This document shows, one piece after another, positions 1 to 64,000 of a stretch of DNA of 64,000 bases (its first letter is position 1; every line of letters begins with the position of its first letter). This stretch comes from Cinnamomum chago. Taxonomy: Eukaryota > Streptophyta > Magnoliopsida > Laurales > Lauraceae. Below the pieces are notes generated by a model. It had not been told where the DNA came from, made no database searches, and was given only the letters and a program-made list of their open reading frames with translations. The translations under genes were made by a program, and so were the position numbers. The DNA is taken from assembly GCA_038049695.1 (NCBI GenBank), contig CP142454.1:13248501-13312500 (forward strand). Direction: 5' to 3'.

Positions 1-1036
1 ACCTAAAACTTGAAGAAGAAAAAAAAGATAATCACCTTGCAAACAATCGCAGTTCTCAGCCTCCTTTCTCACAACATCAAGGACAGAGTCAATCAGCTTC
101 GCTCCCTCGTGTAGTGCTTGTCCAAGGAGAGATGGGTCTGCGCCTGGTATAACAGAGATGGGTTTTTTGGGAGAGGGTGGGAGAGGGTGAGGGCTGTGTG
201 ATGGAAATGAGGTGAGAGAGAGTGAGTGAGGGCTGTGTGATGGAAATGAGGTGAGAGCGAGAGAGAGAGAGAGAGACGAGGGCCAGAAAAGGAAAGAGCG
301 AGAGAGGGATGAACGAGGGAGATTAGGGCATAACAGAGATGGGTTTTCTTAGATGGGTTTTTTTAGAGATGGTGGGAGAGGGTGAGGGCTACGTGATGGA
401 GATGAGGTGAGAGCGAGAGAGGGAGACGAGGGCCAGAGAGGGAGAGAGCCAGAGAGGGATGAGTGAGCGAGATTAGGGCGGGAGCATAACAGAGATGAGC
501 TTCTTTAGATGAGTTTTTCTGGAGATGGTGAGAGGGATTTGTGTGTTGATGGAGACGGTGAGGGCTGCATGATGGAGTTGAGATGAGAGCGAGAGAGGGA
601 GACGAGAGGAGGTGAGAGCGAGAGAGGGGGAGAGTGCGCGAAAGAGGGATGGGGAAGAGAGGGAAATTAGAGCGAGCGAGGGAGTGTAGGGGGCGAAATT
701 GTAATTTAACTTTTAACGGCAGTCACTTATGGCCGCCGCTAAAAATAATTTTTAGCGTCGCCCAATCCTTTATGAACGCTACAAGCTCCTTTTACCCTTG
801 AAAGTATTGGTCGCCGCTAAATATTCAACGATACAAATAAAAATTTTCACACCAACCAGCGGCGCCATTGGATCGATAGTTTTACCCACAGTCACAATAG
901 AGGCCGCCGTTAAAAGTAACTTAAAATTTGAGTTATAGCGGGGGTCAGACATGGCCGCCGATATAAGTATCTTATAACATCACATTTCAATAGTCGCCGC
1001 TATAAATTCGACGCTAAAAATGTAGTTTCTTGTAGT
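1..1036. mobile_element. CACTA (En/Spm-like) transposon, right-terminal part, cut by window start
   Basis: Positions 700-1020 hold many copies in both orientations of a short GC-rich subterminal motif (GGCCGCCGCTAAAA and variants) in AT-rich DNA. The segment ends in TTTCTTGTAGT at about 1036, the reverse complement of the usual plant CACTA terminus (CACTACAAGAAA) apart from the last base. No transposase is visible. The same terminal part recurs at 44231-44664, so it was copied with the germin-like unit. The left end lies outside the window. Subterminal motif arrays of this type are the known binding sites of CACTA transposases. Confidence 0.6.
140..640 (+). repeat. Purine-rich imperfect tandem repeat inside the CACTA arm
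   Basis: About three diverged copies of a roughly 155-180 bp unit. Each begins near TAACAGAGATGGG (about 150, 331 and 487) and continues with GTGAGGGCT..GTGATGGA..GAGGTGAGAGCGAGAGAG. The + strand is almost entirely purine. It does not code for a plausible protein. Confidence 0.55.
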
Positions 1037-2006
1037 CGCTGAGAGTTAAACTCATGAGCCATGACCTAAAGAGACTGGCATATTCCAATGCCTTACTATA
1101 GTGCTACTGTAACTTTGAAACGAAAGATTTACTAAGTACTATAGGAGTGAAAGGTAAATGGGGTGAGGCAAATCAAACAAACAAAAAACTAACCTACCTT
1201 AGGTCAAATCTAAAAACTCACACGCACCGAGAACCTGACCAACTTAGTACCAAAACCATTCATAATAAGAAAATATCATTTTTTTTAATTTTATGTTTTT
1301 CCATCTCAATATATTAATATATATAATATATCTTATTTTTAAATTTCTAATAATTTTTTAAATTCTTCATATGCTTTTTATATTATGAATGATATTGCCC
1401 GTGCTAAGCACGTATATCTTTTTCTAGTTCTTATATATGAAAGAGATTGATTTCAATTTGATATCAACTCCAATTGATTTTGACCATCCTACATAATTTT
1501 GACTGAGGGACCATCGTTAATCCCAATACACAATTCTCCTTTAATCTTACTTAATCTAATTAAATTCAATAAAAATTTCATTTATTGAATGACATTTATT
1601 GTTGCAATGAATGATAATGTGCTATTCAATCTATGATGCCCAAGGACCAAGGTTGATCCAAGTAATGGAAAAATCCTAAAATCTATCTATTATATTTTTC
1701 AACTTAAATAAGTTTTTAGAACTTATAAATATATTAATTTATTTTCCAACTTAACTAAGCTATAATAACTTTTCAGCATAAAGCTTGTGATGAAGAAAGA
1801 TAAGTGGTGATGATTTTATCAATATTATTGATTAAAAGGTGAGTCAAGCAAACTAAAACCACCTGTCTTGAGTCGAAATCCAAAAACCCATAACTACGTA
1901 CCTTAAATCCAACTACAAAACCAGCTTTTTATTGTAAAGTATCATATTTTAAATTTATTCTAAATTTCTCGATCTCATCTCAATATAATATATACAAAAA
2001 TAGCAT
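1037..2006. other. AT-rich gene-free spacer, partly duplicated
   Basis: No coding signal seen. Positions 1037-1619 are repeated at 44665-45244. At 1619/1620 the similarity stops and resumes at 7976 (copy 45245 onward), so 1620-7975 is private to this copy. Confidence 0.6.
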
Positions 2007-2210
2007 AATTCAAGTTTCTACTTTTTTTTTCGCTAATTGGTAAATTGGAATTAAGCGAAAGAAGCCGGGCAAAGCCCCGGGGACAGGAGGAAAAAGAATA
2101 CAACCAAAAAATAACAGCCAGAGAAGAAACAACCCAGCAACAGGAAGGAAACCAAAACAAAAAGACCAAAGCAAGAGAAGCTAAGGCAACCCAACAATTC
2201 AAGTTTCTAC
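2007..2210 (-). mobile_element. 5'-truncated LINE or SINE-like insertion with 15-bp target duplication
   Basis: A 174-bp insert (2022-2195) begins on the + strand with a poly-T run, i.e. a poly-A tail on the minus strand. It is flanked by perfect direct repeats AATTCAAGTTTCTAC at 2007-2021 and 2196-2210. Poly-A tail plus target duplication is the hallmark of LINE-type target-primed insertion. The body is rich in CTT/CTG-type words like the 3' UTR of the full LINE at 36.6 kb, so a dead-on-arrival LINE 3' end is most likely; a SINE is possible. Confidence 0.75.
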
Positions 2211-2838
2211 TTAAATTTCAAGATTCTTATATTAATTATTTATTTAAGTTTTCAATTCTGTGAATTCTAAGAAAGCCTATTAATTATTCTATGTTTCATG
2301 ATTAGGACACAGGACATAGCATCCTCTCTATTGGTGATTATAATTATAAGCATATAAATTTGTTATTTTTAAAAATATTTTTATTTTAGACTTTCTATAA
2401 TTTAAACGTATGAGATCAAAATCAATTCTTCTTATTTCTATCATAAGATTAAATGATTTTTTTTGTATAACTTCCAGCACGGGAGCATTTTGCTAGTTCT
2501 TGAATGAAACCGAGGATTATGGAAGGCATGATGGTGCCGGATTAAGGAAATATTGATTGTCTCTTGCCAAAATCATATCAGCCATGTACATCAATTGATG
2601 ACATGATGATGGTGCCGGATTGATTGTGGCATATGAATAGAGAACACTCAATTATCTTGCAGAAGAAACCAATAGACAAGAAAAACGCTGGGCCCATTTT
2701 AATTGTCGATCTAAGTCTTTGGCCCTTCTGTAAGGGCCCAATCAAGAACAACAACAAAATCAGAAAATAGATGATGTCGATGGACCTAAAATAAGTGACA
2801 CAATAAATTATAAAATATTCTAAACAAATTAAGACAGA
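2211..2838. other. AT-rich spacer, nothing recognised
   Basis: No open frame of interest, no repeat structure seen apart from its position inside the segment 1620-7975 that the second copy of this locus lacks. Confidence 0.5.
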
Positions 2839-2843
2839 CCATC

Positions 2844-5800
2844 TGTCACGCCCCGAGATCTGAAGCCCTTGGGACCCTCAAATTTCGTGACGCGACAATT
2901 CCACTTCATGTGTTAGTTAAATTATGTCACATAAAATAAATAAATAACCCAAATATGTCATTTCACACTAAATAATCATCCACAAAAAAATATGGAAATT
3001 TCAAAATGTCTTATATCTAAACTAGGAATCCAAAAGATCCACCAACTAAATACTTTTTTCAAATCTATTAGCTAATAAAATAAGATGATGCGCGGCTTAT
3101 GTTTCTGCCCATCCCTGAAACATCCTAAGATTCCTCTGATTTCGAATCGACCTCAAAATCTGAAACGAAAGAACAAAACGGTTTTTCAGTCAATTGACAG
3201 CAAATTTAATCTCTGGGTCGTAGATGCGCAAATATTCTAAAGCCTAAATGTTATGATCGATTAGGTAAATTGGATGGAATGATATCAGATTAATAGAGCA
3301 AAATACCCTGAATTAAAACTAAGATAAGACACCTCTTCAGCAACTAAATTAACAAAGTATACTTTCCAAAAATGACCAAAGCACAAAGGTATCCGCCAGG
3401 TACAATCATTTTATAATCACAATTAACTGGCACGAGCCAACGTTACCGGTAACCAAACTAAATCAAAACAAAAGGGAGCTAGCTGCAGACTAGTAATTTT
3501 CGCTCAAAGGGGTTCCCAGTTCCCTAATGTCATAATCAAAAGGGCTAAAATCTACGTGTGAGCGTCCTCACGGTGCGTTGCCCATACTTTAGAGGATGCC
3601 TTAGAGGTCAATGGTATATATTTTTCAAAGTTTATTCAGTCTTAATCTACTAATTGAAGAAGGTTGAAAAAGCGAATCAAACCATATATTAATGTACAAA
3701 GCTCCAACCTTAGGATGTAATTTCAGATAGCTTATGGAACGTATTTCTCAACGATAGTTCATTTCACAAAGTTATATATGATCTTAAGAGGAAAATATCA
3801 AATCAAACAAGTTTGATTGTAGCTAAAACTATTAACTGGGATTGAGTAAAAAATTATTATTTTCTAACCAAATCAATAATAAACAAATATCCTACAATTC
3901 TAAGATGCAAAGATCGGGCCCTCTTACCACGCATCCAAGCATAGATTACAATGGAAACATAACAAATCCTTAGATATATCATATTGGAGACAAAGAATCG
4001 AAAACTCTAAATACTAGGGAAGCATAGTAAGGTTACTTGCTTTGATCAACAATAGATGATAGATCTGACTAATTTGACCCGCCCTAGATTAAGCTCCTTG
4101 ATGCAGAGATGTGGGTTCCTGTCAAGGATAGTTTCCAAGTGGTTAGCGAGTGCGTTGTGTGAGTGGGTTCAGACATGAGTACATAGGTTTGAGCCAACAT
4201 GAGAGATGGGTCTAGATAACTAAGTTCAAACCTGTTTGGTTTAAAATGGGTACTAGTGCAAAGTGCTCTTGCTGACAGTAAGAAAATAAACAAAACAAAA
4301 GGGGCTTGGAATCTGGTCAGAGGAGAAACGAAATGAAAAGGAATGGAAACAAAGGAGCTTCAGCGATGGTTTGATTTTTGAGTTCAGAAGCTCGGGTAGG
4401 TGACAGTGGTGACATGAATCCTAGGCCTGGCTATGGTTGTTTGATTAGAGTAATAAGATAGCAGAGTGGTGCACGATGTTTGGTTGGGTGGATTGGGTTT
4501 AAGGATTAGAGTTGCAGGTGGGTTCTGATTATGGATCCATCAAAGTGCGTTGGACATGATGGAGGGAAATAGTGGCTGTTTGTTTCCAATGACAGAGACG
4601 AAGGTAGCCCCGGGTAGATGGTGATGGACATGCAGTGAATTACTAAGAGTCTGTGTTGAGTTTTGTGGGCTGGTTTGATGAATAGAATTTTGAATTTATT
4701 TGCCTTAGCAAATGGGTCTTGTTTGAGTGTTTCATGGAGATGGAAAAGTTGCACTGGGCTTGATGATGAAAGGGTGTTTTGTGTGGGCTGAGTTGAAGTT
4801 GATCAGAAGATGAGTAAAGTGGTTGGGCGTGCAGGTGGGTCCGGACTCGAATTGGCAGAGGTGGGTTGTATGATGATGGCTGCTGAGAGCAATTTTAAAG
4901 AGGGTTTGGACTGGATTAAGTTTGTACATGTGGGCAGGGGATGTTGGTGTAGGTGAGTGCATAGAATGGACCATGGGTAATGGGTAGATATGTAGTGGCC
5001 CGGTGGGTTCAGGTTATTCACTGATACCATTCTCCACATTCAGAAATCTTAAAAAAAAAACTATGTTAGAAGGGTCTTATGGTATACAATATAAAGAGAG
5101 GGGCTATTCTGCACTACATAAAAGTATCACATGACTCAAAAAGAGTGAAGTGAAGAACGACTGTTGCAGAACTCATGTACAACGGGATGGACACACCCCT
5201 CTTAGATTTGTGGAAATGGGATGGTAGGCCAGATGGGACCCATTATACATGGGACTAGAACCCTTATGGTCGCCCATGGGTCCACTTCTGAATCCATGGG
5301 CCAGATACTCTCAGGTGGGCCAGGTGGTCCCACCAAGCCTGACGATCAAGACTGCAAGAAACTGGGAAAATGAGGTTTAGTCTTGGTGGAGTGGTCTGCA
5401 ACTGCGGGGGGACGCTGGGATGGAGTGGTCCTCAAAAGATGGTGGAGAGATCTGATACTAAGAAGATGGATTCAGGTTTGGCTTAAGTCTTAACTTTTGG
5501 GGATCAAAAGATGATGGCGTATGGCATATGTGGGTGGGGCTGGGTGATGATAGAGTCGGCTTTTGGAGGGGGAGTGAAGGAGAGACAGATGATGGAGTGG
5601 GCCTTTGGTTTCTTGTGAATGGGGATGACAGTGATGAAGGTAATACAGTTGTGGCGATGGCTATGAATGTAATATAAAATAGGAATTAAAATAATGAAAA
5701 AGGCAAGAACATTACACAAACTATAAAAAGAAATTTATAGAGAAAACTTAATAAAGTAATAAACAATAACCATTAATGAACCTAGAGTAAAGTAAGGACA

Positions 5801-6303
5801 TACCTACGGGTACCAAGTACTGTAAAAGGAATAATTAGGAATGAAATAACTAGAAATTGAAATAAAGTAAAGATAGAGTAAAAGTCACCCGAGGGAGATC
5901 TTGAAAAAGAAGCTCAAAGGTGGATAGATCCTATGAGGGAGAGAGAGAGTATGGATATTCGTAAGAGAGAGGGATTGAGTAAAAAGATAAGAGTTTGGGT
6001 TCTAGTTAAGTTCTCAAAAGGGAAAGGGGTCTTATCAAATCCAGAAAACCTTTCTTCAAAACATACAATTCCAATTATATCACAACAATTAAAATTTAAG
6101 AAGAGTTCAATCTATCTTTTGAACAAAACCTTGTAAAATTCAAACGCCTCTTATTCTGAGATGGATCCTATTAAGAAAATGCTAATAAACATAAGAGCTA
6201 ATAATAGTAAAAAATAAATTTAAGAAAATGTAGGGTTCACACAAGATATAATATCTACAGTTAATATTAATTTAAAATAAAATTGAGAAATTGGATCCTT
6301 ACA
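2844..6303. mobile_element. Solo LTR of a Ty3/Gypsy-like retrotransposon
   Basis: The 3460-bp block starts TGTCACGCCCCGAG and ends GGATCCTTACA (TG...CA), and is flanked by identical 5-bp repeats CCATC at 2839-2843 and 6304-6308. No internal domain, primer-binding site or polypurine tract lies between the ends, so this is a single LTR left by recombination. The length and TGTCACGCCCC start suit long-LTR Gypsy lineages. The intact target duplication suggests moderate age. Orientation was not determined. Confidence 0.7.
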
Positions 6304-7975
6304 CCATCAGAATATCAATATTAGCCCATTTGAATCACTGCAAAAAACAGACCCATATGAGCCCAGCATTCCCAAACCCATGGTCACCCACTAATAGAGT
6401 ATGACTGTTTTACCCAATAATCTAGGCCCAAAACTAAACCCAGCCCATGACCAAACCTACCATAGAGTCGGGTACTAACCTAGTCCCAGTCACCAAAGGA
6501 GCACACGTGGAGCCCAAAGTTTCTATATATAAATCATGGCGTCGAAGACATCTCCACAAATCCTTGCACAAACCTCTCTGTCTTTTCTCAGGCGGTTTGA
6601 ATTTTTGTTCTTTTTTATCAAGATGAATGGCTTGACTTTTTATCAGAGGACAAGAGAATACTATTATTTTACCAACAGAGAGAGAGAGAGAGAGAGAATT
6701 ATTCAGTGTAAAAGGGTTTGTTCAGCCAAAGAATTTATCTTCCCTTACTATATTCAATGAAGTTGCAAAGTGGGTTTTGCAATTATTGGTAAGCGATTTA
6801 CAATCTTTTTTCTTAATCTGTATTGGATATTCTAAAATTTTCAGATTTTGGATTCGCTGATTTGGACTCCTCATCTTTGCTTCCTAATTATAGCTGATGT
6901 TATTTACTTTTCAAAAAGTGGTTTTACCTTTATGGTCATCATTAGCTATAAAAATCTACACCCACTTCACAAAATTTTAATTGAATCATACAATATCTTA
7001 TAAAACTGTCTTGTTAAAAAGACAAATGGGCACCTTTGTTTGTATTTGTATTCGTATTTTATATGATATTACATAACTCATTTGAACTTTTGCGATATTG
7101 TAATGAAAACTTTCTCAACTTTCATCACTAAAATTAGATTTCCATGGCTAATGGTGACCTTATAAAAGAAAAATTCCCTTATGAAAAAACAAAAAAAGCT
7201 ATCAAACAAGCGAAGGCCTTGTAGACTTATCTGTGAAGAGCATGTATTTGGTTCCGTGGGCTCTGCACACATACATCCCACTAGTAAAATATTCCATGAG
7301 AGGAAGCAAAAGTTACTTAAACTTCTTGGGCAAAATGGCAGTTTGAGACCTGTTTGATGAGTATGGAAGGTGGATTGTGACCTAAAGGCAATGAGCATTG
7401 AAATATAAAAAGCGTGTAGGCTGTAGTGCAGAAACTCCATGCCTTCTGTATCACTTATTATTATTTTATGTTGTTGGTTTTTGTTGGATCTCAACATCAG
7501 ATGGTAGTGAGTTACCTGAGTGCATAGGGGTGGAGGAATGGGTACCAGGAAACTGGCTTTTTTGATCATCTTCTTCGCCTTCTCTGCAAGCCTCAGTTTC
7601 AACATCATGGTCTCAGGTGTTTTTCTCCTCCTCCTCCTCCTCCTCTTCTTCTTCTTTAATCTGCAAGATTTCCCAATAGAGACAGAGGCCTGGGTCGATG
7701 GTTTTACATGGCTAATCTCTTCTGTAACTTCTTTTCAAAGCTCACAAAGTTTGGCCACTGGAAACATCGGTCATGTAGAACAAACGCCAACAAGGCAGCC
7801 AACTGCCTTGCCAAATTCCATCCTCCCTTCCCAGTTTTCTTCCATCACGCATACTTCAAGTTTTTCAGCATATTTAAATAGAAGATACTACCTAACCAAT
7901 CTAACTTGATGTGTAGGTGATGATAACTTAATAGTCTCATTCGTGCACAAGCGAACATCTTCCATTGAGAAGTAG
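6304..7975. other. Gene-poor segment with microsatellite and polypyrimidine tract
   Basis: Holds a (GA)n run at 6677-6698 and a CTC/CTT tract at 7620-7660. On the minus strand 7503-7660 encodes a basic, exon-like stretch ending at a CAG|GTAACT donor, but I recognise no family. No other gene is supported. Confidence 0.4.
6677..6698 (+). repeat. (GA)n microsatellite
   Basis: Eleven uninterrupted AG dinucleotides. Confidence 0.9.
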
Positions 7976-9198
7976 AAGGAAACAGTGGCTTTTCTGCCCC
8001 TTTTAGTTTTTTCTTTTTTCCATTCTGTATTCTATTTTCTTCAATGAATCGTCATGAAAATAAATAAATAGATAAATAAAAGATTGAAAAAGGGGTAGAA
8101 ATCCCTCCATCTAAGTCATCATTTCCTTTTTTTTTTCTTTTTTTTTTTATGTTATACCATCACCACTTCTTACAATTACCCCTATGCAACACACCCCTCC
8201 CCTCTTCTCCCCTCTCCTCCCTCCTCCTCCCCTCCCATCTCCTCCCTCCTGAAAAAACTCAATTTCTATTTGGGGTTCTGCAAATTGAGAGCAATCACAG
8301 CATAATGGTCGATATCGACCATTTGGATTCTGCAAATAGAAAGCAACCACCACAGAATGATCGATATCGACCATTCTAAAAGACAAAAAAAAAAAAAAGG
8401 CACATCTTGAGGGACTTATCCATATATACGATGTTTTTGGGACCTCAAGAGTAGTATGGGGTCCTATAGGGTCTTATATGGTAAATTCCTCTATATAATA
8501 TGTATCTATATCTAATTTGATGCCGTTTACATCTATGGAGATGCATACAATATACTTTTTGGTAATAATTGCATGAATAGTACGAGTGAGTCCTTTGATT
8601 TAAAATGAACCATAGCTTGGACTGGCTCGCTGGCCTTAAATAGTTGGGCTAAGGGCTTCCATATGTCTTATTGAGAGAGCTTGGACCTGGGCTCTACAGT
8701 CCGTCAGATCCAAACTTGGACTTGGGTTCAATCATTATCGGATCTGGACTCGGGCCCAGATATGTTGTTCGGGCCTTCGGGGGCAGCCCTACCCTACAGC
8801 ATCTGATAACAATAACCTGCAAGTAGGTGGAGAGTAAGAAGGTAAAAGTATACTCAGCTAGGGTTGGAATCTGGGCCGGGCCATGCCCGATTTCGCATAT
8901 TACTGTCTGCATGAAGAGTTCAATTCGGTTTGAGCTGTTCGGGTCTGGGCTTTATCTTGAGCCTGAATTTCGAAGCTCAGTTCTGCCCCCTCAGGCTCAT
9001 CAGAACTCTTGAAACATTAGATATTGCCAAAGAACATAGGCAAGTCAGTCCTGAAGGTATATTAGCAAAGGGATTTATGACTCTTAACACATCAATCCAA
9101 GGAATAAGAAACACAATCTAGCATAGTGAATTCCAACTCCAGCCGGCCAACATCCCAACAACTTGTCCCATGAAACACAAAGCTAAATAATCACATTG
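7976..9198. other. Upstream flank of type-a germin-like gene (duplicated)
   Basis: Collinear with 45245-46466 in front of the 46558 gene, with small indels. It contains a C/T-rich tract (8180-8250) and paired GGTCGATATCGACC-like palindromes (8305-8375). This is probably the promoter-distal region; no gene. Confidence 0.6.
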
Positions 9199-9208
9199 TA
9201 TATAAATA
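9199..9208 (+). promoter_or_regulatory. TATA box of germin-like gene 1
   Basis: TATATAAATA lies 91 bp upstream of the ATG at 9290. It is followed by a CA-rich leader (CATACAAGAACCAACACAAAC) shared by all five copies. The spacing suits a transcription start near 9230. Confidence 0.75.
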
Positions 9209-9289
9209 CATGCCCATGCAAATACTTTCCATACAAGAACCAACACAAACATCTCTTCTTCCTACAACCACACACTATACTCATCAACC

Positions 9290-9922
9290 ATGGCCTCAAA
9301 CACTCTCCAACATGCCCTCTTCTTGCTCCTAGCTGCACTGGCCACCTCCTACATCGCCCATGCAGGTGACCCAGATATCTTAACAGATTTCATCCTCCCT
9401 CAAAACTTCAACGGCCCCGTCGACGGCACCTTCTTCACCTTCACCGGCATGAGGGGAATACTCGACGCGACCACGCCTACCTTCAACGTCACAAAAGCAA
9501 GCATGGCTGAACTTCCCGCCCTCAACGGGCAAAGCGTCTCGTACGCCATCCTCCGTTACCCCGCCGGTTCAGTCAACCCTCCACACACCCATCCCCGCTC
9601 GGCCGAGCTCCTCTTCCTCATCGATGGTGAGTTGGAAGTCGGTTTCGTCGACACAACTAACAAGCTCTACACTCAGACACTTCAAATTGGTGATTTGTTT
9701 GTGTTCCCAAAGGGACTTGTGCATTATCAGTATAATAATAATGCTAATTACACTGCCACCGCGATCTCTGCCTTTGGTAGTGCAAACGCTGGTATCGTGT
9801 CCGTCCCCGGCAGCGTCTTCACCACCGGAATTGATGATGGCATCCTTGCAAAATCTTTCAAGACTGATGTTGCCACTATTCAGAAGATCAAGGCTGGTCT
9901 TGCACCAAAGCCCTGTGTTTGA
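9290..9922 (+). CDS. Germin-like protein, GLP9-3 type (copy 1, type a)
   Basis: Secreted cupin of the germin-like family, 210 residues, intronless. Residues 1-25 form a signal peptide (hydrophobic LFLLLAALATSYIA, cut before GDPDI), so the product should reach the cell wall. Cupin box 1 is HTHPRSAE with metal ligands His99, His101 and Glu106. Box 2 is GDLFVFPKGLVH with His145. Asn66 (NVT) and Asn153 (NYT) are glycosylation sequons. Most germins have an N-terminal disulfide pair; this protein lacks it and has only Cys209, which fits the GLP9-3 subfamily starting GDPDILTDF. Start chosen because ATG follows the TATA box and leader and begins the signal peptide. Known family members are Mn-binding oligomers with oxalate oxidase, superoxide dismutase or no known activity; the activity here cannot be told. 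Same protein as the 46558 copy except residues 93 and 210. Confidence 0.93.
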   Translation: MASNTLQHALFLLLAALATSYIAHAGDPDILTDFILPQNFNGPVDGTFFTFTGMRGILDATTPTFNVTKASMAELPALNGQSVSYAILRYPAGSVNPPHTHPRSAELLFLIDGELEVGFVDTTNKLYTQTLQIGDLFVFPKGLVHYQYNNNANYTATAISAFGSANAGIVSVPGSVFTTGIDDGILAKSFKTDVATIQKIKAGLAPKPCV

Positions 9923-11440
9923 TTTGTGCTTTTATCATTTGAGTTCGTAGTTAGTTGATTTCATTTCTTGAAGGGAGACGTAGTTCCCAATTGTAATGTT
10001 TGATGTGAGGATTGAGTACCATGGTCCATTGATGCTATGCATGTTTTTTTTTTTTTCAGTCAAGTCTTATATGATTGAATAATGTAATATTTATTCTTCT
10101 ATTTGTGTGTTTCTTCCTTGTCAAAAGGGCTTAAATCTTAATTACTCTTCATTTAACCAGCATGATAAAGTAGGGTCTTAGCCACTCAGTGGACTGTGAA
10201 AAGCTATATATAACGATTTTATATTGAAGCTAGCGTGTGTGTTTATAAACCCTATCAAAGTTTTGAAAGGCTAAAAGTATGCTTAGATGGGTCTAATTAA
10301 GTGGGTCATGAAAGAGGAACTTGGCTGGAGGAATAGCTAGCAACCTCCGTGCTGGTTTTTTTTTTTTTTACGGATGTTGCCTTTAGAGTAGCAGTTGAGA
10401 AAGCTATATATTTTCGGCTTCTTTTCATATTTGAATGGATCTATCATTAGTGCAGATACTTACCATAGATAAAATGTCTTTCTTCAAAAGAAGCTAAAGT
10501 AAGGGCGAACCTCGCCTTCCATTAAGTTAGCAAATATATATATTTTCGAATGTGAAGAAAGTGATGCAAGACAAGCCTTATCTTCTCAACAGTTCCGACA
10601 TATTCTTGAACATGGCTCAAAATATCACGTAGCGGCTACATTATTGATTGTAGCGGTCGAAACTATTACGTTATTTTAAAAATTGCGGCGCTATAATTTA
10701 AAACCTAATAAGGTTAAACAGTTTTAATTTTAAATATTAATTTTTTTTATTTTTTCATATCAATATAATTTTTTTAAGTTGTCTCTACTCTTACATAGTT
10801 TGAAATCACTAAAAGATACAAGATTAACCCTTATGCAATATTCACATTTTTTTTACCACTTAAAATTAAAATCCACATTGCTACATTACTATGTATCGCC
10901 CTCTGCGTAGCATTTTAGCCACTTATTAATACGCCTGCCGCAACTGCTATTTTGTTCATTGGTCTTAAAAGACTTATAGCCAAAATGGCCTTGTCAATTA
11001 TGGTGGTAAACACACTGCCTGTTCATACTGGTTCAAGGTCGATTAAAACCCTTCACAAAAGAAGAAAAAAGAAAACAAAAATATATTGATTCAAGTACAG
11101 CTCATTTACCGGTTTAAATGGTTTTGAGCAGTTCTATATTTATTGGACTGAACCATCCAACTTCCAAGGAACATATTCAGGTAACTAACCAACCTAAAAA
11201 CTGGTTTAGAGAAGGAAACCTCGTCTGAACCATTGTTTTCAATAGACATCATGCATGGATTATCAAACATCAAAGATCTTTCTGATCCGAAAATCATGAG
11301 CCTTCTATTGGCCGGAACTATTGCTGAAAGTAAATAAGAAAGGTAGAGAACTCCCACTACATGCGTTCCTTTCGGACAGTGCTTATTCACACGGGGAGTC
11401 GCTTGTAGATCAGTAGATCTTACTATTGTGGAGTGAATGG
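9923..11440. other. 3' UTR and duplicated intergenic segment
   Basis: Begins with the 3' UTR of copy 1 (AATAATGTAATATTTATTC is a plausible poly-A signal region near 10077). It is collinear with 60244-61820 downstream of copy 4 and partly with 47191-48120 downstream of copy 3. No gene seen; 11106-11480 on the minus strand is open but not protein-like. Confidence 0.6.
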
Positions 11441-11738
11441 GAATATTGAAAAGTATTTCTTCCACTGCCTCTCTTAACATTTCTAGTACAAATAGTCAGC
11501 TAAAGAAATTTAATATGGTATCAAATCCAATCAGTCGTGAGTTAGAATTCCAAGAGAAACGACTCGGAGCAAAAAGAAAAAAATGCATATTGCTAAAAGT
11601 GCACCGGCCGGGTTTCACCCAAGGAAAAGTATTGAGGAGTGGGGCTCCACCCGACGAAGAATATTGAAAAATATTTCCGCTGCTTCTACTAATGCCCCGA
11701 GGTTTTGATAGAAATGGTTAGCTAAAGAAATTTAATAC
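11441..11738 (+). mobile_element. TRIM-like miniature LTR element
   Basis: Two direct repeats of about 72-80 bp (about 11441-11512 and 11659-11738) share GAATATTGAAAA..TATTT, GCCTC/GCTTC and GAAATGGTTAGCTAAAGAAA-like ends. TGGTATCA, the usual initiator-Met tRNA primer-binding start, follows the first repeat at 11516. It is non-coding. Copies in the other array units at about 48129-48397 and 61821-62116 show that it predates the array duplications. Confidence 0.45.
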
Positions 11739-13123
11739 TTACAAACCATCGGAGTGGTGTATTTGAGAGTATTGTGTGTGAAAGGCATAGAGAATTAATC
11801 ATACGTAGCTTGATTCATAGACTGTGGGGGAACACTTTTCCTAATCGTTTGATTAAATTCACCTCATTTGGATTGTGATTGCAGTGGGGCCCAACTGTTT
11901 CTAATAGGAGAGTCAAGATTGAAGTTGCGCCCGCATGGTTGTGCCTGGAGGTCGGATTTGGTCCCACGGACCTACAGTTTGATTGAGGACATGATTGCTA
12001 ACATGATTACCACAATCCTATTCATTAATTACATTATCAATCATGTATACGAAACTTGGGTGGGACCAAATCTATGGAAGTATATTTTGAGGATATTCTA
12101 CTAGAGGAGATTGCATTCAATTTTAACAGCTCAGATGATCATTAGTAGGTGGGCCCATGGTGAGTTACACACATCGATCCCACTCCCGGGAAGCATGTGT
12201 GAGACCACTCTCAGTGGGGGCTGCCATGTCAAACGTGACGTAAATGAGGCCACATTTTGATTTTCTGGTCAAGGATTGCTGTCAATGCATGAACCTACAT
12301 ATTCCAGCCCAAAACCTAGTCCATACGGGCCAGGCCCCACCAAGATTAGGTTCCAGATTCATATTGGATCAGACTCAGGCGTTGGGATCTCATCCCATTG
12401 AAATATAATAATACATAGATCCTAATAAACACAATACAAGACAAGACAAGATAATATAGTAAGTATGTGTATGTACATCGATTCCATATGCATTATATGG
12501 AAAATGTATTACTTTTTGGTAATTGCTTGAATGGGTACGAAATGTCTTTGACGGACTCTCGTGCCTTAAACAGGTGGGCTCGGGGCTCCTATTTTCGTAT
12601 TGAGAGGGCTCGGACCCTGGTGCTTGGGTCAATCAGAACCGCACTTTAACTTGAGTCCTTCAATCTTAACCGGATCTGGACTCAGGCCCAGGTGTGTCAG
12701 ATCAGGAACAGCCCAACCCACAGCATCTGATACCAACAGCCTGCAAGTAGGCAGAGTGCAAGAACGTGCAAGTAGACTCAGCTAGCAACCTGGATCAGAC
12801 CAAGCCCGAGTTTTGCATGTTACTGCCCCGCATAAAAATTTCAATTCTGTTTGGGATGTTTAGATCTGGGGCCAAGGTATATACCACCTGGCTCACCCAG
12901 GTGCCCCATCGCCAGGCTAAGAACTCTTCAAACATTAAATATTTCCGAAGAACATAGGCAAGTCAGCCCTAAAGATGTAGATTGACAAGGGGCCTTATGT
13001 TTGAACATATCAATCCAAGGAAGAAGAATCACAAACACGCCTAGTGAATTCCAAAAACAGCTGGCTGCCTTCCCAACAGCTGGGCACATGTGAAACCAAA
13101 AGCTCAAAAACTCACACGTACAG
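11739..13123. other. Duplicated intergenic region and promoter-distal flank of copy 2
   Basis: Positions 11739-12433 are collinear with 48398-49091 and with 62117-62811. Positions 12460-13123 are collinear with 58851-59502 and with the region in front of 63497. The flank is rich in GGGCTCGG / TCAGGCCCAGG-type words shared by all GLP upstream regions. No gene. Confidence 0.6.
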
Positions 13124-13133
13124 TATATAAATG
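13124..13133 (+). promoter_or_regulatory. TATA box of germin-like copy 2 (type b)
   Basis: TATATAAATG, followed by the same CA-rich leader. Type-b promoters read AAATGCATGCCCGGCC where type a reads AAATACATGCCC. Confidence 0.7.
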
Positions 13134-13227
13134 CATGCCCGGCCATGCAAAGAAACTATCCATACAAGAACCAACACAAACACCTCTCTCCCTAATACCT
13201 ACATTCACACAAACTAACCATATATAC

Positions 13228-13854
13228 ATGGCCTCAAACACTCTCCAACATGTCCTCTTCTTCCTCCTAGCTGCATTGGCCACCACCTACATGGCACATG
13301 CAGGCGACCCTGATATCTTAACAGATTTCATCATCCCTCCAAACCTCAAAGGCACCGTCGACGGCACCTTCTTCACCTTCACAGGCATGAGGGGAATACT
13401 CGACGCCACCACGCCTACCTTCAACGTCACAAAAGCAAGCATGGCCGAACTTCCTGCCCTCAACGGGCAAAGCGTCTCCTACGCCATCCTCCGTTACCCC
13501 GCCGGTTCAGTCAACCCTCCACACACCCATCCCCGCTCGGCCGAGCTCCTCTTCCTCATCGATGGTGAGTTGGAAGTCGGCTTCGTCGACACAATTAACA
13601 AGCTCTACACTCAGACACTTCAAACTGGTGATTTGTTTGTGTTCCCAAAGGGACTTGTGCATTATCAGTATAATACTAATGCTTAATGCACTGCCACTGC
13701 GATCTCTGCCTTTGGTAGTGCAAATGCCGGCGTCGTGTCCGTCCCCAGCAGCGTCTTTACCACCGGAATTGATGATGGTATCCTTGCAAAGTCTTTCAAG
13801 ACTAATATTGGCACTATTAAGAAGATCAAGGCTGGTCTTAAACCAAAGCCCTGA
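13228..13854 (+). pseudogene. Germin-like protein copy 2 (type b), in-frame stop
   Basis: Closely similar to copy 1. The leader peptide reads MASNTLQHVLFFLLAALATT and the mature start is GDPDILTDFIIPPNL. The frame is open for 152 codons to a TAA at 13684-13686, just after box 2 (HYQYNTNA). Other copies read AATTGC or AATTAC there; this one has TAATGC, with no net length change. Beyond the stop the frame continues intact to the normal end (PKP, stop 13852-13854). Both metal boxes precede the stop, but the C-terminal third of the cupin would be missing. Probably a recent pseudogene; a short product cannot be excluded. Confidence 0.85.
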
Positions 13855-14134
13855 GCTTGATTTTTCCTTGTCACATTTGTGGTGAACCATGGAGTTCTTA
13901 GTTGTTGATTTCATGTCCTGAAGGGAGTGGTAGCTCCCAGTTGTTATGTTCAATATTGTCCGGATTGACTACCGTTTATGTACTGATGCATGTTTTTAAG
14001 TTAATCTGTCTTAAAAGAATTTCCTGGGGCCAGTCCTATAAATCCATTATAAGTAGGAAATCCAATATAAGTAGGGCCCACTCTAAAACACAAGCAGCTT
14101 AAAATCCTTAAACCCCACCATGTATAGTACTTTA

Positions 14135-14175
14135 GGGCCCGTTTGGAAATTAACTAATACAGTGTAGTTAAGTAA
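14135..14175 (+). repeat. Left terminal inverted repeat of the 13.2-kb Harbinger
   Basis: First 11 bases GGGCCCGTTTG are identical to the right end. The next 30 match at about 20 positions, including TATAG/CAGTG..GTTAAGTA-like words. TTA precedes it at 14132-14134. Confidence 0.8.
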
Positions 14176-16186
14176 ACCGAGGTACCATATGGTAAAAGAA
14201 GGTTATTTCTGGGAGCTTCCTGTGCCGTACATCCCTTGACTTCATACGTTTGGAATACCATGTAATTGGTGCACTACAGCCTAAAAAGGTACCCAGAAGC
14301 TTCCTACCCAAACAGCAGGATGTACGGGAGCGGTTTGGTACAAAAAGAATGAAACCCACCCGCACATGACAGATCCAAATAAAAAGGAAAATCTAAGTGG
14401 GCCATCACTTCTTTCTTTATAAAGTTCGGTTGACATGGATAATGACAATCTGCAACTATGTGGACCCAAACCCAACTTAGATTAAAAAACCAAAAAGTCA
14501 TTCTACATAAAAGGGTCCAAACGACGATAACTTCGATTGCATGTAGTCATCCCTTTTCTCTTTACACTGTAACCCTTGTTGGCGCCAAAGTTTCTTCTCC
14601 TTGGAGGGAGAGAGAGGGCACTTCTCCGGCGAGGTGAACAGGATGTAAGTGGGCGCTACACTGTGACAGTTTTTACCATATCTCTCCGACAGATCGTAAA
14701 GGCCCAGAAATTGTAGACGCAGCGATCCAACCTGTCCTACACTCATTATCATCGCACGCAGCGTCTACCGACGGCGACGGTTTCCTCTCCGAAGGTACGT
14801 TTTATCGCATTCACCTCTTGCTTCGGATTTAATTGGAGACCTATTTATGGTAAAAGGATATACCTATGCTACTATCGTCAAGAAGATTGTGTGAAAAAAT
14901 GGGGCTACTCTGATCTTTATCAGCCCATATCCAACGATCTTGATGCCACCGTAGAAAACTTCTGACCAATTTCTGGTATTTGAGTTTTGTTGATACAAGA
15001 TTCATATTTTGACCTCTTTTTTTTTCCCCTGGCCCTTATAATGATTTTATTATTTCATATAAAGTTCATTTTATTTCATATTAAATTATTCTGAATCTTT
15101 ATTGGGATTGTGGTATGAAAATGAAATGCCATTGAAATGGTTCATCACGAAGAACTATAACTCCAGAACTGAATTTGTACATTTTTTTTTTGTAAGTTCA
15201 TTTCATATGTATTTCGGTTTTTATAGTCTTCCTCGTTAGATGGATTGTTTGTATTTAAAAAACTTGCAACCAGGGTTTTTCAACCTGTGGGTGTCATGAT
15301 AAATGGATTCTTCTCCAAGGGTAGTGCAATCCGAAATGGGATTCTGTTCTTGCATGTTACCATCATTGTACAATATGTTGAGCTTGTTTGGGTACGAAAA
15401 GAGCAATAGGATCTTTCCTGTTATTTGCCATATCCAAGTATCTTTACTTCTCACCATCTGATTCACAGTTTCAGTATAAATGTGAAAATGAATAATGTCT
15501 AAGATTTCTTAATCGTATTCTTTTTATCGAATGGTCAATCTTATAGTTTTACCAACTCCCACAAGCGGATCAAAATACTAGGAGTTACTGTATATCGGGA
15601 GGTGTCTACTATAATTGTCTTGGATCTACTGTGGAGTTCCAATCATTCAAATCAAAATTCCTCTAAGTCCCATAGTGGGCAAACAGCTCAACAGAAGCAT
15701 CTGCATTGCATCCTCTAAAAGATAGGCCATAATGCCAGACAAACTTCAAGTGATTGTCTAACTCAACAGCCTGGAATAGAAACCATGAATGGAAAACACA
15801 CGGTACACCTGCACTGGAAACAGAACCAATTTAGCTGCCAAATAATATTCTCTAAACTGACAAATCCATGTAATACATATCTCAGGAAGCAAGAATCTCT
15901 CTCTTGCCTCATGACAGATTGGTTTTTTCTTCTCACTTTTCTTAAAACAGCTGGAAGCATCCACCCACTAATCCCACATTAACATATCTATCTATGTCCC
16001 TATGTAGGTTTTAATATAACAAATAAATGTGTTACAGGTAAACTAACAGAACAATAAATAAATAGGGGCAGTAAATCAGTGCGATTTCCATGTAACACCA
16101 ACAGAGCAAACTTGCCCTTCAGACATACACTGTAGGAAGTTAGTCTCAACCATGGATAAACAGAGCAACAACACCCACAACACCCA
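14176..16186. other. Left arm of the Harbinger, no coding gene seen
   Basis: Contains a GC-richer segment (14740-14800) ending in GAAG|GTACGT, which could be a non-coding first exon of the downstream protease gene (speculative). The rest is AT-rich with no conserved frame. Confidence 0.4.
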
Positions 16187-16836
16187 TCAAACCTTGTCAA
16201 ACACAATGATGGTGGGTGGATACACAAGTATTGTTGCTGTTTTACCGGTCATGACCCCAGTCCCTTCCCCTTGAAAAAATCCATTTGGGTTCATTGCTGC
16301 TGCTCTAGGCAGCCCCTGCACCCTCGAGATATTCCCCATATCTCCCACTGTAATATACCTCAACTGAGCCATCTGAGGAGCCATATGATGACTCATTTGA
16401 AGACCCATGTGACCACCAACCATTGGATGCATCATAGCGATTTGGGGCTCGTTCCCAGGGCCAGCCAAATCGATGTCGTGAAAGCCAAATCCCATGTTCA
16501 TGGTGTGACCCCACATCATGGGAATTGGGTGCACCACCCACACCACCTTGAATGCCTGAATATAGTGGTGACCATTGTTGACTTCACCATTGGCATTGGG
16601 GGCATTCTTGTTGTTACCATCACCAAATCCACAAGCTGTTTTGAGATTTTTTTGGTCCAGGTGTTTTTCGCCCAACTCATGTGTTGATGACCCCCCCTAC
16701 TGTTTTTGTTGATCTCCACCATTGTTTCCACACCCTTCTCTCTACTATTGCCATTCTTACCATCATTGTTCATTCCCACACCCTTGTTATGTAAATGCAC
16801 ATCAGCAGTTACTATTCTTGGCATTCCCACCAACAA
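16187..16836 (-). pseudogene. Fragment resembling a heavy-metal-associated isoprenylated plant protein (HIPP)
   Basis: The minus-strand frame 16675-16187 gives a Met/His/Gly-rich peptide with PMVGGHMGLQMSHHMAPQM, then VGDMGNISRVQGLPRAAAM, then NPNGFFQG. This closely recalls the low-complexity C-terminal half of HIPP32-36-type proteins (..QMGNIPAVQGLPA..MN..GYFQG). The Asn/Lys/Gly-rich part lies in another frame upstream (16836-16670), so at least one frameshift separates them. The heavy-metal-associated domain and the C-terminal CaaX prenylation box are both absent. It is most likely a host-gene piece captured by the transposon. Family assignment rests on composition plus the short VQGLP block and is moderate. 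Confidence 0.45.
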
Positions 16837-17481
16837 TATTACCTACTAGTCTAAAATTGATTGGAGATTGAAGACAGATAACCTATATTTGCAGATCAGT
16901 CTGCAAACCAGCTGCTTCCCATATCCAGGTTATTTCATTGTCAGAATTGCAGGTTATGAAAGAATGGAAAGATGTTATCGCTACTTTCTGTGGTAATATG
17001 GTAGAAAGCTGCTGAAACGTAAAACAAGGAGAGCACCACAGTTCAGTTTTGCTATGCAAGACTGTGACCTTAGCCTATATTTATGAGTATGGAGTACTTA
17101 ACAGAAAATGGAGTGTAGGATTTTCTTTAATTGCTGTAAATGGCAGTGCGACATTATTATTTTGTGAGATTTACATGACACGCTCTTGTGAATCCCTATC
17201 TCTCTATCACTAGATGACACGTGACTGATGAACATCTCTTTATATGGCTAAATTCAGAACTATGAACAAGTATTTTGATGTCATGTGATTTAGAATTCAA
17301 TTTTATTCGTTCTTCACATTGTTATCAGGGATACTTTCGCTCTATAATATTTTCATTCATTTGCAAAACAAGTTGAGCAGGTGTATTATCTAATACTGTT
17401 CTTTGTAATGATGGTCCAGGTCTTCGGATATAATACAGAAAGACTGGCAAAGTGAGGTGCAATATAATATTGCGATCAGAT
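16837..17481. other. Putative promoter/5' region of the mobile-domain protease gene
   Basis: No coding frame of note. TTATATGGCT at 17240 lies about 240 bp before the ATG at 17482 and could serve as TATA element, without further support. Confidence 0.3.
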
Positions 17482-20400
17482 ATGGACCCATTTACAGCTC
17501 TGGGATCAAATGACACCTTGTTATATGACGAGGCAAACCATATTTCCTCAAAGTTGCTGCAAGGGGAGGTATTGTACCACACTAACTTTGCATACATGAT
17601 TGAGACATTCAATTTTTAATTGATACATGGTTGGAAATTAACAATCCCCAATTCGGTCTACATGCAGGACATACAGCAGGTACGTCTAATCACATTGGAG
17701 CCAAAGGGTGATTTGTGGCAGATAACACCAAAGGTCAACGAGTATGTGCGGCGGACGGGACTACAACATCTCGCCAAACTAAAAAAAGGAAAGATAGACA
17801 TGGCGTTGATCAATGCCCTAATAGAACGTTGGAGGCCGGAAACCAACACTTTTCATTTGGGTGGAGGTGAGATGACAATTACGCTAGAGGACATGTCATA
17901 TCTATATGGATTACCAGTAGATGGCAAAGCCGTGACCGGCCCTGTTTGGTCGACACGATCAAAACTTGAGGAAACAGTACTAAATTTGCTCGGAGTAAAG
18001 GTTGATACGTCTGCGTATTTGAGGGGTGGGCAATTGAGTTTGCCTTGGATACAAAAGAAATTCAGCAATATGCCATCAAGACCCACTGCTATAGAGGAGA
18101 TCAGATATGCAAGGGCGTACTTGTTTTGTTTGGTAGCGTCGCAGCTATCGACAAATAACGCCGGGGCACGTGGGCACGGTTATTTGTTGGAAATTTTCGC
18201 AGACTTTGAACGATATGCGTGGGCTCTTGCGTGCCTAGCCTGTGTTTACCGTAGCTTGACTCGGGCTACGCAAATAAAGGACCGTCTATGTACCATCACT
18301 GGGCCCCTTCATCTGCTGCAGGTAATGGAATTAATTTATAACATCAATATGAATTTAAATGGTATGGCTCATTCATGACCTTCTGATTCTACATCCCTAC
18401 ATATACAGATATGGGCTTACTCTCGTACAGCGATCGGACGCCCTATCAGGGTAGAGTTGGCTAGAGTCCGTGTTGATTTTCCTCTGTTCAAGATGTGGCA
18501 AACTGCCTTGTCCACACACAAATGCTCCAGTACAATCCAAGAGACGCGGAATCTACTTGACAAGGCTGATGGACAGGAAGATGTAATGAACTTTCAACCA
18601 GATACTATTTGTTTGAAATAACAAATTATATTCTTCAATGGAAAATTGCACTAACATCTGGAATTTATCTTATCATGCAGTTTGAGTGGCAGCCTTACCG
18701 GCATTGGATCCTGCAGCTCAATTTGCTCGTTGACTCTCGGGACCAGCAGTTATTCCGCTGTACAACCCCATTGGTCTACTATTGGATTGTTGAGCGGCAC
18801 AATGTTGATAGGGTATACAAGCAGTTCGGACTGAGACAACCTGTGCCACCTCCATTCCATCGATGGGAGAGAATCAATGAGCGGGCATCCAAAGACACAG
18901 TTGACTATGGAGAGAAGTTCAAGAAATTTGTGGATGCATGGGAGGCCAGAGGAGACGTTGCCATGATCACAGGAGCTGACGATGGAGAGCAATGTCACGA
19001 CGAGTATTATCTCATTTGGTATCGTCAGGCGAGCGGTAGGTCTTGCGCCACAGATGAAGCTATACCACGAGCAAGAGTTGAAAATGCACTTGCCAAGGTA
19101 ATTAGTTACTGCATAGTTATATTTCGCTGGGCAATTTTTGATATAATGACTGTTTCTATTTCATTTCATGATTTAGGTCGATCTCTTCCTACAATTTGGA
19201 GCAGGATCCATCGCTCTCCTGAATCGGGAACAATCTGTCGACTTGTACGAGCAGTCCATGAGGGTCGAGCGTAAAATGCAAGAATTCAGAGAGGCGGTCA
19301 AGTCTTTCAAGGCCCTAGAGGAATTCAACCTAGCTTCTTTCATTAACGATGTTGACAACAGTGGAACTCCTACCGTACGTGTCATCTCTATGAACGACTG
19401 CACTAAACAACGATTCAGATTTTGTTCTGGATTGTCTGCACTGATCATATTGTTTCGAATGTCGCAGGGCAACAGCAGCAGTGATTGGTCCGTGGAGGAG
19501 GTTTTAAAAATTACATTCCCCACTAAGCAAAGGAAGGAAGAACCTTCAGATCGCACGGTCAGGCATCGTACTCCAGCAATCAGTACTACAACTTCGTCAT
19601 CTTCCAAGGTCAGCAAGGGCAAACGCAAATTGGGAGAGGAACGCGACACCGACGCACACATAGGAACGTCCAAATTGGAAGCGTCTGTTGAGCCGTTGGT
19701 AAGCCCCTATCCCCCTTCGTCGATGAAGGGGGCAGAACAGCCAAATCGGGAGTACCAACTGTCTAAGAATGAGCGCTCGTTGTTGGAGAAGTTTTGGAAG
19801 GAATACCAAAACGCGTATGATCATTCAACCTTCACATTTCCTTTTTATTTTTTTCCTTATATTTCACTGGATTCTAATAATACTCACAATCGAATTTGAG
19901 TGTGACTGATCTGTCCAGCCCCGACGGGATCCTTGAGTCGTGCAGCTACATCAGCGCACAGGATCTGTATTTGGTCCTACGGAGGCACTGGATCAGCACG
20001 ACGGTACGTACGCATATTTAGCGATATTTATATAGACATTTGATAGCTGCATTAACCTATTATATTCATTTTATCTGTCTTAACAAATTACAGATTATGG
20101 ACTACTGGCTCTCAATAAATAGTGGGTGTCTGCACGGAGTTCATCTATTCCCAAGCACCCTTGCGGTAAATTTTTTGTACTTTTCCATCTTGATTAACAC
20201 CACACAAGCTTGTAGGCCTGTGACTTGAGGGATTCTGTACGATTGATTTTTATATGGCAGATCATGCGGGATCGTGGATGGAGTAATGCATGCTCCGTTG
20301 CATTCAACTTCTGTCACTCTCAGTCACTTTTAGAGTTTGATGCCTTGCTCTTTTCCGTTTGGCATCAATCTCACTTCTACCTACTAGTGGCATACCCAAG

Positions 20401-20889
20401 ATTGAAGCGATGGGACTATTACAATACAATGGGATGGAGGAAGCGCCACTGGGTACAAGCACAGGCATTTGTAAGTATCCTGAAAACACGTTGCCTATGT
20501 TTGTAACCCCTTGTACATTTTTACCTCTTACAATTTGCAACTCCATCGCAGAAAGAGTATGTCTGCACTGAATTCGCATTAAGAGGATGGACGGGTACAA
20601 ATTGGGAACTACATAATGTTGCTAGTTGCCCACAGCAAGGCAACAGGTATTAATTTCATATAGAATCCACAGTGTTACTTAGTATCTGCGTACGTACACT
20701 TACTGCGATCGTGTTTAATGATTTCTTATAAACAGTGACGACTGTGGGGTGTTCGTCATGGCCATTGCTGATCACCTGGCAAGGCGTCGTGATCTCCGAT
20801 TTACACAAGCAGACATGTGGTATTTTCGCCAGAAAATAGTCATTGACATATATCATCGCCAGTTGGATAGGGCCGCTGCCCCACGATGA
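17482..20889 (+). CDS. Plant mobile domain (PMD) - Ulp1/C48 cysteine protease fusion
   Basis: Eleven exons: 17482-17568, 17668-18321, 18409-18582, 18681-19097, 19177-19374, 19468-19814, 19919-20003, 20094-20165, 20261-20470, 20552-20646, 20736-20889. All introns are GT-AG, all phases agree, and there is no stop before 20887, giving 830 residues. Residues about 30-400 are a plant mobile domain: EYVRRTGLQHLAKL, ALIERWRPETNTFHL and TLEDMSYLYGLPVDG are its signature blocks. About 445-640 is a helical then low-complexity linker with basic KGKRKLG. Residues about 655-825 are a Ulp1-like protease: His716 (SHFYLL), Asp730 (RWDYYN), Gln777 and Cys783 (PQQGNSDDCGVFV) form the expected His-Asp-Gln-Cys set. 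Ulp1 enzymes cleave SUMO or similar ubiquitin-like proteins. PMD proteins occur as host silencing factors (MAIL1/MAIN) and in transposons. Start chosen because the leader exon begins MDP, as in other PMD proteins. Substrate and role here are unknown. Confidence 0.85.
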
Positions 20890-21864
20890 AGGACCGAATA
20901 GGGTTGACCGTCTAGGCTATTAAACTCACTATTGGCTTGAAGTTGACACTGCCAAAGACAAACGGAGAATCAAAATGCAACCTATTCACACCAAGTGAAT
21001 AATCATCCAGAGGAGGTCAGGGGGGCGGTCTGTGAACAAGGAAACGCCAATTCGGCTGTTACACAATTGGATCTACTTTTATTTTTACCGTCACCCATCA
21101 AAAGATGATGTAGAAGTTGACAACTTAACTGCTGATGTTAGCGCAATTAACAGTATCAAACAACTATTCGTTGCAGTTTGTCCAAATTAAAAAGGATTGG
21201 GCCATGTCTATATGAAATCAAATGCCAGTATCCAATTTTGGGTGGTGTTTCATCTTTGGTTGCTCATAGATTATACTTGGAATTTTGCACAGGATGACTT
21301 GCTATGTGAATTTAACCAACATCCGTCACTATTGTTTAGATTGAAAACAAAAGCATCTACATTCAGTACTCAACTATTAATTAAAAAGGGGCATACATTT
21401 GGGACATACATATGGAAGCAATGTCTTAAGTTGGAAACGCACAGGTTTCCTATGATGAGTGAGGAATTAGTATCCGATTAGCCCGCACTACCTTGACATC
21501 GAAGTTAAATCCATCTTGTAGGCAACATCCTGACTAATAAGTTATTCCACCTTATACGTTAAAGCTGTCATCCAATACCCGAAAATTATATTCTATAGTA
21601 TCGTAAAACACACATATGGTGCCGTAAGATTGTCTCCAATCCCACTCATTTATCAGCTAACTAGCAACGGACGTTTGTATGAGTGAAAATATCATATTAA
21701 ACATGAGAACTGTCGAACAATTAGAAAAGCAAAAAATATTGTATTGCCAGCAACGTACGATGACGTGCGATGAATTTTCGCTACAGCATTGTCGGTAGAA
21801 ATAGTGTATTAGAACCTAAAACAAAGGACATGAATGTCCGACATCCAACGTTTGCTACATCTGA
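20890..21864. other. Spacer between convergent protease and GRF genes
   Basis: Presumed 3' UTRs of both. 21197-21481 is open on the + strand but shows no family resemblance or intron logic. Confidence 0.4.
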
Positions 21865-22349
21865 TCACAAATAAAATAGCCTAGCCAATCCTACACATAA
21901 AATGATGGAAATGAACAGGCACACATAAAACATTTTCTGCAAGTACAATTCCCAATCATGTAATTTCTTGTGAGTTTCTCGCTTCAGCTCATCGATCTGA
22001 TTTGATATATTATGCAGCTCACCGCGAATGTCTCCTTTGTGAGAAGACATTGAATTTGCATCGGAACTTTGGTCTGCTACCTTGTCTTTCCACATGAAGG
22101 CGTTGCAACCATTTCCATCCTGCAAAAAAAAATGTGAATGAACAACAGATGGGATTAGACGCCGGTTAATGCAATGGATCATGCGAATTGTCTGGGTCTG
22201 AATATATTAGAACTTACAATCCATCCTGGACAACCCCAAAACTTTCTATTTGGGTTAGTTTTTGTATGGGAGGTGAATAGCTTCATATCGCCATTCCCGC
22301 ATCTACACTTGGGTGCAATTTCAGCAGTGGAGGAGATGGAACGTGACAT
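21865..22349 (-). CDS. GRF-type zinc-finger protein with C-terminal membrane segment
   Basis: Two exons, 22218-22349 and 21865-22119, joined in phase across a GTAAGT..TTGCAG intron, giving 128 residues. A GRF zinc finger occupies residues about 14-55: PKCRCG supplies the first two Cys (15, 17), FWGCPGW the third (40), and NGCNAFMW the fourth with the following aromatic pair. Then come an acidic/polar coiled-coil-like helix (IDELKRETHKKLHDWELYLQ) and a single hydrophobic span near the C-terminus (VCLFISIILCVGLARLFYL). GRF fingers bind single-stranded nucleic acid in topoisomerase III and APE2. Small plant GRF plus membrane-tail proteins are a common family of unknown function (At4g04775-like). 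The start at 22349 is preferred over an upstream ATG at 22379 because MSRSISS.. is the usual length of leader; this is uncertain. Confidence 0.75.
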
Positions 22350-23051
22350 GTTACAGAGATTGATGTATATAGAAATCAATTATCACAGAAAGAGGTAAAT
22401 GCACTTTGTACTGTCAATTAGTCTGTGGCGTGAACCATATGCTTGCTGCCCGTACAGTTATCCAAGTCGAACCAATGCAAATGTTTAAACTGTCGGTTCA
22501 AAACCAGCTCTGTCTCTAGTTTATTGATTCTGTGAATGCAGTAAGACAGAAAGGATAAAAAAACATTATCACCCTAGCATGGAAGTTTTTTATTTTTGTT
22601 TTAGACTAATAAGTTAGAAGGCATACTGGAGAGAGGGACTGTTGTGAACTCTGCCTGTTTGCAGCAAACCAGCTCTGGTAGTTTTAACTACTGAGATGAT
22701 GGCATCGGCTTCTCCAGATATCCTGCAAATATACAATTACAGTACAAACTATGTAGACATATTATACTGCAAAAGAGAAACAAAGAACGTTTTGCTGGAC
22801 ACACATAAATTGATTCATCAGCCTTAACTGCCCTGTCAAACGAAAGGTGTTTCAATGTAAACGACAGCCTTATAAATATAACATAGATGTTCTTGCAGTT
22901 TCCCCTCATGTGAGAGAGGAATAGTTGGATAATTCAAAGTTTAACCACATGTCAATATTAATAACAGACAGTTCATGCAGATTATGGACGCAAACTGCAA
23001 TATAACCAACACACACAATAACAGCCACATAGCCCATCTCCAGGAGACTGA
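22350..23051. other. Spacer between GRF and Myb-like genes
   Basis: AT-rich, no conserved frame. It may include the GRF promoter, read on the minus strand. Confidence 0.35.
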
Positions 23052-24024
23052 TCAGAGACCGGTCTCCTTGTGCATCCGGTCCAAACGACGAAAGATCCAT
23101 GCTGATTTATCCTTAGAATGGAGGAAGGCAGTCGAACTGTCGGCACTATTGTTCAGCCACTCATGTGCAATGTCTAGATCGGCCGGAGACAGTTCTGGGA
23201 TCTTATCCAATTCTGCCCCAACAATTTCTGACAGTCGTTCCGAAGGCTCTAGCATCTTTTTTGCAACCTCTTCAATCGCGGCACTAATTTTCCCAGATGC
23301 CTGTTGGAACCCTGTCATGAAATCCGCTAAAGAGGTACCCCTTTTTACTCTCTTCCTTGATCCGGATGAACCCTCGCCACCTTTGTTGCCCATAATCATC
23401 TCCTCGATACAGTCGTCTACCCCAATTTCAGCATTACCAGAAATCGCTTGGGTGTTGGTACGTGAAACAGAGTCGTTGGTATGGCCTGCATTTTGGGATG
23501 ATCGAGCAAACTGGCCATTGGCGACGTCGCGGCCAAATATGAGAGAGAGCCTGTCGTAATCAATTGTCTTAGACCGCCATGACTGCGCATCAGGGTGTCC
23601 CTGCAATGTCATAGTATGTTTTTTACTAAGATGTCATACACAATAAAACACTGGAATTGCAAATACACACAATACGGTGGAAACCTCGAACATCATACCA
23701 CTATCCAATCCCGCCAGACCTCGTCACTGGCGATGACGTGCTTCGTTGCATTGTCAAACCCGAACCCAGATGCATTCAGCAGCTCTGTACAAATGTTGTA
23801 TTGCTTCTTCAGGTACTTGCATCTATTCCGGATTGTCCCTTCAGAAAACTTCTTCCCTGCTGTGCTCGCAGCCGTCATTGTGTTTGCAACAGACAGGTAG
23901 GCCTCATCCTTGAATCCACGGTCTCCCTTCCTCCCCATTGTTACCTGTTCCAGCATTAGTTCCAATAATAGTTCGTCGAGCTCTGCGTTGAAGACATTGT
24001 ATTTGCGCGAAGGCTTCGGTGGAA
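23052..24024 (-). CDS. Harbinger-associated Myb/SANT-like DNA-binding protein (5' end unresolved)
   Basis: Two exons recognised: 23699-24024 and 23052-23600, joined in phase. The first opens after a TTCTTGTAG acceptor, so an upstream start exon is missing from this model. Exon 1 encodes a trihelix/Myb-like fold (LDELLLELMLEQV, GKKFSEGTIRNRCKYLKKQYN, DEVWRDWI). Exon 2 continues with GHPDAQSWRSKTIDYDRLSLIFG, a basic stretch SRKRVKR and a helical C-terminus. In PIF/Harbinger elements such a second protein binds the subterminal DNA and helps the transposase reach the nucleus. Its place just downstream of the transposase on the same strand fits. No stop or frameshift interrupts the two exons. Confidence 0.8.
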
Positions 24025-24268
24025 CTACAAGAATCAACATTATTATTGTAATACGTAATTACTTAAACACAATGGCATGGACATTAACTGTAAAAACGTG
24101 CATTACAAGCATTCATAAGCAGCAACGTCCTGAAGGTTACAACACATTGCAAATTGACTCAATGGACAGAGTTCGCAATATTAAGACTGATACAGAACAA
24201 CCGTTTAGTACATAAACAAAATCTGTGCATTTTATATTTCGATAACTGTACTATGGCATGTGACAGAT

Positions 24269-25558
24269 TCATCCATGTGTCCTATTCATCTGGTACTCTT
24301 CCCACAAATTGTTTGCGAAGTTATCACGGAAGGCATGCCACTCATCCCTTTCTCTTTGGCTGTATGGCCTGAAAACACCAGCCAGATCGACCTCGCTACA
24401 TCCCTCCTCATTTTGGACCGCATCTATAGTACTAGTTTCAACACAGACATCAATTCCATCGTTTTGCTCTAGGATGAAATTATGCAAAGTGCAGCAGGCA
24501 TGTACTATCGACACTTGGTGGACGAAGTCATACTGGGGGGCTGTCCTTAAGATGGCAAAGCGCCCCTTTAAAAGTCCGAATGCCCTTTCGATCACATTTC
24601 GAGCTTGCGAATGCCTTTTATTAAAAAGTTCTTTTGGATCTTGCGGTGTTCTTCCTCGGTGGTCCTTCAAATGATATCGGACTCCACGGTAGGGTGCGAG
24701 GAATCCCGGAGCATTGGCAAATCCGGCGTCCACGAGGTAGTAGCGGCCTATTCGAATAGAGATCGGAGAATGAGCGGTTACTTTCCATTTGATTGGGACG
24801 TTTATTGTTCAAGTGGGAGGAAAACAGAAGAGGGTAGGATGTATATACCTGGCGGCACGACCAGTGGATCGCCCCTTGTTAGAGCATTCTGTAGGACTCG
24901 TGCATCTGTTGCGGATCCCTCCCAGCCGGGGAGGACATACTGAAATTTTAAGTCAAACCCACAAGCCGCTAGGACGTTCTGTGTCAACGTTCCCTTCCTA
25001 TTTCGGTACGCTGATTGTGACTGCACTGGTAGGAAGGCGGGTATGTGGGTGCCATCGATCGCACCGACGCAATCCTGGTTGAAAATTGTAAATCAGTGTG
25101 AGACTATAACACAGAATATAACATGATCAATATTGCTCAGTTGACGAGTGATCTTAAAAAAAAGGTACCCATTTTACCTTGAAGTTGGAAGGTCCCGCTG
25201 TTGTAAGTATGTTGGATTGTTTGACGAAGTTAGGTGCTAGTGTTAGAATGGCATTGAGAACTCCGTGGAAGTGCCGGCTAACTGTTTCCCCTGATCGCAG
25301 AAACCTCGATGCGATTGTTCTGTTTTTAACCGCATGTGCCAAAATTTGCAAGCATGTTGCGACCTCTTCCTCAACGGTGACCTCGCGAGTGTCTTTCAGC
25401 AGCCCTCTCACTCTGAGCAGCTCGCAAAGGTAATCAAAGCTCTCCTTGTTCATTCTAAGCTGACTAATACACTCTTCGTCCCTCCCTTCTGTTAACTTCG
25501 AAAGGTAGTGGGCTCTTTCAACAGTTCTCTTGTTCCGGGACTCCGACTTATTTTGATA
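24269..25558 (-). CDS. PIF/Harbinger DDE transposase (ALP1-like nuclease)
   Basis: Exons 25178-25558, 24849-25074 and 24269-24747 join in phase with GT-AG introns to 361 residues from the first clear exon. The catalytic triad is visible: Asp in GAIDGTHIPA, Asp in GWEGSATDARVL and Glu in RNVIERAFGLLKGR. The N-terminal helical part reads MNKESFDYLCELLR..FLRSGETVSRHF, standard for the family (DDE_Tnp_4/HARBI1-like). The upstream boundary is uncertain. 25558 follows a TTTTCTAG acceptor, and a short first exon in 25560-25680 (Ala/Val-rich, poly-A-adjacent) is likely. If so, the gene is complete; ATG 25453 is an alternative internal start. It would cut and paste the element at TWA sites. It reads away from the nearby right end. 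Confidence 0.85.
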
Positions 25559-27322
25559 CTAGAAAAGCACTCCGGCTGCAGCCACGACCTGCACTTGCCA
25601 TGCAGCCAAGGCTGCCCAAAGAACTGCAAGAACAGCTTTCTTTTTTTTTTTTTTTGCTTCCCTCTTCTCTTTATTTGACTGTTTATAGAAGGATCTTCTA
25701 CCCTCCATCTGATTGTCGCAAGCTTGTAGTGGCAAATTCCAAGCGTGGTATTCAAAGGACTTGATACACAGAGAGGATAGATATAAAATGGATTTTTGAC
25801 CGTTTCACAAGATGTTTGCGCCAACATTCCAGAGACCAATATTAAAAATACAAGTTGTAAACAACAGCGCAGACGTTAATGGTAGTGATATCAGATCCTC
25901 ATTTCACTCATATAGCACAGAGAGATTCTTATTTAGATAATGTTGACACGTACGATATCGTACGCAATCAATCAAGTTGTAGAAACAGCATAGGAAACTT
26001 TCCAGCAAATTTGTGTTGTTTTACAATACAAGTGATCTCAGTTAACAAATAGATGGATCAAGCCAGTCGACTCTGTTGCATGTAAGTTTCAGTATAGTAC
26101 ACGTCTTAGGTGTGAAACCCAGCAAACGAACCGAAGGAAATTATCAACAAGTAGCTTTTAGACTGAAATTGATTGTTTTACAGTAAAAAGACGTTGGAAA
26201 TAGAGGAAAGAGTCTATACCTTGCTCGTCCACGGACATGTTCTGTATCGTATCGGAAGTCATCTTACTCGATCTCTATTTCTGCACCCGTTATTCATCAT
26301 CAACTGCCACTGCTTCTTTTTTATAGAGGGATTTTGTGAATGGGTACGGAATGAGCAATTGCTATAAGATCTCTGCTAGATATGTTGAGCTTCTTCTGGA
26401 TCTGTATGATGAATAGCCTGTCCTCTCACATCAATGCCTAAATCTAAAGTAATCCCTCTACCAAGATTTATCCTCCATCAGCTCTCGCACATTTACTCGT
26501 TCTGGAGACTCAAGGTTGCCTACGAACGCAGATCTATCACGGCTATATGTCAGGCATCACTGGTCTTTCATTGGGAAGAAGAGATGAACATCTGGATAGA
26601 TGTTGCTTAGAAGTTATAGTCCCTGACAACGTTGATGGATATGTAGGTCGTCCCCGTCAGTGGTAGACATGTACTCACATGAGCTTTCTTCTGGCAAACT
26701 TATGCACCAAACCCCGTTTGGTGGAGAGGAATGAAGGTGAAGTAATGGTGTCAACTGTGTGGATCATTTCTGTACCCACCTACTGTCATGTGGGCATGTC
26801 TTCTCAACCCTATGCAGAAGATCGAATGCAATCTGCAAATCCACCACCCTTGTTCAGAATCTGCACTGTCTTCAGTCGCCGCTACCACGAAGGGCTAGAA
26901 GAGGCTCTATGATGGCAAGTTGTAAGGTCTAGGATTTTCCATGGAAAGCGAGGGTATACAGCAGATGGGGGAAGTAACGTTTGGGAGGGTTGGATAGAGA
27001 AGTAGGTCTTGATAGTTATGAAGGTTTAATGCGTTTAAAGGAGAGATGTTCAGGCGCATTTGATTCGGCTCGCAGCAGATGGAGAGAATTGATAATGAAC
27101 AGGATGGAAACCCAGGGAAGCTTCCTATCGTCTTCCGATATGGGTCAAACCTTGGCCTGGGGTACAGTGCAGGGATGGGAGTAAAATATGGTGGAGATAC
27201 AAGTGTACTTGTACGGAAAGCAAACTAACTACAGCTGTAAAATTACCCATTTCTAGATGGGTTTGTTCCGGGCTGCACCCAAACATGGTTTCGTGAAAAT
27301 TCAAACCGTTGGACTTGCATTG
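25559..27322. other. Right arm of the Harbinger
   Basis: Upstream region of the transposase gene. No second gene recognised; 26430-26900 has short open frames on the + strand without family resemblance. A poly-T run lies at 25641-25656. Confidence 0.4.
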
Positions 27323-27363
27323 TACTTCACTTGACTATACATGTAACTTTATCAAACGGGCCC
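27323..27363 (-). repeat. Right terminal inverted repeat of the 13.2-kb Harbinger
   Basis: Ends CAAACGGGCCC, followed by TTA at 27364-27366. Its reverse complement matches the left end at about 31 of 41 bases. Confidence 0.8.
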
Positions 27364-27366
27364 TTA

Positions 27367-28533
27367 GGGGAATTTAAGAGATAATTATTAAAGTTTTAGA
27401 TTTATGTCGGTTGGTTAGGGTGTAGTAAAACTTACAAGGGATCTTCACCGTACAGATGCTTTAAGACCTAACTTTTGCCTCATAAATTTTAGTATTTTAA
27501 GTATGCTGAGGGAACCATACACTGTAATGGATGGTGCGAAAATGACAATCTCTGCCTATGCTCCTAGCATGGAAAATAGGATTTATTGTGATATGCAACG
27601 GTGAGGTTGGAAAATAACATTGGCAGCTGATATAAATAATGGTCAATATCTTTGGTGATGAAAGATAACCTAGTAAGGTCTGCTATTATAGCCCATATGG
27701 GAGTTGGTGGGGTAGTATAAGACGTGGGTTTGATCCCACTTTTTGGCTGGTGTGCATTTGTATAAGTTAAATATTGGGTGCCACCCAAGAGATTATCACC
27801 TCTGGGTGAAAGACTACACGGATTCCCACAATATCAAAAAAGTAAAAAAAAAAAGGTTTTACTATTGTAGACACCAGTGCTCTTTATTTAGCCTCCACGT
27901 TGACTTGGTTACGGTGGCTTGTTTCTTGGGGCACCATGAATCCATGATATACAATTACTCTGGGGTATGTGCAAAAATCTGTAATAGAGCGATGTATAAT
28001 TGGACATTAAGCATGTTTGGGTAATCCACAATGAAGTAAATTATCAAATCAGGAGAGATTAAATGCAGAGGGTGTCAAATCAAAATGTGGTGGCTTTTGT
28101 CATTTTGTGGTTTTAGAATGAATCTTTTTGACTTTTTTTTTATTAAAAAATAGTTACGGGCTTTTTGCCATTTAGTGAGATGGGAGATAAAATAAAGAAG
28201 TGATTTTTGAAATTTAATATTTTTTTATATGACCCCTCAACTTTTTATATCTTTTAAATTGAGCATTTTTGGTTCAATTCACTTTACAAGTGAATTACCT
28301 AAATAATCAATAAGAGAAAGCATATATAGAATTCCACGTACCAATACTATGATTATGCGCCATGAACATAGCGCATGCAGTGTGCATTTAACTAATTCGA
28401 AATGAAAATTACTACGATATTACATGAATTTGCATGTCAGCCCTAGTAAGTGTTACAAATTAAATCCCTTAAACTATAAGAGATGTCAGGCCTACGTAAA
28501 TGTTAGAAATTAAAGCCCCCAACTATTTATATA
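27367..28533. other. AT-rich spacer, nothing recognised
   Basis: No gene or clear repeat seen. A short A-run follows GTAAAAAAAAAAAGG at 27842. Confidence 0.4.
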
Positions 28534-28847
28534 TACCCCACATCGCCTAAATAATAGGCTGGACATATCTTAATATACCTGTATGGGCCTTCTACCTATA
28601 AGCTTAAGCTTTTGAGTTGGTATATGGTTTATGACATGGTATCAGAGCGGATTTCGATCCCGGTGTTCTTGTGTAGCCCACGTGACAGGCCCGTCCATGA
28701 AATCTGTTGGGCCTGCACGTGAGGGGGAGTGTTGGGAAGTCCCACATCCCACATCGCCTAAATAATAGGCTTGACATATCTTAATACACCTGTATGGGCC
28801 TTCCACCTATAAACTTAAGCTTTTGGGTTGGTATATGGTTTATTACA
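28534..28847 (+). mobile_element. TRIM (terminal-repeat retrotransposon in miniature)
   Basis: Two direct repeats of about 103 and 118 bp (about 28534-28636 and 28730-28847) share CACATCGCCTAAATAATAGG and GGTATATGGTTTAT..ACA. The first is followed directly by TGGTATCAGAGC (28637-28648), the initiator-Met tRNA primer-binding site. A purine tract GTGAGGGGGAG precedes the second repeat, which begins TGTTGGGAAGTCCCACAT. The short interior is non-coding. The outer left end is less clear, so the element looks slightly damaged. Confidence 0.75.
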
Positions 28848-31263
28848 GAAGCAAAGTGGATTCGATTTTCAATTTCACTGTCAATTTCAAAAAAAAATTG
28901 AGTGTCTAATTATAATTTTTGACATCCTTCTAATGCCACCCCCTACCAACTAATAGGCCATTAATCCTACTAAGTAATGGCCCATTTAATATCCAAATTC
29001 AACTTAGAACATTAGCCCATTAATCCGTAATAGCCCATTTAATTTCAAATGCATGAGGCAAGACGTTTTTATTCCTAATTTCCTCTTCCATTCCTCTTAC
29101 CCAACGCAGAACGCGGGCAAGAAGCGTTTCTCTTCTCATCATAGATCTCCTTCGTTCGTTTTAATTGTTCCAATTTACATTTGACCTATCCAAATCCCTT
29201 CTCTCTTTAATTCCAAACGTACTTTCCTCTACTTTCTCTCATTTACACAAAAAAAAAAAAAAAAATCGTCTCACATTCACTTGGAGTTTAATGGCTTGCA
29301 TTGATTTGGAGTTCCTTTGTCTTTCTCATCTCTCTTCCTCTGTGCTCTGAGCTCACTTCCATCTCCAAGGGCATCTCGATCCGTATCTTTGACGCCTGCC
29401 TCATCTCCTCTGCCTTTGTCTTAGGAAAAGAAAGCACCAAGATCTCTGTGATCAATCTCAAAAATTCCGAGTTCAATCTCCTTTGCCTTTGTCATAGGAA
29501 GAGAAAGCACGCAAAAGAGGAGAAAAGAAATTCAAATTTAGAGTTCAATCTTGGCAGATGTTGTAGAAATTTAGGTAAAACCTCTCTCCTTTATACCTAA
29601 TTATTTATATTTCGGGCTGTGAGTTTTGGCAATTCATCTGAATTGTAGGCACTGCATTTTTTTGGTTTTGCTGAGTGTTTGAATCAGATTTTTTGCAATG
29701 CATTCTTTGCTTTTGCAATAATTTCACTATTGTGGAAGGATCAAATGAGAGTAGTAATTAGGTGAACTTGAGATGGAAGAGATCATCTGAATATGAAGTC
29801 ATTCCTGTAGTTCCATCTCCTTCCTTTCTTTCTTTTCTTTTTTTTCTTTTTTTTTTTTGCCAAATCATTATAAATATGTGAGAGAGTAGCCATAGGGAGT
29901 TTTTTAATGTACTATTTTTAATTCCTGATATTTATATTTCACATGCTTTGCTTGAGATTTGCCCGTATTGGTTTCAATATCCTTTTCACTTTCAAATGAT
30001 TTAAGATTTCTTCCTTATTGGGTATAGTTTTGTTTATTTATATACATGATCTATATGCTAAGCAAAAGTATCACCTCATTTGTCTGAGTTTGATGTGGAA
30101 ACATATGATGGTCTTCCAACTTCTTTGGTTGCTTTGCTTATTGCATAAGATATAGATTAAAACTTCTTGAATATTTATTAATATTTCCTTATGATTGTGG
30201 GTTGCACCATTGTAATTTTGAGGTTATTCTTTCTTCTTAACTTTTTTTTCTTTTTTATTATTATTATTTTTTCTTTATTTTTTTATTTTACACATTAGGA
30301 TTGATTGAGAGCGGGGCAAAGGATATATACGGCAAATATGTAGTGAAGGATATAACTATATAAGGCGTCCGCATCCTTGAGAAGAAACTCCGCTTATACA
30401 TTATAGAAGACTTGTAACCAACTATGGGCCTTGGCCTAATTCAAGCCCTCTATTTCCCTCTCCAAAACACTTACCCTTTCATGTCTCAAATGGACCGGAG
30501 TGATTTATGTAATATATTAAAATTATCTTATACAGTAAAATAATTGATACAGAGTATGGCTATTTTAAAGTAATTTTCTTTATTATTTGTATTTATTAAT
30601 TTTATTAGTTTACTTTCTTAACAATGATGCCATTTAATGGAGAATGGTAATGAAAATTATAATATATTATGGAATACAATTTTGATCATCACATCTAACT
30701 TTGTTCTCTTCTAATTACATTCTAATTATGTTTTCATTTTTTTTTTTTTTTATGCCATGGTTATCTCTGAGGTCTTTGACCCAACAAGACTGATCTCCTT
30801 TTAATTACTTTTATGATTTGATTTCTTAGCTTCTTTCTTAATCTTCTTTTAATTCCTTTGCATAATTCTTTTTCTTAACGGGGAACTTCACTTGATGGAC
30901 AATAGTAACAGTACTGTCATTTAATTGAGAATATTTTTTTTTTCTTAATTCTCTTTTAACAGCCATTTGTTAACAACAATAAATACCATTTTGAAACTAA
31001 TAATGACTTGCATGTTTTTCATTATGGCTTTGGCTAAACACAGAATATGAAAGAGACTTACAAGTGAATTTGAATTAGATAGACTCCAACTAATTTTAAC
31101 CTAATGGCAAAGGATCAGGTAGAGTTCTTGTTTAGGCTTTGCCTAAATCCCTTTCCTGACCCACTTATGACAGGTTCGTGGCCGGTGATTTGTATGGGTC
31201 AAGTTGGGTTTCCAATTGGATGATCTTTTTTTCATTTTGAATTTGAAAAATAAAATACACTTG
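28848..31263. other. AT-rich segment, no gene recognised
   Basis: 29160-29600 is richer in C/T and has short open frames on both strands without recognisable domains. Poly-T and poly-A runs occur at 29840-29860 and 30240-30290. Confidence 0.4.
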
Positions 31264-31690
31264 CACTGCAAGAAAAACTGCTTTTAGTGGTATTGGCTGC
31301 CGGTAAAAGTAGTATTGGCCGCCGGTAAAAGTTATACCCAAGCGAGGGTATATGTCGGGTGGGTAAAAGTTAAAGTGGCGGTCAGGAACCGCCGCTATTG
31401 TTAAATTTTGCAGCGGCTCTGACCGCCGGTAAAAGAAATCCGTGGGCTAGTGAGACGACGAAATAATTTTTTAGCGGAGGCGCTTAGCTGCCAGTAATAG
31501 TGAGAATGGCTGCCGCTAAAAATCATTTTTTTAGCGGCGCCCAACCAGCCGCCTCTAAAAGCAGTGTTTTTTTCTATTTCTGGCCGCCGGTAATAGTAAA
31601 ATTGACGGCCGGTAAAACTCCTTTAAATATGACACTGCTTTTAGCGGCGATCATATGGCCGCCGCTAAAAGCAGTAAATTTTTTTTAAAA
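31264..31690 (+). mobile_element. CACTA transposon left terminus with subterminal array
   Basis: Begins CACTGCAAGAAAAACTGC, a plant CACTA terminus, right after TTG. The next 420 bp carry about ten copies of GGCCGCCGGTAAAAG / TTTTAGCGGC in both orientations. I found no matching right end nearby, so this is a truncated or internally rearranged copy. Confidence 0.65.
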
Positions 31691-32249
31691 AAATATTATC
31701 AGCCCACATGAAGCACAGAAATAGATGTTTGAACTTGAAATGCAAAGCCAAAGTAAACTACAAGCTAGGAATAAAAATGAGAATATACAAAATTAGAAGC
31801 ATGACAAACATAAAAGTCACATGCTATCTGCCATCAAAGATCACAAACATAAAAGTCGCATGCTATCAAAGATCACAAACATCAAATCAAAATCAGAATT
31901 GATTTCAGAAAGTTGATTTGGAAACAAAGACACAAGTAAAATAGGTTTGAATTCAACCACTTGATATACTTCTTCTTGCATCATATTCAACTCCTCCACC
32001 TGATCACTTGATATACTTCTTCTTGCATCATATTCAACTCCTCCACCTGATCACTTGATATACTTCTTCTTGCTTCATATCAACTCCTCCACTCGATCAC
32101 TTGATATTACTTCTTGCTTCATATTCAACTCCACTTGATGGCACATGACAGTAGGATAGTGCCTTGGATAAGAAGTGCTAGACTGTGTTCACTCAAATGT
32201 CATAGTAAGTCAATATCGAAGATGACGCAACAAAATTAAAGAAGGTTAA
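31691..32249. other. Spacer with 47-bp tandem repeat
   Basis: No gene. It contains the 47-bp tandem repeat (31958-32135) and short repeats CACAAACATAAAAGTC at about 31805-31870. Confidence 0.5.
31958..32135 (+). repeat. 47-bp tandem repeat, about 3.8 copies
   Basis: Units start with CACTTGATATACTTCTTC at 31958, 32005, 32052 and 32098. The first two are nearly identical and later ones diverge. Confidence 0.9.
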
Positions 32250-35200
32250 TGTTACACCCCAACCCGAACCGATCTTGTTTAATGCTAATCAATTGTGTTT
32301 TAGTTAATTTAATCATACTTAGTGACTAATTAAGGTAGTTTATGTAAATTATGATTTTTCCAAATTTCATCATATGCACATCATTTTGACATCATCGCGT
32401 GTATTTCGACGAGCTTGTCGATTTTCGTATTAAACTTCCTTTCATTTGATCAACCGTTGATGAAGTGGGCCATCATTTGACTCAAAAGGGAAATACATAA
32501 ACATAGTGGACTTTTTAGCAAATTTTCCATCTTTATCACTCACAACCACTCCAACCCCTTCACTTCATTCGTTTCCTGCATGTGGGTGGTGTGGTAAGAG
32601 AGTGAGTAAGAGAGCTTCTCCTCTCTTCTTCCTTTCAATTTCCTTTCCTTCTTCAATTACTTTGGCATGGTGCAAGTAGAGATAAGTGTCGAAGTTCTTC
32701 TTCATTCATTCTAATTACATCTTGAGAAAGGGAGAGTGAGAGAGAAATTCTTCTTCCTCATTATTTTCCTTTCCTTTCCTCTTTCTTTTCTCAAATCTTT
32801 GTGCATGTGGTTGAGAGACAAGGATTTGGAGTCTTCATCTTCTCCACCTTCTTCACCTTCATTTGTTGACAAGAACCCATCTCCATCATCTCCAACTCTT
32901 TCCAAATTCGGAATTATTGTCAAGGTAAGAATTAAACCCCATCTTTCTTTGTGTTTTGAGTTGAAATAGAGTCAAGGGACTCTATTGGAGTCATATTTGC
33001 ATATTCATTAGCATTTTCCATGTGTTTTGTGATTAGAGTTTGATATTTTGGGGTTTTTGGTTAATTGGAGCAAAAGATTAAAGAATAGCTTGGAAGGCTA
33101 AAATGAGGCAAGTATAAGCATGATATGAATTTACATGTTGTTAATTACATTGATTCTATGTTTACTCATGATTCTTAGTATTCAATAATGTAAGAATTGG
33201 ATTTAAAATTCATGTTAAGCTCTTCTTCTTTTCTTTCCTTTCAATTTCTCTTCCTTTCTTCAAGCTCCTTGACCTTGAGCAAGAGAATACAAGTGTGGAG
33301 ATCTTATTCATCACCTTCTCCATCTTCTTCAACTCTTATTTTCAAGAAACCCTTTCTTCTCCAACCCCAAAACAATTGGATTCCTTGTTAAGGTAAGACC
33401 AAAACCATCCTTGATAGTAGTTTTGAGTTTAAATGGAGTCAAGAGACTCTTGGGTAGTTTACATAACATTTATGGTATTCTTTTGTTTGAATTGTGTCTA
33501 GGGTTGAATCAATTGGGGATTTTAGGGTTTGAATCATTTGGGGGATTTTAGGGCTTGGAACACCAAGAGAGTAGAAGAAGTTGGAAAGCTTAAAGTTGAG
33601 GCAAGTATATGCATAATATGGATTTACATTTTGTTAATTTTATTGACTCAATGATACTTTATTCAATGCTCTTAGCTCTTATTAAATGAATGATTTGGAA
33701 TGATTTCAAGTTAATAGAAGTGATTGGGAGAATTATTAGTATGTATATGATGAATGGGAGCATGAAGGCTCCATTCTTTTGCAGGTTTAGTAGTGAGAGG
33801 AAAGATGTAAGGGATTGAGAAATGAGAAATGGAAGGGAAGGGAAATCCGGAAATGGGATTCTAGACAGTTCGCTCGAGCGAACTGGACACATCGCTCGAG
33901 CGAACAAACCGTTCGAGAGAACCTAATGCTGTAGCTGGGCCTTTTTTTTTTACCCTAATCTTTGGGTGGATTATCGCCCTTAACCTATCTTAACCCACTT
34001 TAAATGTTCCAAATGGATACTTAAGGTGCCTACCCTATTCCATAGGAGTTTAGGAATTTTGAGACCTTATGACCTTAAATGGAACCGTTAACCTTATTAA
34101 TTGGTCTAATGGATATTGATTAGTCTAACACTATGCCAAGAGGGTTAGTTTAGAAACTCAACGTACCTCTCATACATAGTGACATCAACAAAAATAGTAA
34201 TACGTTGATTCTCCTAAACTTACCTTGTATTGGACGGTGAAAGACTAAACTAAATAGTTTAGAAATGGTTAGTAAATTTCCTTGATTCCTTAAATCATTG
34301 CATTTCATATTGAAGTACACTGTCATTTTGTATATCAATCACAGTTAGTAGAATTATTGCATTATCTATACTCCTTGAGGTCCAATTATTATATTCTTTC
34401 GAAATTCTTCAGTATTATATATCAATTTTCTAATTGTTGGAAATGTGGATTGAGTGTGGATTGAGTAAGTATATCATGATTTGAGATTAGCATTTGATTT
34501 GATTTGAGATTAGCATTTGATTTGATTATAGACTGTTGAAATATAAACTCACTCAAATCCACTTATAAATTTGATTTGTTTGATTCGATTGAGTCGGCAC
34601 TACTTAGCTTCGACTCTGTGACGCCCGACGGGGCCAGCACTTGGGTTCGTATTTGAGAGACTACTGCAGTAAGTCGCCTGGAGCACCGGAACTCCAGAAC
34701 CGGGTAGCCAGTTAGCCTTTGGCCGGGCCGCTGGTGACATCCCAACTAGATTTGCTCTCTTTGAGAGGATGAGCTTAAAGTAGTAGCCAAATTTGTATGG
34801 TTCTCATTATTGATTCATCAGCATAATTATTCAGTCTTTGCACAATTTGCGTAGCTGATACTTATTATTGCTATTCAATGATCTACTTGTCTTAAATTCA
34901 AAGTTACAACATTATGTAATTTCTTATTAATGCCTATACTTGCCAAATCGTTGTATTTGAGATACTATTCTTGGTGTCACAGGGATTCAAGATACCAAAG
35001 AGAGTTACTTTTAGCCATTCAAATGTGAGATTAATTGGTAAGCTTAACGGTTAGTTATGACTGTCGGAGTACGAATCAGAAGGGTAACCTTGAGTTGAGC
35101 CTAGGTAATTTTAATTGCATTTAGCTTAAGGTAATGCATATGATTAGTTTATGTCGCATTGTATTAGGAATATATTCCCTGGAGATAAGCATCTAGTAGT

Positions 35201-35505
35201 TGTTCATTAGAGTACTTGTGTACTATGCATTGAAGCTATTTAAATCATTAGTTTGTTAAAGAGAAATTGTAATATAATGGATTGGTTGTTGGACTGATCA
35301 TGGCTTTAAATTTTGATATTGTACATGCTTCCGCAGATAAATGTGCATTGACAGGTGTCAGTGAGTAATCCTCACAAGTAAAATGTGGAATTTTCTCCTT
35401 CGTGAATTCGGATTTGGTCCGGAACAGATGCGAGTTCACGGGAGTACGTGTGTCACACCTTGGGAACCACCCTAGACAAGGGATTCTCGGGTCCGGGATG
35501 TGACA
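32250..35505. mobile_element. Long LTR of a Ty3/Gypsy-like element (probable solo LTR)
   Basis: Starts TGTTACACCCCAACCC and ends GGGTCCGGGATGTGACA, complementary-looking TG..CA termini typical of Gypsy LTRs. The length is about 3.26 kb with no gag-pol-like frame inside. Flanking pentamers (GTTAA, GTTCT) agree only in part, so the target duplication is not clean and the element is older or rearranged. It contains a cluster of CGCTCGAGCG palindromes at 33868-33902. Confidence 0.55.
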
Positions 35506-36562
35506 GTTCTAATACCATAACAAAAATAATAAGGCACAGGAGTGTTCAAGCCAGGAAACAGCTATGGCCTATGAGATGCTAGATATCATGCATGGCATTA
35601 TGTTCAGATAAATATTTGATTATATATATAACATCATTATAAAAATCTTAGTTCAGGAATGCTTCAGATATAGAAAATGGTATCAAAACTATGATATAGT
35701 AGTAACGCATATTTGGTATTACAACCCCATTTGTAGTTGTTCAAAAATTATGAGACAAATCTCAATGCCATAACAAAGGATTCACAGCACTATTAACTGC
35801 AAAGTAATAAAAAAATCTCAAATAAGAACCTATCACCAGGCACCAGTACCACCAACAAAAAAAGGAGAATTTCAAAAAAGGACCTTAAGTTTTTGTTTAG
35901 TTTTCCTAATCTGCATATGGACCTACTTTAGAAAAGAGCTGTGTCTTTTATGGACCTGTTTGTTTTATATATTTATGGTATGCTGCTATGGTGGAGCATT
36001 TTGTTTCAACACACAAACAGAGCAATCTGTGCTTGATACCTTCCCTTGCAGCACTGTATGATAACTCCCAGAAACTTTAATGTAATATTTTCACCATGCC
36101 TGAAGCCCTTGCCATGAACTTCCTAATCCCAAGTCAAGTTAATTAGCATAACAACATGTCATTAAAATTTTAGTTGACATGGTCACCATGTCCATTTCTT
36201 GTTATAAAACATACGCGAGAGTGCATGAATTCTAAGCAATTACCTATATTGCTCCATGCGTGAAGAAATAACCTGCTCCAATGTAAATTCATCTCCAACT
36301 TTCTCTGTAAATCATCATCATCATCCTTGTTCCATGCAGATTATACTCTCCAACTCCACACATATTTATCATGACAATTTCCCCCACAGGACTTCATTAT
36401 GAGTTTTTTTTCATAAAAACAGCCATTGATCCTTGTTAAACTGATGAATGGACAATAAGTTACAGTAAAGTAATGCCCCATGCCTCGTGGGCTTGGGTAT
36501 ATCATACGAGTGCCAAATTGGCATGTGTGCTCCTTAACAGTCCTCGCATTTGTCAAAGAAGA
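35506..36562. other. Left flank of the LINE, possible exon relic
   Basis: On the minus strand 36232-36300 reads an exon-like peptide (VGDEFTLEQVISSRMEQY) between an ACAG acceptor and a GTAATT donor. I do not recognise it. The remainder shows nothing. Confidence 0.3.
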
Positions 36563-36685
36563 ATCTCTCAGCTAACCTTTTTTTTTTTTCCTAAGTTGCA
36601 AAATGAATTAAGAAAAGAAAGAGGAAGAAACAACAGCTGCCAAGAAAGACAGCAGGAACCAACAGAAAACCCAAGAAACAGAGCT

Positions 36686-39600
36686 CTATCTCATAGAAGG
36701 ATAGAACTGCTTACACAGAGAGAAAAAAGAATCTAAGGTGACACTAGAGAAAGGAGAAGACAAATTGCTTAGAGCAATGGATGCATCCTCCAAAAAGAAT
36801 TTAATTGCTAAGTCCAGAGAAGGCACCTTGCTGTTGAAGATTGAGAAGTTTCTGACCTTCCAAATGCTGAAGATGGCTATGATGAAGAGAGCTCCCAGCC
36901 CCTTCTTGGCTCTGCTGCAAGAGTTTAGGGAGAAGGCGTTCCACCTAGCTGAGATTGAGCTGGAGGGGGGAGATCTAATGTTCCCATTAACCTCTATCCA
37001 AGACCAGAAGGCTGAAGCAAAAGGACAGACGAAAAACAACTGAAAAGCCGACTCCTGGTGAGTTCCACATAAGCTGCAAGAAGAGGCCAGATGCACACCA
37101 ATCGACTGAGCCCATGCATTGGTGGGGAGCTTATTATGGAACAATTTCCATGCAAAACACGCTGTGGAAGGCTTGAGGAGATTGTTCCATGCGAACTTGG
37201 ACCAAACAGTAGGGGAGATTCTGGATCGAGTGGATTCCCAGGCTGCTGCAAAGGAGAGGGAGCTGGAATTTGAGCTTGACCAAACAAGCTTGTCAGGATC
37301 TTCAACCAAGGAGAGGGAGGCTAAGATGGGAGAGGAGAAAGATATCACCTGATGGGGGATGGAGATACTAGTGAGTCTCTGGTGGTTGAGATAGACTGCA
37401 TTGACTGATTCGGACCAAGGAAAAGAAACCTCAGGGAAGATCTGCGCCAGAGAAAGAGGCCCATGCCATTTGTCATGCCAGAAATCCAATCTTTTCCCAT
37501 CTCCAACTAGCCAATGACTGTTTTGAAACAGAAAATGAGAAATTCTCTTGATTGGCCTCCATATACAAGAACCAGAGGATAGGGAACTAGGATGCCAAGG
37601 AGAAAACCTCTTGAAGTATTTTGCTCTAAACCAGCTAGCCCACAGAGAGCAGGAGGAGATAGCTGCCCATCCCAGCCGAATGGAATTAGCTTTGATCATA
37701 TCCTTAAGGCGACGGAGGCCCAGCCCACCTTCCAGCTTTGGCAGACAAACCGATCTCCAATTGATTAAGCTCCTTTTGATTTTATCAGTGCCCCCGGACC
37801 AAAGGAAGTTCCTCATCCATTTCTCAAGAAAGGAGCAAACGGAGATAGGGATGGGGAGAACAAGAAGAATGTGGATTGGGAGGCTCTGAAGAACATGCTT
37901 GACAAGGATGAGTCTCCCCGCAAAGGAAAGCAGGTTGCTTTTCCAACCAGAGAGCCTTTGCCTAAAAATATCCTTTAAATTCTCAAAGAATCTGGCTTTT
38001 GGGCTGCCAATGAAGAGAGGAGCACCCAGATACTTAGAAGGAAAGAAAGCCTGAGAGAAGCCGACAGAACGTAAGACTCTGGAGATGAAGGACTGTATGC
38101 TGTTGCCAAAAAAAGCACTGCATTTTCTAGGATTGAAGTGCTGACCAGCAGCCTGCTGGTAGGCTTTTAAAACCCCTTTTAAGGCTTTGATACTCCGAGG
38201 AGAAGCTTGAAAAAAGAGCAGAATATCATCTGCAAAGAACAAGTGGCAGACAAGGGGGGAAGCTGGGGCTCTGTAAATCGGAGAGACGACCTTCTGGGAA
38301 ACCAAATGAGCAATGTTTAGGCTTAGGATTTCTTCCGCAAGGATGAAGAGATAAGGGGATAGGGGGTCACCCTGCCTAAGCCCACACCCCACACCAAAAT
38401 AGCCTGCTGGCTCTCTGTTTATAAGGACGGACCCTTTGGAAGAGCATACACACGCCTGAATGAGGGAGGCCCAATCTTTGCTAAACCCAAAGAAGTCTAG
38501 AGCTTTGAAGAGAAACGGCCAGCTTAACTTGTCAAAGGCTTTTGAAATGTCCAATTTGAGACAAATGCCTTTTCCTTTTGGGCCCTTTTGAAGGTTCTGA
38601 GTAAGCTCATGGGCCAGGGCTATATGATCTTGAATTTTCCTGCCTTTCAAGAAAGCTGCCTGATGATGCGAAATGATGCTAGGGAGAACAACAGCCATAC
38701 GAGAGGCAAGGATTTTGGAAATAACTTTATAGGTGAAATTGAGAAGGCTGATGGGACGAAAATCTCCGAAGGAGGAAAGGGCTGCCACTTTGGGAATGAG
38801 GGAGATAAAGAAGGAGTTAGTGGCCTTTAGAAGCTTTTTTGAAATGAAAAAATTCTGAACCGCTTCAATGACTGTCGAACCAATGATGTCCCAGCAGCTG
38901 CTGAAGAAGCTACCAGAGAAACCGTCTGGGCCAGGAGAGCTTGATTTTTTGAGACTGAAGATCGAATCCTTTATCTCTTCACTAGTAGGAACTGAAGTAA
39001 GAGCCAAATTCTGCAAGGGAGAGACTGTGGACTTTGGCACTTGGAAAAGGAAGGGATCCAAGATTCCAGGAGAAGGCTTGAAAGAGTCTGCAAAGAAATC
39101 AGCAGCTGCGGCTTTGATCTGAGGTTGAGATTCCAGAAATTGGCCTTTGAAATTGATAGAGTCGATACGATTCTTTGATCCTCTGATTTTGGAAACCATA
39201 TGAAAAAAGCTAGTATTCCTGTCACCTTCCTTAAGCCAGCTGATCCTTGATTTTTGCTTCCAGTGAATTTCCTCCGCTTGAAGCAAATTTTGAAGAGAGC
39301 TCCTCGCAAGGCTGAGAGCTGACTTGGTGGAATCCAGAGGATTGGAATCCATACTATCTTGCCAAAGAAGAATACTAGCTTCAGCTGCAGCTATATTGGT
39401 CTTTAGGGAGCCAAACACTTCCTTATTCCAGGACTTGAGTCTCAGCTTTAGGGCCTTGAGCTTCTGTCTAAGGATAAACTGAGGATTTCCATGAACAGGG
39501 GAGTGCCACACTTCAGCCACAAGGTCTTTGAAAGCAGGGTGGGTAATCCACATTTCTTCGAATTTGAAAGGAATGAATCTCACTGCCATGGGAGGACGGC

Positions 39601-40366
39601 TACAGAGCAAGATTGGACTGTGGTCAGAGTTTTGCCTAACAAGGTGTTGGAGAAGACCGTCAGGGAAGCATAGGGTCCAAGCTTTATTGGTGAGGGAGCG
39701 GTCAAGTCTAGCTGCCACATAGGACCGGCCTTTCCTATTGTTAGACCAGGTGAACTTACTACCAGTAAATCCTAAGTCCATAAGACCAGAGGAAGCCAAC
39801 ATGTTATTAAAATCAAAGGAGGAAGGGGAGTTGCTAGGGTGGAGGCTAAGCTTTTCAGCTGCAGAGGAGACAGCATTGAAGTCGCCTAGAACAGCCCATG
39901 GGATGTGGGGAGAGAAGGGGGGGGAGCAGAGATACTGCCAAAGGGATCTCCTTAGGAGGTAGGAGGTGGAAGCATATATGCCAGTGAAAAAGGTTGAAGG
40001 GCAATTTTGGGGAGAAGAAAGGGAAATGGTGAGGTGTTGGGAGGAACTATCAACGAGGGAAGGGGAGTAATTGGGAGAGTCTTTTACGAAGCACCAGATA
40101 GAAGGGATAGGAGATGAGTGAGGGGAGTTGGAATAAAAGGAAGAGAAACCTAGACTATCCAATTTTTGGAAAAGAGGATTAGCATTGGAAGACTTGGGCT
40201 CAGAAAGGAAGATGATATCAGGAGAATGGGAATTAATCAAATAGATGAGGGTCCTAGAGGTTGGGGAGTTTGCAATTCCCCTACAGTTCCAATACAGGGA
40301 CTTAAACATGGGAAATTGAATGAGAATGGAGGCCTGTTTGGGGGTTGAGGGAGGGAGTGAGCTCAA
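36686..40366 (-). CDS. LINE ORF2: endonuclease / reverse transcriptase
   Basis: 1226 codons without interruption. Residues about 20-245 are an APE-type endonuclease (LYWNCRGIANSPTSRTLIY, IPWAVLGDFNAV, SDHSPILL). About 470-760 is the reverse transcriptase (SSSPGPDGFSGSFF, LDISKAFDKLSW, GLRQGDPLSPYLF, and the catalytic FADDILLF near residue 710). About 1090-1160 is the zinc-binding zf-RVT region (FAWKLFHNKLPTNAW.., CSLCG). No RNase H domain follows, which fits many plant L1 lineages. The ATG at 40366 is the first in frame and lies about 120 bp after the end of the ORF1 region. It acts in target-primed reverse transcription of its own RNA. All key motifs are present, so it may be functional, though ORF1 is not fully open. 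Confidence 0.93.
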   Translation of the reverse strand: MSSLPPSTPKQASILIQFPMFKSLYWNCRGIANSPTSRTLIYLINSHSPDIIFLSEPKSSNANPLFQKLDSLGFSSFYSNSPHSSPIPSIWCFVKDSPNYSPSLVDSSSQHLTISLSSPQNCPSTFFTGIYASTSYLLRRSLWQYLCSPPFSPHIPWAVLGDFNAVSSAAEKLSLHPSNSPSSFDFNNMLASSGLMDLGFTGSKFTWSNNRKGRSYVAARLDRSLTNKAWTLCFPDGLLQHLVRQNSDHSPILLCSRPPMAVRFIPFKFEEMWITHPAFKDLVAEVWHSPVHGNPQFILRQKLKALKLRLKSWNKEVFGSLKTNIAAAEASILLWQDSMDSNPLDSTKSALSLARSSLQNLLQAEEIHWKQKSRISWLKEGDRNTSFFHMVSKIRGSKNRIDSINFKGQFLESQPQIKAAAADFFADSFKPSPGILDPFLFQVPKSTVSPLQNLALTSVPTSEEIKDSIFSLKKSSSPGPDGFSGSFFSSCWDIIGSTVIEAVQNFFISKKLLKATNSFFISLIPKVAALSSFGDFRPISLLNFTYKVISKILASRMAVVLPSIISHHQAAFLKGRKIQDHIALAHELTQNLQKGPKGKGICLKLDISKAFDKLSWPFLFKALDFFGFSKDWASLIQACVCSSKGSVLINREPAGYFGVGCGLRQGDPLSPYLFILAEEILSLNIAHLVSQKVVSPIYRAPASPLVCHLFFADDILLFFQASPRSIKALKGVLKAYQQAAGQHFNPRKCSAFFGNSIQSFISRVLRSVGFSQAFFPSKYLGAPLFIGSPKARFFENLKDIFRQRLSGWKSNLLSFAGRLILVKHVLQSLPIHILLVLPIPISVCSFLEKWMRNFLWSGGTDKIKRSLINWRSVCLPKLEGGLGLRRLKDMIKANSIRLGWAAISSCSLWASWFRAKYFKRFSPWHPSSLSSGSCIWRPIKRISHFLFQNSHWLVGDGKRLDFWHDKWHGPLSLAQIFPEVSFPWSESVNAVYLNHQRLTSISIPHQVISFSSPILASLSLVEDPDKLVWSSSNSSSLSFAAAWESTRSRISPTVWSKFAWNNLLKPSTACFAWKLFHNKLPTNAWAQSIGVHLASSCSLCGTHQESAFQLFFVCPFASAFWSWIEVNGNIRSPPSSSISARWNAFSLNSCSRAKKGLGALFIIAIFSIWKVRNFSIFNSKVPSLDLAIKFFLEDASIALSNLSSPFSSVTLDSFFSLCKQFYPSMR

Positions 40367-40483
40367 TAGCTCTGGAGGACTTTTTCCTTTTTGATTTCTT
40401 TTTCTTTTTCGGAGACTGAGCTTGAAAGGCCAGATCTGCAGAGGAGGGAGACCAGAGGAAAGGGGGAGGAGCAGGTTTGGAGA

Positions 40484-41540
40484 CTACGGTGGTTGGTTGA
40501 GGGGGATCCTCCTGAATTCTGAGATCAACTGAGAGATTGGAGGATATATCAGCGAGGCATCCATTTGGAAGACAGTGGATGGGGCTGGTATGGGAGGAAT
40601 CAGGAGCTGCAGGATTAGAAGAAGAGGGGGGGGCAGCTGAGGCCCTTGGTCCAGAACGGAGAAGGGATTATGGAGATCCAGAATTAAAGAAGAGGGGGAT
40701 GGGGGGTCCTCCAGCAAGGTAGGATCAGCAGCTGGGCTGGAAGATCTGGGGTCCAGGGGGAAAGAGGGAGAGGCTGGAATCTGGGAAGAGGAAGGGTGCA
40801 GGGGATCCTTGGTAATTGTTCCAGTTACAGGGGGAGTTGGAAGAATTCCTGGGTCTGACGAACGAGGGGGAGGGGACTTTGGTCTGGATTGCTCAGATCT
40901 GCTGATAGATTGGCATAGACCATCACCATGACCTGAACCCAAACAGAGAGAACAAGCTATATTTTCATAAATGATCGACTTCAACTTCTACTTTGGTATC
41001 ACCAGCGAGATCAACCAAAATAGTAGTGGGTTTGGGTTTTTGCAGGTCAAGGTTAATACATATCCTGGCAAAAGAGAGGAACCTTTGGGACGCTGTAATC
41101 TCATCTATTAGGATGGGGCTACCTATGGAGTTTGCAATGGAGAAGAGGATGTGCTGGCTCCAACAGTGGAAAGGGAGACCTTTTAACCTAATCCAGGTGG
41201 GAGACAGGGAGGGCCAGGAGAAAGTTTCCATACCTAAAGACCAAGGAAGGAGATGTAACTTTCTATGGCCGAGAGGGAGAGGGGAAGAGGATAAGAATGA
41301 ATCCCTAACCTGAGCACTGTGAAACCTGAAGAGGAAGTAGCCCTGAACCGTTAGAGAAATCAGACTTTTGATTGGGAGATTCCACGATTGACTAGAAGCT
41401 TGCTCGACCCACTCCAGAGATGGACATTTTCCTTCAAAACGCCCTATCGCTGCAAAGGCAAAGGATTCTAGGCTGGAAGAAATCATTGCTTGAGGAATAG
41501 AAACTGTTGGCTTTCCATCAGCCCAGGAAGTCGGAGGCAT
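40484..41540 (-). pseudogene. LINE ORF1: DUF4283 plus zinc knuckle, frame broken
   Basis: Frame 41540-40965 (191 codons) encodes the DUF4283 region typical of plant LINE ORF1 (AAIGRFEGKCPSLEWVEQAS, YFLFRFHSAQVRD, WIRLKGLPFHCWS). Near 40985 the sequence passes to another frame (40984-40484), which holds a CCHC knuckle (CSLCLGSGHGDGLC) and a long Pro/Ser-rich tail. One frameshift therefore separates them. Upstream Pro-rich frames (41770-41540) suggest the true start lies further 5', possibly with another shift beside a G-run at 41621. ORF1 proteins bind LINE RNA. Confidence 0.8.
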
Positions 41541-41881
41541 CGGATGAGGGAGGGCCAGAGGGGTTTGAGAAAGAAAGGAGGCATAGGATCTAGGGTTTGA
41601 GTTAGAAGAAGAAGAAAAGTGGGGGGGGGGGTTTGGTTGGTGTAGGTTCGACTGGAGGAGGACTGGTGCAGGATGGCTGACAGTTTATGGATTTGGCTAG
41701 AGGAAAGAGAGGGAGGGGGGGGGAAACGAGGATTGCTGATCAACTTGAAGGATGGCCAGTATCTCTGCAATAGGAACCGAGTAATCTGGTGAAGCTAAGA
41801 GAGGAGAGGGATCGGAGAAGGGGGGAGGATTGGGATCCGGATCGGACGCCAAGTTTTTGCGTACTGATCTCTCAGCTAACC

Positions 41882-42284
41882 TCACGAACACTAAACTGCT
41901 TACTTCCAGACAATGGCATCAGGTATGTTCATAGAAACAATGTCCAGTTCATTACAAAGTATAAACCCACCAACCCCATAGTACAAGAGGCATTTGATGT
42001 AGAGTTTTTTGCTGGGGTTCAGAATTATCTAAACCTCCAGAAGTGTGCCATCCCTTCTGTGATCCAAATCATTCATGTGATGATAATGGAGATGCCAACT
42101 TGTCCGTGATTTAATTCCATAAATGGGTATCAGAAAACAACATCATAAAACCATAAAAATTAAACCAGCTACAATGCACCAATCACACAACCCCCAAGTA
42201 ATTCAAATGAAACCATGAATGGGAACACAAAAAATCCAACCACAGTAGAACTGAACAAAAGTATGGGTTATAGTTTTTCTTACA
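41882..42284. other. Right flank of the LINE with exon-like frame
   Basis: After a TTACTTCCAG acceptor at 41911, the + strand is open to 42109 (RYVHRNNVQFITKYKPTNP.., VQEAFDVEFFAGVQNYL). It looks exon-like but I recognise no family. Confidence 0.3.
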
Positions 42285-42537
42285 TATTCCAGCCCAATTC
42301 CTCTGGAAGCTCCTTGGACCATGGAATGGTATGACCTTAAAGTGCACATATGGCACATGTGCAGAGGATGAGTTTCTGCAAAGCATTTTGTGGAAGACTA
42401 GCATACGGGACTAGCATATTGCTAGTAAAGCTTTGACGACCAAACATGAAGGATGACGACAAATTACTGTTATGCATCCTGAAATCATTCAACAAGACCA
42501 CCCATGCCAGATTACTGTTAGCAGTTTCTAACTCCAT
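42285..42537 (-). pseudogene. First-exon fragment of a short-chain dehydrogenase/reductase
   Basis: The minus strand at 42338-42285 reads SMVQGASRGIGLEY just before a GTAAGA donor. This is the Gly-rich nucleotide-binding start (GASRGIG) of the plant C-factor-like SDR family, which begins SMVQGASRGIGLEFV. The upstream frame 42537-42340 resembles a short targeting leader but is one frame off. No later SDR exon follows within the window. A host-gene fragment, not a working gene. Confidence 0.5.
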
Positions 42538-42985
42538 AAAAATGATTCCAAGCTTTTAATGAGGTTAACACGACCAATTTGAAAAAAAAAAAAAAAAATG
42601 CATGGCCTCAAAAAAAGACCTTACAAAGAAAGATCTCAAATTCCTCAAGTAATTATGCCCATACTTATCCTCAGCTTTGATTTCTTACCAAGTCTAAACA
42701 TAACTATTAAACAAATATTTGCCAAGGATAACTCCTAATGCAAAAATACAAATTTAAGTAATAAAATATTTAAACTAATAACCGATTGAAAAAATAGATT
42801 TGAACTAATAACCCATTTCCTTGTGCAAACAAAGTAGGAGGAGTTGAAAACTCCCACTTGGAGAACTTCGTGCAATGTAAGCCACATGGGAGTCCACATG
42901 TACTCCGTCTTTCTGCTCCTACATCATCACTTTGATACATTTGCTTGCTTTATGTAAAATAAGATTTAACTTAAATCACAATTAC
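42538..42985. other. AT-rich spacer between gene fragments
   Basis: No coding signal; poly-A run at 42581-42598. Confidence 0.4.
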
Positions 42986-43404
42986 CTTTCTAGCAATCTC
43001 CCAATGCTCATCTTTGAAAGGAATTGGTGCTCCAAGGAGAACAACCCTTTCCACAAGTCCAGCTGCCAATACAAGAATGCATCAGTACTTTTGAATGTTG
43101 ATCAATCATCCCACCTAGATTCCTAAAATAGAAATATAAAATATAGAACATCATGTGATCTATAAACAAACCATTGTCACCTGTTTCAGCCAAATGCAAT
43201 AGACATTTGAATATTACACGTGAACCAAGTGAAAAACCAACGAGAGTGACTAGCTTGAAAGATCCAAAAATGACAGAAAATGAATCGTTATGTCATTCAT
43301 GCAAAAAAGATTTTGCAGGAAGACACATTCAGTTTATTGATCAACATGCCTGCTTCCCTGCAACCCTTTTAATAACACTTCAGCAAGGAGCTTTCCTGCT
43401 TTGT
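42986..43404 (-). pseudogene. Three exons of a DUF726 (TMCO4-like) hydrolase gene fragment
   Basis: Minus-strand exon pieces, in order: 43404-43350 (DKAGKLLAEVLLKGLQG), 43253-43181 (LVTLVGFSLGSRVIFKCLLHLAE) and 43062-42986 (GLVERVVLLGAPIPFKDEHWEIARK). GFSLGSR carries the GxSxG nucleophile elbow of this alpha/beta-hydrolase family. The last two pieces join in phase across GTGACA..GGCAG. Between the first two, the donor reads GCATGT and the acceptor TTTCAAG gives a one-base phase mismatch, so splicing is probably lost. Exons before and after (the family protein is several hundred residues) are absent. Related host proteins are membrane-associated and poorly characterised. Confidence 0.75.
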
Positions 43405-44230
43405 CTGATTTGAATAACGTGAAATAAATCAATAGCATACTACTATGCTTGTCAAATTAAACCCCTGCAACATACATACATACATATATATACATAGATG
43501 GATTGATGTGCATGATAATATAAACTATTTTATGTATAAGCCTGGACCTATTATGCTCATATTACACATCTGAATGAATGAGAGAGAGAGAGAGAGAGAG
43601 AGAGCAACATATGAACGGGGCAAAGGCTCCCATGAATTGGAGGTCGAATTAGGAGGTTGTCTTTGTCACCTTTTTGCTGGAGGGTGTAGTTAAGAAGTTT
43701 GTGAATTAGAAATGAAAGTGGGGCCTTTAGCTTGCTTGAAAAGAGAAGGATTTTTATGGTGTTGATTTAAACATGTAAGTGTCAAATCAAGAATTCGTTG
43801 TATTAGAAGTAGAAACAACACCATTATTTCTTCATACCTATGCACTAATTTTCTTTTCTTTCTGCCTTCTGTGTGCTTTTTCATCAGCCCTGTTTCCCAA
43901 CATTTGTTTCTCCCCATCATAAGTTGTTGGGCAACTAGTTTAATATTCCTTGCCATTATTCATGAGATAGCCATAAGACCTTTACAATCTCAAAGATTTT
44001 CTCCTCCATCTTAACAAACAGTGGACTTTCAGGTTTTGAATCTAAAACAATCATAGCATATGAATCTACTTCCACATCAGCTAGACTATCCTTGAGAATT
44101 GGCATTGTTAGTTGGATCATTTTCTCTTTCTATTGGTCGCTTTCGTCTTAACTAGTGGGGAAAGCTTGTCGATTTGACCTCTACTCTTATCACCCTTAAA
44201 ATATAGTGCAGATATGCATCCCAAATATAG
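43405..44230. other. Spacer before the second array copy
   Basis: No gene seen. Holds a (GA)n microsatellite at 43580-43606. Similarity with the start of the window begins near 44231. Confidence 0.5.
43580..43606 (+). repeat. (GA)n microsatellite
   Basis: About 13 uninterrupted GA units. Confidence 0.9.
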
Positions 44231-44664
44231 ACAAGAGGAGGTGAGAGCGAGAGAGGGAGAGAGCGCGCGAAAGAGGGATGGGGAAGAGAGGGAAATTAGA
44301 ACGAGTGAGGGAGAGTAGGCGTGAAATTGTAATTTAACTTTTAACGGCAGTCACCTATGGCCGCCGCTAAAAATAATTTTTAGCACCACCCAACACTTTA
44401 TGGACGCTACAAACTCCTTTTACCCTCGAAAGTATTGGCCGCCGCTAAATAATCGACGGTACAAATAAAAAATTTCGCACAAACCAGTGGCGCCATTGGA
44501 TCAATAGTTTTACCCACAGTCACAATAGAGGCCGCTGTTAAAAGTAACTTAAAAATTGAGTTACAGTGGAGTCAGACATGGCCGCCGGTATATGTATTTT
44601 TGTAACGTCACATTTCAGTGGCCGCCGCTATAAGTTCGACGTTAAAAATATATTTTCTTGTAGT
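44231..44664. mobile_element. CACTA right-terminal part, second copy
   Basis: Collinear with 602-1036, including the GGCCGCCGCTAAAA array and the TTTTCTTGTAGT end. It starts abruptly inside the element, marking the left breakpoint of the segmental duplication. Confidence 0.6.
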
Positions 44665-46466
44665 CGCTAAGAGTTAAACTCCTGAGCCATGACCTAAAGA
44701 GACTGGCATATTCCAATGCCTTACTATAGTGCTACTGTAACTTTGAAACGAAAGATTTACTAAGTAATATAGGAGTGAAAGGTAAATGGGGTGAGGCAAA
44801 TCAAACAAACAAAAGACTAACCTAGCTTAGGTCAAATCTAGAAAGTCAGTCACCAAGAACCTGACCAACTTAGTACCAAAACCATTCATAATAAGAAAAT
44901 ATCATTTTTTTAAAATTTTATGTTTTTCCATCTCAATATATTAATATATTTAATATCTTATTTTTAAATTTCTAATATTTTTTTAAATTCTTCATATGTT
45001 TTTTATATTATGAATGATATTGCCCGTGCTAAGCACGAATATCTTTTTCTAGTTCTTATATATGAAAGAGATTGATTTCAATTTGATATCAACTCCAATT
45101 GATTTTGACCATCCTACATAATTTTGACCAAGGGACCATCGTTAATCTCAATACACAATTCTCCTTTAATCTTATTTAATCTAATTATATTCAATAAAAA
45201 TTTCATTTATTGAATGACATTTATTGTTGCAATGAATGATAATGATAAAAGGAAACAGTGGCTTTTCTGCCCCTTTTAGTTTTTTTTTTTTCCATTCTGT
45301 ATTCTATTTTCTTCAATGAATCGTCATGAAAATAAATAAATAAAAGATTGAAAAAGGGGTAGAAATCCCTCCATCTAAGTCATCATTTCCTTTTTTTTTC
45401 TTTTCTTTTTATGTTATACCATCATCACTTCTTACAATTACCCCTATGCAACACCACCCCTCCCCTCTTCTCCCCTCTCCTCCCTCCTCCTCCCCTCTCA
45501 TCTTCTCCCTCCTGAAAAAACTCAATTTCTATTTGGGATTATGCAAATTGAGAGCAATCACAGCATAATGGTTGATATCGACAATTTAAATTCTGCAAAT
45601 AAAAAGCAACCACCACAGAATGGTCGATACGACAAAAAAAAAAAGCGCACCTTGAGGGACTTATTCATATATACGATGTTTTTTGGACCTCAATAGTGGT
45701 ATGGGGTCCCACGGGGTCTTATACGGTAAATTCCGCTATATAATATGTATGTATATGTAAATTGATGCCATATACATCTATGGAGATGCATACAATATAC
45801 CTTTTGGTAATAATTGCTTGAATAGTACGAGTGAGTCCTTTGATTTAAAATGAACCATAGCTTGGACCGGATCGCTGGCCTTAAATAGTTGGGCTAAGGG
45901 CTTCCATATGTCTTATTGAGAGAGCTTGGACCTGGGCTCTACAGTCCGTCAGATCCAAACTTGGACTTGGGTTCAATCATTATCGGATCTGGACTCCGGC
46001 CCAGATATGTTGTTCGGGGGCAGCCCTACCCTACAGCATCTGATAACAATAACCTGCAGGGAGGTAGAGAGTAAGAAGGTAAAAGTAGACTCAGCTAGGG
46101 TTGGAATCTGGGCCGGGCCAGGCCCGATTTCGTACATTACTGTCTGAGACAGTAATGTACGAAAATAATAAATCTGCATGAAGAATTCAATTCGGTTTGT
46201 GCTGTTCGGGTCTGGGCTTTATCTTGAGCCTGAATTTCGAAGCTCAGTTCTGCCCCCCTCAGGCTCATCAGAACTCTTGAAACATTAGATATTGCCAAAG
46301 AACATAGGCAAGTCAGTCCTGAAGGTATATTAGCAAAGGGATTTATGACTCTTAATACATCAATCCAAGGAATAAGAAACACAATCTAGCATAGTGAATT
46401 CCAACTCCAGCCGGCCAACATCCCAACAACTTGTCCCATGAAACACAAAGCTAAATAATCACATTG
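44665..46466. other. Duplicated upstream region of germin-like copy 3
   Basis: Positions 44665-45244 match 1037-1619; 45245-46466 match 7976-9198. The 6.36-kb segment between them in the first copy is absent here. No gene. Confidence 0.7.
46128..46164. repeat. 37-bp near-perfect palindrome
   Basis: Arms TTTCGTACATTACTGTCT (46128-46145) and AGACAGTAATGTACGAAA (46147-46164) are fully complementary with a single G between them. The matching place in copy 1 (near 8890-8910) has only one arm, so about 27 bp were gained here, probably by a templated inverted duplication. Confidence 0.95.
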
Positions 46467-46476
46467 TATATAAATA
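46467..46476 (+). promoter_or_regulatory. TATA box of germin-like copy 3
   Basis: TATATAAATA, 91 bp before the ATG at 46558, same context as copy 1. Confidence 0.75.
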
Positions 46477-46557
46477 CATGCCCATGCAAATACTTTCCAT
46501 ACAAGAACCAACACAAACATCTCTTCTTCCTACAACCACACACTATACTCATCAACC

Positions 46558-47190
46558 ATGGCCTCAAACACTCTCCAACATGCCCTCTTCTTGCTCCTAG
46601 CTGCACTGGCCACCTCCTACATCGCCCATGCAGGTGACCCAGATATCTTAACAGATTTCATCCTCCCTCAAAACTTCAACGGCCCCGTCGACGGCACCTT
46701 CTTCACCTTCACCGGCATGAGGGGAATACTCGACGCCACCACGCCTACCTTCAACGTCACAAAAGCAAGCATGGCCGAACTTCCTGCCCTCAACGGGCAA
46801 AGCGTCTCCTACGCCATCCTCCGTTACCCCGCCTGTTCTGTCAACCCTCCACACACCCATCCCCGCTCGGCCGAGCTCCTCTTCCTCATCGATGGTGAGT
46901 TGGAAGTCGGTTTCGTCGACACAACTAACAAGCTCTACACTCAGACACTTCAAATTGGTGATTTGTTTGTGTTCCCAAAGGGACTTGTGCATTATCAGTA
47001 TAATAATAATGCTAATTACACTGCCACCGCGATCTCTGCCTTTGGTAGTGCAAACGCTGGTATCGTGTCCGTCCCCGGCAGCGTCTTCACCACCGGAATT
47101 GATGATGGCATCCTTGCAAAATCTTTCAAGACTGATGTTGCCACTATTCAGAAGATCAAGGCTGGTCTTGCACCAAAGCCCTGTGGTTGA
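46558..47190 (+). CDS. Germin-like protein, GLP9-3 type (copy 3, type a)
   Basis: 210 residues, intact and intronless, identical to the 9290 product except Gly93 to Cys (PAGSV becomes PACSV) and Val210 to Gly. The signal peptide and metal ligands His99, His101, Glu106 and His145 are kept. The new Cys sits six residues before the metal-binding HTH, in a protein whose only other cysteine is Cys209, so it could form a disulfide or be a harmless variant. The same TGT TCT codons occur in the 63600 copy, pointing to conversion between copies. Promoter and leader match copy 1, so similar expression is expected. Confidence 0.93.
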   Translation: MASNTLQHALFLLLAALATSYIAHAGDPDILTDFILPQNFNGPVDGTFFTFTGMRGILDATTPTFNVTKASMAELPALNGQSVSYAILRYPACSVNPPHTHPRSAELLFLIDGELEVGFVDTTNKLYTQTLQIGDLFVFPKGLVHYQYNNNANYTATAISAFGSANAGIVSVPGSVFTTGIDDGILAKSFKTDVATIQKIKAGLAPKPCG

Positions 47191-49091
47191 TTTGTGCTTT
47201 TATCATTTCAGTTCGTAGTTAGTTGATTTCATTTCTTGAAGGGAGACGTATAGTTCCCAATTGTAATGTTTGATGTGAGGATTGAGTACCATGGTCCATT
47301 GATGCTATGCATGTTTTTTTTTTTTTTTTCAGTCAAGTCTTATATGATTGAATAATGTAATATTTGTTCTTCTATTTGTGTGTTTCTTCCGTGTCAAAAG
47401 GGCTTCATGAGGCCAATCTCTATTAAACCCATCAGCATCAGCGGGCCATCTATATAATTAATAATACAAACGGCTTAAATCTTAATTACTCTTCATTTAA
47501 CCAGCATGATAAAGTAGGGTCTTAGCCACTCAGTGGACTGTTTGAAAAGCTATAACGAATTTATATTGAAGCTAGCGTGTGTGTTTATAAACCCTCTCAA
47601 AGTTTTGAATAAGGCTAAAAGTATGCTTAGATGGGTCTAAGTGGGTGAAAGAGGATTAACTTGGCTGGAGGAATAGCTAGCAACCTTCGTGCTGGTTTTT
47701 TTTTCCAGATGTTGCCTTTGGAGTAGCAGTTGAGAAAGCTATATATTTTCAGCTACTTTTCATATTTGAGTGGATCTATCGTTAGTGCAGATACTTACCA
47801 CAGATAAAATGTCTTTCTTCAAAAGAAGCTGAAGTAAGGGCGAACCTTGCCTTCCTTTAAGTGAGCAAATATAATTTCGAATGTGAAGAAAGTGATGCAA
47901 GACAAGCCTTATCTTCTCAACAGTTCCGGCATAATCTTGAACATGGCTCAAAATATCGCACAGCCGCTACATTATTGATTGTAGCGGTCGAAACTGTTAC
48001 GTTATTTTGAAACTTGCGGCGCTATAGTTTAAAACCTAATAAAGTTAAACAGTTTTAATTTTAAATATTATTTTTTTTATTTTTTTTCATATCAATATAA
48101 TTTTATTAAGTTGTCTCTACCCTTACATGGTAGAAATAGTCAGTTAAAGAAATTTAATATAATATCAGAGTCAACCAATCATGAGTTCGAATCTTAGGAG
48201 GAATGACTAGGCGTAATAAGTTAAAAATTGCGTGTCGCCAACAGTACACTGCTTGGGTTTCACCCGAGGAAAAGTATTGAGGAGTGGCCTCCACCCGAAG
48301 GGAAAGGAGTCCACCCGAAGGGGTATATTGAAAAATATTTTTGCTGCCTCTATAACGCCTCGAGGTTTTGGTAGAAATGGTTAAAGAAATTTAATACTTA
48401 CATACCATCAGGGCGCTGTATTTGAGAGTGTAGTGTGTAAAAGGCATGGAGAATTAATCATCCGCAGCTTGATTTGTAGACTGTGGGGGCACACTTTACC
48501 TAATCGTTTGACTAAATTCACCTCATTTGAATTGTGATTGCAGTGGGGCCCAACTGTTACTAATAGGAGAGTCAAGATCCGAGTTGCGCGCACATGGTTG
48601 TGCCTGGAGGCCCGATTTGGTCCCACGGACCCACAGTTTGATTGAGGACTTGATTGCTAACACGATCAGAACAATCCAATTCATTAATTACATTATCAAT
48701 CATGTATATGAGACTTGGGTGGGACCAAATCTATGGAAGTATATGTTGAGGATATTCTACTGAAGGAGATTGCATTCAATTTTAACAGCTCAGATGATCA
48801 TTAGTAGGTGGGCACATGGTGAGTTACACACATCGATCCCACTCCCGGGAAGCATGTATGAGACCACTCTCGTGGGGGCCGCCATGTCAAACGTGACCTA
48901 AATGAGGCCACATTCTGATTTTCTGGTCAAGGATTGCTGTCAATGAACCTACATATTCCAGCCCAAAACCTAGTCCATACGAGCCAGGCCCCACCTAGAT
49001 TAGGGTGTAGATTCATATTGGGTCAGACTAAGGCCTTGGGATCTCATCCCATTGAAATATAATAATACATAGATCCTAATAAACACAATAC
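47191..49091. other. 3' UTR and duplicated intergenic segment after copy 3
   Basis: Matches the region downstream of copy 1 (9923-12433) with internal deletions, including a TRIM-like relic at about 48129-48397. Similarity stops at 49091 (AATAAACACAATAC), where the second Harbinger-type insertion begins, and resumes at about 58851. Confidence 0.6.
48129..48397 (+). mobile_element. TRIM-like element, copy in array unit 2
   Basis: Counterpart of 11441-11738. It keeps the primer-binding-like segment, a purine-rich stretch and the second terminal repeat; the first repeat is incomplete. Confidence 0.35.
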
Positions 49092-51522
49092 GCTACTCTA
49101 TTTACTACCTCTATTTAACTTAAAACCTTTTCAATCCACATATAGCTCGTTTGGAATTTTTTTTGTTGGGACCGTTTCAATCCATTTTAAGATGAAACAG
49201 GTCTGTTTCAAAAATGCTCCTGAAATGGGATAATTGGAATAGATGGAATTGTCTGAAGCGGAAAGACAACCCATTGACATTTTTGGACAAGTTTGTCATT
49301 ATATATTTTTTATAATGACAAGTTTACCCATGTGTAAGGGTCTTCCTTTTCTCAACTTCGATTGTGTTTCTTCAAAAACGAAAAGCTCTCCCTCCTCTTC
49401 CAGCGAACAAGGAAAAAAACCTATCCTCTTCCTTGGATCTTCTTCCCTACACAATAGAAGAAAGGATTCAAAGATTTTTGAAAAGCTCTTGAGGTTTCAT
49501 CATCTTCAAATACTTGTCTTTCTTTCCAGGTACGAATTCAAACACATTTTTCACAAGCGTCCCTCATCTAGGGTTTTGATTCCGAGTTACAAATGAAATT
49601 ATTTTGTTTATGGAGATGCCTTGAATTGACACTGCTTGTTCTTTGTGCATTTTGGTTTGCTCATGAGCTTTTTCAATGTGTGTCTCCCAATGTGTTCTAA
49701 AAACTATGTGAATCATATATTGCAAAAACTTTAGATATTTTTCTTTCTTTCCCCTCCTCCACGAAAGAGAGTGGCAACTTCATTTGTTGGGTGGGTCCTA
49801 AGGTTGGTTTTTCGGTCCATGAGTGAAGCTTCTTGAAGGTTTTGTTTTTGGGACAATCATCATCCTTGGAGGGGCCAGCATTTGGACAGTCCGGATGATC
49901 AGTTGAGGCCTTGCATTGGCTAGAGGTACATTCATTGCAGAGAAACAATATAATTCCAAAGGGGCTGTTTGGATATTAGGAAATCAATCATCCTTATTTT
50001 CACATTGATTTCATTTCTGGGGTAAAATGATAATTGATGTAGATTTCATATTTTCATTTTCTGGGATGGCTTGTTTCTATGGTAAAACATTTTCTACATT
50101 TGAAATTGTTTCTCCTTCTTGTGTAAGACTGATGGTTTTTGGGTTTTAATCTGATTTCTGCAAGATTGTGGAGAATGATTTTATCTTAAAATTTCATAAA
50201 CCGTGGAAAATGTTGACATGGAGTGATGGAAAATAGTTCTTTCTTGAAAACCATTTTCATTTTCTGTGAAAATGTTCTGTACAAATGTGAGGAACATGTA
50301 ATTTGGATTACCAGATGCAAATAATTCAAGCCTTATGTAACTAAAAATTTTAAGTAATTTGATTATAGACAATTGAATTAAAAGTATACATACAAGGGCA
50401 CAGAAAGGAGTTTCATGTGCATGAACACATTCCCTTGCTCATGGCCTGAGTTAAGTTCTAAACCATGGATAGTACTGTGGTTGGAGCAGGACCCAAGATC
50501 AGTTTTTCATTGTACTGGGGGTGATCTGATGAATATGCATGTACTATGTTTAGTATCTCCAAGGAAAGAGAGTCAAGAAATGCTTTTGAAGATGGTTTGG
50601 ACTTTTGGAGTCATAAATAAAAAACCTCGACCAGCCTCTAAACAAAGCATGAAAGTGTTCTTAGGAGAAGGGGGTGCCCTTCAATTAAAGACTTTGAATG
50701 AAGCGTGAGAAAATATGTGAAGTTACGGACAACTATCCAAAGAAAAAAACATGGAATTGTGAAGTTACAGAAAGTCAAAGACGAGAGATGATGATTTAAA
50801 ATAAAGTTGAGTATAAAAGTCGAACTTGCAGGGAAATTATAAATTAAATGGGATGGAGCATTAACAATGCCGAGATTTGGGATTATCAGTAAGGTAGGCT
50901 TGAGCATAGGAGAATCTAAAACTTTAATAGGTTTGTCCTGAATGTACTACTCAATTAGTTGGAAATTCTAGCTAACAGTGGCAATTTTGACCACTCTAAA
51001 TGGCTATCATATTGAAGTGTTTTTATCTTTTTCTACTAGAGACTCAAACTTATGCACCCTAGTAGAGCACACTACTTGATTTTCACAATCGTTGAGCTAC
51101 AGCCAATGACCAGTTTTCTGTGAGTATTTGTTAAATAATAAGGCCTGGATGAGCTTTTGAGATTTTTTTTCATTTTCAATAGCTTTTTCTAATACTACTT
51201 ATCTAATGCATATATAAGCCATAATTCTTTTAGCATTCTTGATGTTTTGATCATTTTCCTTTTTATTATTATATTTTTCATGGTGTTCTCCTCTCAATGG
51301 CCTAGGAAAAACTGTTATGATCAACATATTAACTAGATTTCTATATGTCAATGGAACAACTATACTTGTATTTTTTTTTTTTTAGGATATAGCTAGTTAC
51401 TTACATGTGTTAGCATAGGCTCTACTTTACCATTTTGAGTAAAGCATCTGAATGTTTGACTAGTGTGAAGTATTTGTAAAATCATATGACTAATAAACAC
51501 AAATTTTTTTAGGCATGCTTAG
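49092..51522. other. Left arm of the second Harbinger-type insertion
   Basis: 49260-49320 has an inverted TTGTCATTATA..TATAATGACAA hairpin typical of element ends or leaders. 49243-49596 is open on the + strand but Ser-rich and unrecognised. Confidence 0.35.
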
Positions 51523-52698
51523 ATGGCTGAAAGAATGGCTCCATCTCATAAGGGTAAGGAAAAGGCTGAGACCAATAGGGTTGTTTGGTCAGAAAATATG
51601 AAGAAGATTTTCTTGGATCTATGTATTGAAGAAGTATTGCAAGGTGGAAGACCAGGGTCAAATTTTAAAGCACAATCATGGACAAAGATTATCGAGGGTT
51701 TTAAGGTGAAAACGGGCTATTGTATGGACAAAAGCAATAAAAGAATCAATGGGATCTAATGAGAAAACAGTACAATGCTTGGACAACCTTATGTGGGCAA
51801 ATTGGTGTAGGTTATAACGAAGCAACTCAGACAATTACAATGGAACCTGAGAGATGGGATGAATATCTAAAGGTAATATATTTTTACATTTTATAGAATT
51901 TATAGTATGTAAAATCCTCTTTTATATTAATTAACTAAATTTATATAATTTGATGTAGGGACACCCTGATGCAAAGATATTTAGGACTAAGTCTTTGTCA
52001 TTTACCAATGAAATGACCACTCTCTTTGGTGGAACCCAAGCTAGGGGAGAAGATGCTTGGACACCGTCTTCAGGTTCTTTTCTAGAAGACTTGAGTATGC
52101 AAATGGCCTCTCATTTACCCGATATAGGCAATACTCAAAATGCTTTTGAACAAGATACTTATGAGGTGTCGAAATGGAAGAGCTAATACTAATGTCAAAT
52201 GTGAGGAGAAAACGACCCGGTCCTTCACGAAGCAAGAAGAATGCTAAGATCAGTAAGTTTGATGAGAGTCTTGAGCGCATAGTCATTATACTTGAAGGAG
52301 AGAAGAATGAAGAAGAGAGGAAAGAAGAAGAGATGAAAGAGAAAGAGAGGAAAGATGAAGAAAGGAAGGAAGAAGAGAGAAAAGAGAAAGAAAGGAAAGA
52401 AGAAGAGAGGAAAGATGAAGAAAGGAAGGAAGAAGCGAGAAAAGAGAAAGAGAGGAAAGAAGAAGAGATGAAAGAAAAAGATAAAGAGAGGAAAGTGGAA
52501 GAGATGAAACAAGGTCCTACAATGCAAGAATGTATTGCTACCTTAAAACTGATACCAAATATCAAAGAGACCTCAGAGTCGCATTTATTTGGTACAAGGG
52601 CATTTAAGGATAAGGACAATAGAAATATTTTCATGTCGTTTGAGAGTGATGATGCTCGCATCTATTGGCTGAATATGATACTGAAACATGGGCCTTGA
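51523..52698 (+). pseudogene. Myb/SANT-like Harbinger protein, frameshifted
   Basis: The first part (51523-51756) reads VVWSENMKKIFLDLCIEEVL and SWTKIIEGFKVKTG, the classic N-terminus of L10-interacting-Myb/Harbinger ORF1 proteins. After about 51754 the homology moves to another frame (WDLMRKQYNAWTTLCGQIG..RWDEYLK), so there is a one-base indel. The next exon starts at 51960 after TTGATGTAG (GHPDAKIFRTKSL). Near 52186 the frame changes again to a Lys/Glu-rich region and a C-terminal block (LFGTRAFKDKDNRNIFMSF). At least two frameshifts. It would bind transposon DNA together with the transposase. Confidence 0.75.
52290..52515 (+). repeat. Purine-only repeat coding for a Glu/Lys/Arg helix
   Basis: Tandem AGGAAAGAAGAAGAGA / AAAGAGAAAGAGAGG-type units. 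The coding frame gives ERKEEERKEKERKDE-type repeats with i/i+4 opposite charges, as in single stable alpha-helices (ER/K). The DNA is pure A/G on one strand. Confidence 0.8.
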
Positions 52699-53151
52699 TA
52701 AGTTTTATTTGAATATAGTGGGATTTTTGGAGTAGTATGGAATCACTTTTGGATGTAAGAACTTAAGACTCATCGCTTTTGAATACATTGAATATAAGAA
52801 CTTATGACTCGTCACTTTTGAATATATATACATAAAGTAAAAAACTTTTGGAACAGTATCTTTTTTGAGGAGTATATAATCAATGTAAGAACCCCACCAA
52901 TTGTTTTGATGTTGGATGGGATGAATATATGAACTTGACTGAACTGAATGAATGAATGAACTTGTGATTTTATTATTTTTAGTGTGGGATGGAATGAATG
53001 TAGGAACTTACGTTTCTTTTTTTTATTATGGGTGGAATTAATCTAGGACCTTACTCTAGGAACTCATGAATTTCTTTTGTTGGATGGAATAAAATTATGA
53101 AATTTGGTTCTTCTTTTTTTTCTTTATTGTGGGATGGAATCAATGCAGGAA

Positions 53152-54473
53152 ACTATGACGCCAAGGAAACGAAGATTGATAGCATTTCTCACTTTTTTAC
53201 TTCTAAAGAAGCGAGGGATGTACATATCTAAGGAGCCATGTAGGACCTCAATTCTATCAGGTCATGTTTTTGTTCAAGGCATTTTGGAGGGTAATAGAAC
53301 AGTATGTTTGGAGCTATTGCATATGGAGAAACATGTCTTCTTACGATTGTGTATGGTATTACGACAAAAGAGTCTACTTGAAGACAGCCGATATGTTTCA
53401 TTAGAGGAGCAGGTGGCTATATTTTTAATGACAATTGGGCAAAATCATAGGAATAGGATCTTGCAAGATAGATTTCAACACTCAGGTGAAACTATCCATC
53501 GTCACTTAATTTCATGCAGTTTTAGTAGCAATGATTCACCTCTCGATGGACATTATAAAGCCCCCTTCATACGACCAAACACCAAAGGAGATATTGTATA
53601 ACTCTCGGTTTCATCCATATTTCAAGGTATAATCTCACTTTTAATCATATTTGCAAGTACTTTCCCCAATGAAATTAACTTTACTTTTTTAAATCTTTTG
53701 TCTTTTTCTGAAGGATTGTATTGGGGCAATAGATGGTACACTTGTAAATGCTGTGATTCCCGTTGAGAACCAGGTGCCTTATAGGGGAAGAAAAGGAGAA
53801 TGCCAACAAAATGTTTTAGCAGCTTGCTCATTTGATATGCAATTTACTTTTGTTATTGCTGGTTGGGAAGGCACAGCACATGATTCACGCATCTTATTGG
53901 ATACTATTTATAAACCACAAATGAATTTTCCACATGCACCTCCAGGTACCTATGATTAGTAAATTATGAATCAAGTATCATTTTCTATCATGATATAAAT
54001 TTTTTGAATTTTCAGGTAAATATTACATTGTTGATGCTCGGTTTACGAATATGCGTGGCTTTCTTGCTCCATACCGTAATGTTCGGTATTGGTTATCGGA
54101 TTTTCGGGGTGGCAGTAATCCTCGTGATAGGAAGGAGCAGTTCAATTATGTTCATTCATCATTAAGAAATGTAATAGAGCGTTCTTTTGGAGTATTGAAT
54201 GCGCGTTTTCCGATTTTGAAAAGGATGCCTCCCTACCCATTCTCTGTACAAAGGAGTATAGTAGTTGCTGCAATGACTGTGCACAACTTTATCAGAAAAG
54301 AAGCTATTGCAGACACACTCTTTCAACAGTATGAGAATGAAAATATATCTTTAGATGTGAGTAACGATGATGACAATGGTACCTTCGACACCGATACAAT
54401 TGTAGATATTGCAGATCAGATGGAGATGTCAGAAGTTAGAGATGCAATGGCAGATGCCCTCTTTCAATCATGA
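53152..54473 (+). pseudogene. PIF/Harbinger DDE transposase of the second element
   Basis: Exons 53152-53626, 53714-53945 and 54016-54473. Family blocks: EPCRTSILSG, MEKHVFLRLCMVLRQKSLLEDSRYV, DRFQHSGETIHRH. Catalytic Asp in GAIDGTLVNA, Asp in GTAHDSRILL and Glu in RNVIERSFGVLN are all kept. In the first exon the homology changes frame near 53505-53525 and returns in PKEILYNSRFHPYFK at its end, so one frameshift interrupts an otherwise well-kept gene. Splice sites are canonical. It is clearly a different lineage from the 24.3-kb transposase. Confidence 0.8.
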
Positions 54474-55372
54474 TGTTATGTGTTTTTATTCTTATATTCT
54501 TTTTTTTTCTTTTTTTGGTAAAGACTGTGAGCAACAAATATTGTGCTTGGTAGTTGGAATTTTAATTAGACTCTTTGGAGAGTTATTAGTGGTTACAATG
54601 AACTTTCAGCAAGAGTTCTCAGTCCATTGGTCTAATATAATATTGGAGAATTTTTTGCATTTTCCTGGCACTTTGTATAGATGTTTCTTGATTTGAAAAT
54701 AGTTCGGCAGTATCTAAGCATGGAGGCTGATAAGATGAAGAAAGATAATGATAGTATGGAGATCCAACTAAGGCTTTGTCTCTTGTTGTAGCTTGTTTAA
54801 ATCAGGTATGAAAGTAGGGTTGTAAGAAAGATACTAGTTTGGTTTCTTATATTCTCCATGAAAGTGTTAAACTAGGCTTGGTTAAGAGAGAGACTCTGTT
54901 TTTGTCTGACCATGGTATAGGCCTAGTTTGGAAACTCAAACACAGCGATTGGCTGGTTCAGGCATGACTGGCTTGGTAGACCTGACATGGTGATTTACTG
55001 AGCTTAGTAACTTAGTTAATTTTTGGTGAGTTTGAATGAGTTTTAAACTATAAAGATGGGTCACAGCTTGAAGTGGTAGCCTAAGCTGTTGAAATTGTGG
55101 GTTGTGGCATGGATGTTCTATGGCCGAACATATTCCCTATTGAAAATGCACTTAAACCTTTGGACCACATTGTACAGTGGAAAAACAATGGCTAGGATCA
55201 TCTGATGGGGAAGGTTTTTGGGTATTTCTAATGCATAATGCAGCCCATTACATGAAGAAAATGTATTATCAAAATGTGGATGGGTAATTCCTGTAGCAAA
55301 GCAAATTGCTCAATTAGCACACAGCATATTTCAACTTTTTATATTTAATGTGTTGAACATAATCTCCTGTAG
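54474..55372. other. Spacer after the second transposase
   Basis: No gene. GGCCTAGTTTGGAAACTC at 54921 resembles a Harbinger terminus but is in the wrong orientation for a right end. Confidence 0.35.
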
Positions 55373-56984
55373 GTGGTGTTGATATATTTGGTTGTTCTTA
55401 TGCAAGTTTGACAGATCAATACAGGACTTTGAGAATTCAACCAGGTGCTTCTGAGAAAGAGGTTAAGAAAGCATTCAGGCAGCTTGCATTGCAGGTGGGT
55501 TTTTTTTTTTTTTCCTGATGCCATTTATTTTTTTCATGTCTTGTTGGGAGTTTTTTATATTGGGATTCTGTTTTTACTTTGAATGGTTTCTGATCATAAC
55601 CATACAATCAAACATGAAAAATGAACGGTTATATCGAATTTGTTGGCCCTTCCAGTTTGAACCCAGGCCACTCACAGAATGGCTATGATCATCACATGAA
55701 GGTCAATTCTTTTAGCCACATGCAATCTAGACACAACACTTCTTCTCCAACCATCAGCCATGCATATAGGTAGTTGAAACAGGCCCTTCAAAATGGTTGG
55801 ACTAAACAGTTTATAGTCTAACCTGTTGAACTTGATAATTTCTCCAGTTAGAAGATCACCCTCAAACAAAGGGAGATACAGGCAAATGGTAGCACAAAAA
55901 TGATGGATAGTCAATTAGTCATGGACTTAACCCTCAACAATGAAATAATTGATTCAACTAGTCTTATGATTTGAGTTATTACCTTTATGAGGTGTGTGTT
56001 CAATGCTGAAATTAAGGACCCATCCAGCAATTGCTAACACAATGGCATACAGTAAGAGGTTGAAGATAAGAAGGAAGAATGCCAGAGACTTGGGACCTTC
56101 AGCAGCCATAATAGAAAGAGAAGAGAAGGTACCTCTATCTTTTCCAATCCACTAAAATTTATATTGGTACCTCTATCTTCTCCAATCCACTGAGATGTAT
56201 ATATACTAAGGAAGGCAATCTGTTTAACCCATTGTTTTTATTCTTGATCTACTGGTTTAGCATTTGTTTTGTAAATATATAATAGGAATATGTCTTGAAT
56301 TCAAAGGCCAAATATGCCTTCCTCTCATATGGGGTTTGCCAGAGGAGAGGGAAGAATCACTTTCCAGGGTATCATTTGGGTGTACCCCAAATTGCAATTA
56401 AAGCAAGGATTGAAGGTGGAGTGGATAAGTTGTCAATGCTGTTTGTATATGGGAGGATTCCAAAGTGCAAATGTGTTTAGTTTAATCCAAAATCACAAGT
56501 GGGAAAGAAATGAAACTGTTCTGTGAATTTACTTTATGAAACACCATAGACCCAAAAGTTTCTTGAGGCCAATGATCAATCTCTCTGTTTCCACCAGTGA
56601 AGCTCAGACTGCCAGGACCATACTTTGCTTATTATATCTGCTTATTAAGCTTAATGTTATCATTTTTATAGTATTGAGTAGACTCGCTGAGTGAGGAACT
56701 TTGCATTTGCTTTATTTATTTATATTTTTTTTGGCAATACCTAATCTATGCCACTATCCTACTTCAACTATACTATTTGATTAAGAGTGTTACTGGATAA
56801 CCTCTCTGCCCCAGCCAGGGCTTTAACCTTAGCCACCTTGCCTCCTGTGCGAGGACTTTCTTGTTGGTTATCAACTGTGTTAGGCAGGTGAAATGATGTT
56901 TGCTTGTTTTATTGTTTTTGCGCTGACTAGGGCCTTATATGGGTTCATCTATGGTTAGAAGAGATAATGAAGCTCCACTCTTTT

Positions 56985-57006
56985 TATATATATATATATA
57001 TATATT
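56985..57006 (+). repeat. (TA)n microsatellite
   Basis: About eleven TA units. Confidence 0.85.
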
Positions 57007-57305
57007 ATAAATGTTATCAGCATTTTCATATTCTAAACCAACATTTCTGTCTATAAAATTCTGAAACTCGAGATTTGGTTGTGGAGACCTGATAAGCTGG
57101 CTCTGAGAGCTCTGAAGTTATGACTTATGTGTGGCTGGAGAATAGCATATCATAACATCTGAAATGCAGCATCTTTGGGTTATTTTGGGCATTTCTGAGT
57201 ATGTTCCCATGTTGGGCAGTGTTGTTGATGGCCCTATGTTTTTGTGTTCCTTGTTTGCTTGTCTTTGAATGAAAAGTTCAAGTTGAAACCTTTGAATGGA
57301 AAGTT

Positions 57306-57327
57306 GAGAGAGAGAGAGAGAGAGAGA
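57306..57327 (+). repeat. (GA)n microsatellite
   Basis: About eleven GA units. Confidence 0.85.
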
Positions 57328-57806
57328 TTCTTTTCATATTCTTCTGATTGATCTTCAAGTATTAATGATAGAATATGTAGACCATCCAATTTAAAAGCAG
57401 TTGAGTTTTTCGGGTTGGTTGCTTTCACTGGCAGCACATTATCTTCCTAGTTGAGCATAGCTCAAATGCTGACCTCCACCATGAAAGGGTATATCTCTAC
57501 CATCACATTGTGTGCGTGGCTAGCAATGCTCAACTAGATGAGTAAAAATTAAAGATTGAACGCAGCTAAGGATTTATTGGGGATTGGCTTTGCCCTATAG
57601 ATGAAAAAGTGATTAGGCTTTTCACCCACTATGTGTAATCCAAAACATCTAATAAAATTTTAGATGTTATAGAAATCTAACGTTGGTTATGTTTGTTTGA
57701 TTTATGCAGATGGTGATGACGAATCTGAGGGAGTCTAATTCGGTTGAATCTTATGATCAATACAGTGAAGATGGTTATGATGTTGTTTTTATATTTGAAG
57801 TTATTT

Positions 57807-58835
57807 CTATCATACTGTTGTTTAAATCTAGAAGAAAAGTTGTTTTGTGTAATTAAGAAAGAAAAAAATTATATTTTGTCATGCTATATATCTACAAGTT
57901 CAGAATGATGATATCTATAATGGTGTTCTACAAGTGCCTGCAACTTTGCCATGTTGGGTTTTACTGGATTTATGTGCTGACTCTTTACACTCATTTCCAG
58001 CCAGCACAAGCATCTACGCTTCACTTGGGAAATTCAAATTTTCAACAATATGCTCTTTCAGCTAAGCCATTCATCTGATGTGCTGGGATGGGGCATACCT
58101 TAATACCTTCTATTAATAATCTGATTTTTGGCATGCCACATGCAAATGCGCAACTTAAACCTATGCTCCATATCTTGTATGCCATTAAAAGCACTAGGGG
58201 GCGGGGGGGGGCAGTTTTCTACCCCTTATTTCGTCTTATAGTGTTGGCTTGATTTTATATTGGTGGGCAGTGGACCCAGATTTTAACATGTCCCTTTAGT
58301 GAATTCATCTGTACACCATCGATCATCAGGATAAGGATAAGGATATCATTTATAAAGAAAAGTGTATGACAAAAGAAATGTATGAAGTTTAGTTGTTATT
58401 TGATAGAATCAAAACAAGGAAATGATGTGAGCATTTCATAAGTCTTTTTCATGTTATAAAGAAGGTCTAAGAATGGTGTTGAATAGGAAATTGGGCCATA
58501 AATATTCATGGAATGGAACCAAATTTTGTGTCTCAATGAAAGTTAGAACTCACTTTTATGAGTTTCACATTGCCTCAATGAGATAAATAATAATTTATAA
58601 TGGATGTCAAATTGAATTTCTATTATAAATTACCTTTTTTTTTTTAAGACAAAAAATGCCCCTGTAATAAGCTCTTATTTGAAAGTTTACCAAACATATT
58701 TTTTCACATAGATCCATTTAAATTAGATATATTGCATGTGTTACCAAACAATCTATTTAAAAATAGTCTATTTCTCTCAGATCTATTTCTCGTAGATCTA
58801 TTTGAGCCAGATCTATTTCAAACATATAAGATTTG
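57807..58835. other. Right arm of the second Harbinger-type insertion
   Basis: No gene. The last 120 bp contain AGATCTATTT repeats (58770-58820) and GTTTGGTAA-like words in inverse orientation, a subterminal repeat pattern. A G-run lies at 58199-58210. Confidence 0.4.
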
Positions 58836-58850
58836 CCAAACAGGGCCTAA

Positions 58851-59502
58851 GTAAGTGTATGTACATCAATTCCATATGCATTATGGAAAATGTATTACAT
58901 TTTTTTGGTAATTGCTTGCATGGGTACAAAGTGACTTTGACGGACTCTCGTGCCTTGAACAGGTGGGCTCGGGGCTCCTATTTATTTATTGAGTGGGCTC
59001 GGACCTGGGTTCTTGGGTCAATCAGAACCGCAGTTTAACTTGAGCCCTTCAATCTTTACCGGATCTGGACTCAGGCCCAGGTGTGTCAGATCAGGAACAG
59101 CCCAACCCACAGCATCTGATACCAACAGCCTGCAAGTAGGCAGAGTGCAAGTAGACTCAGCTAGCAACCTGGATCAGACCAAGCCCGAGTTTTGCATGTT
59201 ACTGCCCCGCATAAAAATTTCAATTCTGTTTGGGATGTTTAGATCTGGGGCCAAGGTATATACCACCTGGCTCACCCAGGTGCCCCATCGCCAGGCTAAG
59301 AACTCTTCAAACATTAGATATTTCCGAAGAACATAGGCAAGTCAGCCCTAAAGATGTAGATTGACAAGGGGCCTTATGTTTGAACATATCAATCCAAGGA
59401 AGAAGAATCACAAACCAGCCTAGTGAATTCCAAAAACAGCTGGCTGCCTTCCCAACAGCTGGGCACATGTGAAACCAAAAGCTCAAAAACTCACACGTAC
59501 AG
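58851..59502. other. Type-b germin-like upstream region (copy 4)
   Basis: Collinear with 12460-13123 and with the region before 63497. No gene. Confidence 0.6.
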
Positions 59503-59512
59503 TATATAAATG
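59503..59512 (+). promoter_or_regulatory. TATA box of germin-like copy 4
   Basis: TATATAAATG in type-b context. Confidence 0.7.
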
Positions 59513-59606
59513 CATGCCCGGCCATGCAAAGAAACTATCCATACAAGAACCAACACAAACACCTCTCTCCCTAATACCTACATTCACACAAACTAACCAT
59601 ATATAC

Positions 59607-60243
59607 ATGGCCTCAAACACTCTCCAACATGTCCTCTTCTTCCTCCTAGCTGCATTGGCCACCACCTACATGGCACATGCAGGCGACCCTGATATCTTAA
59701 CAGATTTCATCATCCCTCCAAACCTCAACGGCACCGTCGATGGCACCTTCTTCACCTTCACCGGCATGAGGGGAATACTCGACGCCACCACGCCTACCTT
59801 CAACGTCACAAAAGCAAGCATGGCTGAACTTCCCGCCCTCAACGGGCAAAGCGTCTCCTACGCCATCCTCCGTTACCCCGCCGGTTCAGTCAACCCTCCA
59901 CACACCCATCCCCGCTCGGCCGAGCTCCTCTTCCTCATCGATGGTGAGTTGGAAGTCGGTTTCGTCGACACAACTAACAAGCTCTACACTCAGACACTTC
60001 AAATTGGTGATTTGTTTGTGTTCCCGGCCAAAGGGACTTGTGCATTATCAGTATAATAATAATGCTAATTGCACTGCCACCGCGATCTCTGCCTTTGGTA
60101 GTGCAAACGCTGGTATCGTGTCGGTCCCCGGCAGCGTCTTCACCACCGGAATTGATGATGGCATCCTTGCAAAATCTTTCAAGACTGATGTTGCCACTAT
60201 TCAGAAGATCAAGGCTGGTCTTGCACCAAAGCCCTGTGGTTGA
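59607..60243 (+). pseudogene. Germin-like protein copy 4, b/a chimera with 4-bp insertion
   Basis: The first half follows type b (QHVLFFLLAALATTYMAH, FIIPPNLNGT). From about 59761 on it follows type a (DTTNKLYTQTLQIG, then AGIVSVPGSVFTTG and a KPCG end). Four extra bases (GGCC, 60026-60029) split box 2: VFP is followed by AKGTCALSV and a stop at 60054-60056. Without the shift, the remaining frame runs open to the normal stop at 60241-60243. The box-2 histidine is lost from the translated product, so a working cupin is unlikely. Confidence 0.85.
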
Positions 60244-60745
60244 TTTGTGCTTTTATCATTTCAGTTCGTAGTTAGTTGATTTCATTTCTTGAAGGGAGAC
60301 GTAGTTCCCAATTGTAATGTTTGATGTGAGGACTGAGTACCATGGTCCATTGATGCTATGCATGTTTTTTTTTTTTTTCAGTCAAGTCTTATATGATTGA
60401 ATAATGTAATATTTATTCTTCTATTTGTGTGTTTCTTCCTTGTCAAAAGGGCTTCATGAGGCCAATCTCTATTAAACCCATCAGCATCAGCGGGCCATCT
60501 ATATAATTAATAATACAAACGGCTTAAATCTTAATTACTCTTCATTTAACCAGCATGATAAAGTAGGGTCTTAGCCACTCAGTGGACTGTGAAAAGCTAT
60601 ATATAACGATTTTATATTGAAGCTAGCGTGTGTTTATAAACCCTATCAAAGTTTTGAATAAGGCTAAAAGTATGCTTAGATGGGTCTAATTAAGTGGGTG
60701 AAAGAGGAACTTGGCTGGAGGAATAGCTAGCAACCTCCGTGCTGG

Positions 60746-60776
60746 TTTTATTTATTTATTTATTTATGTATTTATT
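60746..60776 (+). repeat. (TTTA)n microsatellite
   Basis: About seven TTTA units with one variant; the same spot in copies 1 and 3 is a plain T-run. Confidence 0.8.
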
Positions 60777-61820
60777 ACAGATGTTGCCTTTAGAGTAGCA
60801 GTTGAGAAAGCTATATATTTTCAGCTTCTTTTCATATTTGAATGGATCTATCATTAGTGCAGATACTTACCATAGATAAAATGTCTTTCTTCAAAAGAAG
60901 CTAAAGTAAGGGCGAACCTCACCTTTCATTAAGTTAGCAAATATGTTTTCGAGTGTGAAGAAAGTGATGCAAGACAAGCCTCATCTTCTCAACAGTTCCA
61001 GCGTAATCTTAAAGATGGCTCAAAATATCGCGTAGTGGCTCCATTATTGACTGTAGGGGTTGAAGCTGTTACATTATTTTAAAATTTACGGTGCTATAGT
61101 TTAAAACCTAGTAAAGTCAAATATTAGTTTTGATTTTAAATATTAATTTTTTTTTTTTTTCATATCAATATAATTTTATTAAGTTGTCTCTATCCTTACA
61201 TGGTTTGAAATCACTAAAAAATACAAGATAAGCCCTTACGCAATATTCACATTTTTTTTACCACTTAAAAAATCCACATCGCTACATTACCATGTATCGC
61301 CCTCTGCGTAGCATTTTAGCCACTGATGAATACGCCCGCCACAATTGCTATTTTGTTCATTGGTTTTAAAAGACTTGTAGCCAAAATGCCCTTATGGTGG
61401 TAAACACACTGCCTGTTCATACTGGTTCAAGGTCGATTAAAACCCTTTACAAAAGAAAGAAAAAAGAAAACAAAAATATATTGATTCAAGTGCAGCTCAT
61501 TTACCGGTTTAAATGGTTTTGAGCAGTTCTATATTTATTGGACTGAACCATCCAACTTCCGAGGAACATATTCAGGTAACTAACCAACCTAAAAACTGAT
61601 TTAGAGAAGGAATCCTCGTCTGAACCATTGTTTTATGGATTATCAAACATCAAAGATCTTTCTGATCCGAAAATCATGAGCCTTCTATTGGCCGGATCAA
61701 TTTCTGAAAGTAAATAAAAAAGGTAGAGAACTCCCACTACATGCGTTCCTTTCGGACATTGCTAATTCACACAGGGAGGCGCTTGTAGATCTGTAGATCT
61801 TACTATTGAGGAGTGAATGG

Positions 61821-62116
61821 GAATATTGAAAAATATTTCTTCAACGGCCTCTCTTAACATTTCTAGTAGAAATAGTCAACTAAAGAAATTTAATATGGTA
61901 TCAAATCCAATCAGTCATGAATTAGAATCCCAGGAGAAACGACTCGGGGCAAAAAGAAAAAAATGCATATCGCCAAAAGTGCACCGGCCGGGTTTGACCC
62001 GAGGAAAAGTATTAAGGAGTGAGCTCCACCCGACGAAAAATATTGAAAAGTATTTTCGCTGCTTCTACTAACGCCTCGAGGTTTTGATAGAAATGGTTAG
62101 TTAAATAAATTTAATA
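61821..62116 (+). mobile_element. TRIM-like element, copy in array unit 3
   Basis: Counterpart of 11441-11738 with both short terminal repeats and the TGGTATCA site. Confidence 0.45.
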
Positions 62117-63496
62117 CTTACAAACCATCGGGGCGGTGTATTTGAGAGTATTGTGTGTGAAAGGCATAGAGAATTAATCATACTTAGCTTGATTCATAGA
62201 CTGTGGGGGCACACTTTGCCTAATCGTTTGATTAAATTCACCTCATTTGAATTGTTTCTAATAATAGAGTCAAGATCCGAGTTGTGCCTGCATGGTTGTG
62301 CCTGGAGGTCGGATATGGTCCCACGGACCCACAGTTTGTCTGAGGACATGATTGCTAACATGATTACCACAATCCAATTCATTAATTACATTATCAATCA
62401 TGTATAAGAGACTTGGGTGGGACCAAATCTATGGAAGTATATGTTGAGGATATTCTACTGGAGGAGATTGCATTCAATTTTAACAGCTCAGATGATCATT
62501 AGTAGGTGGGCCGATGGTGAGTTACACACATCGATCCCACTCCCGGGAAGCATGTATGAGACCACTCTCAGTGGGGGCTGCCATGTCAAACGTGACGTAA
62601 ATGAGGCCACATTCTGATTTTCTGGTCAAGGATTGCTGTCAATGAACCTACATATTCCAGCCCAAAGCCTAGTCCATGGACTGTCCAACGGACACAACGT
62701 GCCAGGCCCCACCAAGATTAGGGTCCAGATTCATATTGGATCAGACTCAGGCCTTGGGATCTCATCCCATTGAAATATAATAATACATAGATCCTAATAA
62801 ACACAATACAAGACAAGACAATATAATAAGTATATATGTGTATGTACATCGATTCCATATGCATTATGGAAAATGTATAACTTTTTGGTAATTGCTTGAA
62901 TGGGTACGAAATGACTTTGACGGACTCTCGTGCCTTAAACAGGTGGCCTCGGGGCTCCAATTTTCGTATTGAGTGGGCTCGGACCCTGGTGCTTGGGTCA
63001 ATCAGAACCGCACTTTAACTTGAGCCCATAAATCTTTACCGGATCTGGACTCAGGCCCAGGTGTGTCAGATCAGGAACAGCCCTACCCATAGCATCTGAT
63101 ACTAACAGCCTGCAAGTAGGCAGAGTGCAAGAACGTGCAAGTAGACTCAGCTAGCAACCTGGATCAGACCGAGCCCGAGTTTTGCATGTTACTACGCCGC
63201 ATGAAAATTTCAATTCTGTTTGGGAAGTTTGGATCTGGGGCCAAGGTATATACCACCTGGCTCACCCAGGTGCCCCATCGCCAGGCTAAGAACTCTTCAA
63301 ACATTAGATATTTCCGAAGAACATATCTTGGCAAGTCAGCCAGCCCTAAAGATGTAGATTGACAAGGGGCCTTATGTTTGAACATATCAATCCAAGGAAG
63401 AAGAATCACAAACCAGCCTAGTGAATTCCAAACACAGCTGGCTGCCTTCCCAACAGCTGGGCACATGTGAAACAAAAAGCTCAAAAACTCACACAG

Positions 63497-63506
63497 TATA
63501 TAAATG
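63497..63506 (+). promoter_or_regulatory. TATA box of germin-like copy 5
   Basis: TATATAAATG, type-b context, with a slightly shortened leader. Confidence 0.7.
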
Positions 63507-63599
63507 CATGCCCGGCCATGCAAAGAAACTATCCATACAAGAACCAACACAAACACCTCTCTCCCTCTACATTAACATAATCTAACCATATATACATAT

Positions 63600-64000
63600 A
63601 TGGCCTCAAACACTCTCCAACATGCCCTCTTCTTGCTCCTAGCTGCACTGGCCACCTCCTACATCGCCCATGCAGGTGACCCAGATATCTTAACAGATTT
63701 CATCCTCCCTCAAAACTTCAACGGCCCCGTCGACGGCACCTTCTTCACCTTCACCGGCATGAGGGGAATACTCGACGCCACCACGCCTACCTTCAACGTC
63801 ACAAAAGCAAGCATGGCCGAACTTCCTGCCCTCAACGGGCAAAGCGTCTCCTACGCCATCCTCCGTTACCCCGCCTGTTCTGTCAACCCTCCACACACCC
63901 ATCCCCGCTCGGCCGAGCTCCTCTTCCTCATCGATGGTGAGTTGGAAGTCGGTTTCGTCGACACAACTAACAAGCTCTACACTCAGACACTTCAAACTGG
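63600..64000 (+). CDS. Germin-like protein copy 5 (5' part; runs off the window)
   Basis: 133 codons are visible and open. The protein start is type a (QHALFLLLAALATSYIAHAG, FILPQNFNGPVDG) although the promoter and leader are type b. It carries the PACSV variant (Gly93 to Cys) shared with the 46558 copy. The last visible bases CAAACTGG are type b. His99, His101 and Glu106 are present; box 2 lies beyond the window, so intactness cannot be judged. Confidence 0.88.
   Translation, partial: MASNTLQHALFLLLAALATSYIAHAGDPDILTDFILPQNFNGPVDGTFFTFTGMRGILDATTPTFNVTKASMAELPALNGQSVSYAILRYPACSVNPPHTHPRSAELLFLIDGELEVGFVDTTNKLYTQTLQT

Follow-up and report, generated by a model that had tools for sequence, protein, structure and literature searches.

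A PIF/Harbinger-type pair of inverted ends, with TTA directly outside both, brackets four genes in the 64-kb stretch of Cinnamomum chago DNA analysed here (the window): a DDE transposase gene, a Myb/SANT-like gene, a fusion gene specifying a plant mobile domain (PMD) and a Ulp1-type protease, and a GRF zinc-finger-like gene. The features are listed in Table 1. The element (hereafter, the Chago element) measures 13,229 bp between the TTA copies (14135–27363), and the span 14132–27366 that an earlier note on this DNA had assigned to it proved exact, target duplication included.

Table 1. Features of the Chago element; positions are those of the window.
Feature	Position	Strand	Basis and remarks
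Left target-site duplication TTA	14132..14134		Sequence
Left terminal inverted repeat	14135..14176	+	First 11 bases perfect; gapped and weak further in
TATA-like box TATAAA, possible PMD-Ulp1 promoter near the left end	14418..14423	+	Pattern only, weak
Possible 5′-UTR intron of PMD-Ulp1, speculative	14795..17419	+	Pattern match: GT 14795, AG 17418-17419
Met/Gly/Asn-rich decayed coding fragment	16187..16850	-	Open frames; possible captured host exon
PMD-Ulp1 fusion gene	17482..20889	+	Conceptual splicing: 11 exons, 10 GT-AG introns, 830 aa
GRF zinc-finger-like gene	21865..22349	-	Conceptual splicing: 2 exons, 128 aa
Myb/SANT-like gene (second PIF protein)	23052..24040	-	2 exons, 296 aa from first in-frame ATG
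PIF-type DDE transposase gene	24269..25708	-	3 exons; D, D, E present; in-frame TAG 25561-25559
Right terminal inverted repeat	27326..27363	-	Pairs with the left repeat
Right target-site duplication TTA	27364..27366		Sequence

The transposase gene, with introns of 103 and 101 nt, specifies the domain DDE_Tnp_4 (Pfam PF13359; 3.8e-26), and the acidic residues D134, D209 and E256 (numbered from YQNK) are presumably its catalytic DDE residues. The second protein matches Myb_DNA-bind_3 (PF12776; 6.3e-18), and its gene has an intron of 98 nt. Both proteins that characterise PIF/Harbinger elements, a DDE_Tnp_4-type transposase and a Myb/SANT protein, are present between the ends, as the earlier note had it, with the addition that the transposase gene is not intact: its ATG-proximal frame is broken by the TAG codon upstream of the DDE domain, and, therefore, the 13.2-kb copy is probably not autonomous and would need help in trans.

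The termini read TTA-GGGCCCGTTTG on the left (14132–14145) and CAAACGGGCCC-TTA on the right (27353–27366), where GGGCCCGTTTG starts at 14135 on the forward strand and the last base of its reverse complement is 27363. The TTA on both sides is a 3-bp TWA duplication as found with PIF/Harbinger elements, and GGGCCCGTTTG conforms at both ends to their short terminal inverted repeats (TIRs) starting GGG/GGC...GTTTG; we take this 11-bp motif to be generic for the superfamily (PIF/Tourist ends). The two ends are identical over these 11 bp (11/11), over 13 of the first 20 positions and, still ungapped, over 18 of 41, while the approximately 31 of 41 matches claimed before are reached only when gaps are allowed (32 identical positions in 44 columns, counted by hand). 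The similarity past the 11 bp is marginal, being equalled by 3.7% of 20,000 shuffles and by 1.1% of 20,000 random 39-mers from the window. In 40 dinucleotide shuffles of the window, perfect 11-bp inverted pairs flanked by TWA and lying within 30 kb arose at 0.825 per shuffle against two in the actual sequence; with at least seven of the 11 bases G or C, the frequency was 0.025 per shuffle against one, the Harbinger pair, which is the single pair of its kind in the 64 kb. Amongst the sites with up to three mismatches to GGGCCCGTTTG in 14,100–27,400, only the two outermost have TWA on the outer side; no alternative inner PIF end of this description exists in that interval, and the Harbinger core therefore lacks a recognisable nearer left end. 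No second copy of the element was found within the window.

The PMD-Ulp1 gene, oriented inward from the left end, was said to be intact, and this is borne out: there is no internal stop across the 830 codons and all 10 introns are canonical (79–104 nt), the PMD part matches PF10536 over the complete profile (1–347 of 347; 3.9e-67) and the Ulp1 part matches PF02902 (2.7e-9), aligning with nearly the entire catalytic domain of SENP1 (9.2e-13). The catalytic positions His716, Gln777 (oxyanion) and Cys783 are kept; the third triad position is Asn733, not Asp. Apart from PMD and C48, Pfam returned only an insignificant Glypican row (E 0.29), and the VANC-type domains DUF1985 and DUF287 are absent by the same search. 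The codon usage of the fusion gene correlates with that of the transposase gene (0.81), the GRF-like gene (0.72), the Myb gene (0.68), a LINE (0.67) and germin (0.58), a weak indicator given that the values for the Myb gene and the LINE are nearly equal.

The GRF-like gene (intron of 98 nt) follows the Myb gene on the same strand at a distance of 0.7 kb. From the GRF gene with a membrane tail proposed earlier, a GRF-like frame and a hydrophobic C-terminal tail, read from the sequence, can be retained, but the match to the GRF zinc ribbon (PF06839; 5.8e-5) is, at 23.6 bits, under the Pfam cut-off of 25.9. The pattern CxC...C...C is present, its four Cys, recognised by eye, being candidate zinc ligands, and the best match to a solved structure is ZCCHC4 (6uca; E 0.058).

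We consider it reasonably probable that the four genes moved together as a single unit. The introns of PMD-Ulp1 are short, like those of the transposase, Myb and GRF-like genes, and its frame is open, in contrast to that of the presumed host fragment, which also lies in the left arm and is frameshifted. Against one unit, it is known from one copy, and its ends share with certainty only the superfamily-generic 11 bp; as this motif and TWA are generic, the two ends could come from different PIF elements. Its 13.2 kb is also about twice the size of grapevine PIF elements; the latter provide a precedent in that they hold transduplicated gene sequence common to several copies (PMC2528002).

It is possible, but not likely, that the interval is a composite, the 13.2-kb unit never having moved whole, either with ends from different PIF-type elements or with PMD-Ulp1 (with or without GRF) residing in a second element (e.g., a non-TIR MULE) or in an old insertion in the Harbinger. 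The outer TTA copies agree, yet with TTA and TAA as the usual duplications, a match between two PIF ends is expected by chance in about half of all cases. In line with the earlier note, the literature presents Ulp1 as cargo of MULEs, with and without TIRs, and of CACTA elements (PMC2528002, PMC13317346), and PMD as cargo of Ty3/Gypsy and MULE elements (PMC5418596); since 40% of the reported grapevine MULEs have no TIRs (PMC2528002), a nested one could be invisible. We scanned for nested pairs with the first five bases perfect, at least 14/20 identities and 3- or 8–11-bp duplications, and obtained eight weak pairs around PMD-Ulp1 and one around GRF. Twelve shuffles of the PMD-Ulp1 region (300-base blocks, single-base order; a mild control, run on that region only) gave 0–5 pairs (mean 2.3), an excess in number, not in quality: the best observed pair has 15/20 and a 3-bp duplication, within the range of the shuffles, which reach 17/20. 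One pair (14065–21213; 14/20) is flanked by an 8-bp duplication with seven of eight bases equal, but it starts outside the Harbinger end. By eye, none of the nested pairs has superfamily-typical ends, and none of the TIR pairs around the cargo has a 9-bp duplication, in a scan that elements without TIRs would escape and that is insensitive to short ones, because the Harbinger's own pair (13/20 ungapped) would fail the cut. Amongst 16 element proteins and ORFs scanned, including 12 of the 36 ORFs of at least 60 aa from the non-coding blocks, there is neither a MULE, CACTA, hAT or LTR-element domain nor a Mutator (MuDR) transposase. No nested element with convincing TIRs was found around PMD-Ulp1 or GRF.

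Even if the four genes moved as one unit, the cargo could be useless to the element: a Harbinger copy would have transduplicated host PMD-Ulp1 and GRF genes, open only because the capture is recent. This we judge unlikely. The cargo genes retain introns, as capture at the DNA level would leave, and the left arm contains the decayed fragment, which we assume is probably host-derived; in our estimation, it resembles heavy-metal-associated isoprenylated plant proteins in their C-terminal part, although the ORFs tested from it gave no family match. A random sample consisting of two complete genes from unrelated families would, however, be unusual, captured pieces being mostly fragments, and elsewhere mobile elements are known to carry PMD as well as Ulp1. 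Transduplication by PIF elements is already in print (PMC2528002), and one study mentions genic PMD in fusion with a protease domain (PMC7156037). That the inverted pair arose by chance, PMD-Ulp1 and GRF being host genes with only a decayed Harbinger nearby, is very improbable: such pairs of any composition are common enough in shuffled windows, but GC-rich ones are rare there, and the one observed frames a PIF transposase–Myb gene pair.

Returning to the single unit, we propose only tentatively, and at less than even confidence, that the four genes moved together and that the cargo serves the element. A Harbinger lineage permanently carrying PMD-Ulp1 and a tail-anchored GRF protein as accessory genes, for counter-defence at the level of SUMO with PMD as the address in the host silencing machinery, is conceivable, though rather unlikely. 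For the enlarged lineage with recruited genes put forward in the earlier note, the ends, the target duplication, the transposase and Myb genes and both extra genes are in place, while the words “lineage” and “recruited” call for further copies. Under such a scheme, a single PIF/Harbinger element would have entered a TTA site that lies downstream of a germin-like gene. Its transposase and Myb-like protein would attach to the two ends and mobilise the entire interval by cut and paste. The plant mobile domain would take PMD-Ulp1 to the host's MAIN/MAIL-type chromatin machinery, where the Ulp1 part could act on silencing or repair proteins by stripping SUMO, or a related tag, from them. The GRF protein may bind nucleic acid, held to a membrane by its tail, and together the two cargo proteins would help the element to be expressed or repaired, a putative anti-silencing role.

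The statement that plant Harbingers, as a rule, have no genes besides those for the transposase and the Myb-like protein describes the usual state, but grapevine PIF elements with captured gene pieces depart from it (PMC2528002). These Pifvine elements (5–7.2 kb, with TIRs of 20–35 bp in Table 5 of that study), whose 5′ region resembles host gene sequence over up to 3.5 kb, share with the Chago element the TTA/TAA duplication, the transposase and ORF1, and Pifvine-3 has extra gene-derived sequence inside its ends; they are shorter, however, with longer TIRs, and the account of them, in its accessible part, reports no complete PMD-Ulp1 or GRF gene (PMC2528002). Ulp1 is placed by that study in MULE and CACTA families (PMC2528002). 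Kaonashi/KIU and ULP-bearing MULEs and the VANDAL/VANC system are likewise DNA transposons with an added Ulp1-type protease and a possible counter-silencing role, but they are of Mutator type, and VANC has DUF1985/DUF287, not PMD (PMC13317346, PMC5735166). In the non-coding DNA of the Chago element, viewed under a coding mask with approximate exon limits, no clear dense arrays of short motifs such as VANC proteins bind were seen; the most repeated 8-mer, amongst thousands of words viewed, occurs in five copies vs. 0.16 expected.

Ty3/Gypsy elements (PMD-A) and MULEs of grasses and Amborella (PMD-C) are mobile elements that, like the one described here, carry a PMD; there, it occurs in retrotransposons or fused to MULE transposase (PMC5418596), whereas the Chago element has a PMD fused to Ulp1 within a Harbinger. 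PMD and a protease are also united in one protein amongst the genic PMD fusions, whose partners are protease, kinase or phosphatase domains, but these are described as host genes, and the accessible text does not say to which family the protease belongs (PMC7156037). Pack-TYPE elements, including Harbinger-derived ones, similarly hold coding DNA between transposon ends, but they are non-autonomous and without a transposase match (PMC8903248, PMC8616336), whereas the Chago element carries both transposase and Myb genes. Oomycete Crypton elements with a C48 peptidase are a further case of a Ulp1-type protease on a DNA transposon; they are tyrosine-recombinase elements, not in plants, and PMD does not feature in the accessible description (PMC3212892). 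Ulp1 or PMD in a Harbinger is not described in the literature searched, so far as its accessible parts go. Probably new are the complete PMD-Ulp1 and GRF-like genes in a Harbinger, whereas Ulp1 and PMD in other superfamilies and captured pieces in PIF elements are known.

Ulp1-type proteases are recurrent in plant DNA transposons, with MULE and CACTA elements in print (PMC2528002, PMC13317346), and the function of the domain there is called unknown in the relevant part of a review (PMC13317346). Should our reading hold, Harbinger would be the third plant DNA-transposon superfamily with an acquired Ulp1, after MULE and CACTA, here fused with a domain related to the host proteins MAIN and MAIL1, which silence transposons. 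That would speak for SUMO removal as a general transposon escape from control, an idea then testable with one defined protein, and Harbingers would be able to hold complete multi-exon genes, beyond fragments.

Elsewhere, an Rfam scan of 13,900–27,600 and a tRNA scan of the entire window gave no match, nor did comparisons of the PMD part and the transposase with genome contigs, of the transposase, GRF, Ulp1 and PMD parts with viral contigs and of the left 8 kb with plasmids, collections that are not meant for plants and give no evidence of absence. A second Harbinger-like gene pair occurs at about 51.5–54.5 kb in the window; no acceptable TWA-flanked perfect pair of 7 to 10 bp was found as its ends, and it could, therefore, not be delimited as a two-gene control. 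The tandem germin copies were rejected as a source of an empty site: they are uninformative because the similarity stops at or before 13973, approximately 160 bp short of the element, and nothing in them corresponds to the right flank. The paralogs that match the left flank are located at 8616–10020, 45738–47290 and 58848–60321, with further matches at 62357–64000 (cut by the window end) and over 438 nt at 48659–49091.

The candidate PIF/Harbinger element at 14132-27366 is delimited by two ends sharing a perfect inverted match of 11 bp, and the positions that an earlier note, made by reading the sequence, had given for these ends and for the flanking TTA are exact (see the table). Its figure of about 31 matches in 41 for the end pair is reached with a gapped alignment only, the ungapped count being 18/41. 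Perfect 11-bp pairs flanked by TWA (TTA or TAA) and at most 30 kb apart occur twice in the window versus 0.825 times per shuffle, while the GC-rich subset (at least 7 of 11 bases G/C) occurs once versus 0.025 times (40 dinucleotide shuffles of the window). Similarity past base 11 is marginal: it is equalled by 3.7% of 20,000 shuffles and by 1.1% of 20,000 random 39-mers from the window. The bracket proposed previously is present in full, with its ends, its duplication and four genes with their domains; one of the reading frames is broken.

Features of the candidate element and its surroundings (window positions)
Feature	Position	Strand	Details
Left TTA	14132-14134		target duplication
Left end, GGGCCCGTTTG	from 14135	+	inverted copy terminates at 27363
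Met/Gly/Asn-rich coding fragment	16187-16850	-	frameshifted; left arm of the element
PMD-Ulp1 gene	17482-20889	+	11 exons, 10 GT-AG introns of 79-104 nt
GRF-like gene	22349-21865	-	two exons, 128 residues
Myb/SANT gene	24040-23052	-	Pfam
PIF-type transposase	25708-24269	-	Pfam
Right TTA	27364-27366		target duplication
Direct repeat	28537-28658 and 28748-28866		about 122 nt, 89% identity, 89-nt spacer; right flank of the element
LINE-like element (by eye)	36686-41684	-	1265-residue open frame, two frames upstream
Second PIF/Harbinger-like pair	51527-54473	+	Myb/SANT-like frame, then DDE_Tnp_4 transposase in pieces

All four gene models were obtained by conceptual splicing and hold 14 predicted introns of 79-104 nt. 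The PMD-Ulp1 gene had been described as intact, and its model is indeed open over 830 residues with no stop; the PMD profile is matched end to end (Pfam, 3.9e-67), C48 is matched at 2.7e-9 (Pfam), and the C-terminal domain aligns to SENP1 and SENP2 across almost the full length (phmmer, best 9.2e-13). The fusion depends on the predicted splice donor at 19815, without which the PMD frame would end at 19899; a possible 2.6-kb intron in the 5′-UTR is outside the intron count. His716, Gln777 and Cys783 of the active site are retained, while the Asp of the triad is replaced by Asn733 (codon within 20261-20470), the rest of the site being complete. Since papain-type enzymes use Asn at the triad position, the activity of the predicted protease cannot be judged from sequence.

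The GRF match (Pfam, E 5.8e-5) lies 2.3 bits under the curated cut-off. The Myb/SANT gene and the transposase are the customary PIF pair, and the transposase frame is interrupted by an in-frame TAG at 25561-25559. Its sequence context would allow the TAG to be spliced out via an acceptor there, but a nonsense mutation is the simpler reading, because the frame before it is open from an ATG and in phase with the remainder. The coding fragment in the left arm, which we take to resemble HIPP C-termini, is possibly captured host DNA.

End-motif sites with at most three mismatches between 14,100 and 27,400 have TWA outside only at the two outermost, so the PIF gene pair has no recognisable nearer left end. 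For this reason, together with the lack of another transposon domain among the proteins and ORFs scanned, the short introns and the codon usage, we favour, with some confidence, the reading that the four genes form one unit, probably an oversized Harbinger with complete accessory genes. The codon usage of PMD-Ulp1 correlates most closely with that of the transposase (0.81; GRF 0.72, Myb 0.68, LINE 0.67, germin 0.58), a weak sign of one unit. That the PMD-Ulp1 and GRF-like genes lie between Harbinger ends without belonging to one unit seems less likely. Eight weak terminal-repeat pairs around PMD-Ulp1, versus 0-5 in 12 shuffles, speak by their number against one unit, but the best of them matches at 15/20, where shuffles attain up to 17/20, and none has superfamily-typical ends (the scan is blind to non-TIR elements). 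Furthermore, the PIF transposase is the sole transposase or retroelement domain among 16 scanned proteins and ORFs of the element (6 + 10, including 12 of 36 non-coding-block ORFs of at least 60 aa); the second scan, of 10, returned one insignificant row (E 0.077).

As one unit, the element would have moved by cut-and-paste, with transposase supplied in trans from another source. The PMD may act as an address toward MAIN/MAIL1-type silencing complexes (passages in PMC5418596, PMC7156037), while the Ulp1 portion could be a SUMO protease or a related enzyme and the GRF protein a nucleic-acid binder held at the membrane. Chromatin pathways already include host proteins that stem from Harbinger gene pairs; HDP1 and HDP2, for example, prevent DNA hypermethylation (excerpts of PMC8616336), and by analogy a chromatin role for Harbinger cargo would not be far-fetched. 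VANC of VANDAL elements causes methylation loss in its own family via dense motif arrays (sections of PMC5735166), and a review links Ulp1-bearing KIU genes to the VANC system (part of PMC13317346); no such arrays stand out in the roughly 8.2 kb of non-coding DNA of the element.

Grapevine PIF families, in the relevant parts of PMC2528002, measure 5-7.2 kb, with TIRs of 20-35 bp, two ORFs and mostly TAA/TTA duplications; Pifvine-3 copies often carry up to 3.5 kb of added sequence, mostly resembling host genes, and Ulp1 is present in MULE and CACTA families. Passages elsewhere mention Harbinger-derived Pack-TYPE elements in A. thaliana (PMC8616336), annotate Harbinger-PIF elements in a maize and rice Pack-TYPE survey (PMC8903248), name Gypsy and MULE elements as PMD carriers (PMC5418596) and place Ulp1-type peptidases also in oomycete Cryptons (PMC3212892). 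Within the open-licence PMC literature searched (subscription papers and repeat databases being outside the scope), “plant mobile domain” never occurs together with “Ulp1”, and the portions covered hold no report of either Ulp1 or PMD inside a Harbinger. If further copies confirm the element, a Harbinger with complete accessory genes would be a new form of a known transposon type.

The window appears to be plant nuclear DNA: the element is surrounded by tandem germin-like genes, a LINE-like frame (both named by eye) and a second PIF-like transposase. The latter matches DDE_Tnp_4 (Pfam, 1.7e-9) and is identical to the element's transposase at 64 of 141 aligned positions. Its Myb/SANT-like partner was recognised by eye, the scanned part (52165-52698) giving no Myb match, and a search for terminal repeats of this pair found none. 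The sole further ORF of at least 150 aa at 47.3-59.4 kb is an antisense overlap, so no extra gene is evident beside the pair. Within the window, the germin paralogs stop short of the element's insertion point. Related-locus scans and a plasmid search returned no relative, a result of little weight because the collections covered are not intended for plants. The five germin-like copies (9289, 13227, 46557, 59606 and 63599) show 94-98% likeness to the reference copy over 300 nt and are embedded in larger duplicated blocks, the element lying directly behind one of them.
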